A DNA stretch of 64,000 nt from NCBI RefSeq assembly GCF_901827155.1, contig NZ_LR594660.1, positions 496,001 through 560,000 of the forward strand. Direction: 5' to 3'. The DNA comes from Variovorax sp. PBL-H6 (lineage in GTDB: Bacteria > Pseudomonadota > Gammaproteobacteria > Burkholderiales > Burkholderiaceae_C). Within the stretch, counting starts at the first letter, position 1. Each line of letters opens with the position of its first letter. The position numbers and the translations under genes were made by a program. Positions 1 to 64,000 of the stretch are shown here, piece by piece. The notes below the pieces were generated by a model, which saw only the letters and a program-made list of their open reading frames with translations, searched no databases and was not told where the DNA came from.

Positions 1-1534
1 CAGTTACTCTGGCCAGCAAAGGCTTCAAGAAAGTGGCAGCCTTGCTGGGTAACGATAGACGGGCATAGTGTTTCTTGGACTCTGCCTGCCAACGCTCGTC
101 CGTGAAGAACAAGCGCGCACGACCCCGAAAGCTCAGGCTGTGCTCAATCCAGACCGAGCCATTGCGCACCGCGCGGCGCAGGGCAAACAGGGTGGCCACC
201 TCCAACGCCTGAAACGCCCGTTCCCGGTCTGGGCTGGAGATCGAAACCTGCCAGATCATTCCCAGACTTGGTGCCACCACTTCAACTGGCAGCTTTCTGG
301 ATCCTTTGAGATATAAAGCTTGCAGCTTGGCAAGGTACTCGATGGCAGGATGCTCGCCGGTGGCCTGCCAGGGCAGCTTTGCAATGGCGACGAGCAACGA
401 CCGCACGGGGCGAATTCCATCAATCAATCCCTCGCGGACCAGGGAGGCCCTGCTCGGTGGTTTGCGTTTCTGGGTTTCGGTGATCAAGGCTTCAAGACGG
501 GCACGCAACTCAGCATCTGGCACCGCACCTTGCGCGCTCAAGGCAACAAGTTCGCCGAGCAGCGTTTTGTACATTGCGGCCCAATTGACGGTAGCGGGGA
601 CATCGGCGGCAGCCTGACGCCACAGATCGGCGATCCGGCGCTGCACCATAAGGATCAACTGGTCTGTGGTGGTGAACAGGCAATACCGAAGAAAGCATGC
701 GACCTCCACGGTGCGCGCTGGCTCTTTGATCTTGGCTCCGGCTGAGGGCGGCCTGGAGACAAGTCGGCGCGCGTAGCGGCGCAAGATGAGATCGGGGATG
801 TCTGCCAGGTGCTTATGAACGTCCAGCGTGTAAAGCAGGTCGATGCGCTCCAGTACCTCGCTGATTTGGCGGGTTGAGTGTTTCGCCGGTGCAGCCCATA
901 GCCAACTCTGCTGGGTTTGTCCATCTGGGCGCAGCTCTGAAACTGAGGCTCGCCAGCGATCAAGTGTTGCTGGATCAACGCTGGCGGCGATGGCGGTGCC
1001 TGTTTCAACTTCAAGCTGGGCAAGTGCCGCCGCAATCAGTGTCCGAATTGCCCGCTCGTGCACGATCACCAGCTTGTTCTTGTACAGCCATTGACGCGCC
1101 CGCACGAGTAGCTGATCGCGGTCGGCGCAGCGCGCCACTTCGTCGCGCAGTTCACGTACCAGTGAGCGGCGCTGGTGCTCGCTCATCCACTGGAATCCAA
1201 GGACCGTGCAGGCTACTTGTTGGTGATCGAATAGCGTGCGCCCGCGTTCATACATGGCTCTCAGCGAGGCGACTTCTGGTGCTGCAATGCCAAGCTCGTT
1301 GCCAAGGTGGCGCCACAAGGCTACTGGAATTACCCGAAAGGCACCGAGCAAACGCCCACTCATGCGCAGGAAACCAATATGGAGCGCCAGACCAAGCTTG
1401 TGGGAATCACCTCGGCGTGCATTGATTGCGTCGCGCTCGGCACCATCGAAGGTGAAAAATGCCTTCATCTCGAAGTCGCTGATATCGCGGGGGAGCCCAC
1501 GCATCCCCAAAAACGTTGTGTGCCAACCCTGCAT
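1..1534 (-). CDS. tnpA: IS1071 transposase TnpA, N-terminal half (runs off window)
   Basis: Tn3-family DDE transposase that acts on the 110-bp-class terminal repeats of IS1071. The reading frame is open from an ATG at 1534 to the first base of the window and mirrors the first ~510 codons of the full copy at 7672. The protein begins [23 protein letters not shown] four codons upstream (1546) is a weaker alternative start. No stop or frameshift is visible in the part present. IS1071 lacks a resolvase gene, and none is seen here. Identity with the second copy appears near complete. Confidence 0.9.
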   Translation of the reverse strand, partial: MQGWHTTFLGMRGLPRDISDFEMKAFFTFDGAERDAINARRGDSHKLGLALHIGFLRMSGRLLGAFRVIPVALWRHLGNELGIAAPEVASLRAMYERGRTLFDHQQVACTVLGFQWMSEHQRRSLVRELRDEVARCADRDQLLVRARQWLYKNKLVIVHERAIRTLIAAALAQLEVETGTAIAASVDPATLDRWRASVSELRPDGQTQQSWLWAAPAKHSTRQISEVLERIDLLYTLDVHKHLADIPDLILRRYARRLVSRPPSAGAKIKEPARTVEVACFLRYCLFTTTDQLILMVQRRIADLWRQAAADVPATVNWAAMYKTLLGELVALSAQGAVPDAELRARLEALITETQKRKPPSRASLVREGLIDGIRPVRSLLVAIAKLPWQATGEHPAIEYLAKLQALYLKGSRKLPVEVVAPSLGMIWQVSISSPDRERAFQALEVATLFALRRAVRNGSVWIEHSLSFRGRARLFFTDERWQAESKKHYARLSLPSKAATFLKPLLARVT

Positions 1535-1679
1535 CGTGAACCTCAAAAGTGGGAGGCCACCATACCCGTTTACAAAGCGAACAGGAAAGTCAATGAAATC
1601 AACGGTCTACCCAGACCACCCCCGCGCCAGTGCTAGCTTTGCGTACCGTCACTTATTGCACTGAAAACGAGGAGACCCC
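1..1679 (-). mobile_element. IS1071 copy A (Tn3 family), partial, cut by window edge
   Basis: This stretch is the reverse complement of 7527-9205, so it is the same element in the opposite orientation. The outer end at 1679 reads, on the minus strand, GGGGTCTCCTCGTTTTCAGT, which I recognise as the IS1071 terminal repeat. No 5-bp target duplication is visible between this end and copy B. Only the transposase 5' half and one terminal repeat lie inside the window. Confidence 0.9.
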
Positions 1680-1680
1680 A

Positions 1681-1813
1681 GCTCCGGGTTCTTGGCCAGC
1701 AAGTTTTCCTTGCGGAGACGCTTGCGGCCAGACCAGAGGTGGATGTCCAGAGAGACACAGACGATGCCGTTGGCTTGCGTCTGTTTGATGTTGAGAACGG
1801 CGGGTGCGTTCAT
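1681..1813 (-). pseudogene. DUF3150-family plasmid/ICE gene, N-terminal fragment
   Basis: An ATG at 1813 is preceded by a GGAG ribosome site and opens a frame of about 44 codons that runs straight into the IS1071 end at 1679. The peptide contains VCVSLDIHLWSGRKRLRKE, which resembles the conserved start of DUF3150 proteins (V-x-V-D-x-H-x-W-S-G-R-K-x-L). These are found on conjugative plasmids and integrative elements, often beside MoxR/CobT-like genes. The family assignment is from memory of the motif. The gene is truncated by the IS and is the only trace of a plasmid-like backbone in the window. Confidence 0.5.
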
Positions 1814-2104
1814 GTGGGTACTCCAAAAGAGGAGCGGGAACCCACTACCCCTTGCGGGAATGTGAATTCCCGCTGGGGTTGACAGTTAAATGCAAGCGCT
1901 AAGACCTGCGGACGGAAGAACCGAACGAGCCGATCTTAGGGGAAGGACTCGGGCCCCGCAATCGAACCGGACCAGGCCTGTGGCAACATAAAGCCACGTC
2001 GCCCTACCCCGCCCAAGCACACCACCTGGTTACTCCACCATGCCCGCAACGCACGCACTGAGCCTCACCCTTCACATCGACCGCCTGGCCAAGGGGCACT
2101 ATCA
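1814..2104. other. Intergenic remnant between DUF3150 fragment and Tn21-type end
   Basis: No complete gene is visible here. The stretch contains the hairpin listed separately. At 2040-2104 a short open frame on the plus strand (MPATHALSLTLHIDRLAKGHY) is cut by the transposon end at 2105. It may be the first codons of a plasmid gene, but it has no clear ribosome site, so I do not call it as a gene. Confidence 0.4.
1847..1879. promoter_or_regulatory. Strong hairpin upstream of the DUF3150 fragment
   Basis: The arms GCGGGAAT (1854-1861) and ATTCCCGC (1866-1873) are perfectly complementary around a GTGA loop. Outer arms ACCCC (1847-1851) and GGGGT (1875-1879) extend the stem. It lies 34 bp upstream of the ATG at 1813. 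It could be an operator or a leader hairpin of the plasmid operon. There is no T-run on either side, so a terminator is less likely. Confidence 0.5.
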
Positions 2105-2142
2105 GGGGTCATCTCAGAAAACGGAAAATAAAGCACGCTAAG
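2105..2142. repeat. Tn21-type terminal inverted repeat
   Basis: The sequence begins GGGGTCATCTCAGAAAACGG and continues with the AAATAAAGCACGCTAAG tail of Tn21-subgroup repeats. It differs from the canonical repeat by A for G at base 7. The tnpA stop codon lies inside the repeat, as is usual in this subgroup. A second repeat of the same type is at 10478. Confidence 0.85.
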
Positions 2143-5107
2143 CCGGTTGCAACGGTCGTAGCGGCCTGAACTTGCCCGCGCCGATCTTTGCGCTGCTGCG
2201 CCAGAGGTAATCGCCGGTCAGGTTGATGTGCTCCCAGCCGAGCGGCGACAGGTATTGCAATAGCGTGTCATCGACAGCATGCCCGTTGCCACGCAACGCA
2301 TGTGCTGCGCGCTCCAAATAGACCGTGTTCCACAACACGACGGCCGCCGTGACCAGGTTGAGGCCGCTGGCCCGGTAGCGCTGCTGCTCGAAGCTGCGGT
2401 CGCGGATTTCGCCCAGCCGATTGAAGAATACGGCGCGGGCCAGCGCGTTGCGCGCTTCGCCCTTGTTGAGTCCGGCGTGGACGCGGCGGCGCAGCTCCAC
2501 GCTTTGCAACCAGTCCAGGATGAACAGCGTGCGTTCGATGCGCCCCAGCTCGCGCAGGGCGACGGCTAAGCCGTTCTGGCGCGGATAGCTGCCGAGTTTC
2601 CGAAGCATCAGCGAGGCTGTCACCGTGCCCTGCTTGATCGAGGTGGCCAGCCGCAGAATTTCATCCCAGTGGGCACGAATAGCCTTGATGTTCAGCCTGT
2701 CGCTGCTAATCATCGGTTTGAGCGCGTCATAGGCGGTATCCCCCTTGGGGATGAACAGCTTGGTGTCGCCCAGGTCACGGATGCGCGGCGCAAAGCGGAA
2801 GCCCAGGAGATGCATCAGGGCAAAGACGTGATCGGTGAAGCCTGCCGTGTCGGTGTAGTGTTCCTCGATGCGCAGGTCGGACTCGTGGTACAGCAGGCCG
2901 TCAAGTACATAGGTCGAGTCGCGCACGCCGACATTGACCACCTTGGTGTGGAACGGCGCGTACTGGTCGGATATATGGGTGTAGAAGGTTCGCCCAGGGC
3001 TGCTGCCATATTTCGGGTTGATGTGACCGGTACTCTCGGCCTTGCTCCCGGTTCGGAAGTTCTGGCCGTCCGACGATGACGTGGTGCCGTCGCCCCAGTG
3101 TTCGGCGAAGGGATGCCGGAATTGGGCGTTCACCAACTCGGCCAGCGCTGTCGAATAGGTTTCGTCGCGGGTATGCCAGGCTTGTAGCCAGGCGAGCTTG
3201 GCGTAGGTCGTGCCGGGGCAGGACTCGGCCATCTTGGTCAGGCCCAGGTTGATCGCGTCGGCCAGGATGGTGGTCAACAGCAGATTTTTGTCCTTGGCCA
3301 GATCGCCCGATTTCAGGTGCGTGAAGTGGCGGGTGAAGCCCGTCCACTCATCGACTTCGAGCAGCAGTTCGGTGATCTTGACGTGTGGCAGGATCATGGC
3401 TGTCTGGTCGATCAGCGCCTGCGCGGTGTCGGGTACCGCCGCATCCAGCGGCGTGATCTTCAGGCCCGACTCGGTGATGATCGCATTCGGCAGGTCGTTG
3501 GCCGCTGCCATGCGGTTGACCGTGGCAAGCTGCGCTTCAAGCAGCGTCAGGCGGTCGTGCAGGTACTGGTCGCAGTCGGTGGCCACGGCCAGCGGCAATG
3601 CGCTGGACTGCTTGAGGCTGGCGAACTTCGCGGGCGGCACCAGGTAGTCCTCGAAGTCCTTGAACTGGCGCGATCCCTGCACCCAGATGTCGCCCGAGCG
3701 CAGCGAGTTCTTCAGCTCGGACAGCGCGCACAGCTCGTAGTAGCGCCGGTCGATACCCGCGTCAGTCATCACCAGCTTCTGCCAGCGCGGCTTGATGAAG
3801 TCGGTCGGGGCATCGGCAGGCACTTTGCGGGCGTTGTCGGTGTTCATGCCGCGCAGCACCTCGATGGCGTCCAGCACGTCCTTGGCGGCGGGCGCGGCTC
3901 GCAGCTTGAGCACGTCGAGGAATTCCGGCGCGTAGCGGCGCAAGGTGGCGTAGCTCTCGCCGATACGGTGCAGGAAATCGAAGTCATCGGGCTGCGCGAG
4001 CTTTTGCGCCTCAGTGACGCTCTCGGCGAAGGCATCCCAGGACATGACGGCCTCGATGGCAGCGAACGGGTCGCGGCCCGACTGCTTGGCGTCGATCAGC
4101 GCCTGCCCAATGCGCCCGTACAGGCGCACCTTGGCGTTGATAGCCTTGCCGGATGCCTGGAACTGCTGCTGATGTTTGTTTTTGGCGGCGTTGAACAGCT
4201 TGCCCAGGATGCGGTCGTGCAGGTCGATGATTTCGTCGGTGACCGTAGCCATGCCCTCGATGGCCAGCGCCACGAGAGTGGCGTAGCGCCGTTGCGGCTC
4301 GAACTTGGACAGGTCGGCAGGCGTCATCTGGCCGCCCTCACGGGCGATCTTGAGCAAGCGATTCTGGTGAACCAACCGCTCGCTGCCGGGCGGCAGATCG
4401 AGCGCCTACCAGGCTTTGAGGCGCTCAATGTGTTCGAGCATGTGGCGCGAGTTCGGTTTGGCGGGCGACTGGCGCAGCCAGGCCAGCCAGGTCGTCTTGC
4501 CGTTGTCGCGGCGTTTCAGCAAATCGTCGAGGCGATGCCTGTGCCCGTTCGACAATGGTTCGGACAGCGCTTCGTAGATACGCCGGTTGGCGCGGGTAAT
4601 GGCCTCGGCACTGGCGCGCTCAATGGCGTTGAGTGCGGGCAGGATGATCGACTGCCGCCGCAGATGCTCAATCAGTGCACTGGCCAGCACGATGCCTTTG
4701 TCGGTTTGCATGGCCAGCTCGGTCAGCGTGTGCACGGCCTGCCGGTAGTGGCTCATCGTGAACGGCTGGAAGCCGAACACCGTTTGCAGTTCGACCAGGT
4801 GCTCGCGCCGGGTCTGCTCCCGCTGCCCGTAGTCGTCCCAGCTTTCGACGCCGACCTTGAGCTGGTCGGCGACCAGTTTCAGTAGGGGCAAAGACGGCGC
4901 CTGATCGACACCAAGGAAGATTCCGGGAAAGCGCAGGTAGCAGAGCTGGACGGCAAAGCCCAAGCGATTCGCAGGCCCGCGCCGCTGCCGGATAATGGAG
5001 AGATCGGTATCGCTGAACGTGTAATGTCGAATTAGGTCGTCCTTGGTGTCCGGCAACGCCAGCAGGCTTTCCCGCTCGGCGGCGGACAGTATGGAACGAC
5101 GAGGCAT
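2138..5107 (-). pseudogene. tnpA: Tn21-subgroup transposase TnpA with in-frame amber codon
   Basis: Tn3-family transposase of 989 codons, matching the usual ~988 residues of Tn21/Tn1721 TnpA. The N-terminal part starts MPRRSILSAAERESLLALPD at 5107 and ends at a TAG at 4408-4406, where the family has Gln (context ERLKAW-stop-ALDLP). The same frame then continues without a break to 2138 as a 745-residue open frame with the family core ([20 protein letters not shown]). A single C-to-T change therefore explains the interruption, and no frameshift is present. Function would need suppression or reinitiation, so the gene is probably inactive. It overlaps no neighbour and follows tnpR by 2 bp. Confidence 0.88.
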
Positions 5108-5109
5108 AT

Positions 5110-5670
5110 TTATTGATCCAATCTCAAGTATTGATACAGGGTCTCCCGGCTGACACCAAATTCACGTGCCAGCTTCGCTTTTTGTTCGCCGGCGGCGGCC
5201 CGCTGCCGCAGCTCGGCTACCTGTTCTGGCGACAGCGCTTTCTTGCGGCCCCGGTAGGCTCCGCGCTGTCTGGCGAGCGCGATGCCTTCCCTCTGCCGCT
5301 CGCGGATCAAGGCCCGCTCGAATTCGGCGAACGCCCCCATGACCGACAGCATCAGGTTCGCCATCGGTGAATCCTCGCCGGTGAAGGTCAGGCTTTCCTT
5401 GACGAACTCGATGCGCACGCCGCGCTTGGTCAGCTTTTGTACGAGGCGGCGCAAGTCATCGAGGTTGCGCGCCAAGCGATCCATGCTGTGAACCACCACG
5501 GTGTCGCCTTCGCGCACGAAGGCCAGCAGCGAATCAAGCTCGGGCCGCTGGGTGTCCTTGCCCGACGCCTTGTCGGTGAACACCCTGCCGACTTCGACAT
5601 GCTCCAGTTGCCGCTCCGGGTTCTGGTCGAAGCTGCTGACCCGGACGTAGCCGATGCGTTGACCCTGCAA
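5110..5670 (-). CDS. tnpR: Tn21-subgroup serine resolvase TnpR
   Basis: Site-specific serine recombinase that resolves transposition cointegrates at res. The 186-residue protein begins LQGQRIGYVRVSSFDQNPER, with the catalytic Ser in YVRVSS. The other catalytic-domain motifs are VVHSMDRLARNLDDL and AFAEFERALIRERQREG, and a C-terminal helix-turn-helix is at AKLAREFGVSRETLYQYL. I chose the TTG start at 5670 because GGAGG sits immediately upstream (5673-5678 region) and the family starts here. The longer open frame to 5739 crosses the res region. The gene is intact and sits upstream of tnpA in the same direction. Confidence 0.9.
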   Translation of the reverse strand: MQGQRIGYVRVSSFDQNPERQLEHVEVGRVFTDKASGKDTQRPELDSLLAFVREGDTVVVHSMDRLARNLDDLRRLVQKLTKRGVRIEFVKESLTFTGEDSPMANLMLSVMGAFAEFERALIRERQREGIALARQRGAYRGRKKALSPEQVAELRQRAAAGEQKAKLAREFGVSRETLYQYLRLDQ

Positions 5671-5800
5671 GATACCTCCAAATACGAAAGTGTCAGGAAG
5701 AAATCTATGACCTTTCGCCGCAGGTGTCAAGAAACACAAAAGTTAACTCTATTCTGACGTTGCTGGGTGGCTTCTCCTGACATCAGGATAGGGTATAGAT
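5671..5800. promoter_or_regulatory. Presumed res (resolution) site of the Tn21-type transposon
   Basis: This is the region just upstream of tnpR, where Tn21-subgroup elements keep their three resolvase subsites. It contains several TGTCA/TGACA half-sites, among them CCTGACATCAGG near 5777 and TGTCAGG near 5691. The exact subsites cannot be assigned by eye. The integron material begins next to it, which fits the known preference of integron-bearing elements for res regions. Confidence 0.55.
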
Positions 5801-5871
5801 CAGGTTGACGCCCCAACTCTGGGTTTCGGCTCCCGGCCAGGAGCGGCCGACCGTCAAACGGGTAAGCAGTC

Positions 5872-5970
5872 GCTCAACGTTTGACGTGAGGGGCCGCCGT
5901 AGCGGCGAAGCCGCGAAGGGAACCCGCAAGCGCAGCTTGTGGGCGGTCCCTCTCGACGGAATGGTTAGAT
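5872..5970 (-). repeat. attC recombination site of the qac gene cassette
   Basis: On the minus strand the site opens with ATCTAAC (5970-5964) and closes with GTTGAGC (5878-5872), which fit the RYYYAAC and GTTRRRY core consensus. The 99-bp interior is largely self-complementary, for example CGGCTTCGCCGC in the centre. It lies 9 bp beyond the qac stop codon, the normal arrangement for a cassette. Confidence 0.8.
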
Positions 5971-5979
5971 GCGACCGTT

Positions 5980-6312
5980 TTAGTGAACACTTGCCTTAGA
6001 TAGCAAGTTGAGCACAGCAACGCCGCTGATAATGAAGCCGACACCAACAAATCCCCACATATCTAGTTTTTGACCATGCAAAACCCATGCAATCGCAGTG
6101 ACCAAGACGATCCCGAGGCCCGACCAAACTGCGTAGGCGATTCCAACAGGAATCGATTTGAGTGTCAGCGACAGGAAATAAAAAGCAGCAGCGTATCCCG
6201 CTACGACGATAAAAGACGGTACTAACCTAGTAAAGCCCTCACTAGACTTGAGCGCAGAGGTTGCAATGACCTCAGAAATAATGGCCGTAGCCAGAAATAA
6301 CCAATTTTTCAA
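5980..6312 (-). CDS. qac: QacE/QacG-like small multidrug resistance efflux protein (cassette gene)
   Basis: Four-helix SMR-family proton-coupled exporter of quaternary ammonium compounds in the inner membrane. The 110-residue product has the family features: a membrane-embedded Glu in [18 protein letters not shown], the segment [19 protein letters not shown], and the end [14 protein letters not shown] typical of full-length Qac proteins rather than QacEdelta1. I chose the TTG at 6312 because a GGAG ribosome site lies a few bases upstream and the family starts with KNWLFL. The gene lies between an attI junction and an attC, so it is a mobile cassette. It is closest in memory to QacG/QacH types. 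AT-rich upstream sequence differs from the GC-rich neighbours. Confidence 0.88.
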
Positions 6313-6411
6313 AATATTTCTCCATGGAGTTCCGCGAAGAAATTTTAGGTTCGATTTAAGAAAACAAACAGTCTTGTTGCTGGCCGAAATTTGTGCGCAC
6401 AGCAAAGCATC

Positions 6412-6418
6412 TAACTTA
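6412..6418 (-). other. attI3/cassette junction core site
   Basis: The minus strand reads GTTAGAT followed by GC, the usual core found where a first cassette joins attI. With the distal attC core it defines a cassette of about 547 bp containing only qac. The attI3 site and cassette promoter should lie between here and the intI3 start at 6530. Confidence 0.6.
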
Positions 6419-6529
6419 TGGTTTATCTGACCAAACACCGGATACCCACAACCGTGGTCGTTAAACAATGTCGCACGGCACCCAAAAAAAGTGTTTGAAA
6501 TCAATTCTGTAAAGCATCATACTGGATGC

Positions 6530-6820
6530 ATGAACAGGTATAACAGAAATGACAAACCTGACTGGGTCCCTCCCCGATCCATCAAGCTGCTCGATCAGGT
6601 GCGCGAACGGGTTCGCTACCTGCATTACAGCCTACAGACCGAGAAGGCTTATGTCTACTGGGCCAAGGCATTTGTGTTGTGGACGGCCCGCAGCCATGGT
6701 GGGTTTCGACATCCGCGCGAAATGGGGCAAGCTGAAGTCGAGGGTTTTCTGACCATGCTCGCCACCGAGAAGCAAGTGGCGCCGGCCACCCACCGGCAGG
6801 CGCTCAACGTGTTGGCGCCG
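6530..6820 (+). pseudogene. intI3: Class 3 integron integrase IntI3, truncated after ~96 codons
   Basis: Tyrosine recombinase that inserts and excises gene cassettes. The start [20 protein letters not shown] and the stretch [20 protein letters not shown] match what I know of IntI3 and differ from the IntI1 start. The native frame continues to THRQALN and then enters IS-derived sequence and a stop at 6832. The catalytic C-terminal domain (R-H-R-Y) is therefore missing and the product cannot recombine DNA. The gene is divergent from the qac cassette, as in all integrons. Confidence 0.82.
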
Positions 6821-7526
6821 ATTCAAAATTGAGCCACCGTGCCGATTGAATTTTGAGCCAGGGCTAATGGCCAACCTGTGAAGGTCGGCTGTGGATAAGT
6901 GTAGTGCCTTGGGTCGGTTTTGGTCTCCTTGGTGATCGAGCTCGGTGGTCGTCCGTTGAGGGTAAGCCGCGCAGGGCGAAGCCCGTAGCGGCTTGCCCTT
7001 GAACCGCTCAGAACGGCTCAGCCTTCTTGGCCTGTTCGCGTGCCTTGATGCGTTTCTTGGCCACGGCTGTGCTGTGCATGAACCTGTGGGACTCGTTGCC
7101 CGTCTCGACGATGTGGCAGTGGTGCGTGAGTCGATCCAGCAGTGCCGTGGTCATCTTGGCATCGCCGAACACGCTGGACCATTCCTTGAAGTCCAGGTTG
7201 GTGGTGATCATCACGCTGGTCTGCTCGTAGAGCTTGCTCAGCAGGTGGAACAGCAAGGCGCCGCCTGCCTGGCTGAAGGGCAGGTAGCCCAGCTCATCAA
7301 GGATGACCAGGTCCATGCGCTGCAAGCTCGCTGCGATGCGGCCTGCCTTGCCTTGGGCCTTCTCCTGCTCCAGTGCGTTGACCAGGTCCACCGTGGAGTA
7401 AAACCGCACGCGTGAGCCATGGCGCGTGATGCCCGCCACGCCGATGGCCGTGGCCAGATGCGTCTTGCCCGTGCCGGGGCCACCCACCAGCACCACGTTG
7501 TGCGCCTGCTCGGTGAACGCCATGCT
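6819..7526 (-). mobile_element. IS21-family remnant (third, different IS21 element)
   Basis: The left end near 6819 carries two related motifs, GATTCAAAATTGAGCC and GATTGAATTTTGAGCC, typical of the repeated binding sites near IS21-family ends. It interrupts intI3. The right part, including istA and the start of istB, was removed when IS1071 copy B arrived at 7527. The stretch 6833-7007 holds no gene. Confidence 0.7.
7008..7526 (-). pseudogene. istB: IstB-type ATPase, C-terminal fragment
   Basis: IS21-family transposition helper ATPase lacking its N-terminal ~90 residues. The Walker A motif [15 protein letters not shown], Walker [13 protein letters not shown] and the sensor region [20 protein letters not shown] are intact. 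The open frame begins at an internal Met next to the IS1071 end, so the true start is lost. It is related to, but clearly different from, the istB genes at 11455 and 26324. Confidence 0.85.
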
Positions 7527-10477
7527 GGGGTCTCCTCGTTTTCAGTGCAATAAGTGACGGTACGCAAAGCTAGCACTGGCGCGGGGGTGGTCTGGGTAGA
7601 CCGTTGATTTCATTGACTTTCCTGTTCGCTTTGTAAACGGGTATGGTGGCCTCCCACTTTTGAGGTTCACGATGCAGGGTTGGCACACAACGTTTTTGGG
7701 GATGCGTGGGCTCCCCCGCGATATCAGCGACTTCGAGATGAAGGCATTTTTCACCTTCGATGGTGCCGAGCGCGACGCAATCAATGCACGCCGAGGTGAT
7801 TCCCACAAGCTTGGTCTGGCGCTCCATATTGGTTTCCTGCGCATGAGTGGGCGTTTGCTCGGTGCCTTTCGGGTAATTCCAGTAGCCTTGTGGCGCCACC
7901 TTGGCAACGAGCTTGGCATTGCAGCACCAGAAGTCGCCTCGCTGAGAGCCATGTATGAACGCGGGCGCACGCTATTCGATCACCAACAAGTAGCCTGCAC
8001 GGTCCTTGGATTCCAGTGGATGAGCGAGCACCAGCGCCGCTCACTGGTACGTGAACTGCGCGACGAAGTGGCGCGCTGCGCCGACCGCGATCAGCTACTC
8101 GTGCGGGCGCGTCAATGGCTGTACAAGAACAAGCTGGTGATCGTGCACGAGCGGGCAATTCGGACACTGATTGCGGCGGCACTTGCCCAGCTTGAAGTTG
8201 AAACAGGCACCGCCATCGCCGCCAGCGTTGATCCAGCAACACTTGATCGCTGGCGAGCCTCAGTTTCAGAGCTGCGCCCAGATGGACAAACCCAGCAGAG
8301 TTGGCTATGGGCTGCACCGGCGAAACACTCAACCCGCCAAATCAGCGAGGTACTGGAGCGCATCGACCTGCTTTACACGCTGGACGTTCATAAGCACCTG
8401 GCAGACATCCCCGATCTCATCTTGCGCCGCTACGCGCGCCGACTTGTCTCCAGGCCGCCCTCAGCCGGAGCCAAGATCAAAGAGCCAGCGCGCACCGTGG
8501 AGGTCGCATGCTTTCTTCGGTATTGCCTGTTCACCACCACAGACCAGTTGATCCTTATGGTGCAGCGCCGGATCGCCGATCTGTGGCGTCAGGCTGCCGC
8601 CGATGTCCCCGCTACCGTCAATTGGGCCGCAATGTACAAAACGCTGCTCGGCGAACTTGTTGCCTTGAGCGCGCAAGGTGCGGTGCCAGATGCTGAGTTG
8701 CGTGCCCGTCTTGAAGCCTTGATCACCGAAACCCAGAAACGCAAACCACCGAGCAGGGCCTCCCTGGTCCGCGAGGGATTGATTGATGGAATTCGCCCCG
8801 TGCGGTCGTTGCTCGTCGCCATTGCAAAGCTGCCCTGGCAGGCCACCGGCGAGCATCCTGCCATCGAGTACCTTGCCAAGCTGCAAGCTTTATATCTCAA
8901 AGGATCCAGAAAGCTGCCAGTTGAAGTGGTGGCACCAAGTCTGGGAATGATCTGGCAGGTTTCGATCTCCAGCCCAGACCGGGAACGGGCGTTTCAGGCG
9001 TTGGAGGTGGCCACCCTGTTTGCCCTGCGCCGCGCGGTGCGCAATGGCTCGGTCTGGATTGAGCACAGCCTGAGCTTTCGGGGTCGTGCGCGCTTGTTCT
9101 TCACGGACGAGCGTTGGCAGGCAGAGTCCAAGAAACACTATGCCCGTCTATCGTTACCCAGCAAGGCTGCCACTTTCTTGAAGCCTTTGCTGGCCAGAGT
9201 AACTGCCGGTGTCGATGCGGTGGCCGCTGCAGCCCGCAGTGGCGTACTGCGCGTGGATGATGAACTCCATTTGTCGCCATTGCCCGCAGAGGACGAAGAC
9301 CCAGAAGTGACCAAGCTGCGCGCGGCTTTGGATCACCGCATCGGTGAGGTTCAATTGCCGGAAGTGATTCTGGCCGTTGACGCCCAGGTGCGCTTTAGCT
9401 GGATCATGCTCGGACGTGAGCCGCGCTCTACCGACGAGCTGCTGATGGTCTATGCCGGCATCATGGCCCACGGCACCAGTCTGACTGCGGTCGAATGCGC
9501 GCGCATGATTCCGCAATTGTCTGCCACCAGCATTCGCCAGGCCATGCGCTGGGCGCGGGACGAACGGCGTCTGAGCCAGGCCTGCCAGGCTGTGCTGGAA
9601 TTCATGCAGCGACACCCGATTGCCGCCACCTGGGGGCGGTCCGATTTGGCATCTTCTGACATGATGAGCATGGAGACCACCAAACGGGTGTGGCAAGCCC
9701 GGCTTGATCCTCGGCGCAACACACCTTCCATTGGAATCTACTCCCATGTAAAAGACCGGTGGGGCATCTTCCATGCGCAGCCCTTTGTGCTCAATGAGCG
9801 CCAGGCGGGCGTGGCCATTGAAGGTGTCATCCGCCAAGAAAAGCTGGAGACCAGCCAGCTTGCTGTGGATACCCATGGCTACACCGACTTTGCCATGTCA
9901 CATGCCCGTTTGCTTGGTTTTGATCTTTGCCCGCGGTTGAAGGAACTCAAACAGCGCCACCTCTTTGTGCCACGCGGCACCAAAGTGCCCGCAGAAATCG
10001 CTGCGGTGTGCGAAGCCAATGTCGACGTCGCTTTGATCGAAAAGCATTGGGATAGTCTGGTGCACCTGGCAGCCTCGGTCATGAGCGGACATGCCAGTGC
10101 GGTGGCAGCTCTTGCGCGGTTCGGTTCTGCCGCCCAGGGCGATCCAATCTATGAGGCTGGCGTGCAATTGGGGCGGTTGCTGCGTACGGCGTTTTTGGCT
10201 GACTACTTTGTCAAGGACGCTTTCAGGAACGAGTTGCGCCGGGTGCTCAATCGGGGCGAGGCTGTTAACGCCCTCAAGCGCGCCATTTATACCGGCCGGA
10301 TCAGCCCGGCGCAGGCCAAACGTGTCGATGAAATGCAGGCTGTGGCCGATGCGTTGAGCCTGATGGCCAACATCGTGATGGCGTGGAATACCTCACAGAT
10401 GCAGGCGGTCCTGGATCGCTGGTCGAACCGCCGCCAGGTCATTCCACCGGAACTGATCGGGAAGATTGCGCCCACCA
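7527..10477 (+). mobile_element. IS1071 copy B, 3' end lost
   Basis: The left terminal repeat GGGGTCTCCTCGTTTTCAGT starts at 7527. The element runs to 10477, where the Tn21-type repeat at 10478 replaces its last ~36 codons and right terminal repeat. It faces copy A across a 5.8-kb segment, so the pair forms an inverted-repeat composite arrangement. It cannot transpose alone because one end is missing. Confidence 0.88.
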
Positions 10478-10542
10478 GGGGTCGTCTCAGAAAACGGAGA
10501 ATAAAGCACGTTAAGCCGATTGCAGAGGTCGCAACGGCCTGA
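7672..10542 (+). CDS. tnpA: IS1071 transposase TnpA with foreign C-terminus
   Basis: Tn3-family transposase. The ATG at 7672 gives 956 residues; a TTG at 7660 is the alternative start. About 932 residues are native and contain the conserved C-terminal transposase domain ([25 protein letters not shown]). After KIAPTR the frame crosses into the Tn21-type repeat and adds 24 unrelated residues ([20 protein letters not shown] and a few before the stop). The natural end, known from IS1071 to be about 971 residues, is gone. The protein may be impaired, although the catalytic core is present. Confidence 0.85.
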
Positions 10543-11380
10543 ACTTGCCCGCGCCGATCTTGGCGCTGCTGCGCCAGAGGTAATCGCCGGTCAGATTGAT
10601 GTGTTCCCAGCCCAACGGCGACAGGTACTGCAATAGCGTTTCATCGACGGCATGGCCGTTGCTACGCAACGCATGCGCTGCGCGCTCCAGGTAGACCGTG
10701 TTCCACAGCACGACAGCCGCCGTCACCAGATTGAGGCCGCTGGCCCGGTAGCGCTGCTGCTCAAAGCTGCTGTCGCGGATTTCGCCCAGCCGGTTGAAGA
10801 ACACGGCGCGGGCCAGTGCATTGCGTGCTTCGCCTTTATTCAGCCCGGCATGGACGCGGCGGCGCAGCTCAACGCTTTGCAACCAGCCCAGGATGAACAA
10901 CGTCCGCTCGATGCGCCCCAGCTCACGCAGGGCGACAGCCAGGCCGTTTTGGCGCGGATAGCTGCCGAGTTTCCTAAGCATCAGCGAGGCCGTCACCGTG
11001 CCTTGCTTGATCGAGGTGGCCAGGCGCAGAATTTCGTCCCAATGGGCGCGGACGTGCTTGATGTTGAGAGTGCCGCCGATCATCGGTTTCAGCGCGTCAT
11101 AGGCGGCTTCGCCTTTCGGGGTGTAGAGCTTGGTGTCGCCCAGGTCTCGGATGCGCGGTGCGAAGCGGAAGCCCAGCAGGTGCATCAAGGCAAAGACGTG
11201 ATCGGTGAAGCCCGCCGTGTCCGTGTAATGTTCCTCGATGCGCAGGTCGGACTCGTGGTACAGCAGGCCGTCAAGCACGTAGGTGGAATCGCGCACGCCG
11301 ACATTGACCACCTTGTTGTGGAACGGCGCGTACTGGTCAGAGATGTGGGTGTAGAACGTCCTGCCTGGGCTGCTGCCATA
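10478..11380 (-). mobile_element. Second Tn21-subgroup fragment (terminal repeat and tnpA 3' part)
   Basis: The terminal repeat starts at 10478 with GGGGTCGTCTCAGAAAACGG, the canonical Tn21 form. The fragment is closely similar to 2105-3006 but not identical (for example [13 protein letters not shown] here versus [13 protein letters not shown] there), so it is a separate element and not a simple duplication. It stops at the IS21-family end at 11381. Confidence 0.85.
10511..11380 (-). pseudogene. tnpA: Tn21-subgroup TnpA, C-terminal 290 residues
   Basis: The native sequence starts at [20 protein letters not shown] and runs to the usual end [14 protein letters not shown]. The upstream part of the open frame (to 11458) is derived from the IS21-family end and is not transposase. 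It lacks the N-terminal DNA-binding region and most of the catalytic domain, so it is non-functional. Confidence 0.88.
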
Positions 11381-11454
11381 TGTTAATTTCCATGCAACCC
11401 TGAGCCGGCATTTCCATCGAATCTTGATCCACCCTTTTTGCAAGCCTGGAAGGC

Positions 11455-12249
11455 TCACGGTGTGGATAAGTTCTTGGTTTTCTCCTTCTTGGATTGTGCC
11501 GGCAGCGCCGAGCTGTTCTTGAATCGGAAGCTGTCGTTGCCAGTTTCCAGGATATGGCAGTGGTGCGTAAGCCGGTCCAACAGCGCCGTCGTCATCTTCG
11601 CATCACCGAACACCGACGCCCATTCGCTGAAGCTCAGGTTGGTCGTGATCACGACGCTGGTGCGTTCGTAAAGCTTGGACAGCAGGTGGAACAGCAAGGC
11701 CCCACCGGACGCGCTGAATGGCAGATAACCCAGTTCGTCGAGGATCACCAGATCGGCGTACATGAGCCGGGTGGCGATCTGTCCCGACTTGCCCTGCGCC
11801 TTCTCGACCTCCAGCGCATTGACCAGTTCGACCGTGGAGAAGAACCGGACTCGCCGGTGATGATGCTCGATGGCCTGCACACCGAGCGCCGTGGCCAGGT
11901 GGGTCTTACCAGTGCCCGGGCCCCCGACCAACACCACATTGTTGGCCTCCTCCAGAAACTCGCAACGGTGCAACTGCCGCGCCAGCGCCTCATTGACTTC
12001 GCTGTGGGCGAAGTCGAAACCGGCCAAGTCCCGGTACACAGGGAAACGGGCCACCTTCAATTGGTAGGCCACGGAGCGCACCTCGCGCTCGGCGGTTTCC
12101 GCCTTGAGCAGTTGGGCCAGGATGGGTTGTGCCGCCTCGAACGCCGGTGCCCCTTGTGCGGTCAGCTCGGCCACGGCCTGGGCCATGCCATACATCTTGA
12201 GCTCTCGCAGCATGATCACGATGGCGCCGCTGGCAGGGTCATGACGCAT
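11455..12249 (-). CDS. istB: IstB transposition helper ATPase, copy 1
   Basis: AAA+ ATPase (264 residues) that helps the IstA transposase select and remodel target DNA. Walker A is [15 protein letters not shown], Walker B is [16 protein letters not shown], and an N-terminal helical domain ([20 protein letters not shown]) precedes them. Its start lies within the 3' end of istA, with 11 bp of overlap, so translation is probably coupled. It is identical in the displayed translation to the copy at 26324. Confidence 0.93.
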
Positions 12250-13795
12250 GACGCACCTCCTGGGCTGTGCGGGCAGCCGCGGGGCGGCGCAACTGGTCGT
12301 AGCGCAGCACGTTGGCTTGAGGTTCGTTGACCAAGCGCAGGGCCTGTGGTGCCGTCACCGGCGCCGCAGGCGCCGGCTCCCCTTCCAGCAAACGATGCAG
12401 CACGTTCAGCACATGGGTCTTGGTCGGCACGCCAGCTTCCAAGGCCAGCTCCACGGCGGCCAGCACGGCCTGTTCATCGTGGTGCAGAACCAGGGCCAGG
12501 ATCTCCACCATCTCCCGGTCGCCACCCGATTGGCGCAGCAACATGGCCTGCAGCCGTTTGAAGGCTGGCGGCAGTTCGGCGAACGGAGCACCGTTGCGCA
12601 AGGCACCGGGCTTGCGCTGCAGCACCGCCAGGTAGTGACGCCAGTCGTAGACGGTCCGACCACCGACGTCGTGGCGCCGGTCGATGAGGCGCGTGTGCTC
12701 GCACAAGATCTGACCTTCGGCGGCGACCACCAGCCGCTCGGCGTAGACCCGCAGACTCACCGGCCGGTTGGCGTAGGAGGCCGGCACGCTGTAGCGGTTG
12801 CGCTCGAAGTGCACCAGGCAGGTGGGCGAGACCCGCTTGGTGTGTTCGACGAAGCCGTCGAAGGGGCGCGGCATCGGCATCAGGGTGGGCCGCTCCTGCT
12901 CCCAGACATCGGCCACCGTGCCTGGCAGCTTGCCGTGGACGATCTCGCGCCACAAGGTCTTGCAGCGGTTCTCCAGCCACTCGTTGAGTTCGGCCAGGGT
13001 TGGAAACGCCGGCACGGGTTGCCACAGCCGGTGACGCGCATCACGCACGTTCTTCTCCACCTGCCCTTTCTCCCAGCCCGAGGCCGGATTGCAGAACTCG
13101 GCCTCGAACAGGTAGTGGCTGACCATGGCGCTGAAACGGGCGTTGACGTCGCGCTCCTTGCCCCGGCGCACCTTGTCCACGGCGGTGCGCATGTTGTCGT
13201 AGATACCGCGCCGGGGAATGCCACCCAACACCGCGAAGGCATGGTTGTGCGCATCGAACAGCATCTCGTGGGTTTGCAGCGGATAAGCCCGCACGGTGAA
13301 GGCGCGACTGTGGCTGAGCTTGAAGTGGGCTACCTGCAGCTTGGTGCGCTCGCCGCCGATGACGGCCCAGTCTTCGCTCCAGTCGAATTGGAACGCTTCG
13401 CCAGGACCGAAGGCCAGCGGCACGAAGGTGCCTCGGCCGGTGGTCTGCTGCGCTTCCTGACGTTGCTGCTGCCAGACTCGGGCGAAGGCGGCTACCCGGC
13501 CGTATGAGCCTGGGTAGCCCAGGGCGGACAGGTCGGCGTGGAGTTGCTTCACGGTGCGCCGCTGCTTGCGCGACTTGCCCGCTTCGCTCTTGAGCCAGCC
13601 TGAGAGCTTCTCGGCGTAGGGATCGAGCTGGCTCGGACTGATGCGCCGAGGGTAGTGCGGCTCCGCCACACCCGCGCGCAGGTACTTCTTGATGGTGTTG
13701 CGAGACAGGCCGGTGCGCCGGGCGATCTCTCGGATGGACAACTGCTCGCGCAGGGCCCAGCGTCTGATGACACTTAATGTTGCCACGTCAATCAC
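12239..13795 (-). CDS. istA: IstA transposase of IS21 family, copy 1
   Basis: DDE transposase of 518 residues. The N-terminal helix-turn-helix is at [20 protein letters not shown]. The rve catalytic domain shows Asp in [12 protein letters not shown], a second Asp near [15 protein letters not shown] and Glu in [13 protein letters not shown]. The C-terminal domain follows at [20 protein letters not shown]. It lies upstream of istB in the same orientation. No frameshift is seen, so the element appears competent apart from its odd flanks. Confidence 0.93.
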
Positions 13796-13901
13796 TCCTA
13801 TGCTCCTGCCGAAAAAATCAGCAGGTTAGGGTTGTTACGTGGATCAGTTTTAGACGGAAATTACCGGGTTAAGTGGATCAGTTCTGGATGGAAATCAACA
13901 C

Positions 13902-14396
13902 TTTGACCTCAAAAAGCATTTCGGCATGGACCGTCGGCACGTGAGCCATGAAGACCTCCAGGCCGTCATCGCGGAGGATGCGATCGACGTGCGGCCTGGC
14001 GACATAGTGGTGTTCCGCACGGGCTTCACGGAAGCGGTTATGGCGATGAACAGGCAGCCCGACAAGGAAATTCTCGACGCCACGGGCAGTGTCCTCGATG
14101 GGCGGGACACACGGCTGCTGAATTGGATAACCGACAGCGGCATCGCGGCACTGTGCGCCGACAACTACGCGGTCGAGGGCCTGCCCGCGCGCGAGGCGCT
14201 TGGCCGGCGGCCCTCGCTTCCCCTTCACCAGCATTGCCTGTTCAAGCTGGGCGTGCCGCTGGCCGAACTGTGGTGGGTGAAGGATCTGGCCGACTACCTC
14301 GGGCAGGAGGGCCGCACCGCGTTCCTGCTGACCGCGCCCCCCCTGCGGCTGCCCGGCGCCGTCGGCTCGCCCACCACACCGATCGCGACCACGTGA
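13902..14396 (+). pseudogene. Cyclase-family (kynurenine formamidase-like) hydrolase, 5' end removed by IS
   Basis: The frame is open from the IS end at 13901 (FDLKKHFGMDRRHVSHEDL) to a stop at 14396. The fragment resembles the C-terminal two thirds of PF04199 cyclase family proteins: RPGDIVVFRTGF, then IAALCADNYAVE, then LHQHCLFKLGVPLAELWWVKDLADY. The N-terminal metal-binding HxGTHxDxP motif expected in the family is missing. An internal ATG at 13926 could be used, but the product would lack the metal site. The stop overlaps the start of the MaoC gene (TGATG), which shows the original operon order. Confidence 0.75.
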
Positions 14397-14905
14397 TGCC
14401 GACGCCCGATCGAACTCCGCCCGTGCGCCTCGGGCAAGGCCGCCATTGGCAGGACATCCAAGTGGGCGATCGATTCGACACCTTCAGTCGTACCGTGACC
14501 GAGGCGGACCTCGTTAATTTCGTGTCGGTCACGGGCATGCTGGAGGCCATCTTCATCGAAGCCAACTACCCGGACGGGGCCATTGCCGGCCGGCCGGTAC
14601 CGGCCGCGCTGACCTACACCCTGATCGAGGGGTTCATTCTGCAGACCATGATCCAGGGGACCGGGCTCGCCATGCTCGAGTTGACGCAGAAGATCCTCGC
14701 GCCCGTGCTGGTGGGCGACACGATCCGGGCCGAGATCGAAATCATGTCGATCCAGCCCAAGAAGACCGGCCGCGCCGTAGTCGCATCGGCGATCACCGTC
14801 CTGAACCAGCGCGGGGTAACGGTCATGACGTACACAGCGGTACGGTTGCTGGCCGGCCGCCCGCCCCATTCGAACCCAACCGGAAAACAAGGAGATACCC
14901 CATGA
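14396..14905 (+). CDS. MaoC-like hot-dog-fold dehydratase/hydratase
   Basis: The 169-residue protein looks like a MaoC-type (R)-enoyl hydratase. It has WQDIQVGDRFDTFSRTVTEADLVNFVSVTG near the N-terminus and a C-terminal half (LVGDTIRAEIEIMSIQPKKTGRAVV) typical of the hot-dog fold. The usual catalytic Asp/His pair is not obvious: the family D-x-N-x-x-H is replaced by EAIFIEANYPDGAIAG, so activity is uncertain. Start and stop overlap both neighbours (TGATG upstream, ATGA downstream), so it is part of one translationally coupled operon. The substrate is unknown, possibly a CoA or free acid intermediate of a catabolic route. Confidence 0.75.
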   Translation: MPTPDRTPPVRLGQGRHWQDIQVGDRFDTFSRTVTEADLVNFVSVTGMLEAIFIEANYPDGAIAGRPVPAALTYTLIEGFILQTMIQGTGLAMLELTQKILAPVLVGDTIRAEIEIMSIQPKKTGRAVVASAITVLNQRGVTVMTYTAVRLLAGRPPHSNPTGKQGDTP

Positions 14906-15825
14906 AATTTCGTGCCAGCGGCGTCATTCCAGCGGCGCTGATGCCTTTCACTCAAGACATGGAGTTGGACCTGACCACGTTCAGGTCTCACTTGCGTGAT
15001 CTCGCCTCCGTCAAGGGAGTCACGGGAATCTGCGTCAACGGACACGCGTCGGAAGTCATGTCTTGCACGGAGCAGGAACAGGCCCGGATCTTAACGGTGG
15101 CTCTGGAAGAAGTAGGCAACGCGCTGCCGGTGATCGGCGGCGTCTATTCGGAAAGCAGCATCGTCGCAGCCCAGCATGCCAAGCAATGGCAGCAGCTCGG
15201 CGCCAACGCGCTCTTGGTGGTGCCACCGGCTGCTTTCGGCAAGGGTGCCCAGCTTCGGCCTGAGATGGTCATGGAGCATTACCAGCGGATCGCCGATGCA
15301 TGCGACCTGCCACTGATCATCTTTCAATATGCGGGCGCGCAAATGATGGCGATCCAGACGCTCACCAATCTGGCTGACACCATCCCCAGCATCAAGGCGA
15401 TCAAAGACTACTGCGGTGACCCCGTTGCGCACGAAGAGACGGTCAGACAGCTCCAGAATAGCCACAGGAAGGTGAACGTGCTGACCGCCCACAGCTCGTG
15501 GCTTCTGCAATCACTTGCGCTCGGGTGCGAAGGCATCTTGTCGGGTGCAGGCAGCACTGTCGCCGCGCTTCAGGCCGAGCTGTTCGAGGCGATGAAAGAC
15601 AGCGACCTGCCACGTGCTCGGGAAATTAATGAGCGGCTGGACATTCCGAACAAGGCCTTCTACCACGCCCCGATGGCCGACCAGCACAACCGGATGAAAG
15701 AGGCTCAAGTCCTCATGGGACGCTTTCCCCATGCCGTGGTGAGGCCGCCGTTGATGAAGCTATCGACAGCGGAGATCGACGGCATCCGGGCGGCCTTGGC
15801 CAAGGCCGTCATGTTGAATCACTAA
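14902..15825 (+). CDS. Dihydrodipicolinate synthase (DapA/NAL) family aldolase or hydratase-aldolase
   Basis: A (beta/alpha)8-barrel class I aldolase of 307 residues. The Schiff-base Lys is probably K168 in IKAIKDYCGDP, and Y143 in IFQYAGAQ fills the place of the catalytic Tyr. The family start ASGVIPAALMPFTQDMELD and the strand GVTGICVNGHASEVMS are present. The second motif differs from true DapA (usual YNxP), so it is unlikely to make lysine precursors and more likely cleaves or forms a keto acid in the same operon. It overlaps the MaoC gene by ATGA and follows an AAGGAGATACCCC ribosome site. Confidence 0.8.
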   Translation: MKFRASGVIPAALMPFTQDMELDLTTFRSHLRDLASVKGVTGICVNGHASEVMSCTEQEQARILTVALEEVGNALPVIGGVYSESSIVAAQHAKQWQQLGANALLVVPPAAFGKGAQLRPEMVMEHYQRIADACDLPLIIFQYAGAQMMAIQTLTNLADTIPSIKAIKDYCGDPVAHEETVRQLQNSHRKVNVLTAHSSWLLQSLALGCEGILSGAGSTVAALQAELFEAMKDSDLPRAREINERLDIPNKAFYHAPMADQHNRMKEAQVLMGRFPHAVVRPPLMKLSTAEIDGIRAALAKAVMLNH

Positions 15826-15836
15826 GGAGACCAGTA

Positions 15837-15959
15837 TGACCATGGAATTCGCTTCCGGACTCGTAAAGCGCTCGGCATGCCTGTCTTGTAAACCGCTCAA
15901 TGATCGACATCATGCGCAAGCTCTGATTCCTTTCTTTTCCGAGATCAACTCACGTTAGT
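15837..15959 (+). CDS. Short open frame (40 codons) behind the aldolase gene, probably a gene remnant
   Basis: The ATG at 15837 sits behind AAGGAGACCAGT, a good ribosome site 11 bp after the aldolase stop, so it is in the right place for the next operon gene. The peptide MTMEFASGLVKRSACLSCKP is not recognised and the frame ends after 40 codons. It may be the start of a deleted gene. Between it and 16035 there is no other gene. Confidence 0.3.
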
Positions 15960-16034
15960 CAGTGCCTGTTTAAGGTGCCGGATCCATGTGAAATCAAATT
16001 GACTTTTTCTCCTGCTTGTCTAAAGGATCTTCCC

Positions 16035-16994
16035 ATGTTCATGTATTTCCGCGCCGCATGCTCGGCAATTATTCTGACGATCTGCGCTCTCCAAGTTCAT
16101 GCGCAGCAACCGACCCCCATTCGTTTTGTCGTCGCGTACCCGCCTGGGGGCGCTGGCGACCAGATGGCACGAATTGTGGCGAATGAGGTCGCAAGAAGCC
16201 TCGGCACTCCTGTCGTGGTTGAAAATAAGCCCGGTGCCGGTGGCATGATTGCTGGCGATCTAGTGGCGCGCGCGAAGCCTGATGGGAAGACATTCTTCGT
16301 CGGTGGCAATGGCCCACTAGTTCTGAACGCGGCTATCTATGACAAGATGCCATATGATCCCGCGAAGTCCTTTGCGCCAGTAGCTGGGTTGGGAAAATCA
16401 CCGCTTCTCTTGGTCACCCGTAATGGCCTTGGCGTCGACAGCGTCGCGGAGTTGGTGTCGGTGATGAAGACCCGGCAACTGTCTATGGCCTCAGCCGGAA
16501 TCGGCAATGTGACCCATCTTGCCGGCGAGTATGTGGCGGCTCTGATGGGGTACAAGGTCACGCACGTACCGTTTAGCGGAAGCGCACCAGCTATCTTGGG
16601 CCTGATCGGCGATAACGTTGACGTCATGTTCGACGCGCTGCCGTCTTCAATGCATCAAGCCAAAGCTGGAAAAATCCGCCCCTTGGCCATTCTTGATGAC
16701 CGACGGTTTCCGCTTTTGCCGGACGTGCCCACACTAAAAGAATCGGGATACGCCAATGGCGAGACCAGCGCGTGGATTGCGATCGTGGCGCCGGCGCAGA
16801 CGCCGCGTTCTGCTGTATTGGAAATTAACAAGGCTGTGAATGATGCGTTGCTCAAACCAGAAGTAGCGCAGAAATTTCACTCGATTGGAGAACAACCGAT
16901 GGCAGGGACACCCGAAGACCTTGGCAACTTCATGGCGGCCGAGCGTGCGCGTTGGTTGCCACTTGTGAAATCGCTTGGCGTGAAGCTCGACTAG
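16035..16994 (+). CDS. Bug-family (TctC-like) periplasmic solute-binding protein 1
   Basis: Extracytoplasmic receptor of the Bug/tripartite tricarboxylate type, abundant in Bordetella and Comamonadaceae. The ATG at 16035 follows AAAGGATC and gives 319 residues with a signal peptide ending HAQQ. The family signature IRFVVAYPPGGAGDQMARIV and then VVVENKPGAGGMIAGDLVA are clear, followed by YKVTHVPFSGSAPAILGLIG. No membrane components (TctA/TctB) are nearby, which is common for these receptors. The ligand is probably a carboxylate of the neighbouring catabolic operon, by position only. Confidence 0.88.
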   Translation: MFMYFRAACSAIILTICALQVHAQQPTPIRFVVAYPPGGAGDQMARIVANEVARSLGTPVVVENKPGAGGMIAGDLVARAKPDGKTFFVGGNGPLVLNAAIYDKMPYDPAKSFAPVAGLGKSPLLLVTRNGLGVDSVAELVSVMKTRQLSMASAGIGNVTHLAGEYVAALMGYKVTHVPFSGSAPAILGLIGDNVDVMFDALPSSMHQAKAGKIRPLAILDDRRFPLLPDVPTLKESGYANGETSAWIAIVAPAQTPRSAVLEINKAVNDALLKPEVAQKFHSIGEQPMAGTPEDLGNFMAAERARWLPLVKSLGVKLD

Positions 16995-17031
16995 TATCCA
17001 GGCCAACAATCCACTCCAAAAAAGGCGCAGG

Positions 17032-17754
17032 CTACGGCGACTTCTGGAGCCCATTGGAATGGTGTCGCGTGAGGAACTCGACCGATCGCGAGAGTGCCAG
17101 CTCGGCGGCTTTGGGTGCGAAACCAAATGAGCGAACAGAGTTGAAGAAGCCGTGCCCGGCACCTTCATAGATAAAGAACTCATGCAAAGCGTTAGGGGTG
17201 CCTAGGGCCCGCTTCAAAATTTCCTGCACCTCCACAGGAATGTGCGCATCCGAATCTCCGATGTGGACTTGCGTCGGGCGCTTCAGGGCCGAAAGCTCCG
17301 CTTGATAGTCCTGCGCTTTGACAGGATAAAACGACACGCTGCTGTCGATGCCTCCGATCGCCGCAAGCTGAAGGGCGTACTTGCCTCCCAAGCAGAATCC
17401 GACGACGCTGACGCTTCCATCGCAGCGTGGGTCGCTCGCGAGCGAATTGACCGCTGCCCTCGCGTCATCGAGCGCGACTTGATTGTCCATTCGTTGCCAA
17501 AATGATATGGCAATCTCCCGGTCCGAGTCAGAATACGTCAATTCGACGCCAGGTTCGATCTGGCTATAAAGATCCGGTGCCAGCACGACGAACCCTTCAC
17601 GAGCGAACTGGTCGGCCGCCAATCTCATCGCATTGTTAATCCCAAAAATCTCCGGCAGCAGAACAATGCCCTGTTTCCGCTCCCGTGAGTCGGACGAAAT
17701 GTAGCCACCCATGGCACCATGAGTCGTTTGCAATTCGAAGTTGAAGTTTTTCAT
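17032..17754 (-). CDS. ccdE: Dienelactone hydrolase (modified ortho pathway)
   Basis: Hydrolyses cis- or trans-dienelactone to maleylacetate in the cytoplasm. The 240-residue protein has the DLH triad: Cys121 in GFCLGGKYA, Asp169 in HIGDSDAHIP and His201 in EGAGHGFF, with the partner Glu35 in LPEIFG. Its ATG overlaps the stop of the upstream cycloisomerase gene (ATGA). The order of the leftward operon, dioxygenase, reductase, cycloisomerase, hydrolase, matches the ccdCFDE order I recall from chloroaniline plasmids. The symbol rests on that order and not on a sequence comparison. Confidence 0.8.
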   Translation of the reverse strand: MKNFNFELQTTHGAMGGYISSDSRERKQGIVLLPEIFGINNAMRLAADQFAREGFVVLAPDLYSQIEPGVELTYSDSDREIAISFWQRMDNQVALDDARAAVNSLASDPRCDGSVSVVGFCLGGKYALQLAAIGGIDSSVSFYPVKAQDYQAELSALKRPTQVHIGDSDAHIPVEVQEILKRALGTPNALHEFFIYEGAGHGFFNSVRSFGFAPKAAELALSRSVEFLTRHHSNGLQKSP

Positions 17755-18896
17755 TTTTCTCGCGAGTAAAAGATGATCTTGTCCAAATCGGGCTCGACAC
17801 CAAGCCCTACGCCCTGAGGAACCACAATCTCGTATTCCCTGTACTGTGTGGCCGTCGTTGCCAGGTCGTCAGCTAGAAGCAGCGGCCCAACCAGCTCGCA
17901 ATCCCAGGCCAGAGTGGGAAGCGCACTGAACAACTGAAGCGCTGCGGCCGTGCCAATCGAACTTTCCAGCGCCATTCCCCCGTATATTGGAATCCCCGCG
18001 GCCTCTGCTATGGCCGCGGCTTTGTACGCGCGCCGAATCCCGCCGCCCTTACCCACTTTGACGCCGTATAGCCCCGTGACGCCGGCCTTGAAGCATGTAA
18101 AGGCATCACGGAAGTCCCAGAGACTCTCATCCGCTGCAATGGGTATGTTCAACCTCGCCGATAGGTTCGAAAGACCTTCTAGCTGCCACTTGGGCAAAGG
18201 CTGCTCAACCATGGCGACGCCCGCGTCCTGCAGCCGAGGCAAATACTGCATGCATGTCGGAAAGTCCCATGCCTGGTTCAGATCCACGGTGACGATTGCC
18301 CGAGTTTCCATCGCGTGAATCGCCTTGACAGTTTGGACGACCCGTTCCGTCTCAGATCGGGGATCGCTAAGACCCATCTTTATCTTGAACGTTCGGTGGC
18401 GGCGGTTTTCAAGCTGATTCTCAGCATCCTCGATGTCGACGCCTGCGTTACCTGAAACGAGCACCCAGAGGACTGGCATCGATTCCCGAACGCGTCCTCC
18501 GTAAAAGGCACTTACTGGCAGCCCCAAGATCCGACCCACCGCATCGTGCAGTACGACGTCGACGGCTGCTTTGGCGAAGAAGTTGGCGGACGCCACCCGA
18601 TCCATCAGCAGGAGCAGTGTCTCGTGTCCAAAGAGATTTTCACCTATAAGCGCGGGGGCCAAGTATCGATCGACGACCTGCTTCATGGTTTCGATAGACT
18701 CGCCCCCCCAAAACGGCGTTCCCGCGGGCGTGCCCCCTTCCCCGTACGCGACTACTCCGCTGGAGGTGCGCAACGTCAAAAAGAGGAGCGACTGATGCGA
18801 ATGCGACGAGTTGGAATGGTTGTGTACCTTCTTGAGAGGCAGATCGACTATGCGAGTGTCGATGCTCTCGATGGTTTCGATAGTTTGCGCGTTCAT
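17751..18896 (-). CDS. ccdD: Muconate/chloromuconate cycloisomerase (enolase superfamily)
   Basis: Converts cis,cis-muconate or chloromuconate to a lactone, with chloride loss in the chlorinated case. The 381-residue protein has the MLE-type catalytic set: the K171-x-K173 pair in TFKIKMG, metal ligands D205 (VDLNQAW), E231 (MVEQPL) and D256 (AADESLW), and a later Lys in YGVKVGKGGG. The ATG at 18896 is chosen because AGGAGGACAAG precedes it; the frame is open 25 codons further upstream into the intergenic sequence. It is coupled to the hydrolase gene downstream and lies 25 bp behind the reductase gene. Confidence 0.85.
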   Translation of the reverse strand: MNAQTIETIESIDTRIVDLPLKKVHNHSNSSHSHQSLLFLTLRTSSGVVAYGEGGTPAGTPFWGGESIETMKQVVDRYLAPALIGENLFGHETLLLLMDRVASANFFAKAAVDVVLHDAVGRILGLPVSAFYGGRVRESMPVLWVLVSGNAGVDIEDAENQLENRRHRTFKIKMGLSDPRSETERVVQTVKAIHAMETRAIVTVDLNQAWDFPTCMQYLPRLQDAGVAMVEQPLPKWQLEGLSNLSARLNIPIAADESLWDFRDAFTCFKAGVTGLYGVKVGKGGGIRRAYKAAAIAEAAGIPIYGGMALESSIGTAAALQLFSALPTLAWDCELVGPLLLADDLATTATQYREYEIVVPQGVGLGVEPDLDKIIFYSREK

Positions 18897-18921
18897 CTTG
18901 TCCTCCTGTCGACGAAAACCA

Positions 18922-19995
18922 CTACAGGTACGTCGAATGATCTGGCCTGATCCCAGCCCATGCATTCGCAATCAAGCGCCTAACGAGTTGGGACTCGAGG
19001 GGCTTGGGATTCGGGTAGGGCTTAGCCATCACTGCGGCGGTTACGACGTCGATGTCCTTCTCTTTCATCCCCAGGTCTCGCAAAGTCACCGGCACGCCGC
19101 TGTCCTTTGCAATGTCATAGATCAGCCCAGCGGGATCTCCTCCACCCATCGCTCGCCCCACTACGACCATTGCCTCAGGAATCTTGGGAGCGTTGTATGC
19201 GATGGCGTGCGATAGCACTACAGCGTGAGTCTCGGCGTGGGGTAGGTTTAGAGCGCCTCCAAGCGTGTGGCAAAGCTTGTGGTGAAGACCCATCGACGTC
19301 GAGGCCAAGCAAATGGCGCTCAACCATGAGCCATACAGTGCCTCGGTCCGCACCTCGGGAGCAGCCAGGTCCTCGCAGAGTTTCGGGAGGCTTCTGTATA
19401 GGGCAGCAATCCCTAGTTCAGCGAACGTGTCGGTTATCGGGTTAGCGTCACTCGCGTAAAGCGCCTCTACTGCGTGAGCCATGGCGTTGATGCCGCTCGA
19501 CACAGACAGCATTCGAGGGAGTGTGAACGTCAGTTCTACGTCGTAGATAACTGTTTCCGGCAGTACTTTGGGCGTCCTCTGTGTAGTCTTGATGCCGCGC
19601 TCGCTTTGACCAAGAATGGGAGTCATCTCGGATCCGGCATAGGTGGTTGGAATCACTAGCTGTGGCAGATCAGTACGAAGCGCGATAGCTTTGGAAAGCC
19701 CGATCGCCGATCCCCCGCCCAATGCCACTACTCCATCCACACGCAAGCTCCGCACCTGTGCAAGAGCGGTCTCCGTCACTTCGACGGGCGTGTGCATTAC
19801 GGCCCCAGCGAAGACGCCGACGCAAACAGGGCCGACGAGGGATCGGATCTGTTCGGCCTGTTCCGGAGCGCTTGCCACAATCAAGATCCGTTTGCACCCC
19901 AGCCGTTCGACTTCGTCGCCGACCTCGGAGACAGTACCTCGGCCAAATCTGACGCGACTTGGCATGCCCTGGTAGAGAAAGTCTTTCATCATCAA
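18922..19995 (-). CDS. ccdF: Maleylacetate reductase (iron-type alcohol dehydrogenase family)
   Basis: NAD(P)H-dependent reduction of maleylacetate, or dechlorination of 2-chloromaleylacetate, to 3-oxoadipate. The 357-residue protein shows GGGSAIGLSKAIALRT (nucleotide binding), PTTYAGSEMTPILG, GINAMAHAVEALYA and the GLHHKLCHTLGG His motif typical of this family (TfdF, ClcE, TcbF). It begins with three Met codons (19995, 19992, 19989). It lies 5 bp behind the YciI-like gene, so the two are likely co-transcribed. It is one of four pathway enzymes in this cluster. Confidence 0.87.
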   Translation of the reverse strand: MMMKDFLYQGMPSRVRFGRGTVSEVGDEVERLGCKRILIVASAPEQAEQIRSLVGPVCVGVFAGAVMHTPVEVTETALAQVRSLRVDGVVALGGGSAIGLSKAIALRTDLPQLVIPTTYAGSEMTPILGQSERGIKTTQRTPKVLPETVIYDVELTFTLPRMLSVSSGINAMAHAVEALYASDANPITDTFAELGIAALYRSLPKLCEDLAAPEVRTEALYGSWLSAICLASTSMGLHHKLCHTLGGALNLPHAETHAVVLSHAIAYNAPKIPEAMVVVGRAMGGGDPAGLIYDIAKDSGVPVTLRDLGMKEKDIDVVTAAVMAKPYPNPKPLESQLVRRLIANAWAGIRPDHSTYL

Positions 19996-20000
19996 CTCGC

Positions 20001-20336
20001 TCAGGCGACAGAATTCGCATAAAGCGGGCTGTCGTCGGTTGGTATGTTGAACTTCCCGGCGAACACGGCTTTGATCCAGGGTTGTATGGTTACGAAGGAA
20101 CGCAGCCCGGCTCGCGTGAACGGATCGTTCTCTACGAACTGACGAGCCTCCTCTAGGTCGCTCACCTCGACGATGTAGCTCCCACCTCTAACGGATTTTC
20201 CGTCGTCAGTAAAGGTCGCGCCCGCCGCCAGCACTTTGGCTGCATGGCCTTCCATGTATTTGCGGTGCTCGGACACGACCGCTTGGCGTTTCGCAACTGT
20301 GCCCGGCAAGTCTTGAAAAAAAATCGCTACATACAT
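20001..20336 (-). CDS. YciI-like protein in the chlorocatechol cluster
   Basis: 111-residue ferredoxin-like-fold protein of the YciI family (PF03795). The start MYVAIFFQDLPGTVAKRQAV, the SEHRKYM His and the end PFTRAGLRSFVTIQPWIKAVF fit the family. AAGGAGATATC lies just upstream of the ATG. YciI-related and muconolactone isomerase-like folds occur in aromatic pathways, for example as dehalogenase or isomerase, so a role on a lactone intermediate is possible. The function is inferred only from position between the dioxygenase and maleylacetate reductase genes. Confidence 0.75.
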   Translation of the reverse strand: MYVAIFFQDLPGTVAKRQAVVSEHRKYMEGHAAKVLAAGATFTDDGKSVRGGSYIVEVSDLEEARQFVENDPFTRAGLRSFVTIQPWIKAVFAGKFNIPTDDSPLYANSVA

Positions 20337-20388
20337 TGAGATATCTCCTTAAAAAACGGCTGCATCGCTGATAACTTGTAGACCGGAA

Positions 20389-20990
20389 TCACGCGCGTGG
20401 AATCGATTGATCTGGATCCTCCAGCACTTCGGCCATGACCGCCGTCTGCTTCTCAATGAGGCGGCGCGCCATTGCAAGCTCTCTCGGTGCGTTCACCCCA
20501 ACAACGGCCTTCAGCCGGTCTTGTTCAAGGTAGAAATACAGCGACGTCTGCGTCGCGAGAAGTCGGCGAATGGCGACACGGTGATGCGACTTGGGCACAC
20601 CATAAATCTGGATGTTGACCGTGAACTGATCGGACCAAAACCATGGCAACGGGTCATAGCAAACGGGAAAGCCCAAGGCCGCGCTGGCCGCCGCAATCCC
20701 TTGGTTCCACGCGCCTTGCGACAGACCGCCGCGCCGCGGTGCGCGCAGCGGTTGACCCAGACGCTGAGCTTTCCCTCTTTTGTGCGCGTTACAACTACCG
20801 GCGTGTCGCCCACGAACGTGGACTTGAAATCTCCGGGCTGCGGGATCTCGGCCTCCAAGGCCACGAAACTCCAGGTTGGCCCGCGATAGATGCGTTGTAG
20901 TTCGAGTTCGTAAACCTCTTGGGAACGGTATACGTCCAAAGGCACACGGGTCCCATCATGTGTTGGGAAGGTCACGGGCTTGATATCCAT
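20389..20990 (-). pseudogene. Relic: ring-hydroxylating oxygenase alpha N-terminus joined to ferredoxin reductase C-terminus
   Basis: The first part (ATG at 20990, ribosome site GAGG) reads as the N-terminal Rieske domain of a salicylate/anthranilate-type oxygenase, up to the first half of its cluster motif (RCAHRGAAVC). The second half (C-x2-H, CPYH) never appears. From about 20715 another frame carries QGIAAASAALG and LPWFWSDQFTVNIQIYG, the C-terminal domain of a BphA4-type ferredoxin reductase, to the stop at 20389. A deletion therefore removed the rest of the oxygenase and most of the reductase, and the two parts are out of frame. The original cluster had its own ring-activating oxygenase. 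Confidence 0.75.
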
Positions 20991-21109
20991 CTCTACGTTC
21001 CTCAATTAGGCGATCAGGCCAAGGGCCAGATCGCGTCACCAGAGCTTTTTGCAAACGCGGCAAGCCTGCTGCCAGTCTTGCGCGTCGGGATTCAGTGATG
21101 CGCAAAAGT

Positions 21110-21856
21110 TCAGACCGGATCGAGAACGAAATCCTTCTTGAGGACCTTGACGCCCCCCCGTTCTTGCAGCTTGTGAATCAAGGCGGGGCGCACAGCCTCG
21201 ACGCAGTCACTGTCGACCCACTTCTCATCCGCGAAGTAGGCCTGCGTTGTATGCTCCAAAAAGCCCTGCGCGCGGATCTTGAAGTGCACGTGCGCGGGTC
21301 GCCATGGATGGCGACCCATCAGCTCCAGCATCTTGCCGCTGGGGCCCTCGTGGGGAATCATGTAAGGCACTGGCAGCACGGTACGAATGTTGAAAGCCCC
21401 GGTCGAGTCGATGATCTTCTTGCCGCGATAGAAATCCGGCGGAAACTCTTCGCTATATCCGCTGTAGTACCCTTCGTGGTCGGAGTGCCAGATAAACAGC
21501 TCGGCACCTTCGATTGGCTTGCCCGCCAAGTCAACGACCTTCCCCTCAATGATCAACTCCTCGCCGCCATCCCCACGTGACTTGATCCGATCTGTGATCG
21601 TTGGAATGGACTCTAGAAAATAGGGGCCCTCCACGTTTGTCACGGAGCCCCTCCGGTGGTTCATCTCGTTGTCCGTAATGGTTGCGTTGAACCAGAGATC
21701 GCACACCAAGGGGATTTCGTATTCCGGAGCTTTTGCGTACTGCATGAGGAAGCCCACGCCAGCGCGGTATTCTTCAAAGGTTACATCGTGGCGCTTCAGA
21801 ACTTCGCGGACCGCCTTGACGATCTCGCCGATCACTGTCTCTGCCCGGTTTGCCAT
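21110..21856 (-). CDS. ccdC: Chlorocatechol 1,2-dioxygenase (intradiol)
   Basis: Non-haem Fe(III) enzyme that opens catechols between the hydroxyls to give cis,cis-muconates. Its 248 residues match the short chlorocatechol class (TfdC, TcbC, ClcA) and not the longer CatA. Predicted iron ligands are Tyr131 (YYSGY), Tyr165 (LPVPYMIP), His189 and His191 (RPAHVHF). The helical N-terminus (EIVKAVREVLKRHDVTFEEYR) is the dimerisation domain. The ATG is preceded by AGGAG. The gene is first in the leftward operon, divergent from a LysR gene with a 132-bp control region. A hydroxyquinol dioxygenase is the alternative, less likely because the muconate cycloisomerase follows. Confidence 0.85.
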   Translation of the reverse strand: MANRAETVIGEIVKAVREVLKRHDVTFEEYRAGVGFLMQYAKAPEYEIPLVCDLWFNATITDNEMNHRRGSVTNVEGPYFLESIPTITDRIKSRGDGGEELIIEGKVVDLAGKPIEGAELFIWHSDHEGYYSGYSEEFPPDFYRGKKIIDSTGAFNIRTVLPVPYMIPHEGPSGKMLELMGRHPWRPAHVHFKIRAQGFLEHTTQAYFADEKWVDSDCVEAVRPALIHKLQERGGVKVLKKDFVLDPV

Positions 21857-21922
21857 ATTCTTGTCTCCTGTCGTAGTGGGTGAACGAATGCAGAATCTAC
21901 CGGGCAGGGGCGATTCAATCCA

Positions 21923-21958
21923 ATACCATCTTTGTCATCGCGATGACCAGAAAGGTAT
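21923..21958. promoter_or_regulatory. Perfectly centred palindromic operator between ccdR and ccdC
   Basis: A perfect 14-bp palindrome GTCATCGCGATGAC (21934-21947) is nested inside ATACC (21923-21927) and GGTAT (21954-21958) with exactly equal arms. The ATAC/GTAT half-sites resemble those of ClcR/TcbR/CbnR-type LysR regulators, although their spacing here is larger than the ATAC-N7-GTAT seen in those systems. It is 31 bp upstream of the LysR gene and 67 bp upstream of the dioxygenase gene. Confidence 0.7.
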
Positions 21959-21988
21959 CGCGAGGGCAGCACTAAGTCATAATTAGGT

Positions 21989-22957
21989 ATGGAGCTACGC
22001 CACCTTCGTTATTTTGTGACCGTCGCGGAGGAGCGCAGCTTCCGTCGCGCCTCGCTCAGACTTCATATCTCTCAGCCGCCGCTGTCGCGCCTCATCAAGC
22101 AGCTCGAGGAACAGGTCGGTGCTCAGCTATTTGATCGAACCACGACCGGCGTCGAGCTGACCGCAGCGGGGGAGGTCTTTTTGGAGGGTGCAAACAAGGC
22201 TCTGCGGATAACAAGTGACGCTGTCGAAAGATCGCGTCGTGCTGCAAAGGGCGACTTTGGCCACCTCGAAGTCGCCTATTACGGCTCCGTGATCTTCGGT
22301 ACCATCCCTCATCTGATCGGTGCTTATCGTGACGCGCAGCCCCGCGTCACAGTTCGTCTATCCCATATGACGAAGGATCGGCAAATCCGAGCTCTGCGCG
22401 ATGGGTGGCTTGACATCGGGTTTGCCCGCTATTATCGAGACGAACCGGACATCGCATCAGAGGTGGTGGTGAGCGAGCCGGTGGTACTTGCGGTGCCGTC
22501 GACGCACCCATTGGCCAACCGCACCGTCGTGCCCATGTCGGCCCTGCGAGATGAGTGCATGATCGTCTACCCTGCGGCGTCTCGTCCAAGCTTTGCCGAT
22601 GAGGTCATGCTCTTTTGCGATCAGGCGGGGTTCACACCTCGCATCGTTCAGGAAACGGAAGATCCCATGGCTTGCCTCGCTCTAGTATCCGGCGGAGTAG
22701 GCATCGCACTAGTCCCAATATCCACAGTCAATATCCGTCTACCGCGGGTTGCTTTTCTCAAAGTCACTGATCCTGAGCCCACAAGTAGCCTGTGCTGCGT
22801 CTACCGAAGGAACGACCAGAGGCCACTTCTCTCCGGTTTTCTAGCTGTGGTGCGCGCCTTGAATCTGAACGCACTGAATAACAACGCGTTCGAGGAGCAA
22901 AGTCGATTGGTCGAGCTCGGTCACGACAGTCGAGGCCGTCGTAAGGCCAACATTTGA
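21989..22957 (+). CDS. ccdR: LysR-type regulator of the chlorocatechol operon
   Basis: Transcription activator of 322 residues. The N-terminal winged helix-turn-helix is LRYFVTVAEERSFRRASLRL then HISQPPLSRLIKQLEEQVG. The effector domain has the pattern of ClcR/TcbR/CatR regulators (LEVAYYGSVIFGTIPHLIG, RPSFADEVMLFCDQAG, CLALVSGGVGIALVP), which sense muconate or chloromuconate. It is divergent from the dioxygenase gene and probably autoregulates from the shared operator. The C-terminal ~25 residues are longer than usual. The symbol is by context. Confidence 0.85.
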   Translation: MELRHLRYFVTVAEERSFRRASLRLHISQPPLSRLIKQLEEQVGAQLFDRTTTGVELTAAGEVFLEGANKALRITSDAVERSRRAAKGDFGHLEVAYYGSVIFGTIPHLIGAYRDAQPRVTVRLSHMTKDRQIRALRDGWLDIGFARYYRDEPDIASEVVVSEPVVLAVPSTHPLANRTVVPMSALRDECMIVYPAASRPSFADEVMLFCDQAGFTPRIVQETEDPMACLALVSGGVGIALVPISTVNIRLPRVAFLKVTDPEPTSSLCCVYRRNDQRPLLSGFLAVVRALNLNALNNNAFEEQSRLVELGHDSRGRRKANI

Positions 22958-23465
22958 CCTCTGCGGCGTATGTTCAACGCCCCATTCGCCGGTATTGAAT
23001 GTAGATTTTCAATGCCGGCCGACTGCTAGAGCGTCGGACCCGAAGGGCTGCACGCGTGGCAGGGCATGGGTCGCGTCGCTGTTTTAGAGGGCGAGCGACC
23101 CTCTCGCCACGAGAGCCCACTCTGAGCGCCGAATCTCAAGGCAGCCGGACGCAGTGAAGTCCAGCTGCGCGCCCCGGTCGGATGCGCTTGGATCGAAGCC
23201 AGTGGCGTCATCCGATCTTCGAACCTGTGGGGCTCTGCACGTCTCGAGATGCATTCGACCGCTGCCGTTCCAGCTGCCGCCGTCGAGCGATTTCAGTCCG
23301 CCACGTAGACCTGCGTACCTCAGTAGTTCCGGCGGAACGACTGTCCCCGTGGGTGCCGGCCTCCGGTATGGCGCCGTGCCTGAAAAGGTATTGGCCTGCG
23401 CATTGCGGAGAGCCTAAAGTCGGGTGGATCGTTGTTTGGAGAACGTCTTGAATCCACCCAGCTCA
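22958..23465. other. 508-bp region without a recognisable gene
   Basis: Only the hairpin at 22988-23019 stands out. Several short open frames exist, but none has a ribosome site or recognisable protein. The last ~40 bp hold GGAGAACG (about 23437), which could serve a TTG at 23448 as an alternative start of the next gene. Confidence 0.6.
22988..23019. terminator. Hairpin behind the LysR gene, possible transcription end
   Basis: The arms GCCGGTATTGAA (22988-22999) and TTCAATGCCGGC (23008-23019) pair over 12 positions with one G-T pair. The loop is 8 bases. It lies 31 bp behind the stop codon. No T-run follows, so termination would be Rho-dependent or weak. Confidence 0.4.
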
Positions 23466-24428
23466 ATGCGCCGCCGTTCCGTGCTCGCAGGTCTTTCTTT
23501 CGCCTGCATGGCCAACGGCGCCTCATGGGCGCAGGCCTCCTATCCGAGCCGATCCATCAAAATCATCGTCCCGTTTGGAGCCGGCGCATCAGCTGACCTC
23601 ATAACGCGCCGCGTCGCAGAGGCTATGGCGACCTCACTCGGGCAAGCCGTGATCGTAGAAAACCGCCCCGGCGCTACGGGCAATCTGGGTACGGGAGTAG
23701 CTGCTAAGGCGGAGCCTGACGGCTACACCCTTGTTGTTGCTTCGACTCCCAACTTCGCCATCAACACGGCACTCTATCGCCAACTCCCCTTCGACGTCGA
23801 CGCTGACTTCAGCCCGATCTCTCTGATGGCCGAAGCGCCCAACGTGATTGCGGTAAACCCCTCTACAGGCATCACGTCCATGGGGGATCTGGTCGTTGCG
23901 GCCCGCAGGGCCCCTGGTGGGCTTGCATACACCTCAGCCACAGTCGGTAGCACGGGACACCTGCTTGGTGAGCTACTAGCTGCCCGCGCCGGAATCAGGC
24001 TGATACATGTGCCCGACAAGGACCCGATTACGCTGGTTCTCGGCGGCCACGCCCCGATGACAATTTTCACCACTGCTTCAGTCCTTCCACACCTTCGGTC
24101 GGGGCGACTGAAGGCATTGGCGGTTACCTCCGCGAGCCGGCTTGCCGTCGCACCAGACGTTCCAACGTTGCTCGAAATGAAGGGAATCGACATCAGTGGG
24201 ACGGCTTGGTACGGGCTGGTCGCCCCACGCGCGACGCCAGCAGAAGCCCAGACGAAGCTCCGCTCTGCAGTCAAGAGCGCACTGCAAACCCCGCGTGTGC
24301 TAAGCGCGCTGGTGGATTCGGGACACGAGGTGCGCTTGTTGGAAGGATCGGATTTCGGAGCGTTTATGCGCGCCGAACGCGTTAAGTGGGCGGAGGCTGT
24401 GAGGCTCTCCGGAGCGAGACCCGAGTGA
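23466..24428 (+). CDS. Bug-family periplasmic solute-binding protein 2
   Basis: 320-residue receptor of the Bug/TctC type. The N-terminus MRRRSVLAGLSFACMANGAS and the ASWAQAS end form a signal peptide with an arginine cluster. Family motifs follow: IKIIVPFGAGASADLITRRV, AVIVENRPGATGNLGTG, and PEVPTLLEMKG-like APDVPTLLEMKGID. A TTG at 23448 with GGAGAA upstream is the alternative start. It is diverged from the receptor at 16035. No transport membrane genes are nearby. The ligand is unknown. Confidence 0.87.
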   Translation: MRRRSVLAGLSFACMANGASWAQASYPSRSIKIIVPFGAGASADLITRRVAEAMATSLGQAVIVENRPGATGNLGTGVAAKAEPDGYTLVVASTPNFAINTALYRQLPFDVDADFSPISLMAEAPNVIAVNPSTGITSMGDLVVAARRAPGGLAYTSATVGSTGHLLGELLAARAGIRLIHVPDKDPITLVLGGHAPMTIFTTASVLPHLRSGRLKALAVTSASRLAVAPDVPTLLEMKGIDISGTAWYGLVAPRATPAEAQTKLRSAVKSALQTPRVLSALVDSGHEVRLLEGSDFGAFMRAERVKWAEAVRLSGARPE

Positions 24429-24539
24429 CCCCAGTCGGGCGGAACGGAGGCCCAGTGACGTTCCCCCCGATTTCCGGACTTTTTAAAACTAGAGGTACGG
24501 TTGCTTTCCGGCAGCCCCGAAGGGGTGCAAGGAGAAGCA

Positions 24540-24806
24540 ATGAAGAGGTCGAGATTTTCGGAAGAGCAGATCGCCTACGCGCTGCGACTGGCCGAGTCGG
24601 GCACACCCGTCATCGATGTGTGTCGCCAGATCGGCGTGTCCGAAGCGACGTACTACACGTGGAAGAAGAAGTTCGGCGACCTGGGCGTCACCGAGCTCAA
24701 GCGGCTCAAGATGCTCGAGGACGAGAACGCCCGCTTGAAGCGCATCGTGGCTGACCTGACGCTGGACAAGCAGATCCTGCAGGAGGTCGTTAGAAAAAAG
24801 CTCTGA
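24540..24806 (+). CDS. IS3-family OrfA (transposase helix-turn-helix subunit)
   Basis: 88-residue protein with an N-terminal helix-turn-helix (FSEEQIAYALRLAESGTPVI, QIGVSEATYYTWKKKFG) and a leucine-zipper-like stretch (LKMLEDENARLKRIVADLTL). GGAG is upstream of the ATG. Near its end the canonical slippery heptamer A AAA AAG (24794-24800) allows a -1 shift into orfB, giving the full OrfAB transposase. Confidence 0.92.
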   Translation: MKRSRFSEEQIAYALRLAESGTPVIDVCRQIGVSEATYYTWKKKFGDLGVTELKRLKMLEDENARLKRIVADLTLDKQILQEVVRKKL

Positions 24807-25657
24807 AGGCTGCCAAGCGGCGCGAGCTGGCAGCCTGGATGCAGGAGCGCTACGAGGTGAGTGTGCGGCGGTCGTGCCGTCTGGCGTTGCTGCGCCCGTC
24901 GGTTTGGTATCAGAAGAGCGAGGCACGCGATCAAAGCGCGCTGCGCCTGCGCATTCGGGAGATTGCGATGGATCGTCCACGTTTCGGGTATTTGCGCGTG
25001 CTGGTGATGCTCAAGCGCGAGGGTTGGTCGGTCGGCAAGAAGCGCGTCTATCGCCTGTACCGGCTGGAAGGCTTGCAGCTTCGCATGAAGGTCAAACGCC
25101 GCAAGCGCATCAGCCTGCAGCGCGGTCGAGCGACGCCAGCCACAGGACCGAACCAGCACTGGAGCATGGACTTTGTACACGACCAGATGCTCGATGGCCG
25201 GGCATTCCGTGTGCTCACGGTGATCGATCAGTGGAGTCGCGAGAGCGTGTCTCTAGAGGCCGACTTCCGGCTCACAGGTCGATGCGTCGGGAAGGTCCTG
25301 GACGAGGCTGCGCTGCAGCGTGGATGGCCCAAGGCGATCACGGTGGACAACGGCACGGAGTTCACCTCCAAGGCGCTCGATGAATGGGCATGGCGCAGAG
25401 GCGTGAAACTCGACTACACGAGACCCGGAAAGCCCACGGACAATGGGCTGATCGAGTCATTCAACGGTCGCTTGCGCGACGAGTTCCTGAACGTCAACGA
25501 GTTCATTACGATGCAGGATGCGCGTGAGAAGTTGAAGGCTTGGCAGCATGACTACAACCATCACCGGCCGCATGGCTCTCTCGGCCACCTGACCCCGAGT
25601 GAGTTCGTCAAAAAGAGGTCAGATCAACAAGCCGGAAGCCGCCCGATTCCAGTTTAG
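24800..25657 (+). CDS. IS3-family OrfB (DDE catalytic part of transposase)
   Basis: Integrase-type catalytic domain read by -1 frameshift from orfA; the first in-frame ATG for separate translation is at 24839. The DDE residues are visible: Asp in SMDFVHDQMLDGR, Asp in ITVDNGTEFTSKAL and Glu in NGLIESFNGRLRDEFLN. The end HHRPHGSLGHLTPSEF is typical of the IS3 family. No stop interrupts it, so the element may be active. Confidence 0.92.
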   Translation, partial: ALKAAKRRELAAWMQERYEVSVRRSCRLALLRPSVWYQKSEARDQSALRLRIREIAMDRPRFGYLRVLVMLKREGWSVGKKRVYRLYRLEGLQLRMKVKRRKRISLQRGRATPATGPNQHWSMDFVHDQMLDGRAFRVLTVIDQWSRESVSLEADFRLTGRCVGKVLDEAALQRGWPKAITVDNGTEFTSKALDEWAWRRGVKLDYTRPGKPTDNGLIESFNGRLRDEFLNVNEFITMQDAREKLKAWQHDYNHHRPHGSLGHLTPSEFVKKRSDQQAGSRPIPV

Positions 25658-25785
25658 AAGTGACCGGATAAGGGGGAGACGTCACTTGCTTGTATTCAAA
25701 CACTCAGCAAGGGATACGTTTTTCGGGGGCAAGGTCACTGAAGTTGCGTTGCGACATGCAAGCGTGAGACACGCGGTGACGTAGG

Positions 25786-26249
25786 CTAAGGAACGCGGGT
25801 GCTCGAAGAGATGCGCCCCGTCACCGCTTGCGCCGTCGCTTTCAACAATTTTGTCAGCGCTAGCTTCTTGGGCTCGAAGATGCTTGTCGGAACAGCTAGG
25901 CCGAGACAGGCGATCATTTTGAGATGGACATTGAATACCGGTGCAGAGAAACCGACAACACCATTCGTAAACTCGTCCTGCGAGTACGCCACCCCCTCCG
26001 CCCTCACACTCAGCACCTGCCGATGCAGCTCTCCCACCGATCTCACCGACCGCCTTGCAATCGGTCGCAACTCGACGCGCGCCAAGTATTCCTCCAGCTC
26101 CTTCGCATCGAGAAACGCTAATACGAGTTTGCCGGAGGAGCTTGCGTACAGCGGCGCACGCACCCCCTCGTGCATCGCGAGTCCTCGCGACGCCGTCACA
26201 CCGTGCACACGCTCCACAACATCCCCCACGCGAACATTCAAACCGCACG
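25786..26249 (-). pseudogene. IclR-family regulator, C-terminal effector domain only
   Basis: The native frame begins at CGLNVRVGDVVERVHGVTAS next to the IS21-family end at 26250 and runs 153 codons to 25786. It shows the IclR effector domain: APLYASSSGKLVLAFLDAKE, GVAYSQDEFTNGVVGFSAPV and HLKMIACLGLAVP. The N-terminal DNA-binding half was removed by the IS, so it cannot act as a regulator. It may once have controlled the Bug/MaoC/aldolase operon. Confidence 0.82.
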
Positions 26250-26323
26250 TGTTAATTTCCATGCAACCCTGAGCCGGCATTTCCATCGAATCTTGATCCA
26301 CCCTTTTTGCAAGCCTGGAAGGC

Positions 26324-27118
26324 TCACGGTGTGGATAAGTTCTTGGTTTTCTCCTTCTTGGATTGTGCCGGCAGCGCCGAGCTGTTCTTGAATCGGAAGC
26401 TGTCGTTGCCAGTTTCCAGGATATGGCAGTGGTGCGTAAGCCGGTCCAACAGCGCCGTCGTCATCTTCGCATCACCGAACACCGACGCCCATTCGCTGAA
26501 GCTCAGGTTGGTCGTGATCACGACGCTGGTGCGTTCGTAAAGCTTGGACAGCAGGTGGAACAGCAAGGCCCCACCGGACGCGCTGAATGGCAGATAACCC
26601 AGTTCGTCGAGGATCACCAGATCGGCGTACATGAGCCGGGTGGCGATCTGTCCCGACTTGCCCTGCGCCTTCTCGACCTCCAGCGCATTGACCAGTTCGA
26701 CCGTGGAGAAGAACCGGACTCGCCGGTGATGATGCTCGATGGCCTGCACACCGAGCGCCGTGGCCAGGTGGGTCTTACCAGTGCCCGGGCCCCCGACCAA
26801 CACCACATTGTTGGCCTCCTCCAGAAACTCGCAACGGTGCAACTGCCGCGCCAGCGCCTCATTGACTTCGCTGTGGGCGAAGTCGAAACCGGCCAAGTCC
26901 CGGTACACAGGGAAACGGGCCACCTTCAATTGGTAGGCCACGGAGCGCACCTCGCGCTCGGCGGTTTCCGCCTTGAGCAGTTGGGCCAGGATGGGTTGTG
27001 CCGCCTCGAACGCCGGTGCCCCTTGTGCGGTCAGCTCGGCCACGGCCTGGGCCATGCCATACATCTTGAGCTCTCGCAGCATGATCACGATGGCGCCGCT
27101 GGCAGGGTCATGACGCAT
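26324..27118 (-). CDS. istB: IstB transposition helper ATPase, copy 2
   Basis: Same 264-residue AAA+ protein as at 11455, with Walker [16 protein letters not shown] and Walker [18 protein letters not shown] see no amino-acid difference between the two. It could act in trans on either copy, although copy 2 itself lacks a proper right end. Confidence 0.93.
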
Positions 27119-28664
27119 GACGCACCTCCTGGGCTGTGCGGGCAGCCGCGGGGCGGCGCAACTGGTCGTAGCGCAGCACGTTGGCTTGAGGTTCGTTGAC
27201 CAAGCGCAGGGCCTGTGGTGCCGTCACCGGCGCCGCAGGCGCCGGCTCCCCTTCCAGCAAACGATGCAGCACGTTCAGCACATGGGTCTTGGTCGGCACG
27301 CCAGCTTCCAAGGCCAGCTCCACGGCGGCCAGCACGGCCTGTTCATCGTGGTGCAGAACCAGGGCCAGGATCTCCACCATCTCCCGGTCGCCACCCGATT
27401 GGCGCAGCAACATGGCCTGCAGCCGTTTGAAGGCTGGCGGCAGTTCGGCGAACGGAGCACCGTTGCGCAAGGCACCGGGCTTGCGCTGCAGCACCGCCAG
27501 GTAGTGACGCCAGTCGTAGACGGTCCGACCACCGACGTCGTGGCGCCGGTCGATGAGGCGCGTGTGCTCGCACAAGATCTGACCTTCGGCGGCGACCACC
27601 AGCCGCTCGGCGTAGACCCGCAGACTCACCGGCCGGTTGGCGTAGGAGGCCGGCACGCTGTAGCGGTTGCGCTCGAAGTGCACCAGGCAGGTGGGCGAGA
27701 CCCGCTTGGTGTGTTCGACGAAGCCGTCGAAGGGGCGCGGCATCGGCATCAGGGTGGGCCGCTCCTGCTCCCAGACATCGGCCACCGTGCCTGGCAGCTT
27801 GCCGTGGACGATCTCGCGCCACAAGGTCTTGCAGCGGTTCTCCAGCCACTCGTTGAGTTCGGCCAGGGTTGGAAACGCCGGCACGGGTTGCCACAGCCGG
27901 TGACGCGCATCACGCACGTTCTTCTCCACCTGCCCTTTCTCCCAGCCCGAGGCCGGATTGCAGAACTCGGCCTCGAACAGGTAGTGGCTGACCATGGCGC
28001 TGAAACGGGCGTTGACGTCGCGCTCCTTGCCCCGGCGCACCTTGTCCACGGCGGTGCGCATGTTGTCGTAGATACCGCGCCGGGGAATGCCACCCAACAC
28101 CGCGAAGGCATGGTTGTGCGCATCGAACAGCATCTCGTGGGTTTGCAGCGGATAAGCCCGCACGGTGAAGGCGCGACTGTGGCTGAGCTTGAAGTGGGCT
28201 ACCTGCAGCTTGGTGCGCTCGCCGCCGATGACGGCCCAGTCTTCGCTCCAGTCGAATTGGAACGCTTCGCCAGGACCGAAGGCCAGCGGCACGAAGGTGC
28301 CTCGGCCGGTGGTCTGCTGCGCTTCCTGACGTTGCTGCTGCCAGACTCGGGCGAAGGCGGCTACCCGGCCGTATGAGCCTGGGTAGCCCAGGGCGGACAG
28401 GTCGGCGTGGAGTTGCTTCACGGTGCGCCGCTGCTTGCGCGACTTGCCCGCTTCGCTCTTGAGCCAGCCTGAGAGCTTCTCGGCGTAGGGATCGAGCTGG
28501 CTCGGACTGATGCGCCGAGGGTAGTGCGGCTCCGCCACACCCGCGCGCAGGTACTTCTTGATGGTGTTGCGAGACAGGCCGGTGCGCCGGGCGATCTCTC
28601 GGATGGACAACTGCTCGCGCAGGGCCCAGCGTCTGATGACACTTAATGTTGCCACGTCAATCAC
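27108..28664 (-). CDS. istA: IstA transposase of IS21 family, copy 2
   Basis: Same 518-residue DDE transposase as at 12239, overlapping istB by 11 bp. Its catalytic domain and C-terminal domain are intact. The recent identity of both copies suggests that the 12.3-kb block was bracketed recently, either by two insertions or by homologous recombination. Confidence 0.93.
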
Positions 28665-28815
28665 TCCTATGCTCCTGCCGAAAAAATCAGCAGGTTAGGG
28701 TTGTTACGTGGATCAGTTTTAGACGGAAATTACCGGGTTAAGCTGAGGCCAACGTTGGCGATAGTGACCGGCAGCGCCGCCAAGCGCGGGCTGGTGGTCA
28801 GGACAGGGAGCGAGG

Positions 28816-29718
28816 TCATTGAGGCCATGTCGCCATTTCTTCCTGCAGCCTGTCGGCCAATTCGCGCTGCCAAGCTGCCAGCAAGTCAAAGCGGCTGACC
28901 AGCCACAGCTCCGTTTCGAAGAAGAGCTTTTCGGGGTACGGCACCAGTTCGGGATAGTCAGCGGCAACGAACTTGGGCAGCAGCGCCACGCCGTGGCCCA
29001 GCGCGCACAGGTGCGCCATGGGCACGAAGCTGTCCGACTGCACGCGCACCTTGCCCGTCAGGCCGAACTTGGCCCAGTCCAGGTTGGCGTAGGTGAAGTT
29101 GTGATCCTGGTGGAAGAACTGCAAGTTCATGGCCAGAAGGTCGTGGTCGTCGACAAACGCGGGATTTGACGCACTCGTGTCGTGGCGCGCCAGGTACGCG
29201 CGGCTGGCGTAAGCGCCCACGGCCACCGCACCGATCTTGCGTACGCGCAGGGAATTGCTGTTGCGCACAGGCCGTGCTAGCCGCACGGCGATGTCCACCT
29301 GGTCTTGCTCCAGATTGACGAAGTGCGTCTCGGTGGTGATGTTGAGCAGCAGCCGAGGAAATTTCTCCCCCAGCGCGACGAATACTGGCGCAAAGCGCTT
29401 GGCGAACACGTCCATCAGGCTGATGCGCACCACGCCCGCGCCTTCCTGGTGATTCTGAGAGAAGCTGCGCGCCGCCTCTTCCATGTGCTGGGCAGCGCTG
29501 ACCAGCGCGTGCAGGTCGGCCGAGGCTTTCCAGCCGGCCTCGCTGCGCACGAACAGAGTGCGACCGAAGCGCTGCTCCAGCACCCGGATGCGCCGGCGCA
29601 GGGTGGAGTCGTCGATGCCTTCCATGTCGGCTGCAACTTCGTAGCTCCCGTGGCGCTCCAGCGCGAGGAAGGCGCGGATCAGGTCCCATGGAGGTGTGGT
29701 GGTGCCGTCTCGGGTCAT
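28816..29718 (-). CDS. tdnR: LysR-type regulator of the aniline dioxygenase operon
   Basis: 300-residue LysR protein (ATG at 29718; another ATG at 29733). The N-terminal helix-turn-helix is WDLIRAFLALERHGSYEVAA then GIDDSTLRRRIRVLEQRFG, and the effector domain contains FPRLLLNITTETHFVNLEQD and HLCALGHGVALLPKFVA. It is the last gene of the leftward tdn/tad/dca operon, the position of tdnR/tadR in known aniline clusters. In those clusters catechol meta-cleavage genes follow; here only 73 bp separate it from the truncated IS21-family copy. Confidence 0.85.
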   Translation of the reverse strand: MTRDGTTTPPWDLIRAFLALERHGSYEVAADMEGIDDSTLRRRIRVLEQRFGRTLFVRSEAGWKASADLHALVSAAQHMEEAARSFSQNHQEGAGVVRISLMDVFAKRFAPVFVALGEKFPRLLLNITTETHFVNLEQDQVDIAVRLARPVRNSNSLRVRKIGAVAVGAYASRAYLARHDTSASNPAFVDDHDLLAMNLQFFHQDHNFTYANLDWAKFGLTGKVRVQSDSFVPMAHLCALGHGVALLPKFVAADYPELVPYPEKLFFETELWLVSRFDLLAAWQRELADRLQEEMATWPQ

Positions 29719-29765
29719 GGTGCATGCTTTCATCGATGGCTTCAGGCTTTCTGGGGCTTGCAGGT

Positions 29766-30773
29766 TCAGGAAAAGCGCAGCCGCACCTGGGCGCTGGCGG
29801 CGCGCGTGCGGCAGGCCAGCAGCCAGCCTTCTGCAGCATCGTCTTCGTCCAGCACCGAGCTGTCGAGCCGCAGCACCTCGCCGTCCACCAGGCGGCACAT
29901 GCAGGAGGCGCATTCGCCAACCCGGCAAGCGTGCGGGACGGCCAGCCCGGCGTCGAGCATGGCGCCCAGCAGGAATTGCCCGCCGCGCACCGACACGGTA
30001 TGCGTCTGCCCCTTGAGCTGAACCGTCAGCTCGGCGTCGGGACCCTCGGCGCCCGTTTCCACCGCGCCCTCCAGCGCAGCGCCGAAGTCCTCGCGGTAGA
30101 CGCGACTGGGCTCGATCCCAGCCGCTGCCAGCGCAGCCAGAACGGAGTGCATGAAGGCCTCGGGGCCGCAAAGGTAGGCGTCAGCAGCCTCAAGGCCCTG
30201 GGTCTGCGCCTCCAGCAGCGCCTGCGTGGGCAGGCCCTGTTCGGCGTCATACCAGTGGCGTATCTCCAGCCGCTGCCCGCTACCCGCCTGTAGCGCCTGC
30301 AACTCAGCCAGTAGCATGGCCGTGGCTCGGTCGCGGCAGGCGTAGAACAGCCGTACCTGGGGCGCGCCTTGCAGCAACGCTTGGCGCGCCAGCGCGAAGA
30401 TGGGCGCAATGCCACTGCCGCCGGCATACAACAGCACTGGTTGGCCATGCCGCGCCAGTGTGAAGCGCCCGGCGGGCGGAAGCACCTGCAATCGTTGGCC
30501 CGCTCGCGCGTGGTCGCACAGCCAATTGGAGACGCGCCCACCCGCCACGCGGCGCACCAGCACGCTGATCGCCTGCCCATCCTCGGGCGCACTGGTGATC
30601 GAATAGCAGCGCCAATGTTCATCGCCTTGCACGGGGACGGCAAGCGTCAGGTACTGGCCAGACTGGAAGGAAAAACGCTGCCGCTGCCCGCCGTCCACGC
30701 CCAGGCTCAGCAGGATGGCGTCGCTGCCTTGCGGTGAAACAGCGGTGACGGTAAGAGAATGTGCCAGTTTCAT
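29766..30773 (-). CDS. tdnB: Aniline dioxygenase electron-transfer reductase
   Basis: Moves electrons from NADH to the oxygenase. The 335-residue protein has a ferredoxin-reductase-type flavin domain (RCYSITS at 55), a NAD domain (LLYAGGSGIAPIF near 113; YLCGPEAFMHSV) and a C-terminal plant-type [2Fe-2S] domain with Cys283, 288, 291 and 321. This order is that of phthalate/vanillate-type reductases with a fused ferredoxin. It lies 16 bp behind the second tdnA2. It is the only intact copy, because the duplication product at 32822 carries just its first 67 codons. Confidence 0.9.
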   Translation of the reverse strand: MKLAHSLTVTAVSPQGSDAILLSLGVDGGQRQRFSFQSGQYLTLAVPVQGDEHWRCYSITSAPEDGQAISVLVRRVAGGRVSNWLCDHARAGQRLQVLPPAGRFTLARHGQPVLLYAGGSGIAPIFALARQALLQGAPQVRLFYACRDRATAMLLAELQALQAGSGQRLEIRHWYDAEQGLPTQALLEAQTQGLEAADAYLCGPEAFMHSVLAALAAAGIEPSRVYREDFGAALEGAVETGAEGPDAELTVQLKGQTHTVSVRGGQFLLGAMLDAGLAVPHACRVGECASCMCRLVDGEVLRLDSSVLDEDDAAEGWLLACRTRAASAQVRLRFS

Positions 30774-30789
30774 GCGCTGCCACCTCCCC

Positions 30790-31434
30790 TCACAAAAAGA
30801 ACGAGTTGTTGCCCTGCAGGCAGTCGCTGTCGATCAGGTTGACCTGCTTGAGCACGATGACTAGCCCCTGGGCGCTCTGGCGCAGCACGAACCCGTTCCA
30901 GCCCGCGAGCACACGGTTGTGGCCCTCGCGTGACTCGGCCAGAGTGAAGCTGTAGCGCGCGCGCCATTCATTGCCACGGTCCGGGCTGGGCCACACTTCC
31001 AGTCCGCCCCAGTGCCGCGCCGTGCGCGAAGTCGGGAACTGCGAGAAGGCCAGCCCGGTGCCCAGGCGGCTCACACGGTCGAGCAGACGGCGCCGGTCGT
31101 GGAATTCCAAGGTGACGTATTGGCGCGGGTCGGGCGCGGGCGCGCCCGCCGGCACCCAATAGGCGCATTCCTCGCCATACAACGCCAGCCAGCGCTCGTA
31201 GGCGGTCTTGTCCATCGAGCCCTGATCGAGCAGGCGAGCTTCCAGTGTCAGTAGTTGTGCCACCTGCTGCGTTTGCGCGGCGTCAGCGCCCTGGGTGCGC
31301 ACGGCGGCCTGGGCCAGGTCGTCCGAAGCGGCGAGAAGCCAGTCGTAGAACGCCGGCACCACGTAGAGCGAGGGAGGCTGGTGGCGGTAGGCCGGAACGG
31401 CGGCAGCTTGGGCCAGATCCTGGGCGGCGTTCAT
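30790..31434 (-). CDS. tdnA2: Aniline dioxygenase small (beta) subunit, copy distal to promoter
   Basis: Structural subunit (214 residues) of the alpha3beta3-type terminal oxygenase, with the cystatin-like fold of ring-hydroxylating beta subunits. Recognisable parts are YDWLLAASDDLAQAA, MDKTAYERWLALYGEECAYW and RRRLLDRVSRLGTGLAFSQF. The ATG at 31434 overlaps the tdnA1 stop (ATGA). It is identical in the displayed protein to the copy at 33411. Confidence 0.88.
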   Translation of the reverse strand: MNAAQDLAQAAAVPAYRHQPPSLYVVPAFYDWLLAASDDLAQAAVRTQGADAAQTQQVAQLLTLEARLLDQGSMDKTAYERWLALYGEECAYWVPAGAPAPDPRQYVTLEFHDRRRLLDRVSRLGTGLAFSQFPTSRTARHWGGLEVWPSPDRGNEWRARYSFTLAESREGHNRVLAGWNGFVLRQSAQGLVIVLKQVNLIDSDCLQGNNSFFL

Positions 31435-32777
31435 GGCAGCTTCCCCTTGTTCATTTGCAGCGTCGGGCGGGCTTGCATCAGCCGCTTCCACTGAGCGTAG
31501 TAGTTGCGCATGTGAATCTCTGTGGTCACCGGGCCGCTGACCACGCCATCGGGACCGGGCACATCCTTGCCGGTCTCCCAGTGGCGACCCATGTCCACCC
31601 ATTCGTCCTCGGGGCTGTTCATAAGGCCGCGTTGGCACTCTTCGAAGTTGGCGGCGTCGTCCATCTCGCCCATGACGGGGAAATCCTCCTGCGTGCGCAG
31701 GCGCATGGTGTTGACCTCTGCGTCCACGTCTCTGCGCCGGGTGGCATGCCAGCTTACCGAGGTTTCGCCCACCGCCAGAGGCTGGATCACCTGCACCTGG
31801 TTGCCGATCAGCGCCAGATTGGGAAAGATGTTGAGGTTCATGCCCGCCCCGACAGTGGTGTCGAGCACGCGTTGGGCCTGATCGCGGCTGTGGGTGGCGG
31901 CCACGTGGGCCTCGTAGGGCTCACGCCCCGGCTGCGGGCGCTGCTCGCGCCAGGCGGAGTTGGCGTGCATCTCGGGACGCTGGTCGACCACCGTATGCCC
32001 GTTGTCGAGCGCGTTGTTGCTCATGCGGGAGCGGTCGGCGTCGGCGAAGTAGGCCATGTCGCCGCCACCGTAGCGTTCCTTGGTCATCACCAGCAGCGAC
32101 TGGTGCGAGAACGGCACGTGGTAGCCGTCGCCCGCGTTGTCCCAGACCAGTTTCCAGTTGCAGCCGACGCGAAAGCGCTGAGCGCCGGCCAAGACGATGT
32201 TCTGAGCGCCCCCATTGTGCTCGATCCAGGCGTCCAGATAGCGTGTGGCATTGCCGAGGTGCTCGGCCAGGGGCGGCGCCTCGGAGTTCAGGGTAGCGAA
32301 GATGAAGCCCTTGTACGACGCCACCTGCGCAGGCCGCGCAAGGTGCATGTCGCGCGCCTTGAAGGCCGGGCCATAGGCGTTCTTGCCGGGAATGCCGAAC
32401 AACTGACCTCGGTTGTCGAAACGCCAGCCGTGGTAGGGGCAGGTGAAGTTGGCGGCGTTTCCTTGGTGCTCGCGGCAGACGGTTGCGCCGCGGTGCGAGC
32501 AACGGTTGGAGAACACGCGAATTTGCCCCTCTTCGTCGCGAGTCACGATGACCTCGCGGGTGCCCAGCCAGGCCTGCCGGAAATCGTTGGGCTCGGGGAT
32601 CTCGCTTTCATGGGCCAAGTACACCCAGCTGGCGGCGTACACATGGTCCATTTCGCGGGCAAAGATGGCGGGGTCGGTATAGACGCGGCGGTGTACACGG
32701 TCTGGCTGCACCAGGTCGTCCCATTCATCGGCGGCGGATTCCCCGGCCGGAACGGCGGCAATATGAATTACTTTCAT
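31431..32777 (-). CDS. tdnA1: Aniline dioxygenase large (alpha) subunit, copy distal to promoter
   Basis: Catalytic oxygenase subunit of 448 residues. The Rieske [2Fe-2S] ligands are C93-x-H95 (CSHRGATVC) and C113-x2-H116 (CPYHGW), and the mononuclear iron site is D217-GY-H220-VPFS-H225. With TdnQ it converts (chloro)aniline, via gamma-glutamylanilide, to (chloro)catechol with release of the amino group. It differs from the upstream copy by one residue near position 265 (MHANSAW here, MHSNSAW there). A ribosome site precedes the ATG only weakly, as in the other copy. Confidence 0.92.
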   Translation of the reverse strand: MKVIHIAAVPAGESAADEWDDLVQPDRVHRRVYTDPAIFAREMDHVYAASWVYLAHESEIPEPNDFRQAWLGTREVIVTRDEEGQIRVFSNRCSHRGATVCREHQGNAANFTCPYHGWRFDNRGQLFGIPGKNAYGPAFKARDMHLARPAQVASYKGFIFATLNSEAPPLAEHLGNATRYLDAWIEHNGGAQNIVLAGAQRFRVGCNWKLVWDNAGDGYHVPFSHQSLLVMTKERYGGGDMAYFADADRSRMSNNALDNGHTVVDQRPEMHANSAWREQRPQPGREPYEAHVAATHSRDQAQRVLDTTVGAGMNLNIFPNLALIGNQVQVIQPLAVGETSVSWHATRRRDVDAEVNTMRLRTQEDFPVMGEMDDAANFEECQRGLMNSPEDEWVDMGRHWETGKDVPGPDGVVSGPVTTEIHMRNYYAQWKRLMQARPTLQMNKGKLP

Positions 32778-32821
32778 CGTTTTCTCGCAATTCGGTTGAA
32801 TCTGAAAATCGCGGCTTCAGT

Positions 32822-33394
32822 TCATGTTGTTTCGGTAAGCGTGGGCACAGCCGCGGGAGCCAGGGCGCCTTCGTCCAGTAAGCGGCGGCCCAGCGCGATG
32901 ACGGCGTCGGGAGACAGAGGCTGGCTGGCTTCCTGTTCTACGTGCGCCCACTGCTCGTCGTCGAACAGCGCGCGGTGGTAGGCCATGAACTTGTCTTTCA
33001 GGAACTGACGGTCCACCTCGGGGTGCCCCTGGATGCCCAAGATGCGGCCCTGCACCAAGAACACCTCGTGGGGGATGGTCTGCGACGACGCCAGCAGGAC
33101 GCTGCCCGGCGGCAGTGCCGCCACGCATTCGCCGTGGCTTTGCACCAGCACGCTGGGCGCTTGCGCCAGCGCCGCGCCCAGCACGCTGATCGCCTGCCCA
33201 TCCTCGGGCGCACTGGTGATCGAATAGCAGCGCCAATGTTCATCGCCTTGCACGGGGACGGCAAGCGTCAGGTACTGGCCAGACTGGAAGGAAAAACGCT
33301 GCCGCTGCCCGCCGTCCACGCCCAGGCTCAGCAGGATGGCGTCGCTGCCTTGCGGTGAAACAGCGGTGACGGTAAGAGAATGTGCCAGTTTCAT
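32822..33394 (-). CDS. Chimeric open frame: first 67 codons of tdnB fused to 3' half of tdnT
   Basis: Product of the tandem duplication. It starts like TdnB (MKLAHSLTVTAVSPQGSDAI) and keeps the flavin motif RCYSITS. After AISVL it switches in frame to the C-terminal part of TdnT (GAALAQAPSVLVQSH ... GIQGHPEVDRQF). It lacks both the NAD and [2Fe-2S] domains of TdnB and the nucleophile Cys of TdnT, so no enzymatic function is expected. It has tdnB's own start region and would be translated. One residue (VQSH) differs from the intact TdnT (VKSH). Confidence 0.92.
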   Translation of the reverse strand: MKLAHSLTVTAVSPQGSDAILLSLGVDGGQRQRFSFQSGQYLTLAVPVQGDEHWRCYSITSAPEDGQAISVLGAALAQAPSVLVQSHGECVAALPPGSVLLASSQTIPHEVFLVQGRILGIQGHPEVDRQFLKDKFMAYHRALFDDEQWAHVEQEASQPLSPDAVIALGRRLLDEGALAPAAVPTLTETT

Positions 33395-33410
33395 GCGCTG
33401 CCACCTCCCC

Positions 33411-34055
33411 TCACAAAAAGAACGAGTTGTTGCCCTGCAGGCAGTCGCTGTCGATCAGGTTGACCTGCTTGAGCACGATGACTAGCCCCTGGGCGCTCTG
33501 GCGCAGCACGAACCCGTTCCAGCCCGCGAGCACACGGTTGTGGCCCTCGCGTGACTCGGCCAGAGTGAAGCTGTAGCGCGCGCGCCATTCATTGCCACGG
33601 TCCGGGCTGGGCCACACTTCCAGTCCGCCCCAGTGCCGCGCCGTGCGCGAAGTCGGGAACTGCGAGAAGGCCAGCCCGGTGCCCAGGCGGCTCACACGGT
33701 CGAGCAGACGGCGCCGGTCGTGGAATTCCAAGGTGACGTATTGGCGCGGGTCGGGCGCGGGCGCGCCCGCCGGCACCCAATAGGCGCATTCCTCGCCATA
33801 CAACGCCAGCCAGCGCTCGTAGGCGGTCTTGTCCATCGAGCCCTGATCGAGCAGGCGAGCTTCCAGTGTCAGTAGTTGTGCCACCTGCTGCGTTTGCGCG
33901 GCGTCAGCGCCCTGGGTGCGCACGGCGGCCTGGGCCAGGTCGTCCGAAGCGGCGAGAAGCCAGTCGTAGAACGCCGGCACCACGTAGAGCGAGGGAGGCT
34001 GGTGGCGGTAGGCCGGAACGGCGGCAGCTTGGGCCAGATCCTGGGCGGCGTTCAT
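33411..34055 (-). CDS. tdnA2: Aniline dioxygenase small (beta) subunit, promoter-proximal copy
   Basis: Same 214-residue beta subunit as at 30790, overlapping its own tdnA1 by ATGA and followed after 16 bp by the chimera in place of tdnB. In the undivided ancestor this position led directly into tdnB. Confidence 0.88.
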   Translation of the reverse strand: MNAAQDLAQAAAVPAYRHQPPSLYVVPAFYDWLLAASDDLAQAAVRTQGADAAQTQQVAQLLTLEARLLDQGSMDKTAYERWLALYGEECAYWVPAGAPAPDPRQYVTLEFHDRRRLLDRVSRLGTGLAFSQFPTSRTARHWGGLEVWPSPDRGNEWRARYSFTLAESREGHNRVLAGWNGFVLRQSAQGLVIVLKQVNLIDSDCLQGNNSFFL

Positions 34056-35398
34056 GGCAGCTTCCCCTTGTTCATTTGCAGCGTCGGGCGGGCTTGCATC
34101 AGCCGCTTCCACTGAGCGTAGTAGTTGCGCATGTGAATTTCTGTGGTCACCGGGCCGCTGACCACGCCATCGGGACCGGGCACATCCTTGCCGGTCTCCC
34201 AGTGGCGACCCATGTCCACCCATTCGTCCTCGGGGCTGTTCATAAGGCCGCGTTGGCACTCTTCGAAGTTGGCGGCGTCGTCCATCTCGCCCATGACGGG
34301 GAAATCCTCCTGCGTGCGCAGGCGCATGGTGTTGACCTCTGCGTCCACGTCTCTGCGCCGGGTGGCATGCCAGCTTACCGAGGTTTCGCCCACCGCCAGA
34401 GGCTGGATCACCTGCACCTGGTTGCCGATCAGCGCCAGATTGGGAAAGATGTTGAGGTTCATGCCCGCCCCGACAGTGGTGTCGAGCACGCGTTGGGCCT
34501 GATCGCGGCTGTGGGTGGCGGCCACGTGGGCCTCGTAGGGCTCACGCCCCGGCTGCGGGCGCTGCTCGCGCCAGGCGGAGTTGCTGTGCATCTCGGGACG
34601 CTGGTCGACCACCGTATGCCCGTTGTCGAGCGCGTTGTTGCTCATGCGGGAGCGGTCGGCGTCGGCGAAGTAGGCCATGTCGCCGCCACCGTAGCGTTCC
34701 TTGGTCATCACCAGCAGCGACTGGTGCGAGAACGGCACGTGGTAGCCGTCGCCCGCGTTGTCCCAGACCAGTTTCCAGTTGCAGCCGACGCGAAAGCGCT
34801 GAGCGCCGGCCAAGACGATGTTCTGAGCGCCCCCATTGTGCTCGATCCAGGCGTCCAGATAGCGTGTGGCATTGCCGAGGTGCTCGGCCAGGGGCGGCGC
34901 CTCGGAGTTCAGGGTAGCGAAGATGAAGCCCTTGTACGACGCCACCTGCGCAGGCCGCGCAAGGTGCATGTCGCGCGCCTTGAAGGCCGGGCCATAGGCG
35001 TTCTTGCCGGGAATGCCGAACAACTGACCTCGGTTGTCGAAACGCCAGCCGTGGTAGGGGCAGGTGAAGTTGGCGGCGTTTCCTTGGTGCTCGCGGCAGA
35101 CGGTTGCGCCGCGGTGCGAGCAACGGTTGGAGAACACGCGAATTTGCCCCTCTTCGTCGCGAGTCACGATGACCTCGCGGGTGCCCAGCCAGGCCTGCCG
35201 GAAATCGTTGGGCTCGGGGATCTCGCTTTCATGGGCCAAGTACACCCAGCTGGCGGCGTACACATGGTCCATTTCGCGGGCAAAGATGGCGGGGTCGGTA
35301 TAGACGCGGCGGTGTACACGGTCTGGCTGCACCAGGTCGTCCCATTCATCGGCGGCGGATTCCCCGGCCGGAACGGCGGCAATATGAATTACTTTCAT
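34052..35398 (-). CDS. tdnA1: Aniline dioxygenase large (alpha) subunit, promoter-proximal copy
   Basis: Second copy of the 448-residue catalytic subunit, with the same Rieske and iron ligands as the gene at 31431. It carries Ser where the other copy has Ala in the MH(S/A)NSAW stretch, a change that needs two adjacent base substitutions. It follows the intact tdnT by 44 bp. Two gene copies per operon should raise the ratio of terminal oxygenase to reductase. Confidence 0.92.
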   Translation of the reverse strand: MKVIHIAAVPAGESAADEWDDLVQPDRVHRRVYTDPAIFAREMDHVYAASWVYLAHESEIPEPNDFRQAWLGTREVIVTRDEEGQIRVFSNRCSHRGATVCREHQGNAANFTCPYHGWRFDNRGQLFGIPGKNAYGPAFKARDMHLARPAQVASYKGFIFATLNSEAPPLAEHLGNATRYLDAWIEHNGGAQNIVLAGAQRFRVGCNWKLVWDNAGDGYHVPFSHQSLLVMTKERYGGGDMAYFADADRSRMSNNALDNGHTVVDQRPEMHSNSAWREQRPQPGREPYEAHVAATHSRDQAQRVLDTTVGAGMNLNIFPNLALIGNQVQVIQPLAVGETSVSWHATRRRDVDAEVNTMRLRTQEDFPVMGEMDDAANFEECQRGLMNSPEDEWVDMGRHWETGKDVPGPDGVVSGPVTTEIHMRNYYAQWKRLMQARPTLQMNKGKLP

Positions 35399-35442
35399 CG
35401 TTTTCTCGCAATTCGGTTGAATCTGAAAATCGCGGCTTCAGT

Positions 35443-36207
35443 TCATGTTGTTTCGGTAAGCGTGGGCACAGCCGCGGGAGCCAGGGCGCCTTCGTCCAGT
35501 AAGCGGCGGCCCAGCGCGATGACGGCGTCGGGAGACAGAGGCTGGCTGGCTTCCTGTTCTACGTGCGCCCACTGCTCGTCGTCGAACAGCGCGCGGTGGT
35601 AGGCCATGAACTTGTCTTTCAGGAACTGACGGTCCACCTCGGGGTGCCCCTGGATGCCCAAGATGCGGCCCTGCACCAAGAACACCTCGTGGGGGATGGT
35701 CTGCGACGACGCCAGCAGGACGCTGCCCGGCGGCAGTGCCGCCACGCATTCGCCGTGGCTTTTCACCAGCACGCTGGGCGCTTGCGCCAGCGCCGCGCCC
35801 AGCAGCTCAACGGCGACGGGGTCCCAGCGCAGGGCATCGACCCCCAGCTTGAAGCGCCCTGACGGGTTCCTGGCAACCCGTCCACCTAGGGCCGCCGCGA
35901 TGGCCTGCGAGCCAAAGCACAGCCCGATCAGGGGTGAGCCTGCCTCGTCGCTAACGCGGCGAATCAGCGCCAGCAGGTTGCTCACCAGGAGCGAATCGGC
36001 ATCGTCCACTACCGACATTGGGCTGCCGCTGATGACGTAGCCGTCGTAGCCCATCGCCCGCTCCAGGAAGCCGTCGCGCGCGGGTTCCAGCACGTCCCAC
36101 TGCCCGCCCGCGCGACCGAAAGTGGCGATCATTTTTTCCTGCAAGATCTCGTCTCCGGGTACTTCAGTGCACCAGAGCACGGCATATTTCTTCTTCACGG
36201 TGTCCAT
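35443..36207 (-). CDS. tdnT: Class I glutamine amidotransferase-like protein of the aniline operon
   Basis: 254-residue protein of the GATase1 fold. The nucleophile Cys is in LIGLCFGSQAIAAALGG and the His/Glu pair is in GIQGHPEVD. In aniline clusters TdnT accompanies TdnQ; it was proposed to act on the gamma-glutamyl amide or to limit toxic gamma-glutamylanilide. The ATG at 36207 follows AGGTAACG and is 19 bp behind tdnQ. The longer open frame to 36576 runs antisense-free inside tdnQ and is not used. Its 3' half is the source of the chimera at 32822. Confidence 0.9.
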   Translation of the reverse strand: MDTVKKKYAVLWCTEVPGDEILQEKMIATFGRAGGQWDVLEPARDGFLERAMGYDGYVISGSPMSVVDDADSLLVSNLLALIRRVSDEAGSPLIGLCFGSQAIAAALGGRVARNPSGRFKLGVDALRWDPVAVELLGAALAQAPSVLVKSHGECVAALPPGSVLLASSQTIPHEVFLVQGRILGIQGHPEVDRQFLKDKFMAYHRALFDDEQWAHVEQEASQPLSPDAVIALGRRLLDEGALAPAAVPTLTETT

Positions 36208-36226
36208 GAGCGTTACCTGGTTCAGT

Positions 36227-37732
36227 TCAGAACAGTTCGAAGTACTCGCGATGCTCCCAGTCGGTGACGGGGTCGCCCGCCATGTCCACGTCGGCGCCTT
36301 CGGCGGCCACGAAGCGCGCCCATTCGCTGCGCCGCAGGTGCAGCCAGTAGTGGATGAACTCTTCGCCGAAGGCTTCGCGGAAGAAGCTGGAGCCCTCCAG
36401 CACGTCCAGCGCCTCGGCCAGGTTGCGCGGCAGGATCGGAACGTCGGCGGCATAGGGCGTTTCCTGCAGAGGGCCGGGATCGAGTTGGCGACGAATGCCA
36501 TCGATCCCCGAGAAGAGCTGCGAGGCCAGATACAGGTAGGGGTTGGCCGCCGGCTCGCCGACCCGGTTTTCCACACGGCTGGCTGAGTCTTCTGGGGCGG
36601 CGATCACGCGCGCCATGGCGGCGCGGTTGTCCTCGGCCCAGGTCACCCGATCCGGGGCCAGAGAGAACGGGCGTCGGCGTCGGTAGCCGTTAACCGTGGG
36701 GGTGGTGAAGCTGGAGGCCGCACAGGCATGTTTGAGCAGGCCACCGACATAGGCCCGGCCCAGCGCCGACAGCGGCTCGCCCGTCTGCGGAACGAAGGCA
36801 TTGACGCCGGAGTCGCGCGCCGCCAGCGACTGGTGCAGATGCCAGCCCGAGGCACAGAAACCCTCAATCTTGGGTTTGCACATGAAACTGGCAAGGTAAC
36901 CGCGCCGCCGACAGATTTGCTTGACTGCGTTGCGGAACAACACCATGGTGTCGGCCATGTCCAGGCCGGACATGACGTCGAAGGTGGTCTCCATCTGGCT
37001 GGGCCCCCATTCATCCTCGATGCTGCGCAACGGCATGCCCAGCGTCAGCAGGTGCTGGCGCACCTCGGCCATGATGGGTTCGACCTCGTCCAAGTGATTT
37101 TCGAGCAGATAGGAGTAGCCCTTGGCGACCGGCATCACCTTGGGCGGTGCCGCCGGTGTGCCGGGGCCACCCAGCGTCTCGGGCTCCAGGCAGGGGTCGA
37201 CGATGCGCGTCAAGTACCACTCCACCTCCAGGCCACCATGGAAGTCATAGCCCAGATCCGCCAACTGCCCCAGCGCTTTCTTCAACAGGGCACGCGGGCT
37301 CAGCGGGAAGGGCCGACCGCTACGCATGTACAGATCGGCCAGCATCCAGCCCGTGCGATCAGCCCAGGGCAGCACGCGGAAGGTGGTGGGGTCGGGCACC
37401 ATCACCACGTTAGGGCTGCCCGCCAACTCCGGGTTGCCAAGCCCGCCATCCGAGGAAAAGGGATTGAACACGAAGGCGCTGGCCGTGTCGAAGAAAAAGG
37501 GCGCCATGGTGATTTCCGAGCCGCTGCCGAATGCGGAGCGCAAGGCTGCCACCGACAGCATTTTCCCGCGCAGCAGACCATATTGATCCGGCCATGAGAG
37601 GCGAATCATCTGAATGCCGTCCTGCTCGATTTTCTTCAGCACTTCAACGGCCGCCGCCTTCTGGGCGTCGGACCACAAGCCGTGCCGATCAATGAATTTC
37701 TGGCTCATTTTTGTCTTCGGGTTTTCCGGCAT
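36227..37732 (-). CDS. tdnQ: Gamma-glutamylanilide synthase (glutamine synthetase-like)
   Basis: ATP-dependent ligase that joins aniline to glutamate as the first step of aniline use. It has 501 residues from the ATG at 37732; an ATG eight codons later (37708) is equally possible. Glutamine synthetase features are the N-terminal beta-grasp (IRLSWPDQYGLLRGKMLSVA), a metal-binding Glu in GGLEVEWYL, the ASGWHLHQSL motif and the phosphate loop NGYRRRRPFSLAPDRVTWAE. It is the first gene of the operon, as in tdnQ, tadQ and dcaQ clusters. Confidence 0.92.
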   Translation of the reverse strand: MPENPKTKMSQKFIDRHGLWSDAQKAAAVEVLKKIEQDGIQMIRLSWPDQYGLLRGKMLSVAALRSAFGSGSEITMAPFFFDTASAFVFNPFSSDGGLGNPELAGSPNVVMVPDPTTFRVLPWADRTGWMLADLYMRSGRPFPLSPRALLKKALGQLADLGYDFHGGLEVEWYLTRIVDPCLEPETLGGPGTPAAPPKVMPVAKGYSYLLENHLDEVEPIMAEVRQHLLTLGMPLRSIEDEWGPSQMETTFDVMSGLDMADTMVLFRNAVKQICRRRGYLASFMCKPKIEGFCASGWHLHQSLAARDSGVNAFVPQTGEPLSALGRAYVGGLLKHACAASSFTTPTVNGYRRRRPFSLAPDRVTWAEDNRAAMARVIAAPEDSASRVENRVGEPAANPYLYLASQLFSGIDGIRRQLDPGPLQETPYAADVPILPRNLAEALDVLEGSSFFREAFGEEFIHYWLHLRRSEWARFVAAEGADVDMAGDPVTDWEHREYFELF

Positions 37733-38037
37733 AGATGCCGGTTGTTTAGAATTAACGAATTACCCAACCATCTGCCACCAGATCAGTTCAGCACGCATTA
37801 AATTTGCCAATTGATCTTTGTCGCAGATTAATATTATGTTGATTTCCTGAGAACCTGAAAGGAAAACATGCGAAACCTATTCGCAAAAATGCGAGTGATG
37901 CAATGGTTTTTTCAACCACCCCCCGCCACTTCGAGCCCTACGGCAACGCTAGGAGCCACGCGGCAGGCTAGGAGCGTGGGCGGCAGAAGCAGGGAATCCC
38001 CTGATGACCTGCGCACATGAGTGAGCGTTCAAGCTGC
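37733..38037 (-). promoter_or_regulatory. Control region upstream of tdnQ
   Basis: 305 bp without a gene, more AT-rich than its surroundings. On the minus strand TTGGCAAATTTAATGCG (37810-37794) has the GG-N10-GC spacing of a sigma-54 promoter, 62 bp before the tdnQ start. CATAATATTAAT (about 37841-37830) could instead hold a sigma-70 -10 box. A small palindrome TCGCA-AAAA-TGCGA lies at 37881-37894 and may bind TdnR. Which promoter is used cannot be told by eye. Confidence 0.45.
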
Positions 38038-38160
38038 ATGGCCATAAGTTACCGCCCCTACGAACCGCAACAAGAGATGCTGCTGTCCGCATCGCTGCAG
38101 GACTGGCTGCCTGCGGGGCACCTGGCCTACTTCATCAGCGACACGGTCGATGCGCTGTAA
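38038..38160 (+). pseudogene. IS1182/IS5-type transposase, first 40 codons only
   Basis: The ATG at 38038 opens MAISYRPYEPQQEMLLSASL and then LQDWLPAGHLAYFISDTVDA, which matches the start of transposases with a DUF772 N-terminal domain. The frame is closed by TAA inside the IS66-type end at 38157. No other part of that element is present downstream, so a larger rearrangement removed it. Confidence 0.7.
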
Positions 38161-38243
38161 GCGTTCCGCGAACCCATCTTTCATCTCACCGTTGAAGCTG
38201 CGAACCTCGGGTCTTCGCAATCAACGAACGAGACGAGGTGGAC

Positions 38244-38585
38244 ATGGATCGACAGCAGATGGAACGGTGCCTGGAGCAAGTGGCGGCGTATCGTGCCTCT
38301 GGCCAGAAGGCGCAGGTATGGGCCGAGGCCAACGGGGTGCCAGCGGGAACGCTGCAAAGCTGGTGCGCACATGCGCGGCGCTGGCAGGCGCGGCTCGACG
38401 GCGTCAGCCCTGAGCCCTCGCCAGCCGCCAGGCCGAGCGGCTTCGTGGCCGCCCGCGTGGCGCCTGGTGCCGCATCGACATCGGTGCGCGTCGAATTGAA
38501 CGTGGGAGGCACCCGGCTCGATCTGCATTGGCCGCTGGCGCACACGCGTGAACTCGCTTCGCTGCTGCGGGAGTTCGGCCGATGA
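38244..38585 (+). CDS. tnpA: IS66-family TnpA (OrfA)
   Basis: 113-residue protein with an N-terminal helix-turn-helix-like part (MERCLEQVAAYRASGQKAQV, EANGVPAGTLQSWCAHAR) and the C-terminal IS66 OrfA pattern ending LHWPLAHTRELASLLREFG. GAGG is upstream. A GTG two codons earlier is possible. Its stop overlaps the tnpB start (ATGA). Confidence 0.85.
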   Translation: MDRQQMERCLEQVAAYRASGQKAQVWAEANGVPAGTLQSWCAHARRWQARLDGVSPEPSPAARPSGFVAARVAPGAASTSVRVELNVGGTRLDLHWPLAHTRELASLLREFGR

Positions 38586-38923
38586 TTCGCATCGACGTCA
38601 TCTGGCTGGCGCTTGGCGCGGCCGACCTGCGCGGGGGCATCGACACGCTGTTGGCCCAAGTGGTGCGCGGCTTCGCGCTGGGCGCGCAAGCCCACCACGC
38701 CTACGTGTTTGCCAACCGCCGCGCCGACCGGCTCAAGGTGCTGGTCTACGACGGCGCGGGCATGTGGCTGTGCACCCGGCGGCTGCAAGCGGGCAGCTTC
38801 GCCTGGCCGCGCCAGGACACGGGGTCACTTCAACTCACGCGCGAGCAGTTCGACTGGCTCGTCGCGGGCCTGCCGTGGCAGCGCCTGGGCAGCGCGCAGC
38901 CGCAGTCGATCACGGTGGTCTGA
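38582..38923 (+). CDS. tnpB: IS66-family accessory protein TnpB
   Basis: 113-residue IS66 Orf2 protein. It has DLRGGIDTLLAQVVRGFALG, then RADRLKVLVYDGAGMWLCTRRLQAGSF and the end WQRLGSAQPQS, the core of PF05717. It is required for IS66 transposition but its exact role is unknown. It is coupled to tnpA. Confidence 0.92.
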   Translation: MIRIDVIWLALGAADLRGGIDTLLAQVVRGFALGAQAHHAYVFANRRADRLKVLVYDGAGMWLCTRRLQAGSFAWPRQDTGSLQLTREQFDWLVAGLPWQRLGSAQPQSITVV

Positions 38924-39002
38924 ATGCGCTCGATTCGAGGTCGGGATTTGCGCGTTTGTCTATTGGAGAAAGTCATGCCTCGCGCGCACGCGCGCGCGAG
39001 GC

Positions 39003-40586
39003 ATGATGGCGGCCATGCTCGAAGGCCCGGACACCCACACGATCGATGCGCCGGGCGCACTGGATTCGATGCAGGAGCTGCGCGATGTGATCGGGCGCAT
39101 GCAAGGCGAGCTGAAGTTCAAGCAAACCAGGATCGAGGCGCTGAACTTCGAGATCGCGCGGCTGAAGCGCTGGCGCTTCGGCTCCTCCAGCGAGAGCCTG
39201 GAGACGAGCACGCAGGCGGTGCTGTTCGATCAGATCCTGGCCGACACGGCGCTGGAAGACCGCGCCGCCCAGCAAGACCAGAAGCCACCGGTAGCGCCAC
39301 CCCGGGCCAAAGGCCAGGCGGTGCGCCAGGCGCTGCCGGCGAGCCTGCCGCGCATCGATCACCATCACGAGATCGAGCAGACCCACTGCGAGTGCGGCCA
39401 GCCCTTCAAGCGCATCGGCCAAGAAGTCAGCGAGCAGCTCGATTGCGTGCCGGCCCAATTCTTCGTGCTGCGCCATATCCGCGGCAAGTACGCCTGCACG
39501 TGCTGCCAGACGATCCAGGCCGCGCCGATGCCCGCGCAGATCATCGACAAAGGCATCCCCGCGCCGGGCCTGCTCGCGCAGGTGGTGGTGGCCAAGCACG
39601 ACGATCACTTGCCGCTGTACCGGCAGGAAGAGATCTACGCGCGCTCTGGCGTGCACATCCCGCGCTCGAGCATGGCCCAGTGGATCGGCATCTGCGGGGT
39701 GCGTCTGGCACCGCTGGCCGATGCACTGAAGGGCTTCATCCTCAGCCACGGTGTGATCCACGCCGACGAGACGCCGGTGTCGCTGCTGGCGCCGGGGCGC
39801 GGCAAGACCAAACGGGCCTACGTCTGGGTCTACCGCACGACCAACTTCGTGGCCCAGCGCGCGGTGCTGTTCGACTTCACCGCCAGCCGCGCCGGCGAAC
39901 ATCCGCGGCGCGTGCTGCGAGGCTTCGGCGGCACGCTGGTCAGCGACGATTACAGCGGCTATTTTGGGCTTCAGGCGCAAGGCGTCAGCGCCGCACTATG
40001 CTGGGCCCACGCGCGGCGCAAGCTGTTCGAGGCGCACGAGTTCAACGCCAGCCAGATCGCCGGCCAGGCGGTGGCGCTGATCGCAAAGCTGTACGAGGTC
40101 GAGCGCGAGGCGCGCGAACTCGAACCCCAGGCACGGTGGCTGCTGCGCCAGCAACGCTCCAGGCCCATCGTCCAGGCCCTGCACCTCTGGCTGACCGGGC
40201 AGCGCCAGAAGCTGGCCAATGCCGACGTGACGGCCAAGGCGATCGATTATTCGCTGAGCAATTGGCGCGCGCTCACGCGCTACCTGGACGACGGCGACGT
40301 CCCAATCGACAACAACGCGGCGGAGAACGCGGTGCGCCCGCTGTGCGTTGGCCGCAAGAATTGGCTTTTTGTAGGCTCGCAGCAGGCCGGCGAGCGCGCT
40401 GGCGTGGTCATGAGCCTGATCGAGTCGGCCAAACTAAACGGGCACGATCCCTGGGCCTACCTCAAGGACGTCTTCGAGCGTCTGCCCACGCTCAAGCAGC
40501 GCGACCTCGCGCAGCTGCTGCCGCACAACTGGCGGCCTGCCACCGACATCGCCGTGCCAAACGCGGCGCTCGCCGCCGCCGCGTAG
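39003..40586 (+). CDS. tnpC: IS66-family transposase TnpC
   Basis: DDE transposase of 527 residues. Parts in order are a coiled-coil N-terminus (LRDVIGRMQGELKFKQTRIE), a zinc-binding domain (THCECGQPF ... YACTCCQTIQ), the catalytic domain (VIHADETPVSLLAPGRGK; TLVSDDYSGYFGL; CWAHARRKLFEAHEFNASQ) and the IS66 C-terminal domain (NNAAENAVRPLCVGRKNWLF). The catalytic Glu is in the NNAAE motif. The start at 39003 is directly behind a GC-rich hairpin, and the nearest good ribosome site lies upstream of that hairpin. Confidence 0.92.
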   Translation: MMAAMLEGPDTHTIDAPGALDSMQELRDVIGRMQGELKFKQTRIEALNFEIARLKRWRFGSSSESLETSTQAVLFDQILADTALEDRAAQQDQKPPVAPPRAKGQAVRQALPASLPRIDHHHEIEQTHCECGQPFKRIGQEVSEQLDCVPAQFFVLRHIRGKYACTCCQTIQAAPMPAQIIDKGIPAPGLLAQVVVAKHDDHLPLYRQEEIYARSGVHIPRSSMAQWIGICGVRLAPLADALKGFILSHGVIHADETPVSLLAPGRGKTKRAYVWVYRTTNFVAQRAVLFDFTASRAGEHPRRVLRGFGGTLVSDDYSGYFGLQAQGVSAALCWAHARRKLFEAHEFNASQIAGQAVALIAKLYEVEREARELEPQARWLLRQQRSRPIVQALHLWLTGQRQKLANADVTAKAIDYSLSNWRALTRYLDDGDVPIDNNAAENAVRPLCVGRKNWLFVGSQQAGERAGVVMSLIESAKLNGHDPWAYLKDVFERLPTLKQRDLAQLLPHNWRPATDIAVPNAALAAAA

Positions 40587-40645
40587 AACCATCCTTCAAC
40601 ACGCCGTCATCGACGGCGCAAGGGTGTCGTTCGCGGAACGCTTAC

Positions 40646-40747
40646 GGTGTGCCGGCGGCGCCGGCGCAGTTGCTGCCGGTGCGAATCGAGCCGAACCTGG
40701 CGACCGTGCCGCAGCGCGAAGGCGGCCTGATTGAAGTGCAGATCCAC
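40646..40747 (+). pseudogene. Fragment resembling the C-terminus of an IS66 TnpA
   Basis: A 34-codon open stretch between two element ends reads GVPAAPAQLLPVRIEPNLAT and then VPQREGGLIEVQIHG. The pattern LLPVR...IEV resembles IS66 OrfA C-termini, so it may be debris of an older IS66 element. It is cut on both sides. The identification is tentative. Confidence 0.4.
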
Positions 40748-43700
40748 GGGGTCGATTTGTTTTCGTTGTCAAAAGTGACGGTAGGAGATCGAGCACTGGC
40801 GTAGGGGTGGCCTGCCAAGCCATTGATTTCATTGGGTTTCCTGTTGATTTTTTTGATCGCCGTTTGAGGGCGCAAAAGCGTGCTCGGTTTCAACCGCCGG
40901 TCCCGGTTTTCGGCGTGGTCTGTGACGGCAGGATTTCACTGGCATAACGCTCCACTGGAAAGCGGAATACGCCCCTCAAATTGATACCTTGCAGCCGCGT
41001 CGGCGCAATTTTCCCCGTGAGCTCCGCCGGGATGACCTGACGCCGGTTGGCCCAGCGGTCCAGAACGGCCTGCATCTGGGTTGTGTTCCAGGCCATGATG
41101 ATGTTGGCCAACAGACTCAAGGCGTCAGCCACCGCCTGCATTTCCTCGGCCCGCTTGGCCTGAGCCGGGCTCACTCTGCCGGTATAAATCGCCCGCTTCA
41201 AGGCATTGACCGCCTCACCCCGGTTGAGTACCCGACGCAGCTCATTCCTGAAGGCGTCTTTGACAAAGTAGTCGGCCAGGAACGCAGTTCGCAGCAAGCG
41301 CCCCAACTGAACACCCGCTTCGTAGATGGGGTCTCCCCGCGCCGCCGATCCAAATCTGGCCAGCGCTGCAACTGCGCTGGCGTTGCCGCTCATCACCGAG
41401 GCTGCCAAATGGACCAAGGTGTCCCAGTGCTTCTCAATCAAAGCGGTATCGACGGTAGCCTCGCAAACTGCTGCGATCTCCGGTGGAATGATCGTGCCAC
41501 GCGGCACGTACAGATGACGCTGCTTCAATTCCTTCAGTCGTGGGCATAGATCGAACCCCAGTAGCCGGGCCAACGCCATGGCAAAGTCGGTGTAGCCGTG
41601 GGTGTCCACCGCCAACTGGCTGGTCTCGATGGATTCTTGGCGCACGACACCCTCAATGGCGACCCCTGCCTGGCGCTCATTGAGCACAAAAGGCTGCGCG
41701 TAGAAGATCCCCCATCGGTCACGCACATGGGAGTAGATGCCAATCGAGGACGTGTTGCGTCTTGGATCCTGTCGGGCCTGCCACACCCGTTGGGTGGTTT
41801 CCATGCTCATCATGTCGGACGACGCCAGGTCCGTGCGACCCCATGTCGCTGCAATGGGGTGCCGTTGCATGAACTCCAGCACCGCGTGGCAGGCTTGACT
41901 CAAGCGACGCTCGTCCCCGGCCCAACGCATGGCCTGACGGATGCTGGTGGCAGACAACTGCGGAATCATACGGGCGCATTCGGCCGCCGTCAGACTGGTG
42001 CCGTGGGCCATGATGCCGGCGTAGACCATCAGCAGCTCTTCTGTCGAACGTGGCTCGCGGCCAAGCATGATCCAGCTGAAACGTACCTGAGCGTCAACGG
42101 CCAGGATCACTTCTGGGAGTTGCACCTCACCGATCCTCAGGTCAAGTTTGGCCCTCAACTTAATCACCTCTGGATCTTCATCCTCTGCCGGCAATACTGA
42201 AAGGTGGAGTTCTTCGTCCACGCGCAGCACACCGCTGCGCGCGGCGACGGCCACTGCCTCCACGCCGGCGCGTACCTTGGCCAGCAACGGCTTCAAAAGT
42301 GTGGATGCATTGGCTGGCAGTGACAGTCGGGCATAGTGCCGTTTGGCTTCTTCCTGCCAGCGCGCATCAGTGAAGAACAGGCGTGCGCGGCCACGAAAGC
42401 TCAGGCTGTGCTCAATCCACACCGAACCGTTGCGCACGGCACGTCGCAATGAAAACAGGGTGGCCACCTCCAAGGCCCGAAACGCGCGCTCCCGGTCGGC
42501 ACCCGCAATCGCGCCGCTCCAGACCGAACCCAAGCGAGGGGCGCTGACATCAGCAGGTAGTTCGCGAAGTTTGCCCGCGTACAGTTTCGTCAATTGGGCC
42601 AAGGCTGTGGTCACCGGGTGCTCGCTATTGGCCTGCCAGGGCAGCTTGGTGATTTCGGCCAGCAAAGAGCGCACGGGACGTATGGCGTCAAACAAACGCT
42701 CACGCACCACCGAGGCCCGGCTGGGTGGTTTGCCTTGCTGGCTGGCACTGAGCAGGGCAACAATTCGAGCCCGCAACTCCGCGTCTTGAAGTTCACCCTG
42801 GGCGACCAAACCAGCCAGCTCTGCCAGCAATGTCTTGTACAGGTCAGCCCAATTGACCGTCTCCGTGACACCTGCTGCGACCGTGCGCCAAAGATCGGCA
42901 ACGCGCCGCTGAACCATCAAGATAGCTTGGTCTGTGCTGGTAAACAGGCAGTGCCGTAAAAAGCAGCCAACCTCCACTGTGCGAGCGGGTTCTTTGATCC
43001 TGGCCCCCACCGAGGGAGGCCTTGAAGCCAGGCGGCGTGCATAGCGCCGCACAATGAGACCGGACAGGTCGTCCAGGTGTTTGTGGACATTCAGGGCGTA
43101 CAGCAGTTCGATTCGCTCGAACACCTCGCCAATTTGTTTGGTTGAGTGTTTGGCCGGTGCCGACCACAACCAGCTCTGCTGGGTTTGCCCATCCGGGCGC
43201 AATGCGGCCATGGCATCCCGCCAGCGCACCAGTTGTTCGGGCAGCACAGATGCCGCAATCGTTTTGGCTGTTTCTTCTTCGAGTTGTCCCAGCGCCGCTG
43301 TGACCAGGACACGGATGTCACGGTCGCGCAGGATCAGGATCTTGCTTTGATACAACCAGCGCCGAGCGAATACGAGCAATTGATCCCGATCGGCGCAGCG
43401 GGCCACCTCATCGCGCAGGGTGCGTACCAGGGCGCGACGTTGGTGCTCCGTCATCCAATGAAACCCCAGGACATCACAGGCCAGTTGTTGATGGTCAAAG
43501 AGGGTTCGACCGCGAACATACAGGGCTCGCAGGGATGCCAGTTCAACAGCAGTGATGCCGATTTCGTCACCCAGATGGCGCCACAGGGTTGTCGGAACGA
43601 TGCGCACCGAATTCAGCAGGCGCCCGCTCAAGCGCAAGAAACCTATGTGCAGTGCCAGACCCAGCTTGTGGGCGTTGCTTCGGCGGGCGTTGATGAGCTC

Positions 43701-43947
43701 GCGCTCAGTACGGCTGTACGTGAAAAACGACTGAAGCTCGAAGGTGCTGATTTCCCTTGGCAGCTCTCGCAGGCCAAGGTAGGTTGTGTGCCAGCTTTGC
43801 ATCTTGTGTCTCCGGTGATTGGGGCAGACACAATACGCCTGAAAAAGTGAACAGGAAAACCAATGAAATCAAGGGCTTATCAGACCACCCCTACGCCAGT
43901 GCTCGATCTCCTACCGTCACTTTTGACAACGAAAACAAATCGACCCC
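40748..43947 (-). mobile_element. IS1071-like Tn3-family element, 3.2 kb, complete
   Basis: Both ends start GGGGTCGATTTGTTTTCGTT and stay highly similar for about 100 bp, a long terminal repeat like that of IS1071. Total length 3,200 bp equals the IS1071 size, and it has a transposase gene only. The protein is clearly diverged from the IS1071 transposases in this window. No 5-bp target duplication flanks it (TCCAC left, CTTGC right). Confidence 0.88.
40890..43802 (-). CDS. tnpA: Transposase of the IS1071-like element
   Basis: 970-residue Tn3-family transposase that begins MQSWHTTYLGLRELPREIST and ends near RGVFRFPVERYASEILPSQ, so it shows the full length that the IS1071 copy at 7672 has lost. 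It shares long blocks with that copy (for example [28 protein letters not shown]) with many scattered substitutions. The DDE core ([20 protein letters not shown]) is present and there is no resolvase gene. Nothing interrupts it. Confidence 0.92.
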   Translation of the reverse strand: MQSWHTTYLGLRELPREISTFELQSFFTYSRTERELINARRSNAHKLGLALHIGFLRLSGRLLNSVRIVPTTLWRHLGDEIGITAVELASLRALYVRGRTLFDHQQLACDVLGFHWMTEHQRRALVRTLRDEVARCADRDQLLVFARRWLYQSKILILRDRDIRVLVTAALGQLEEETAKTIAASVLPEQLVRWRDAMAALRPDGQTQQSWLWSAPAKHSTKQIGEVFERIELLYALNVHKHLDDLSGLIVRRYARRLASRPPSVGARIKEPARTVEVGCFLRHCLFTSTDQAILMVQRRVADLWRTVAAGVTETVNWADLYKTLLAELAGLVAQGELQDAELRARIVALLSASQQGKPPSRASVVRERLFDAIRPVRSLLAEITKLPWQANSEHPVTTALAQLTKLYAGKLRELPADVSAPRLGSVWSGAIAGADRERAFRALEVATLFSLRRAVRNGSVWIEHSLSFRGRARLFFTDARWQEEAKRHYARLSLPANASTLLKPLLAKVRAGVEAVAVAARSGVLRVDEELHLSVLPAEDEDPEVIKLRAKLDLRIGEVQLPEVILAVDAQVRFSWIMLGREPRSTEELLMVYAGIMAHGTSLTAAECARMIPQLSATSIRQAMRWAGDERRLSQACHAVLEFMQRHPIAATWGRTDLASSDMMSMETTQRVWQARQDPRRNTSSIGIYSHVRDRWGIFYAQPFVLNERQAGVAIEGVVRQESIETSQLAVDTHGYTDFAMALARLLGFDLCPRLKELKQRHLYVPRGTIIPPEIAAVCEATVDTALIEKHWDTLVHLAASVMSGNASAVAALARFGSAARGDPIYEAGVQLGRLLRTAFLADYFVKDAFRNELRRVLNRGEAVNALKRAIYTGRVSPAQAKRAEEMQAVADALSLLANIIMAWNTTQMQAVLDRWANRRQVIPAELTGKIAPTRLQGINLRGVFRFPVERYASEILPSQTTPKTGTGG

Positions 43948-44344
43948 CTTGCGCGGCGCCTGTGTCGGCCATGTCCAGATGCTGCATCAACTCGTCGTCG
44001 ATGGAGCTGGCAACACGAGCGGCTTGCAGCGGCGTGAGCTTGGGCGCGACGGCCTGCACATAGGCCTGGCCGTGAGCAGCCCAGACGAGGCCGGCGCTGG
44101 CATAGACGACGCCGCTGGAGCGCGCGCCAACGAAGCCCTTCTGATGGTGGTCGAAGCGACCGTTCACCGGGTCCCAGATTCCGCCGACGTCGACCGCAAA
44201 CTGCGCGCGCCGAATGAATTCAGGGTTGCGGGTGCGAACGAGGGTGGCCGCAGGGAAGAGCTTGGCCAGCACAGCGCAGGCTGCCACGTCGTCGGCGTGG
44301 AAAGAACCCGAATGGGTCGCGATAACAGGGTTTTGTTTCTTCAT
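43948..44344 (-). pseudogene. MYG1-family metal-dependent hydrolase, 3' part lost
   Basis: The ATG at 44344 opens MKKQNPVIATHSGSFHADDV, the conserved metal-binding start of MYG1 proteins (THSGxFHxDD), followed by DVGGIWDPVNGRFDHHQKGF with the DHH motif. MYG1 relatives are DHH-type phosphoesterases or RNA exonucleases. The frame stops being native at 43947, where the IS1071-like element begins, so about the last 60 percent is missing. The open frame extends 79 codons upstream of 44344, but that part is not family-like. Confidence 0.78.
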
Positions 44345-44589
44345 GGGGTTCCTGGATGTTGTTGGTCCTGCTTCGTGTAGCTCGCCGCCTTCATACCAGG
44401 CGGGCATCTGTTCAGAAAACCAGTTCTCCCGTGCCTGCAGGCCGAGTCCTCGGAAAGAGCTTGCCGTGGCGGAAATGCGCCTATTTCTGTCGGAGATTTT
44501 CCTTGCTATCCCTGACCCCCGCGCCTTTAGAGAGGCACGGAGCCTGGCGGGCTTCCCTATACCCAGAAGGTCATCTACCAAGGAACTCT

Positions 44590-44727
44590 ATGCCCAAGAA
44601 ACTCACCCCTGAAGAAATCGAACTCCGACGGAAGGAGGCGGCCCAGGCCCGAGAGCTCCTGATGCTCGAGCGGTGGGAGAACAAGCGCCAAGAGGCGGAG
44701 GCGCTCATCCCTGGAACGTCCGCCTAG
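44590..44727 (+). CDS. Small charged protein, 45 residues
   Basis: The ATG at 44590 follows AAGGAACTCT. The peptide MPKKLTPEEIELRRKEAAQA then RELLMLERWENKRQ is mostly one charged helix, and I recognise no family. It overlaps the next open frame. From 44345 to 44589 there is no gene on either strand beyond the upstream control region of the MYG1 fragment. Confidence 0.45.
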   Translation: MPKKLTPEEIELRRKEAAQARELLMLERWENKRQEAEALIPGTSA

Positions 44728-45113
44728 CACTCACCCCGCGCCATCTATGGCTGCTGCTGGGTGTTACCGAGACTGACGAAAGCGAATACCTGGTCCGCAA
44801 GCGCGGCAGGTCATGCGAGACCAAGTGGTTTGACCGCATCGCGCCTCGCGCGCGGCCGACCGCCTACGGCCTCAGCAAAGGTGTCAGCGGTTTTACCAAC
44901 CGCATCGGCGCCGACCTCAACGACCTACTGCATCTGTCGCGCAACGGCTACGTGTACTCCACGACCCGAGGCCTTGCGGTGGTCGAGTACTTCCGTTCCC
45001 TCTATCCCGAGCTACGCCTGAAAAATGGCGCCAAGTTCAACTGCCACCAGCCCTTAGAGGTCGCGGGCTTCATGACCGTGCCGAACCTGAGCTGGCGCGG
45101 ATGGAAAGATTGA
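44673..45113 (+). CDS. Hypothetical protein, start uncertain
   Basis: The open frame gives up to 146 residues from a GTG at 44673, but the protein-like part begins near LALTPRHLWLLLGVTETDES (about 44727). It has no family I recognise. It is rich in Arg and aromatic residues (RAPRARPTAYGLSKGVSGFT-like region) and ends NLSWRGWKD. The only in-frame start behind a plausible ribosome site is weak, and translation might be coupled to the preceding small gene. A terminator follows 8 bp behind the stop. Confidence 0.5.
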   Translation: MGEQAPRGGGAHPWNVRLALTPRHLWLLLGVTETDESEYLVRKRGRSCETKWFDRIAPRARPTAYGLSKGVSGFTNRIGADLNDLLHLSRNGYVYSTTRGLAVVEYFRSLYPELRLKNGAKFNCHQPLEVAGFMTVPNLSWRGWKD

Positions 45114-45121
45114 TTTTCGAG

Positions 45122-45150
45122 AGCCCGCTGCATCACGCTGCGGGCTTTTT
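45122..45150 (+). terminator. Rho-independent terminator behind 45113
   Basis: The arms AGCCCGC (45122-45128) and GCGGGCT (45140-45146) are perfectly complementary and are followed by TTTTT. It closes the small operon 44590-45113. Confidence 0.8.
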
Positions 45151-45218
45151 CCACGCCCGGCACGCAACCAAGCTTCCTGCCGACAGCTACCATCCTCGCC
45201 ATCGAAACAGGAGACCAG

Positions 45219-45752
45219 ATGCCAACGACCAAGAAGAATTCCACGACTCTAGTCACTGAAGTCTCTGTGGACCCCGCGGCCGGACCGCCGAAGGTCGAGG
45301 TCCCAGCGACCCATCTGGAGAAATGGCAAGCCGCCGCAGCATCCGCGGCCAAGACGGGTCGGATGGCCAACACCCTGGCCAAGGCGCTGGCACAGCGAAG
45401 CTCGAAGCGATGGAAGTTTGTCGACTTTCTCGGGCCAGCGGGCCGGGAGTCCGCAGGCATTGTGGACATCGTTGCCATCCGCAAGAGCGGTGGAAAGCCG
45501 AACCATCCGGCTCACCCGCAGCTGAAGTCGCTGGACCTGTTCGACATCACGCTCATCCAGGTCAAGGGCGGCTCGGCGCCGAAGCCAACCGAGGAGGACA
45601 TTGACCGGTTGAAGGCGGTGAAGGACGTCTACCGCGCGAAGGCCATCGTCCTGTTCCAGTGGCGCAAGGGGGTGGCAAGCGGTTTCTACCTCCTCGACGA
45701 GGTGACCCACGCCTGGGTCCAAACGCCGTCGAAGGCGCTCTTTGGCTCGTAA
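45219..45752 (+). CDS. Conserved hypothetical protein with a PD-(D/E)XK-like pattern
   Basis: 177 residues, behind GGAGACCAG. The N-terminal ~40 residues look disordered. The middle has GIVDIVAIRKSGG and, about 30 residues on, DLFDITLIQVKGGSAPKP. An Asp in one strand followed by a (Q)-x-K strand is the layout of PD-(D/E)XK nuclease folds of the Mrr/Holliday type, although the usual Glu is Gln here. A helix AKDVYRAKAIVLFQWRKG-like region follows. It is not a proven nuclease. It lies 1.3 kb from the nuclease-helicase operon. Confidence 0.6.
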   Translation: MPTTKKNSTTLVTEVSVDPAAGPPKVEVPATHLEKWQAAAASAAKTGRMANTLAKALAQRSSKRWKFVDFLGPAGRESAGIVDIVAIRKSGGKPNHPAHPQLKSLDLFDITLIQVKGGSAPKPTEEDIDRLKAVKDVYRAKAIVLFQWRKGVASGFYLLDEVTHAWVQTPSKALFGS

Positions 45753-45820
45753 GGGTCGCCACCCCGGCACGAAGAAAAGCCGCCCCGATGTACGAGGCGG
45801 CTGAATTGGAACGAAACGCG

Positions 45821-46070
45821 CTAAAACAGCGCCTTGAACGACTGCCACTTGATGGTGGCTTGGCACCAGGTATAGGAGCTGCCGTTGGCGCGGCAGTTCT
45901 TAAACCCGTTCTCGGTGTACGCATCGCCCAGGTACCAGAGGCCCCCGACGAGGGCCATAACGACGAGGGCCACCAAAGGGCGGCCAGCTGCACCAGGTCC
46001 AGGAGTTTTCGGGACATGCTCCACAACCAACGCACTTGAGTGCAATCATTCGTCCGTCTTTCGTGGTCAT
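45821..46070 (-). pseudogene. Small zinc-ribbon/membrane protein coupled to the WYL regulator, apparently frameshifted
   Basis: An ATG at 46070 overlaps the regulator's stop codon (ATGA) and opens MTTKDGRMIALKCVGCGACP, a zinc-ribbon-like start. Near 46018 the protein-like sequence moves to another frame (PKTPGPGAAGRPLVALVVMA then LVGGLWYLGDAYTENG), which holds one membrane helix and ends at 45821. Removing one G at CCCGAAAA would join both parts into an ~83-residue protein. Either this is a true frameshift, a sequence error, or the second part starts by itself at 46045. Confidence 0.4.
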
Positions 46071-46990
46071 CACGCCCCGCCCTCCTCCGCGGGCGCCGCC
46101 GGCAGGAACTTCATCACCGCGGCACGGTTTCTCAGCACGATTTGCTGCACATGCGGCTCTGAGGCATCCACCTCCAGCAGCCCGAGTCGCTTGAGTGAAT
46201 AGAAGAGAAGTGCCTGGCGACATTCCAGAACGACCTCTCCGTCGACCATCCCGTAGTCGAGCTCGATGACCTTGCGATGGGCCTTCGAGAGACGTGAGTT
46301 CGGCGCCAGCACCAGGCTGACCTGACGGTGCCAAGCCTCGTCGTCTGCGCCGTCGGTGCCGGCGTCCTCGAGTACCTCCACGCCGAGCATCCGCGCCATC
46401 ACGAAATCACGAAAGTCGCCGCGTGTGTGGCAGAACGCACGGACGTGCCACCGGTAGCCGTCGAAGGCGACCGCATGCGGAGAGATGATTCGCGCTTTGG
46501 GTTCGGCCGAGGACATCGATTGGTAGGTCACGCGCAAGCAGACACGCTGCCGTATCGCGGTCAGCACGGCCACGACGGTGTTCGCCTCCAGCTTTCTCGT
46601 GGGCGCGGCAACGGCGGCCGTCGGCGGCGTCCAGCCCAGGAAGCTCTGCTCTGCAGGCAGCACCCCGATTTCGCGCGCGAGGAGCTCGTTCAGGTATCGC
46701 GAGGGTTCGTTCGAGGGGTAGAGCGGCTCGAACCCGTCGGTGGCCAGGTAGACCTTCGAGCTCCGGTCGTAGACCGCGTTGTTGGGAGCGAGCTCCAGGT
46801 ACTTGGAGATGTCGAGCGATGCCTGCGGCACCGAGATGCCAAAGAAATTCGTCAGGTCGCTGCGGTTGAGCCGCCCCTCCCAGCGAAGGCGGAAATCCAA
46901 GAACTCGAGGCGACGGCCCTGGCTCCAGCGGGCGGGCGCCTTTTCCCCCGCCTCGTCGGAGTCCGGGGGCAATGACGGCTGCTGCGGCAT
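46070..46990 (-). CDS. WYL-domain transcriptional regulator of the BrxR/CapW type
   Basis: 306-residue DNA-binding protein. The domain order is a winged helix-turn-helix (RRLEFLDFRLRWEGRLNRSD, LTNFFGISVPQASLDISKYL, residues ~25-75), a linker, a WYL domain (RISPHAVAFDGYRWHVRAFC-like region, then FRDFVMARM, ~150-200) and a C-terminal WCX-like dimer domain. The start pattern LEFLDFRLxWEGRLNR...FGISVPQAS is what I associate with BrxR and CapW, repressors that sit beside BREX, CBASS and other phage-defence operons. It is divergent from the nuclease-helicase genes with an 88-bp control region, so it probably represses them until a nucleic-acid or nucleotide signal binds the WYL domain. Confidence 0.8.
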   Translation of the reverse strand: MPQQPSLPPDSDEAGEKAPARWSQGRRLEFLDFRLRWEGRLNRSDLTNFFGISVPQASLDISKYLELAPNNAVYDRSSKVYLATDGFEPLYPSNEPSRYLNELLAREIGVLPAEQSFLGWTPPTAAVAAPTRKLEANTVVAVLTAIRQRVCLRVTYQSMSSAEPKARIISPHAVAFDGYRWHVRAFCHTRGDFRDFVMARMLGVEVLEDAGTDGADDEAWHRQVSLVLAPNSRLSKAHRKVIELDYGMVDGEVVLECRQALLFYSLKRLGLLEVDASEPHVQQIVLRNRAAVMKFLPAAPAEEGGA

Positions 46991-47013
46991 GTCTGGATGA
47001 TACGAAAAATCAG

Positions 47014-47042
47014 TTCTTTAGTCTTCTTTTTATACGTATAAT
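47014..47042 (+). promoter_or_regulatory. Promoter and overlapping palindromic operator of the nuclease-helicase operon
   Basis: TATAAT at 47037-47042 is a perfect -10 box, with TTCTTT at 47014-47019 as a weak -35 at 17-bp spacing. The palindrome TTATACGTATAA (47030-47041) covers the -10 box, which is the position expected for a repressor site. The ribosome site GAGGA (47068-47072) follows before the ATG at 47079. Confidence 0.65.
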
Positions 47043-47078
47043 TTTTGTACGCGATTCGCGGTGCTGTGAGGAATCCGG

Positions 47079-49706
47079 ATGCAGGTCACCTTTGGATTGA
47101 GACTTGACGAGCGCCAGGGCCCCTCGGACAGGGGGTACTTCAGGGAGCCGGTCGTCGGGCGCATGGGACTTCTTGGCCTGTTGGAGACCTACCTGGGTCT
47201 GGCTCGGCCGGAGGTGCCGCAGGCGCAGCGCGTGGCGGCGTACCTCGGTCACCTGCGCAAGTTCGACGACGGCAGCCGCTTCTACAGCCGGTCGCTCCAG
47301 GTAGACGACGTCGGCACCGCAGCACTTCTTCTCTCATGGCGCGACGAGTGGCGCCTGGGCGGCTGGGATGGAAAGGCATCGCCCTCCTCTCCGCTGCGCA
47401 TCCAGGAACTGGCGAGCGTCGAGGAGGCTGCTTTCGGCCACGTCGCACCTGGCGAGGGTGAGCGCCTGGTGGAAGTGGCCTCTGCGCTCGCTGCAGGCAA
47501 CACGGTGCCCATTTCGCAGGTCAGGCTCGCCGACCCCTCTGCGAGCTTTCCGGCCATGTGGCGCGCTGTTCTCAATCACCTGAAGGGCGTGCACGAGCCC
47601 CAAGCCGCCGAACCTGGCGGCAAAGGGCAGCTTCGTGAGCTGCAGCGCCTCGCCGCAGAATCTGTGGCCAATGGCCAGCTGAAAGCCCCCGAGGCCTTTG
47701 CTCTCAACGATGGAACCGTCCAGGTCCTGCAAGCACAGTCGCGCGAGACCGCCGAGCACTGGCTGAGCGCTTGGTGCCGTGCCAACCCGGCGAATCGCCT
47801 GGTGCTTTGCGAGCAAGGGGGCGACTCCCTGGACGCCACCTTGATGGCAACGGGCGCCGCCGCCTGTGGCTTCGACAGCCCGAGCAGCCTGCGACCCGCG
47901 CTGCAGACGCTGGGGCTGGCGCTCGAGATGCTGTGGGCGCCGCTCCATATCGGACGCCTCGTCGAGTTCCTCGTGCATCCCTACGGGCCGTTCAGCCGAG
48001 CTGCGAGAGGCAAGCTCGCGCGTGCGATTGCCGAGCAGCCGGGTCTCGGCGGAGAGGCCTGGATTGCTGCCAAGGCGAGCATCGGCGAGAAGGAAAACGC
48101 GCAGACACTTCTGGAGGAGGTCGCCTTCTGGCTCGAGGGGGAGCGCTGGTCCCGCGCAGACGGCGCCCCCATCACCGAGGTCGCTGTCCGCGTCGAGAAG
48201 GTGCGCACGGCGTTGCAACGACGCGCCGTCCACCAAGCTGGTGAAGCTGCGACCATCGCGCCGGCACTTCGCCAGTGCGACGCCGTGCTCGTGGGCCTGG
48301 CCGAGCTGCGCCAGCAGGGCCTGGAGCACCTGGTACCGCGGCAAATCGAACAGCTGCTGGCGCAGTCCACGCCCGCCGGCGCGACCAACCCCGCTGCCGT
48401 CTCCCAGGTCGGCTGCCTGAAATCCGCGACCACCGCGGCCGCATGCCTCGAGCCTGCAGGTGAAGTCGTCTGGTGGATGCCTTCGACGCCGGCCCTTCCC
48501 CGGCCGCTTCCTTGGTCGCAAAGCGAGGTCGATGCACTCAGGAGCCTGGGGGTCGAGCTTCGTGACCCCAAGCGTGAGCTGGAGCTGCTCGCAACGCAGT
48601 GGCTGCGCCCACTTTTTGCTGCCAAGGAACGCTTCGTCCTGGTGCTGCCGCCGCCGGGTGCGGAAGAACACCCCATCTGGCAACTTATCCGGCAGTTGGC
48701 GCCGAAAGTGAAGGTGCACCGCATCGATGACGACCTGTACGGCACGCACCTGGGCTCGATTGCCCGTCGCGTCACCGATGCTCCCCTGCAGCGCGCGGGG
48801 CGCTACCTCGAGCTCGAGCGTCCCCTCGCCTCTCGCAAGAAGCACCAGTCGTACACGGCACTCAACGAGCTCTTCAACAACCCCGCCCTCGCCGTCCTGA
48901 AGGACGTGGCCCACCTGCGACCGGGGAGTGGCCTCGACGATGAGCACGAGAACAAGCTACTTGGCAACCTTGCGCATCGGGTGGTCGAGCGATTCTTCCA
49001 ACAAGAACATGTTCTGCGCTGGACCAGCGCGCAGGCCGGCGCCTGGTTCGACGCCATGGTCGACGAGCTCCTGCTCGCAGAAGGCGCACCGCTCCTGATG
49101 CAGGGCGCCGGCGTAAGCATGAGCCGGTTCAAGCGAATCTGCCGCACGGCGCTCCTCACCTTGCTCACACACCTGCAAAGCGCCGGCGCTGTTCGAGTCC
49201 AGGTGGAGGTTCCTGTCCAGGGATTGCTGGGCGACGTGGAGGTCATCGGCAAGATTGACCTGCTGGTCGACCTGCCGCAGGAGCGCAGTGTCACCCTTGA
49301 CCTCAAGTGGTCCGGCACCAAGCGGCATGGAGAGGCGCTTGTGGAAGGCCGCCACCTGCAGCTCGCGCTGTATGCAAGTCTGACGCACCAGGTTTACGGG
49401 CAGCTGCCCGTGGCCTTGGGTTACTTTGTCTTCGACTCGGCAACGCTGCTCATCTCCACGCCTGGCATCTTCCCGGATGCCCAACTGCGCAAGCCCGCGG
49501 GCGGCGTCACGGTCGACCCGATGCTGGCTCAGGCAAGGGAAAGCTGGAAGTGGCGCATGTCCCAGTGGGCGGAGGGCACCGTCGAACTGGTCGACGCCCA
49601 GGCGGACATTGCCGAATTCCAAGGGCCGGAAGGCACCTTGCCGGTCACCACGCTCGGTCCCTTCCATCGTGAACACCTCACCCTGCTCGGAGGCTGGGAA
49701 CAATGA
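47079..49706 (+). CDS. AddB-like PD-(D/E)XK nuclease subunit
   Basis: 875-residue protein of the RecB-exonuclease/AddB type. The C-terminal nuclease domain is clear: GNLAHRVVERFF (His, ~628), VIGKIDLLVD (Asp, ~726), LDLKWSG (Asp-x-Lys, ~740) and HLQLALYASL (~760). The N-terminal ~600 residues look like the degenerate helicase scaffold of AddB (start RMGLLGLLETYLGLARPEVP, then SWRDEWRLGGWDG) and carry no Walker A motif. No iron-sulphur Cys cluster is obvious. Its stop overlaps the helicase start (ATGA), so the two are translationally coupled and probably form a complex that degrades or resects DNA ends. Confidence 0.82.
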   Translation: MQVTFGLRLDERQGPSDRGYFREPVVGRMGLLGLLETYLGLARPEVPQAQRVAAYLGHLRKFDDGSRFYSRSLQVDDVGTAALLLSWRDEWRLGGWDGKASPSSPLRIQELASVEEAAFGHVAPGEGERLVEVASALAAGNTVPISQVRLADPSASFPAMWRAVLNHLKGVHEPQAAEPGGKGQLRELQRLAAESVANGQLKAPEAFALNDGTVQVLQAQSRETAEHWLSAWCRANPANRLVLCEQGGDSLDATLMATGAAACGFDSPSSLRPALQTLGLALEMLWAPLHIGRLVEFLVHPYGPFSRAARGKLARAIAEQPGLGGEAWIAAKASIGEKENAQTLLEEVAFWLEGERWSRADGAPITEVAVRVEKVRTALQRRAVHQAGEAATIAPALRQCDAVLVGLAELRQQGLEHLVPRQIEQLLAQSTPAGATNPAAVSQVGCLKSATTAAACLEPAGEVVWWMPSTPALPRPLPWSQSEVDALRSLGVELRDPKRELELLATQWLRPLFAAKERFVLVLPPPGAEEHPIWQLIRQLAPKVKVHRIDDDLYGTHLGSIARRVTDAPLQRAGRYLELERPLASRKKHQSYTALNELFNNPALAVLKDVAHLRPGSGLDDEHENKLLGNLAHRVVERFFQQEHVLRWTSAQAGAWFDAMVDELLLAEGAPLLMQGAGVSMSRFKRICRTALLTLLTHLQSAGAVRVQVEVPVQGLLGDVEVIGKIDLLVDLPQERSVTLDLKWSGTKRHGEALVEGRHLQLALYASLTHQVYGQLPVALGYFVFDSATLLISTPGIFPDAQLRKPAGGVTVDPMLAQARESWKWRMSQWAEGTVELVDAQADIAEFQGPEGTLPVTTLGPFHREHLTLLGGWEQ

Positions 49707-52700
49707 ATCCAGTTGAGTTCATCAGTGCCGGCGCAGGAAGCGGCAAGACCTACCGCCTGACGAGCATCCTGTCGGAGGCACTCCTTGGCGGCAACGAACC
49801 GGTGCGCCCCCACGCGGTGCTCGCCACGACCTTCACGGTGAAGGCAGCCACGGAGCTGCGCGAACGCGTGCGCACCAGACTGCTCGAGCATGGCCGCATG
49901 GACCTGGTCACAGCCATCGGCCAGGCGCGCATCGGGACCGTCAACAGTGTCTGTGGCCAGCTGCTCGAGCGGTTTTGCTTCGAGATGGGTCTCTCCCCCG
50001 ACCAGACGGTGCTGAGCGAGGCCCAGACCAAGAAACTTCTTGCCCGTGCGCTCGACGACACCTTCGACGCCGAGCGTCGCACGGAACTGCTGACGCTCAT
50101 GCGCCGGCTGGGGATGGAGGACGCCATGTGGTCCGACACCATCGGCAAGGTGGTCAAGGCCGCTCGCGAAAACGACATTTCCAGAGAGGCGCTTCGCGCA
50201 ATGGGCGCGACGAACGCAGACCGGATGCTCGAGAACTGGCCGGCGCCCGAGGGTGGCGTCGACCATGCCGCCAGGCTGCTGGAGGAACTCGCGACGGCCA
50301 AGACGGCGGTCGCCAAGGACATCGAGTCCCGGGACGCCGCCGGTGGCAGGGTCGACAAGGTCATGCGGGACGGCATCGAGGAGCTCGAGCGCTTGCATCG
50401 CCTCTTCAAGTCGGGCAACTGGACCTGGCCTGACTGGCTCGCCGCATGCAACGTCAAGATTGGCGCCAAGCTCGTGGGTCTCGTGCAGCCGGTCGTCGAC
50501 GCGGCGCAGGCGCACGAGCGTCACCCGCAGTTTCACGAGGAGGTGCGGCGCTACCTCGACCTTGTGTTCAGCCTGGCCACTGACACCCTGGACACCTTCA
50601 GACGTGCCAAGGAAGAACTCGGTGCGGTTGACTTCATTGACCAGGAGGTCGAACTGCTGCGGGCCTTGCGCGAGAGCGAAGCCGTGCGAGAGGCCTTGTC
50701 GAGCGAGCTCGACCTCGTTCTCGTCGACGAGTTCCAGGACACGAGCCCGCTGCAGCTCGCGCTCTTTGTCGAAATCGCCAAGCTCGCCAGGCGCTCGGTC
50801 TGGGTCGGCGACCCCAAGCAGGCCATTTACGGATTCCGCGGCACTGACGCCTCGCTCATCGCGGGGGTCATCGGCGCCGTCCAGGGCTGGGGTGGAATCA
50901 TCGGCGACCCGCTCACCGACTCCAGGCGCTCGACCCCCGCGCTGGTGTCGCTCGCGAACGCCGTGTTCGTGCCTGCGTTTGCGCCGGACCTCGAAGCCGA
51001 CGCCGTGAAGCTCGCGCCGACGCGAGGCGACATCCCCGGCCAGCCAGCGCTCTACGACTGGACCTTCGAGAGCAGGAAAGGCGAGCTCGACTATCTCGGG
51101 CTCGGCCCTGCCATCACGGAGCTCCTTGCTTCCGGAGCGAAGGTCTACGACAAGGGCACGAAGGAGCTGCGCGCCATCAGGGCGGGCGACATTGCTGTGC
51201 TGTGCCGCACGAACGACCAGATTGATTACGCCGCGGCAGCTCTCGCGCGCTGGAGCATCCCGTCGGCGAGTGGCCGCCCGGGCCTCCTGTCAACGCCCGA
51301 GGCCTTGCTGGTCACAGCGTGCCTTCGTCGCCTGCAGGACCCGACGGACACCGTGGCGACGGCGCTCATCCTCACGCTCGCGGCCGGCATGCCCGCCAAG
51401 GAGTGGCTTGGCGACCGCCTGGACCATCTTGCCGCGGAGAAGCCGTCCCATGAGTGGAGGGCCACGGGCAACAATGCGCATCCCTTGCTTGCGCGGCTGG
51501 AGACGCTTCGCCCGTCCCTGCTCTCGCTGACGCCTGCGGAAGCCCTCCGGCTGGCCAAGGCGGAGTCCCACGTGGCCATGCTGGCCAGCGCCTGGTCGCG
51601 CACACCGCAGGAAGCGCGCGTTCGTGTCGACAACGTGGAAGCGCTGCTCGCGATGGCCACGACCTACGAGAGCGAGTGCGTCTCTTCCAAGCAGCCTGCG
51701 TCGGTGGGCGGCCTCCTGCGGTGGCTGTCAACTCAAGCGGCTGGCGGCGAGGACGCCCGGGCCGCTGCCGCCGATGACGCGGTTGCCGTGCTCACGCACC
51801 ACGGTGCAAAAGGCCTCGAGTGGCCGGTTGCCATCCTGACGGGCCTGGGCGCCGGCGCGCGCACCGCGGTCTGGGATGTCCGTGCGCGCACCAATGCCGA
51901 GAAGCTCGACCCGCAGGAGCCCTTGCGCGACCGCTTCATCCACTGCTGGCCGAGAACTTTCGGCAAACGCAAGGCTCCGCAAGCGGCGCTCAACGCCGAG
52001 AACTCCCAAATCGGCCAGGCGATGGCCAAAGCCGGCCTGGAGGAAAACAAGCGCCTCCTCTATGTGAGCATGACACGCGCTCGAGACGCGCTCGTCCTGG
52101 TTTCAGCCATGAAGACCAGGCCCGACCGCTCCTGGGTCGACGAGGTCGGCGCCTCAGAACTACTTTTTGGTGAAAGCGGCGTGATGGTGCTGCCCGACGG
52201 TCGTCATGTGCAGCGCGAGACCAAGCTTTGGTCCGCCGCCGACTGCGCCGCGGAGCCACCGGCGGCCACTGCCGCTGACCGCAGTTGGTTCAGCCCTGCC
52301 GCGCCGCTTGCCAGCCGTCCGCTGTGGCACCGGCCCAGCACCGGCGAAGGCGCCGAGGCGAGCGTCTTCGCCGTCGGTGAGGTCGAGGCTGTCGGCACCC
52401 GCATTGCCATCTCGAAGAGCGTCGACATGGTTCTCCTTGGAACGGCCTTGCACCATTGTATCGCCCGCTCTGGCGTGGCCGGAAGCATCTCGGGCGAGGA
52501 CGTCGAGCGGCTCTTGACGCGCTGGGATGTTGCGCACGCTGTCGACACGGGCGCCGTGGTCGGCCAGGTCGACTCCTTCCTCGCCTGGATTGCCAAGCGC
52601 TGGCCCGGTTGCCCGGTTCACGTGGAGGTGCCCATCGAGGTCGACCGTGAGGACGGCACGCGGCTGCGCGGGCGCATCGACTTCCTCGTTGACACACCAG

Positions 52701-52909
52701 CCGGATGGGTCCTCATCGACCACAAGTCCAACCCGCGCGGTGCGACTCACGATGAGGAGCTCGTGCGCGAGCACGGGCCTCAGCTCGCCTCGTACGCGGA
52801 TGCGCTGGTCCGCGCGACTGGACGGCCGGTTACCGAACAGTGGCTCTTCTTGCCGGTAGCCGCTCGGGCGCTGCGCGTTCGAGCTCTCCCTAGCCTTGAG
52901 GTTGCTTGA
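49703..52909 (+). CDS. AddA-like UvrD/RecB-family helicase-nuclease
   Basis: 1068-residue SF1A helicase. Walker A is GAGSGKTYRLTS at residues 8-16, motif II VDEFQDTSPLQLALF near 340, motif III region GDPKQAIYGFRGTDASL near 370, then THHGAKGLEWPVAIL near 697 and NKRLLYVSMTRARDALVL near 782. A C-terminal RecB nuclease domain follows: GTALHHCIAR (~915), LRGRIDFLVD (~990), LIDHKSN (~1005), QLASYADAL (~1030). This is the AddA domain order. With the upstream AddB-like protein it gives a two-nuclease helicase as in AddAB. Regulation by a BrxR/CapW-type repressor is unlike housekeeping AddAB or RecBCD. Confidence 0.88.
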   Translation: MNPVEFISAGAGSGKTYRLTSILSEALLGGNEPVRPHAVLATTFTVKAATELRERVRTRLLEHGRMDLVTAIGQARIGTVNSVCGQLLERFCFEMGLSPDQTVLSEAQTKKLLARALDDTFDAERRTELLTLMRRLGMEDAMWSDTIGKVVKAARENDISREALRAMGATNADRMLENWPAPEGGVDHAARLLEELATAKTAVAKDIESRDAAGGRVDKVMRDGIEELERLHRLFKSGNWTWPDWLAACNVKIGAKLVGLVQPVVDAAQAHERHPQFHEEVRRYLDLVFSLATDTLDTFRRAKEELGAVDFIDQEVELLRALRESEAVREALSSELDLVLVDEFQDTSPLQLALFVEIAKLARRSVWVGDPKQAIYGFRGTDASLIAGVIGAVQGWGGIIGDPLTDSRRSTPALVSLANAVFVPAFAPDLEADAVKLAPTRGDIPGQPALYDWTFESRKGELDYLGLGPAITELLASGAKVYDKGTKELRAIRAGDIAVLCRTNDQIDYAAAALARWSIPSASGRPGLLSTPEALLVTACLRRLQDPTDTVATALILTLAAGMPAKEWLGDRLDHLAAEKPSHEWRATGNNAHPLLARLETLRPSLLSLTPAEALRLAKAESHVAMLASAWSRTPQEARVRVDNVEALLAMATTYESECVSSKQPASVGGLLRWLSTQAAGGEDARAAAADDAVAVLTHHGAKGLEWPVAILTGLGAGARTAVWDVRARTNAEKLDPQEPLRDRFIHCWPRTFGKRKAPQAALNAENSQIGQAMAKAGLEENKRLLYVSMTRARDALVLVSAMKTRPDRSWVDEVGASELLFGESGVMVLPDGRHVQRETKLWSAADCAAEPPAATAADRSWFSPAAPLASRPLWHRPSTGEGAEASVFAVGEVEAVGTRIAISKSVDMVLLGTALHHCIARSGVAGSISGEDVERLLTRWDVAHAVDTGAVVGQVDSFLAWIAKRWPGCPVHVEVPIEVDREDGTRLRGRIDFLVDTPAGWVLIDHKSNPRGATHDEELVREHGPQLASYADALVRATGRPVTEQWLFLPVAARALRVRALPSLEVA

Positions 52910-52948
52910 CCTTCGCAAGCACGAAGCCAACAAGAAAAGGTATGCCGC

Positions 52949-53593
52949 ATGTCCTTTGATGAATCTGACCGCGCAGAGAATGCGGCCGCGTCCACATTGT
53001 TCTTTGCTGAAGCCGACGAGCATGAAGGCTTGGAGCTGAAGGTCGGGTATTTGGAGTTCCTATGGATGCAGCCAGGAGCCGCCGCCGAGGCAGACAAGCT
53101 CCGAACCCTGATGAGCGACTATCCCCGTGAGGAAGTTGAACGAGCCATCTGCCTGGTACTCGACGCGGGTGGGTGGAGGCCTCACTTGGTGGCATGTGTG
53201 GCGCTCCTGTGCGGGCACACGACGCCCAAGACGCTCTGGTACTTGTGGCGGGCAATTCAAGCTGACAGTTGGGTTGCTCCGCAGCTTGTCGCGACTGCAT
53301 CGTTGGTGGACCCTGAGTTTGCGAACAAGGCCGAATGGGCTCTGCTTTCAACACGCCTGCAGCCCAAGGCCGCAGGAGCCCTCGGCGCCATGCTGGCTGA
53401 GCGACTGGGCCCGGAAGATGAACTGCCGGAGGACCTCGAGCAGGCCGTTCAGCGAGGCAGTGCTCATCCTGACGACGCCGCCGGAATCGCACAGACTTGG
53501 AAGCAGTCTGTACTGCGGGCCTTCAACGGAGCGGATGGACCTGCACAAGTGAGCGGCCTGGACTGTGCTCGCCGCCTCCCGGCCTCGCATTGA
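52949..53593 (+). CDS. Hypothetical protein behind the helicase gene
   Basis: 214 residues from the ATG at 52949, 39 bp behind the helicase stop in the same direction, so it may be the third gene of the operon. I recognise no family. The predicted secondary structure is helical with repeated short helices (DKLRTLMSDYPREEVERAIC, HLVACVALLCGHTTPKTLWY, PQLVATASLVDPEFANKAEW), which suggests a HEAT-like or DUF6931-like helical bundle. There are no obvious catalytic motifs and no membrane segment. Confidence 0.6.
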   Translation: MSFDESDRAENAAASTLFFAEADEHEGLELKVGYLEFLWMQPGAAAEADKLRTLMSDYPREEVERAICLVLDAGGWRPHLVACVALLCGHTTPKTLWYLWRAIQADSWVAPQLVATASLVDPEFANKAEWALLSTRLQPKAAGALGAMLAERLGPEDELPEDLEQAVQRGSAHPDDAAGIAQTWKQSVLRAFNGADGPAQVSGLDCARRLPASH

Positions 53594-53927
53594 AGACCGT
53601 CCGCCACGCAGGCGCTTATCGAGGCGACAGCGGCTGTTCGCCCTCGCCGCTGCTTCGTTTGCGCCATCGTGGAGCTCGACATGCTCCACGAGTGGGCCAG
53701 AATTCTGAGAGCGCGGATGGTCATGTACTCAGCTTGCTTCGGTGACTACTTCATCTCGCTTCCAATTCTTGGCTGGGAACGGCGACTCTGATGTGGCGAA
53801 AGCCGCGGCGTCCTTTGCACGCTTGAAGCCGTTGTGCCGTTAGGTTGCCAACAGCATCGTGCGGCCAGAACGATAATGAGCACTCTCGTGCTGCAACAAT
53901 TCAAACAGGAACTGAGGAGAGCGTGAA
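53594..53927. other. 334-bp region without a recognisable gene
   Basis: No open frame with a ribosome site is found on either strand. The last 20 bp contain GAGGAGAG, the ribosome site of the next gene. I see no clear terminator hairpin. Confidence 0.6.
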
Positions 53928-54581
53928 ATGGGACAACTACTAGGCTGGCTGACGATTGCGTTGCCCCTGTCTATCGCGGTCGGCATCTGGGCATCGACCC
54001 GCGGCCGAAGCGGTTGGGGATGGTTCTTCCTATGCCTGCTCATCAGCCCCTTGATTGCAGGGATTATTCTCGCAGTCTCGAAGAATCTTGCCACAGGGGA
54101 ATCGACTCCGGCACCTGGTGCTGGCCGCACCTCAGCGCATTCCTCGTCGGGCGCCATGAATGCCGCTGCGCTGTTCGACGCATCAACCAAGTCCTCCTCC
54201 GCTCCCGCACATGTGGGGCCAACAGATGACGATTTCGCCGCAGCGATGGCCGAGTGCGATTCAGCGCAGCGAAAGCCCGGGGTCTGGGCAAAAGCTTTTA
54301 CAGAAGCTCTGGGCGATGAAGTTCGCTCCAGAGCGCTCTATACCGGCCGCCGCGCTGGCGAGTTGGCTGCAGAGCGAATCGAGCGAGAGAGGGTAGAGCA
54401 GTTGAAGACAGAAGAAGGTCGACTTCGTCTCGAGCGTGAGGCCTACGAGGCGAAGCCCAAGGGCACGTGCCCGAATTGCGATACCGTCGTGCTCCTTGAC
54501 GCAGAAAGCTGCCCGAGCCAGCGCTGTGGTGCCACGTTCACCGCTCCTGGTGGGTGGCGCGTCAAGCCACTGCCGGCGTAA
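53928..54581 (+). CDS. Membrane protein with C-terminal zinc ribbon
   Basis: 217 residues behind GAGGAGAGCGTGAA. Two N-terminal helices (LLGWLTIALPLSIAVGIWAS and GWFFLCLLISPLIAGIILAV) are followed by a low-complexity linker, a charged coiled-coil (ERIERERVEQLKTEEGRLRL) and a C-terminal zinc-ribbon motif CPNC-x11-CPSQRC. The layout suggests a membrane-anchored adaptor. The function is unknown. Confidence 0.65.
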   Translation: MGQLLGWLTIALPLSIAVGIWASTRGRSGWGWFFLCLLISPLIAGIILAVSKNLATGESTPAPGAGRTSAHSSSGAMNAAALFDASTKSSSAPAHVGPTDDDFAAAMAECDSAQRKPGVWAKAFTEALGDEVRSRALYTGRRAGELAAERIERERVEQLKTEEGRLRLEREAYEAKPKGTCPNCDTVVLLDAESCPSQRCGATFTAPGGWRVKPLPA

Positions 54582-54606
54582 ACACGACATCGCGCACCTC
54601 GCTCCG

Positions 54607-55434
54607 TCACATGGCCTGGATGAAGCGGGTGAGATACCACCCGAGGTAAGGCTCATGCAGGTCCAATGCCGCTCCAACGGTGTCACGGAACCACGCGCAC
54701 ACCTCAGTCGGTTCGCCACCTTCAATGTCCGCGGAAACGCGTGCGTGCAGCCCTAGCGGCATGCGCGCGATGCGGGACTTGACTGCAACGGCATAGGCGC
54801 TCTCGGCCGCCTTGGCCTGCGTCGGGTTGAGCGGCTTGACGTCGGGATAGCCATCAAGCTCGGCCAGCGCTGCCGCCTGGTACATACCGAGAACGGCCTC
54901 GAACTTCTCTGTCGGCAAGCTCGCCATGTACCGGCGCTCATAGACGGCGGACTGCTGGGTGCCCATTTTCCCGAGGAAGAGCGCCTTGCACACGGTAGGC
55001 TGAGTGGCCGCAGCCATGTCGAGGATGTATCGCAGGAATTGCGCATGGACCTCGGTCGGCAGGCGGCGCAGCCCCTTCACCTGCAGTTCGACCACGGCCT
55101 CGAGCACGTAGTTCTTGCTTTCATCCGCGCCGAGCTGCTTGCCGTAGAACGGCATCACCACCCTGGTCAGATATGGCGCCATCCGTTCGTGCAGCATGAC
55201 TCTTCGCAACATGGCCTTGACTGCCTCGCGCTTCGGCGGCGCCAGGTTCGGCCCGTACGAGTTGGTCACTGTCTTCTCGAGCAGAGTCTCGTCACTGACG
55301 TAGCGCTGCATCCACCGCGAAATCTCGGCCTGCAGTCGAGCTGGCGTTGGCTGCTGGGCGGCTGCCGCGAACGACACCGCCGCGAGCAGCGCAATGCTCA
55401 GGCGGCGCAGCCTTGGAAAGAACATGTTTTCCAT
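54607..55434 (-). CDS. Exported hypothetical protein
   Basis: 275 residues with a signal peptide (RRLSIALLAAVSFAAAAQQ). The mature part is helical (ISRWMQRYVSDETLLEKTVT, VKAMLRRVMLHERMAPYLTR) and resembles DUF2059-like periplasmic proteins only loosely. It is 25 bp behind the multidomain gene at 55460 in the same direction, so the two are likely co-transcribed. Confidence 0.6.
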   Translation of the reverse strand: MENMFFPRLRRLSIALLAAVSFAAAAQQPTPARLQAEISRWMQRYVSDETLLEKTVTNSYGPNLAPPKREAVKAMLRRVMLHERMAPYLTRVVMPFYGKQLGADESKNYVLEAVVELQVKGLRRLPTEVHAQFLRYILDMAAATQPTVCKALFLGKMGTQQSAVYERRYMASLPTEKFEAVLGMYQAAALAELDGYPDVKPLNPTQAKAAESAYAVAVKSRIARMPLGLHARVSADIEGGEPTEVCAWFRDTVGAALDLHEPYLGWYLTRFIQAM

Positions 55435-55459
55435 CGAAGGACTCGCTTCCTTTGTTCAA

Positions 55460-57580
55460 CTATTGAGGTCCGCGCCGCGCCAGGAGCAGGAACTCAACCC
55501 CTTGCGCTCGCGCTGATTGCATGTCGAAATGGGCCAAGCTCGCTTGGCCAAGCAGCGAGGCGCAATCGACGCACGCGATTGCTGGCACGTTCTTGAGTTC
55601 GAAGGGCCCGACCTTCATCGACTCGATGACGATGCCTCGTGCCAGCACTACTCTGCCGTCGGCTGTCCGCATCTTCACCTGCGGCTCGGTCACCCGGTAG
55701 ACGACCTTCGTGTCACGCAGCATCGCGTCGCTCAGGCTCGTCCGGCTGGCGCCGGTGTCGACCATGAAAGCCCGCGGCTTGCTCGAGCCCAGGGTCACTG
55801 GCGCGAAGAAGTGACCACTGAAGGCCGGCAACCGCAGCGCCGCGCGCTCCAAGGTCTTCTCTGGTTCGGCCTGGTCGATAGCCGTCTCAATGGAAATCCG
55901 TTGCGCCACGAAGTACGGCCGGACGCCCTTTGCTTCCAACTGGTTGTCGTAGGCCTGCAGGAGAGACAGCGCCTCGTAGGGCCGCTTCGATTTGAGCAGG
56001 AGGCTGGCTAAGCGCCCTCTGACGTCGACCAGGCTCGGTGCCACGGACAGCGCCTTGTACGACCATTCGATGGCGTCGCCCGTGTGGCCCAGCTTCTCGT
56101 GGCTGTCGGCGTAGAACGCGAAGAGGTCGTACGCACCCTCCCCGAGGTCCAACGACCTCCTGAGGTGAACGATGGCTTCCTCGTGCTTGTCACGCAAGTT
56201 CAGGACCATGCCCAGGCGCGCGGCGCCGAAGGCGTCGTCGGGTCGAAGCCGTACGTACTCGCGCCAGCTGGCTTCCTGGCATCGCAGGTCGCGCAGCTGC
56301 ACACATTTGATTGCCTGAGAACGGTGGTCCTCCGCCGTCAACTGGTCCCGATTGAGCCAACGCTCCACGTAGCCGCGTGTCATGAGCGTGGTCGCGCCCG
56401 AGGTTGCGAGCAGCACCGTGCAGCATCCGACGAAGACCTTCAGGTTCTTGCGCTGGCTGGGGTAGTCGCTCCAGAGCGAGAAAATGACGACGACCGCGAC
56501 TGGCAGCAGCAGCGTGCCAAGGCCGACTCCGAGCGCATAGGCCAGCGACGCCCTCTCAGGCAGATGGAAGGCCAGGCCGAACGCGACCAGCACCACGGCC
56601 AAGATGATTGCTGCGGTCCACAGCGGCGCGCCGGCGGCGCGTTCGCGTAACCTAGCTTGCCTGAGGAATCCAGGCTCAGCGTCCGCGGCCGGCGCAGCCC
56701 GGCCCTTGGCCAGCTCCGGGATGTGCTGCATGGGTTTCCAGCTCAGGCGCCCTTCGCGCCAAACCAGCGTGGTCATGCTGATGGTGCCCGCCTGCACAAG
56801 CTCCTCGAGCTGCACTGCCGACAGCGGACCGCTCCTGTTTTCGCCTTCTGCGTACCACCAGACCTGCTCGGCTGCGTCTGCTGCGGGCGTGTCGGTCTGC
56901 TCCGGCGTCGGCAACGCAGCCAACGGGGCCTCGGCGAACACAGGGTCTCGACGGTCTTCGAGCGCTTTCCGGCCACGTGCTCGCATGCGCAGAGACTCGA
57001 GCGGCTCAAGGTCCCCGGCCTGCTTGGCACCAAAGTAGGTGTTCTTTACTCGCTCCGAGTTCGTGAAGTACAGAAACCAGAGGAAGCTTGAAATGAAGCC
57101 GCGAACCGTTTGAGCAGCGCCCTCCCCCGCGGCGTTCACGTTGAGGAACGCCCAGGCAGCGCCCACATCGCCGAGGTACATGACGAACGGACTTAGGGCA
57201 AGAAAGAGCTTGGCGTGGGTCACGCTCTCCGGCTCGTACCTCGTGCGAAGCCGGTTGGCCATCCAGACCTGCCAGACAATCATGCCCAGCATCAGGCACC
57301 AGCAGAAAGCCTTGTATTGCACATAGCTTGGAAGCTCCACGAGCGCGGGGTTGCGCGCCTCCGCCTCGGTGAAGTTCCTGAATTGCGTGCCAATACCTAT
57401 CAGCGGCGAAAGGACGAATGAAGCGACAAGAAAGAAGCCGAGCCAGCCTCTCGTTCCGTGGAGCCTCTCTCCGCGAGCCTCCCTTTGGCGTGCCGACCGA
57501 CGTACCAGCCACACGCAACCGGCAATCAGCGCGAGGAATATCAACAGCGGCAGCAGCGAGCCAGCCTGCTCCATGGTCAT
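55460..57580 (-). CDS. Multidomain membrane protein: DUF2569, GYF_2, TPR and retropepsin-like protease
   Basis: 706 residues in a rare order. The N-terminus has four membrane helices with the DUF2569 pattern (GWLGFFLVASFVLSPLIGIG ... AWAFLNVNA). A GYF_2 (DUF4339) module follows near 240-290 (VWWYAEGENRSGPLSAVQLE, LVWREGRLSWKPMQHIPEL). Two more membrane helices come next (WTAAIILAVVLVAFGLAF, LLLPVAVVVIFSLW). TPR-like repeats cover ~430-560 (EASWREYVRLRPDDAFGAAR). The C-terminal aspartyl protease domain has VDTGASRTSLSDAM. It could be a membrane protease with a ligand-binding module. The role is unknown. Confidence 0.75.
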   Translation of the reverse strand: MTMEQAGSLLPLLIFLALIAGCVWLVRRSARQREARGERLHGTRGWLGFFLVASFVLSPLIGIGTQFRNFTEAEARNPALVELPSYVQYKAFCWCLMLGMIVWQVWMANRLRTRYEPESVTHAKLFLALSPFVMYLGDVGAAWAFLNVNAAGEGAAQTVRGFISSFLWFLYFTNSERVKNTYFGAKQAGDLEPLESLRMRARGRKALEDRRDPVFAEAPLAALPTPEQTDTPAADAAEQVWWYAEGENRSGPLSAVQLEELVQAGTISMTTLVWREGRLSWKPMQHIPELAKGRAAPAADAEPGFLRQARLRERAAGAPLWTAAIILAVVLVAFGLAFHLPERASLAYALGVGLGTLLLPVAVVVIFSLWSDYPSQRKNLKVFVGCCTVLLATSGATTLMTRGYVERWLNRDQLTAEDHRSQAIKCVQLRDLRCQEASWREYVRLRPDDAFGAARLGMVLNLRDKHEEAIVHLRRSLDLGEGAYDLFAFYADSHEKLGHTGDAIEWSYKALSVAPSLVDVRGRLASLLLKSKRPYEALSLLQAYDNQLEAKGVRPYFVAQRISIETAIDQAEPEKTLERAALRLPAFSGHFFAPVTLGSSKPRAFMVDTGASRTSLSDAMLRDTKVVYRVTEPQVKMRTADGRVVLARGIVIESMKVGPFELKNVPAIACVDCASLLGQASLAHFDMQSARAQGVEFLLLARRGPQ

Positions 57581-57646
57581 ATTCGCTCCTCAGTCTTTCA
57601 GTGTTTTTGTGAGTAGGGCCCGTTCGGCGCTAGAGCGTCCGGGGCA

Positions 57647-58693
57647 TCAACGTTGGTTGTCGAGTCGCAGTCTTTCCACAAATCGCGCGGCGTACCTCCG
57701 CAGCGTGTCGATGGAATCGTTCTGGGAGGCAGCAGTGACCATGGCCACGCGCCCGTTTAGATTGACTAGCTCGGTATAGGTGGTTGCGCCATTTGGAGTT
57801 CGCAGACTGGCGCATACTCGGTCTTGGTCATCGCAACTCAGCCGAGACCCAGGCATTTCGCCGATGAATCGCTTCTTTACATCGGCAAACTGGGCTGGCC
57901 GCACAGGTATCGGCCCATAGCGCGTGTCGTCCAGAACGAGCACGAACTGAACCGGACCCGAGGACCCGAAGTTTGCACTCTGAGGAACGAAGGCACCGAC
58001 GAAGAAGTTCGAGTTGACTGCCGGTCCAAGATTCTTGTCGGTCGCCGGGTCGACGTTCCATGGCTTCCAGCCAGTGGGCAGTGTCAAGAGCAGCGAACTT
58101 GTCGGCATGCGCCCCACTCGCAGCGGGTTTTCGCCGCGGGGCCGGCACTCCGTTCCCTTCGTCGTCCCTGACGAGACTCGGATTGACACCGACTTCAACG
58201 AAACCGGCTGCTTTCCCGTTGGGCTCGCCTGAGCAGAAGCCGGGAGTTGGCGCTCAAACAGAAGCCATTCGTCTTCGATACGATAGTTCAGCTCAGAGGC
58301 TGGACCTTTCGGCTGACCGGTTACTGGGTCGAGGGTTGTCACCCGCAACTGCCCTGGCCCGGATGGCACATAGCTCGACAGAGTCTCCGTCTTTCCGTTA
58401 CTGCCGTGGCACGTCGACCGAGCCCGACTACCGTCGTACTCAATGACACAGTCGCCGTTCTGCTCGCGGTGCGTTCCGTCAGCCAGGGTGACTCGAACCT
58501 GCTGACTACGCCAGCAGCCGCGTAAAGCGATGTCTTCGGAAGCGGCCACTGCTGCGCCGGCGCTGGACAACAGGACGAGTGCCGCCAGGGCGGGAACAAT
58601 CAAACACATCGCGCCACGACTTTCACGTCGCCAGCATGCGGCCAGAGGAAAACGCGCTGGCGGGCACCAGAATGAGCCTTGTCGCGACATCAT
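57647..58693 (-). CDS. Exported hypothetical protein
   Basis: 348 residues from the ATG at 58693, which overlaps the stop of the upstream membrane gene. A better signal peptide starts at a later ATG (58609): MCLIVPALAALVLLSSAGAA then VAASE. The mature part starts with an extracytoplasmic domain with paired Cys (RGCWRSQQVRVTL, GDCVIEYDGS, STCHGSNG). The C-terminal half ends VNLNGRVAMVTAASQNDSID. No family is recognised. Confidence 0.6.
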   Translation of the reverse strand: MMSRQGSFWCPPARFPLAACWRRESRGAMCLIVPALAALVLLSSAGAAVAASEDIALRGCWRSQQVRVTLADGTHREQNGDCVIEYDGSRARSTCHGSNGKTETLSSYVPSGPGQLRVTTLDPVTGQPKGPASELNYRIEDEWLLFERQLPASAQASPTGKQPVSLKSVSIRVSSGTTKGTECRPRGENPLRVGRMPTSSLLLTLPTGWKPWNVDPATDKNLGPAVNSNFFVGAFVPQSANFGSSGPVQFVLVLDDTRYGPIPVRPAQFADVKKRFIGEMPGSRLSCDDQDRVCASLRTPNGATTYTELVNLNGRVAMVTAASQNDSIDTLRRYAARFVERLRLDNQR

Positions 58694-59082
58694 TCCGCCG
58701 CCGCGAAGCTCGTGTGCGCAGCCGACTCGCCCGCTACCGCTCGGTTCTTGGATGACATCAGCGCGAGGATGTTGAGCAGGCACGGTGTCGCCATCACCGC
58801 GATGAAGACGGCGATGAACAGGCTCTCCCGGGCCTTAAGCGACCACAGGACGAAAGCGACAGCCGCGGCCAGTCCTGCCAGCCACAGCCCATTGAGCGCC
58901 AGCGCTCCTACAACGGCAACGCGCGAGGAGTCTGGCCGGAAGGCAATCAGCGCTGCGCCGAAGGGCAGCAGATGAATCACCATGACCCATGGAGAGGCCT
59001 GCGGGTAGCGGGCCATGGCAAGCGCGCCGACTCCGAAGCAGGCAACACCAATCCAATCGAGCACCTTCGCCCAAGTCTGCAT
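58690..59082 (-). CDS. Small multi-helix membrane protein
   Basis: 130 residues from the ATG at 59082, chosen because TTGGAGGAAATCGCG lies just upstream; the frame is open for 74 further codons without membrane character. It has four predicted helices (VLDWIGVACFGVGALAM, WVMVIHLLPFGAALIAF, VVGALALNGLWLAGLAAA, SLFIAVFIAVMATPCLLNIL). The function is unknown. It is upstream of and coupled to the exported protein gene. Confidence 0.65.
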   Translation of the reverse strand: MQTWAKVLDWIGVACFGVGALAMARYPQASPWVMVIHLLPFGAALIAFRPDSSRVAVVGALALNGLWLAGLAAAVAFVLWSLKARESLFIAVFIAVMATPCLLNILALMSSKNRAVAGESAAHTSFAAAE

Positions 59083-59289
59083 CGCGATTTCCTCCAACCC
59101 GGCGCGTGACCGGTAGTCCCCGGCACGTGCCTTAGCCCTCGACTCCTGAAGCGCCTCCCGTAGGGAGTACCGCCGTTCCATTCTTTTGAGCGCACTCGCC
59201 ACCGGCAGTGGGTACTTTTGTGCTAACCTTATGTTACCAGCAGTAACTCGTCTGCGCAACATGCGCCCCTCACTTCGGCAAGCCAGCTC

Positions 59290-59787
59290 ATGACTCCACA
59301 GCAAATCGTCGGCCTTGCCGCTCGCCTGTTCGCAATCTGGCTCGCTATCTCCGCGTTCCAGGCGTTCGCCATCGCCCAGGCGCTGAAGGCGTCGAATAAC
59401 CCGGACGCCGTGTGGGTGCCGTATCTGGTGGCCGGGCTCTACGTCGGAGCCGGCGCGCTCCTATGGCTGTTTCCAATGTCCGTCGCGCACCGCTTGGTTC
59501 CGAAGACGAGGTTTGAAGACAAGCTACAGCTTCCGAGCCAGCAGGCCCTGGTCGTCGCCTGCGTGGTGCTCGGGCTGCTCGTCATTGCCATCAAGGCGTT
59601 GCCGGCAGTGCTGAAGTACCTGTCGCTGTGCGCCATCGTGATTGCCAACGGGCAGCCCATCACGACGATGGACCCTTGGATGCACATCGACGGGATGATT
59701 GGGTTCGGGGAGCTGGCGGTGGGGATTTTCTTGGCGACAAAGGCGCATGCGGTTGCGGCCAGGCTCATCCCGTCGGCTGCGGTCTAG
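59290..59787 (+). CDS. Hypothetical membrane protein
   Basis: 165 residues with four predicted helices (LFAIWLAISAFQAFAIAQAL, VPYLVAGLYVGAGALLWLFP, ALVVACVVLGLLVIAIKALP, IGFGELAVGIFLATKAHAVA). It has no recognised family. It is divergent from 59082 with ~200 bp between, which contains TTATGTTACC-type AT-rich sequence that could hold promoters. It is 18 bp upstream of the next gene. Confidence 0.65.
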   Translation: MTPQQIVGLAARLFAIWLAISAFQAFAIAQALKASNNPDAVWVPYLVAGLYVGAGALLWLFPMSVAHRLVPKTRFEDKLQLPSQQALVVACVVLGLLVIAIKALPAVLKYLSLCAIVIANGQPITTMDPWMHIDGMIGFGELAVGIFLATKAHAVAARLIPSAAV

Positions 59788-59805
59788 GCACCACGGGAGA
59801 GCCGG

Positions 59806-60510
59806 ATGAAGGCATTTGGAGTGCTGCTGTTCATTGGTGCGGTCTTGGTCGGGGGCTATGCACTCTTCGTGTTCGACCCGAGCGTAGCGACGGGCTACGG
59901 CAGTCGTGTCAACAACATCGGCCTCATGCAGGACCGACAAAACCTGTTGCTCGCAGCGTGCGCCGCGGCTGTGACCGGGGCCATTTTCATGGTGTTCGGC
60001 GGGCGCGGGGGCACGAAGGACATCCCGCCGGTCAGCTATGGTGACGGCACGGCATTGAGTACCGAGAAGCTATCCGCCATCGAGGACTTTCGCGACGCGC
60101 TGAAACATGACGTCCCCTCGGTCATTCGCACTGCGCTGCAGGCCGGGCGAGTTCACCCATACGACGAACTGCCAACAGGGCGCGGCTTTCTCCAATACGC
60201 CGTCTCGGAACAGGCACTCTCTTGCATCCCGCTTCTTCTCGAAGCCGGCGCAAAGCCCGACCATCCTGACAGCACTGGAAGAACCGCTTTCGATTTCATA
60301 ACGGCATCTAGCAGCCCCGAGCTTCAGAGCCTGATGCGCCCAAAACCCGAGTCAATAGCCAACGCGGTGGCTAGCGATGCAACCGCCAAGATGATGTTGC
60401 GCTTGGAGCAACTGGCGAACTTGCACGCAGACGGCATTCTGACGGCAGAGGAGTTCGACCTTGCAAAGGCTCGCGTGCTGGCAAGTGCGCAGGAGGGGCG
60501 GCTCGGCTAG
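59806..60510 (+). CDS. Membrane protein with ankyrin-like repeat and C-terminal SHOCT domain
   Basis: 234 residues. Two N-terminal helices (AFGVLLFIGAVLVGGYALFV, NLLLAACAAAVTGAIFMVFG) are followed by an ankyrin-like part (LLEAGAKPDHPDSTGRTAFD) and a SHOCT motif at the end (LEQLANLHADGILTAEEFDL, AKARVLAS). SHOCT motifs often sit at C-termini of oligomerising membrane proteins. AGAGCCGG lies before the ATG. The role is unknown. Confidence 0.7.
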   Translation: MKAFGVLLFIGAVLVGGYALFVFDPSVATGYGSRVNNIGLMQDRQNLLLAACAAAVTGAIFMVFGGRGGTKDIPPVSYGDGTALSTEKLSAIEDFRDALKHDVPSVIRTALQAGRVHPYDELPTGRGFLQYAVSEQALSCIPLLLEAGAKPDHPDSTGRTAFDFITASSSPELQSLMRPKPESIANAVASDATAKMMLRLEQLANLHADGILTAEEFDLAKARVLASAQEGRLG

Positions 60511-60801
60511 CAGCTTGCTCGCAGTTCGGCACGCGGGGCGGGTTCCCAGCTTCCGGACGAGCCGCCGAGCTCGGGCTCCTATGGCGCGGAGGCGGCGCCA
60601 GTGCGGATGCACGCGCTGCGATGCCCGGTAGCGCCATTCGATGCTGCATCGCTCCGGCGGGTTTGTGATGCCATGCCGCGCAATGTACGAAGGGCAGCAG
60701 CGCCTGCCATCCTCATTCCAGGCCGGGAAATCAAGGTATTGGCCATTCGTCATCAGCGCGAAGAGGACTGCCCTGTAGGCAACGCATCTTCAGCGCTGGT
60801 A
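60511..60801. other. 291-bp region without a recognisable gene
   Basis: Several short overlapping frames exist but none has a ribosome site or family pattern. The two genes on either side converge here, so any hairpin would serve as a terminator; GCCGCCGAGCTCGGGC near 60562 is GC-rich but not a clear stem with a T-run. Confidence 0.5.
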
Positions 60802-61560
60802 CTACTTGCAGCCGTGCAACGACATCGAGGCAAGCGTATTTTCGGCCGAAGCTCTATCACCTGCCTTGATTGCCTGGTCGACTGTTGCCTTCATGAACTG
60901 GCACATGTTCGCGCGCCCTGCCGCCTTTTGAGCTTGCTCGCTTTTCTCATGCGCAGCCTTTTGGGCGGGGGACATGGCAGCCACCGCTTCCTTGCGCATC
61001 AGTTCGGCGAGCAATTCGATGTTCTTCTTGTTGCTTCCCAAGATATAGCTCTCGACTCGGTCGATTTTTTCCCCTGGCCAGGGAGTCGACCAGCTGCTCG
61101 GCGCGAGCTCTCGCATTTTGAAAATCGCGACTTTGACCAAGGCACGATTGACCACGTATGCACTCGCGGACCCCTGCTCGAAACAAGGCCCATAGGAACT
61201 AAGCAAGAGTATCCAGGGGACTATGTCAGAAACCTGCTGAGCAACAGGCCTCCAGTCGAAGCAAACCAGCAGAAGTTGGTCGGCGTTGTCGGGCTTGAAG
61301 TTCGGGTTTTTTCGATGAAATTCCGCGACCTCTTCCCGGCTGAATTCGAGCTCGTCTTCCCGCGTCGCGCGGATGCTTTCAAGCTGCGTCCTGAACATTT
61401 GGATGGCCCTGATGACCTCCGGCTTCTCTCCGGAAGCCTCCGACAGGGCCGCAATGGCTTCGGGACTGGCGCTGCGCCGCAGTTTCTCAGGGACTCGCGA
61501 TTGACCGGCCGCAAACGAACTCACCAGCAGCAACGATGCCGCTAAAGCCAAACATCTCAT
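60802..61560 (-). CDS. Exported hypothetical protein
   Basis: 252 residues from the ATG at 61560, preceded by AGGAGGAGCG. The signal peptide is MRCLALAASLLLVSSFAAGQ. The mature part is helical with a few Cys (LLLVCFDWRP, SSYGPCFEQG, RANMCQFMKATVDQ, SLHGCK) that could form disulphides. No family is recognised. It lies 55 bp behind the gene at 61616 in the same direction. Confidence 0.6.
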   Translation of the reverse strand: MRCLALAASLLLVSSFAAGQSRVPEKLRRSASPEAIAALSEASGEKPEVIRAIQMFRTQLESIRATREDELEFSREEVAEFHRKNPNFKPDNADQLLLVCFDWRPVAQQVSDIVPWILLLSSYGPCFEQGSASAYVVNRALVKVAIFKMRELAPSSWSTPWPGEKIDRVESYILGSNKKNIELLAELMRKEAVAAMSPAQKAAHEKSEQAQKAAGRANMCQFMKATVDQAIKAGDRASAENTLASMSLHGCK

Positions 61561-61615
61561 GAACGCTCCTCCTGCTTGTTTCATTGATTCTTGAAGACCA
61601 AAAGCCCTCGACGGG

Positions 61616-62278
61616 CTATCCCTTGGTGCACTCAAATGGCTGCCAGGCGCCCGCGGGCGGATTGACCACCGAACCTCGAGCGTCGACGCGCCGGGTCACC
61701 CGGAAGGTCAGTGTCTTGTCGGAAAGCTTTGCACTCATCGTGGTGCTGCCCTGGCCAGGAAGAATCTCGAAGGTGTTGCTGCCAAGAAGGCGGATGGCCC
61801 CGGACCGCATGGCCGGCGCAAACAGAGGGAGGTCTTGGGGCTCTACCGCCGCGAGCACGCGCTTTGGGGTCATGGTCACCTCACCGCCCGAGATGGCGAA
61901 CGTTCCTTTGACCTCCATGCTGGCCCGCTTCGCCGAGTCGGACGAATTCGGGTCGCCAATTGTCGACTGTGTGTACGTGCCGGCGGGGTCGAACTCGTAC
62001 ATGGGCCGGCCCTGGCCGTCGCACTCCCAGGTGCCTGCCAGCCTTGCGGGGGTCACTTTGGTGCCAAACCAGCCCTGAAAGATGCCATAGACAACCACCA
62101 AAGCGACTGCTGTCGCCACCGCGATTGCGGCCAAGTTTGGCTTCGCAGTGGACGCACCGGCCTGCTCGGTCGACGATTGGGATGGCACCCCACCATCCTG
62201 GACTGGCGCCTCAGCGCCCTGGTCCATCTGCGTGGCGGTTTGGCCCTGCGCTTTCGCTTGTTCGCCTGAGTTCTGCAT
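61616..62278 (-). CDS. Single-pass membrane protein with lipocalin-like domain
   Basis: 220 residues: a Gln/Ala-rich N-terminus, one membrane helix (LAAIAVATAVALVVVYGIFQ), then an extracytoplasmic domain starting LAGTWECDGQGRPMYEFDPA that resembles lipocalin-like or DUF4923-type folds (GTWxC..., Y-E-F). Beta-strand-rich to the end (TTMSAKLSDKTLTFRVTRRV). The function is unknown. Confidence 0.6.
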   Translation of the reverse strand: MQNSGEQAKAQGQTATQMDQGAEAPVQDGGVPSQSSTEQAGASTAKPNLAAIAVATAVALVVVYGIFQGWFGTKVTPARLAGTWECDGQGRPMYEFDPAGTYTQSTIGDPNSSDSAKRASMEVKGTFAISGGEVTMTPKRVLAAVEPQDLPLFAPAMRSGAIRLLGSNTFEILPGQGSTTMSAKLSDKTLTFRVTRRVDARGSVVNPPAGAWQPFECTKG

Positions 62279-62773
62279 TCAGCTAGGGCTCGATGGGCCG
62301 TTCGTTCTTCTGGTGGCGGCAGTGTATACAGGACGGCGCGCCCCTGCGCACCCTGATGAGCGCTCGTCGTGGCACAAATTAACGAGTGCGCCGACTTCTT
62401 GCCGGCGACGGCGCAAGGCATCCACGTCGGCAACTTACGGCTGCCCAACTGACCAACCTGGGCGGCCGGTACCTTGGCCCTCCAGGTCGCGCATCGGCAG
62501 TCGGCTGCGATAACCAGGGCGTCAAAGTACGACCTCGCAAGCGGTGCCTCAGGCAGCGCAAGTGCGCGCGGGGCAATGACGCGGTAATGCTTGTTTGACC
62601 GCTAGGTGGCGGATAGCTGTCTCCGATGTCGAGGTACAGCTGCGACGGCAACGGGCACGAACCCGTCATACGCCTCGAACATCCGGTTTCTCGGCGCCGT
62701 ACTTCTGGGCAGGCCCATAGCGGAAGTAGCCGTTGCCCCAAAGCGGCTGTTGCAGTTCGTCGCCTGGCCGGAG
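62279..62773 (-). pseudogene. 495-bp region with possible decayed gene tail
   Basis: No intact gene. On the minus strand from about 62775 to 62602 three frames in turn carry protein-like sequence: LWGNGYFRYGPAQKYGAEKP, then MFEAYDGFVPV, then LPSQLYLDIGDSYPPP. One gene tail broken by two frameshifts would explain this. I do not recognise it. The rest, 62279-62600, shows nothing. Confidence 0.3.
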
Positions 62774-63310
62774 TCAAATCTGACTAAGCACATCCAAGAG
62801 CTGCTGACGCCTTGGCTCAACATACTCATAGAGCAGGCGCCAAGGTTCCTCCTGCGAACCAGGATTGCCGACGTAGAGGTCGCCGGCAATCTGCATCACT
62901 TCGCGAGACATGGCCTGGCTCTTCGCTCCATGAAGCTCGCCGAACGAAACAACGTCATACAGCGTTCCGGCATTCACTTCGGAACGTAAGGTCGTTGGGG
63001 TTATGCCATGTCGATTCATCGCCTGGTGAACGCGGCGAAGGATGCCGGCGGTTTCGTTGGCACTGATGAGGTCGAAGGCTTCAATGGTCTCGCTGAGCCA
63101 CTGGCCGGTGGAATTTTCCAAGAATCCGAGAATCCCGCTCATCGAGACCTCGGTATCGAAGTCGAGTACGAGCGTCAGCACACGAAAAACCTCAGGCCGC
63201 GATGCCAAGGTTTCTCGAAGGCGATTTAGGGGAGGTTCGTACAGGCTGATGGACAAAGCCTGCACCAACTCTTCCGTGCTCAACGATGAAAAGTCTTCGA
63301 TGTTCGGCAT
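62774..63310 (-). CDS. DMP19/DUF4375-like protein
   Basis: 178 residues from an ATG at 63310; the frame is open 13 codons more. The pattern LVQALSISLYEPPLNRLRET then GILGFLENSTGQWLSETIEA and FDLISANETAGILRRV fits DUF4375, the family of the Neisseria DNA-mimic DMP19 (G-x-x-x-F-x-N-S-x-G then T-I-E-A). Members are often found near toxin genes. The assignment is by motif only. It could be an immunity or DNA-mimic protein. Confidence 0.6.
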   Translation of the reverse strand: MPNIEDFSSLSTEELVQALSISLYEPPLNRLRETLASRPEVFRVLTLVLDFDTEVSMSGILGFLENSTGQWLSETIEAFDLISANETAGILRRVHQAMNRHGITPTTLRSEVNAGTLYDVVSFGELHGAKSQAMSREVMQIAGDLYVGNPGSQEEPWRLLYEYVEPRRQQLLDVLSQI

Positions 63311-63364
63311 GAATAGGAAATGCGGATGAAGGGCCGGTTGTGGCCGCATCTTGCCCTTTGACGT

Positions 63365-63799
63365 TCAGCCGAAATCAACGGACCTGACGATAGTGCCCGC
63401 GTCAGCGAGCTCGCCCGCGGCATCGCCGCTTTCAGCGGCTGCCACGTAGGTGACAAGTGCCACGTCGGAGCCGTTGGTCAAGTACCAGGCGCGAATCACG
63501 TCGCCTGCATGCAGGAAGCTCCCGCCGACATAGTGGCTCGCGGACTTGCCTCGTTCGACGTTCGCAGCCACGCCAAGAGAACGTGTGTCGGCGAACTCCT
63601 TGAGCATCGCGTCAAGGTCGTCCGGGCTGACTTGTGGGTTGGCGCCGGAAAGATACCGTCCTACAGAGAACTGCAGTGCCCCGACCCCTTCCGGCTTTGC
63701 CAGGGTGGGCGGTGTTCCTTCGGGCATGTCGTCGCTGATGTCGACCCAGCCGTTGGGGAGAGCGATGCGGACGCCCGCGAAGGTGCAGAGTTGGCTCAT
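63365..63799 (-). CDS. Small protein, possibly DcrB/DUF1795-like
   Basis: 144 residues from the ATG at 63799. The start CTFAGVRIALPNGWVDISDD and the end VALVTYVAAAESGDAAGELA then AGTIVRSVDF loosely resemble DcrB/DUF1795 proteins (LPxGWxD ... rxWyl), which include chaperones of type VI secretion Rhs effectors. This is a weak resemblance. No secretion genes are visible in the window. The region 63800-63891 holds no gene. Confidence 0.45.
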   Translation of the reverse strand: MSQLCTFAGVRIALPNGWVDISDDMPEGTPPTLAKPEGVGALQFSVGRYLSGANPQVSPDDLDAMLKEFADTRSLGVAANVERGKSASHYVGGSFLHAGDVIRAWYLTNGSDVALVTYVAAAESGDAAGELADAGTIVRSVDFG

Positions 63800-63891
63800 G
63801 TTTTGAGAAGTCAGAGGGTAGGGTCGAAGGTCCGGTCTTGGCCGGTTGGAGGCGTCCGCGCAAGCAATTCGTCGCCGCCAGCGCCAGCGAG

Positions 63892-64000
63892 CTATCCGCC
63901 GAGCTGTGCAAAGCCTCTGAGGCGACGTGTGCCTATGACACCGACTACAAGATGCACACCGAAAGCCACGAGCAAAAAGATTCCCCCGACCAACAACCAA
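63892..64000 (-). CDS. C-terminal end of an unknown membrane protein (runs off window)
   Basis: The minus strand is open from the window edge for 35 codons to a TAG at 63894-63892. It reads WLLVGGIFLLVAFGVHLVVG then VIGTRRLRGFAQLGG, which looks like a final membrane helix with a positively charged tail. Nothing more can be said without the flanking sequence. Confidence 0.45.
   Translation of the reverse strand, partial: WLLVGGIFLLVAFGVHLVVGVIGTRRLRGFAQLGG

Follow-up and report, generated by a model that had tools for sequence, protein, structure and literature searches.

RecBCD and AddAB are repair machines and also among the first obstacles that linear phage DNA meets, and inhibitors of them are found in phages. 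In the AddB protein of Bacillus subtilis, Fe-S cysteines lie around the nuclease and form a 4Fe-4S site. In the two-gene Gabija system the nuclease GajA, an OLD-like ATPase/TOPRIM protein, is accompanied by the UvrD-like helicase GajB. Gabija is described as acting on linear DNA ends and where phages exclude RecBCD (PMC12407980). Among the papers listed in the searches, the closest described system is the predicted UvrD-Cas4 fusion of Hudaiberdiev 2017 (PMC5704561), in which a UvrD helicase is joined to a pfam12705 nuclease and which occurs in defence contexts, in some cases with WYL and HTH regulators; as far as that paper describes it, this is a single fusion protein whose neighbours are type III RM or Dcm. 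The operators of CapW proteins are palindromes that lie over -10 sites (PMC9122588); CapW-type control is reported to answer DNA damage, and single-stranded DNA is named as a CapW ligand in a title cited there (PMC13373217). In the locus described here a UvrD helicase is likewise fused to a pfam12705 nuclease and its relatives often lie in a defence context, but it always comes together with a second, AddB-like subunit. It resembles Gabija in being a two-gene nuclease and UvrD-like helicase pair; however, a GajA-type partner is absent and both subunits are AddAB-like with PD-(D/E)XK sites. Its regulator resembles the BrxR/CapW repressors in full-length homology, divergent orientation and a palindrome over the -10 site, but stands before a nuclease-helicase pair and not before BREX or CBASS.

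Layout and setting of the locus

The window, that is the whole stretch of 64,000 nucleotides which was analysed, comprises bases 496001-560000 of an 839-kb plasmid contig (a megaplasmid) of Variovorax sp. PBL-H6, whose chromosome is separate (5.99 Mb). Over its last 36,922 bp, the stretch compared, the window does not differ from plasmid 2 of Variovorax sp. SRS16, a strain originating from linuron-contaminated soil. The sequence-only reading of this DNA had listed a WYL gene, an 88-bp gap, an AddB-like gene, an AddA-like gene and an ATGA junction, and mechanical ORF calls together with the sequence recovered every one of them at the same position (Table 1). The ATGA overlap likely couples the translation of the AddB-like and AddA-like genes. 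The AddB-like gene is single-copy in the host genome.

Table 1. Features of the CapW-AddB-AddA locus (positions within the window)
Feature	Position	Strand	Basis
CapW/BrxR-family wHTH-WYL repressor, 306 aa	46070..46990	-	WYL domain; 7tb6 match
Divergent control region, 88 bp	46991..47078	.	sequence
TTATACGTATAA, 12-bp perfect palindrome, candidate CapW operator	47030..47041	.	shuffle test and JS1663 counterpart
TATAAT, candidate -10 box of the AddB-AddA operon	47037..47042	+	by eye
AddB-like protein, 875 aa: helicase-like N-terminal part, C-terminal PD-(D/E)XK nuclease (residues 591-800)	47079..49706	+	
PD-(D/E)XK nuclease domain of the AddB-like protein	48849..49478	+	PF12705, residues 591-800
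ATGA start-stop overlap, AddB-like/AddA-like	49703..49706	+	ORF calls
AddA-like protein, 1068 aa: UvrD/SF1A helicase and C-terminal PD-(D/E)XK nuclease	49703..52909	+	Pfam; kept residues
PD-(D/E)XK nuclease domain of the AddA-like protein	52433..52879	+	PF12705, residues 911-1059

On the left of the locus a Tn3-family transposase gene (window 40890-43802) abuts a short MYG1-family gene (43880-44344), which is perhaps a remnant. On the right, window 52949-63310 holds a run of genes mostly without family matches, three of them having GYF, SHOCT and DMP19 domains. The neighbouring small genes had been taken to add to an island character, and this did not hold: none of the 11 window neighbours tested matched PADLOC (4 searched at E<=0.1 and 7 at E<=1e-5), and by this measure the window itself is not a recognisable defence island.

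Architecture of the AddB-like and AddA-like proteins

The AddB-like protein carries a PDDEXK_1 domain (Pfam, E=1.3e-17) and, by a sequence pattern check, has no Walker A pattern. Because its sequence profile gave no meaningful match against the PDB, it was compared by structure; AddB was the best structural match, and an inactivated helicase fold followed by a C-terminal PD-(D/E)XK nuclease, as in the AddB class, was found. The AddA-like protein has the SF1A motor, Walker A and C-terminal PD-(D/E)XK domain of the AddA class (Pfam UvrD-helicase N-domain E=1.7e-42; PDDEXK_1 E=1.4e-11). Its residues K15, T16, D342, Q345, H917, D1006, K1008, Q1027 and Y1031 are kept in 38/38 relatives, and the motif residues of the AddB-like protein are identical in 42/42; intact nuclease sites are equally expected of a repair enzyme. 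Compared with B. subtilis AddAB (3u44), the fold and domain order are alike, but identity is 12% and the AddB-like protein has no cysteine after the nuclease motif; its cysteines lie at positions 233-688 only, and C688 is kept in 24 of 42 relatives. Unlike AddAB, moreover, the pair is mobile and patchy and its relatives are found among defence genes.

PADLOC-DB 2.0.0 (2023) contained no dedicated model for the pair. The AddB-like protein matched DruK only (E=1e-8), and for the AddA-like protein the best 25 of 51 matches were GajB and RTasHel models, those of GajB matching its helicase core. None of the seven window proteins searched in PADLOC matched GajA, the partner here being a PDDEXK_1 protein with an AddB fold. 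A description of the pair was not found among the papers listed from the open literature searched; it may already be catalogued elsewhere, for example in DefenseFinder.

The pair is distinct from the AddAB of the host

The chromosome encodes its own AddAB as one fused AddB-AddA ORF of 1981 aa (L051 6445-12390, minus strand, G000:C1), whose N-terminal half matches AddB models and whose C-terminal half matches AddA models, and which lies near a rho-like ORF recognised by eye. The plasmid pair is thus separate from the host enzyme. There is practically no chance that it is the ordinary housekeeping AddAB of the host; it shares the fold and domain order of AddAB, but the chromosome has its own copy, the pair occurs in only 5/101 genomes of the genus, and it stays far under the NCBIfam AddA/RecB cut-offs, reaching as an AddA equivalog 162.4 of 860.75 and 157.7 of 707.65 bits (TIGR02784/02785), a level which the host's own fused AddAB also misses at 323.9 bits. 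The chromosomal copy and the distribution led us to reject the housekeeping reading, and with it the possibility that the pair is the only, universally present AddAB of its host. RecBCD identity was likewise rejected, the genome having no RecC match at E<=0.001. In the alphaproteobacterial family f207, where several matches were found, a housekeeping role was rejected too, the pair being present in 11/74 genomes and in 4/36 good ones.

Distribution and pairing of relatives

Homologues of the AddB-like protein number at least 236. Searches gave 34 loci in genome contigs and 25 plasmid records, 17 of the latter typed conjugative. The hosts of the pair are beta-, gamma- and alphaproteobacteria. 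Its presence is patchy: it was found in 5/101 genomes of the genus, 8/399 of the family, 1/369 of the class and 14/398 of the phylum, counts which each include the own genome and are lower bounds, few candidates having been scored per genome. In the AddB tree, built by a quick method and with long branches flagged, Pseudomonas is interleaved with Achromobacter, Alcaligenes and Pseudohongiella.

For the pairing count, loci with less than 85% of AddB in one ORF were dropped (including L036 and L047-L050) and near-copies were collapsed, leaving 42 groups. AddA follows AddB in 38/38 groups having at least 1.5 kb downstream, and since this holds throughout for a family of that size, the pair is far from chance. 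The AddB/AddA junction measures -181 to +3 nt in all 46 locus records (not deduplicated), and AddA is present in 10/10 further plasmid loci. At two plasmid loci (L150 and L157) AddA appears as two ORFs; these are an Agrobacterium vitis plasmid, with AddA split, and a Bradyrhizobium plasmid, with both genes split. On a Sinorhizobium fredii plasmid (L156) AddA begins 2.7 kb past the end of the AddB match, with something in between.

A phage-borne system was also considered and rejected. The matches bearing on it were a single IMG/VR contig, in which 616 residues aligned at 30%, and a single record that carries the label Bacteriophage sp. (L144, MT835507.1). The latter resembles a bacterial defence island: ORFs of type I RM-like and Zorya-like character were identified there by eye from the starts of the ORFs, and it also contains a WYL regulator together with AddB-AddA.

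The CapW regulator and its candidate operator

The WYL protein contains a WYL domain (Pfam, E=1.4e-15) and its residues 17-294 align with residues 6-285 of Stenotrophomonas maltophilia CapW (7tb6, E=1.2e-80); the match to BrxR 7t8k gave E=9.3e-45. Winged helix-turn-helix, WYL domain and C-terminal region are thus all present over the full length, and the protein is of the BrxR/CapW type, as had been proposed.

This regulator is for the most part not conserved beside the pair. A divergent CapW gene within 1.5 kb was found in 4/37 unique loci (the plasmid of the window, its close relative WDL1, Variovorax JS1663 and a Sinorhizobium terangae plasmid), two of which represent one plasmid lineage; the same layout was seen in 2/10 further plasmid loci, those of S. 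meliloti and S. mexicanum. At three other loci CapW lies farther off, at 2.8 kb (L091), 7.5 kb on the same strand (L023) and 5.1 kb (L044). CapW relatives occur in 28/399 genomes of the family sample, three of which also have AddB, on the same contig each time. On the AddB tree CapW stands beside the pair in three separate branches, its adjacency requiring at least 3 changes, which may be gains or losses; 500 shuffles averaged 3.9 changes, and 34 of them were as low. In 4/42 groups (L019, L026, L037 and L043) the same strand encodes, 0.7-1.1 kb upstream, a second kind of WYL protein, which we take to be YafY-like. The WYL-AddB-AddA trio had been put up for testing as a conserved unit, and we rejected this: as AddA follows AddB in every group counted and CapW adjoins so few loci, the conserved unit is the AddB-AddA duo, and CapW is one of several optional regulators of it.

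In the 88-bp gap, the palindrome overlaps the candidate -10 box, giving, at sequence level and with a -10 chosen by eye, a candidate operator in the place where BrxR/CapW repressors have theirs. When the gap was shuffled by mononucleotides, 1.6% of the shuffles contained a perfect palindrome of 12 bp or more. At the corresponding position Variovorax JS1663 (L025) has TTATGCGCATAA, both half-sites being different and the symmetry retained. The -35 of the candidate AddB-AddA promoter is weak, and a consensus sigma-70 scan found no full site. At 33 CapW genes, each scanned over the 160 nt before the gene and its first 20 nt, 5 sites lay within 2 mismatches of the site in the window (0.19 expected) and 15 within 3 (2.1 expected), where the shuffles keep base composition only, the window's own site is counted, three rows are identical, and one of the 5 close sites (L133) overlaps its start codon region. 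Among 35 CapW upstream stretches, two loci being counted twice, a perfect palindrome of at least 10 bp at 50-70 nt before the gene was seen in the window and JS1663 only; the other stretches showed enrichment of a degenerate motif only. A TTGACA promoter is visible on the S. mexicanum, S. terangae and S. meliloti plasmids; in the first two its likely -10 coincides in part with inverted repeats, and in S. meliloti no such overlapping repeat was found. No palindrome was found in the gap of L091.

Defence genes around the relatives

We compared 15 regions around relatives with 15 regions from the same genomes, four test genomes having no control region. The test set omits L096 and L109, which belong to the plasmid lineage of the window, the AddB and AddA genes and the CapW gene of L083, and retains other WYL genes. 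At E<=1e-20, 132 PADLOC families were matched among 123 ORFs, a figure which counts models and not ORFs or loci and is partly redundant, as many are alternative models of one protein. In the controls, 1 family was matched among 80 ORFs and 2 among 77, in total 2 models (mad3 in 4 ORFs and a GlgB-type model in 2) among 157 of 177 ORFs, 14 of the 20 omitted being all of region L100. Defence-gene matches were many near relatives and almost absent from the control regions, which supports the defence reading; neighbour ORFs were called mechanically and controls were unmatched for mobile-element content, so that genomic islands as such may account for some of the enrichment. Among the matches listed were Wadjet JetA/C/D, Druantia III DruE3, DrmD/DpdE, LeoA/BC, a type I methylase and WYL proteins, and a Pfam search of the test set gave McrBC (3), GmrSD_N (2), HipA_C (2), Fic (2) and N6_Mtase. 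The annotation of some plasmid relatives places a CBASS cyclase and AbiEii, multiubiquitin/ThiF genes or N-6 DNA methylases in their vicinity; in the 5-kb flanks of others no such genes were seen.

In Variovorax JS1663 (L083) four ORFs of 475, 223, 1232 and 381 aa adjoin CapW-AddB-AddA in a Wadjet-like arrangement; the first of the four is JetA, and the JetC and JetD models match one test ORF each. In five Pseudomonas loci (L018, L021, L024, L027 and L045) one gene family, of up to 403 aa, comes after AddA and is possibly a third component; the copy in L045 has a PLD-like match under the Pfam cut-off.

Discussion

The sequence-only reading was supported by the CapW identity, the AddAB-like architecture, the separateness from the host AddAB, the patchy occurrence and the defence-rich flanks of relatives; the conserved trio and the defence island in the window did not hold. 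The explanation that we consider probable is that a horizontally moving AddAB-type pair degrades linear invader DNA and constitutes a two-gene anti-phage/anti-plasmid system, silenced here by CapW until infection or damage. A CapW dimer bound to TTATACGTATAA over the -10 region would repress both divergent promoters, as suggested by the palindrome, its symmetric conservation and the published CapW operators. Infection or DNA damage would raise the CapW ligand, reportedly single-stranded DNA, and, to judge from the family, release CapW. The AddB-like and AddA-like proteins would then be made in coupled fashion and assemble into a heterodimer resembling AddAB, in which a single UvrD-type motor is combined with two nuclease domains. 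The architecture and fold of these proteins, the conservation of their motif residues and their strict pairing are evident; their complex formation and activity we infer. The complex would load on free double-stranded DNA ends and unwind and degrade linear invader DNA. Its great divergence from the host AddAB may let it escape phage inhibitors of the host enzyme, and a divergent second AddAB could serve once such inhibitors disable the first. In most relatives the same pair would work without an adjacent CapW.

The same enzyme could, as an unlikely alternative, be a mobile, damage-inducible spare repair AddAB, switched by CapW, that supplies a second end-resection activity for breaks in plasmid or host DNA. 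An AddAB fold in which the motifs of motor and nuclease are intact would suit such a role, as would its location on this plasmid and on rhizobial and largely conjugative plasmids, and control said to answer DNA damage (PMC13373217) could serve repair equally. A chromosomal AddAB is, however, already present in the host, relatives have many restriction, Wadjet, Druantia, DISARM-type and CBASS genes at their sides, and patchiness with host-jumping is typical of defence. It is rather improbable that the pair serves an adjacent defence system as its accessory nuclease-helicase module, as proposed for UvrD-Cas4 fusions: neighbours do vary between loci, the JS1663 pair adjoins its four-gene Wadjet-like operon, the gene behind AddA in five Pseudomonas loci belongs to a family with a weak PLD-like match, and L091 has two more genes before AddB, behind a CapW; but apart from AddA, partner genes recur in at most 6 of the 37 loci compared, and no known system was found beside the pair among the 11 window neighbours searched against PADLOC.

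Within the preferred reading of a stand-alone two-gene defence system, we entertain with considerable doubt a self-reinforcing form triggered by single-stranded DNA, which would free CapW so that the second AddAB unwinds DNA and yields more of it, its strong divergence from the host enzyme allowing it to degrade invaders whose anti-RecBCD/AddAB proteins have disabled the latter. If the defence reading is true, the housekeeping AddAB machine would have been recruited as a stand-alone immune effector, and a bacterial answer to anti-RecBCD proteins would become testable by means of a two-gene cassette.
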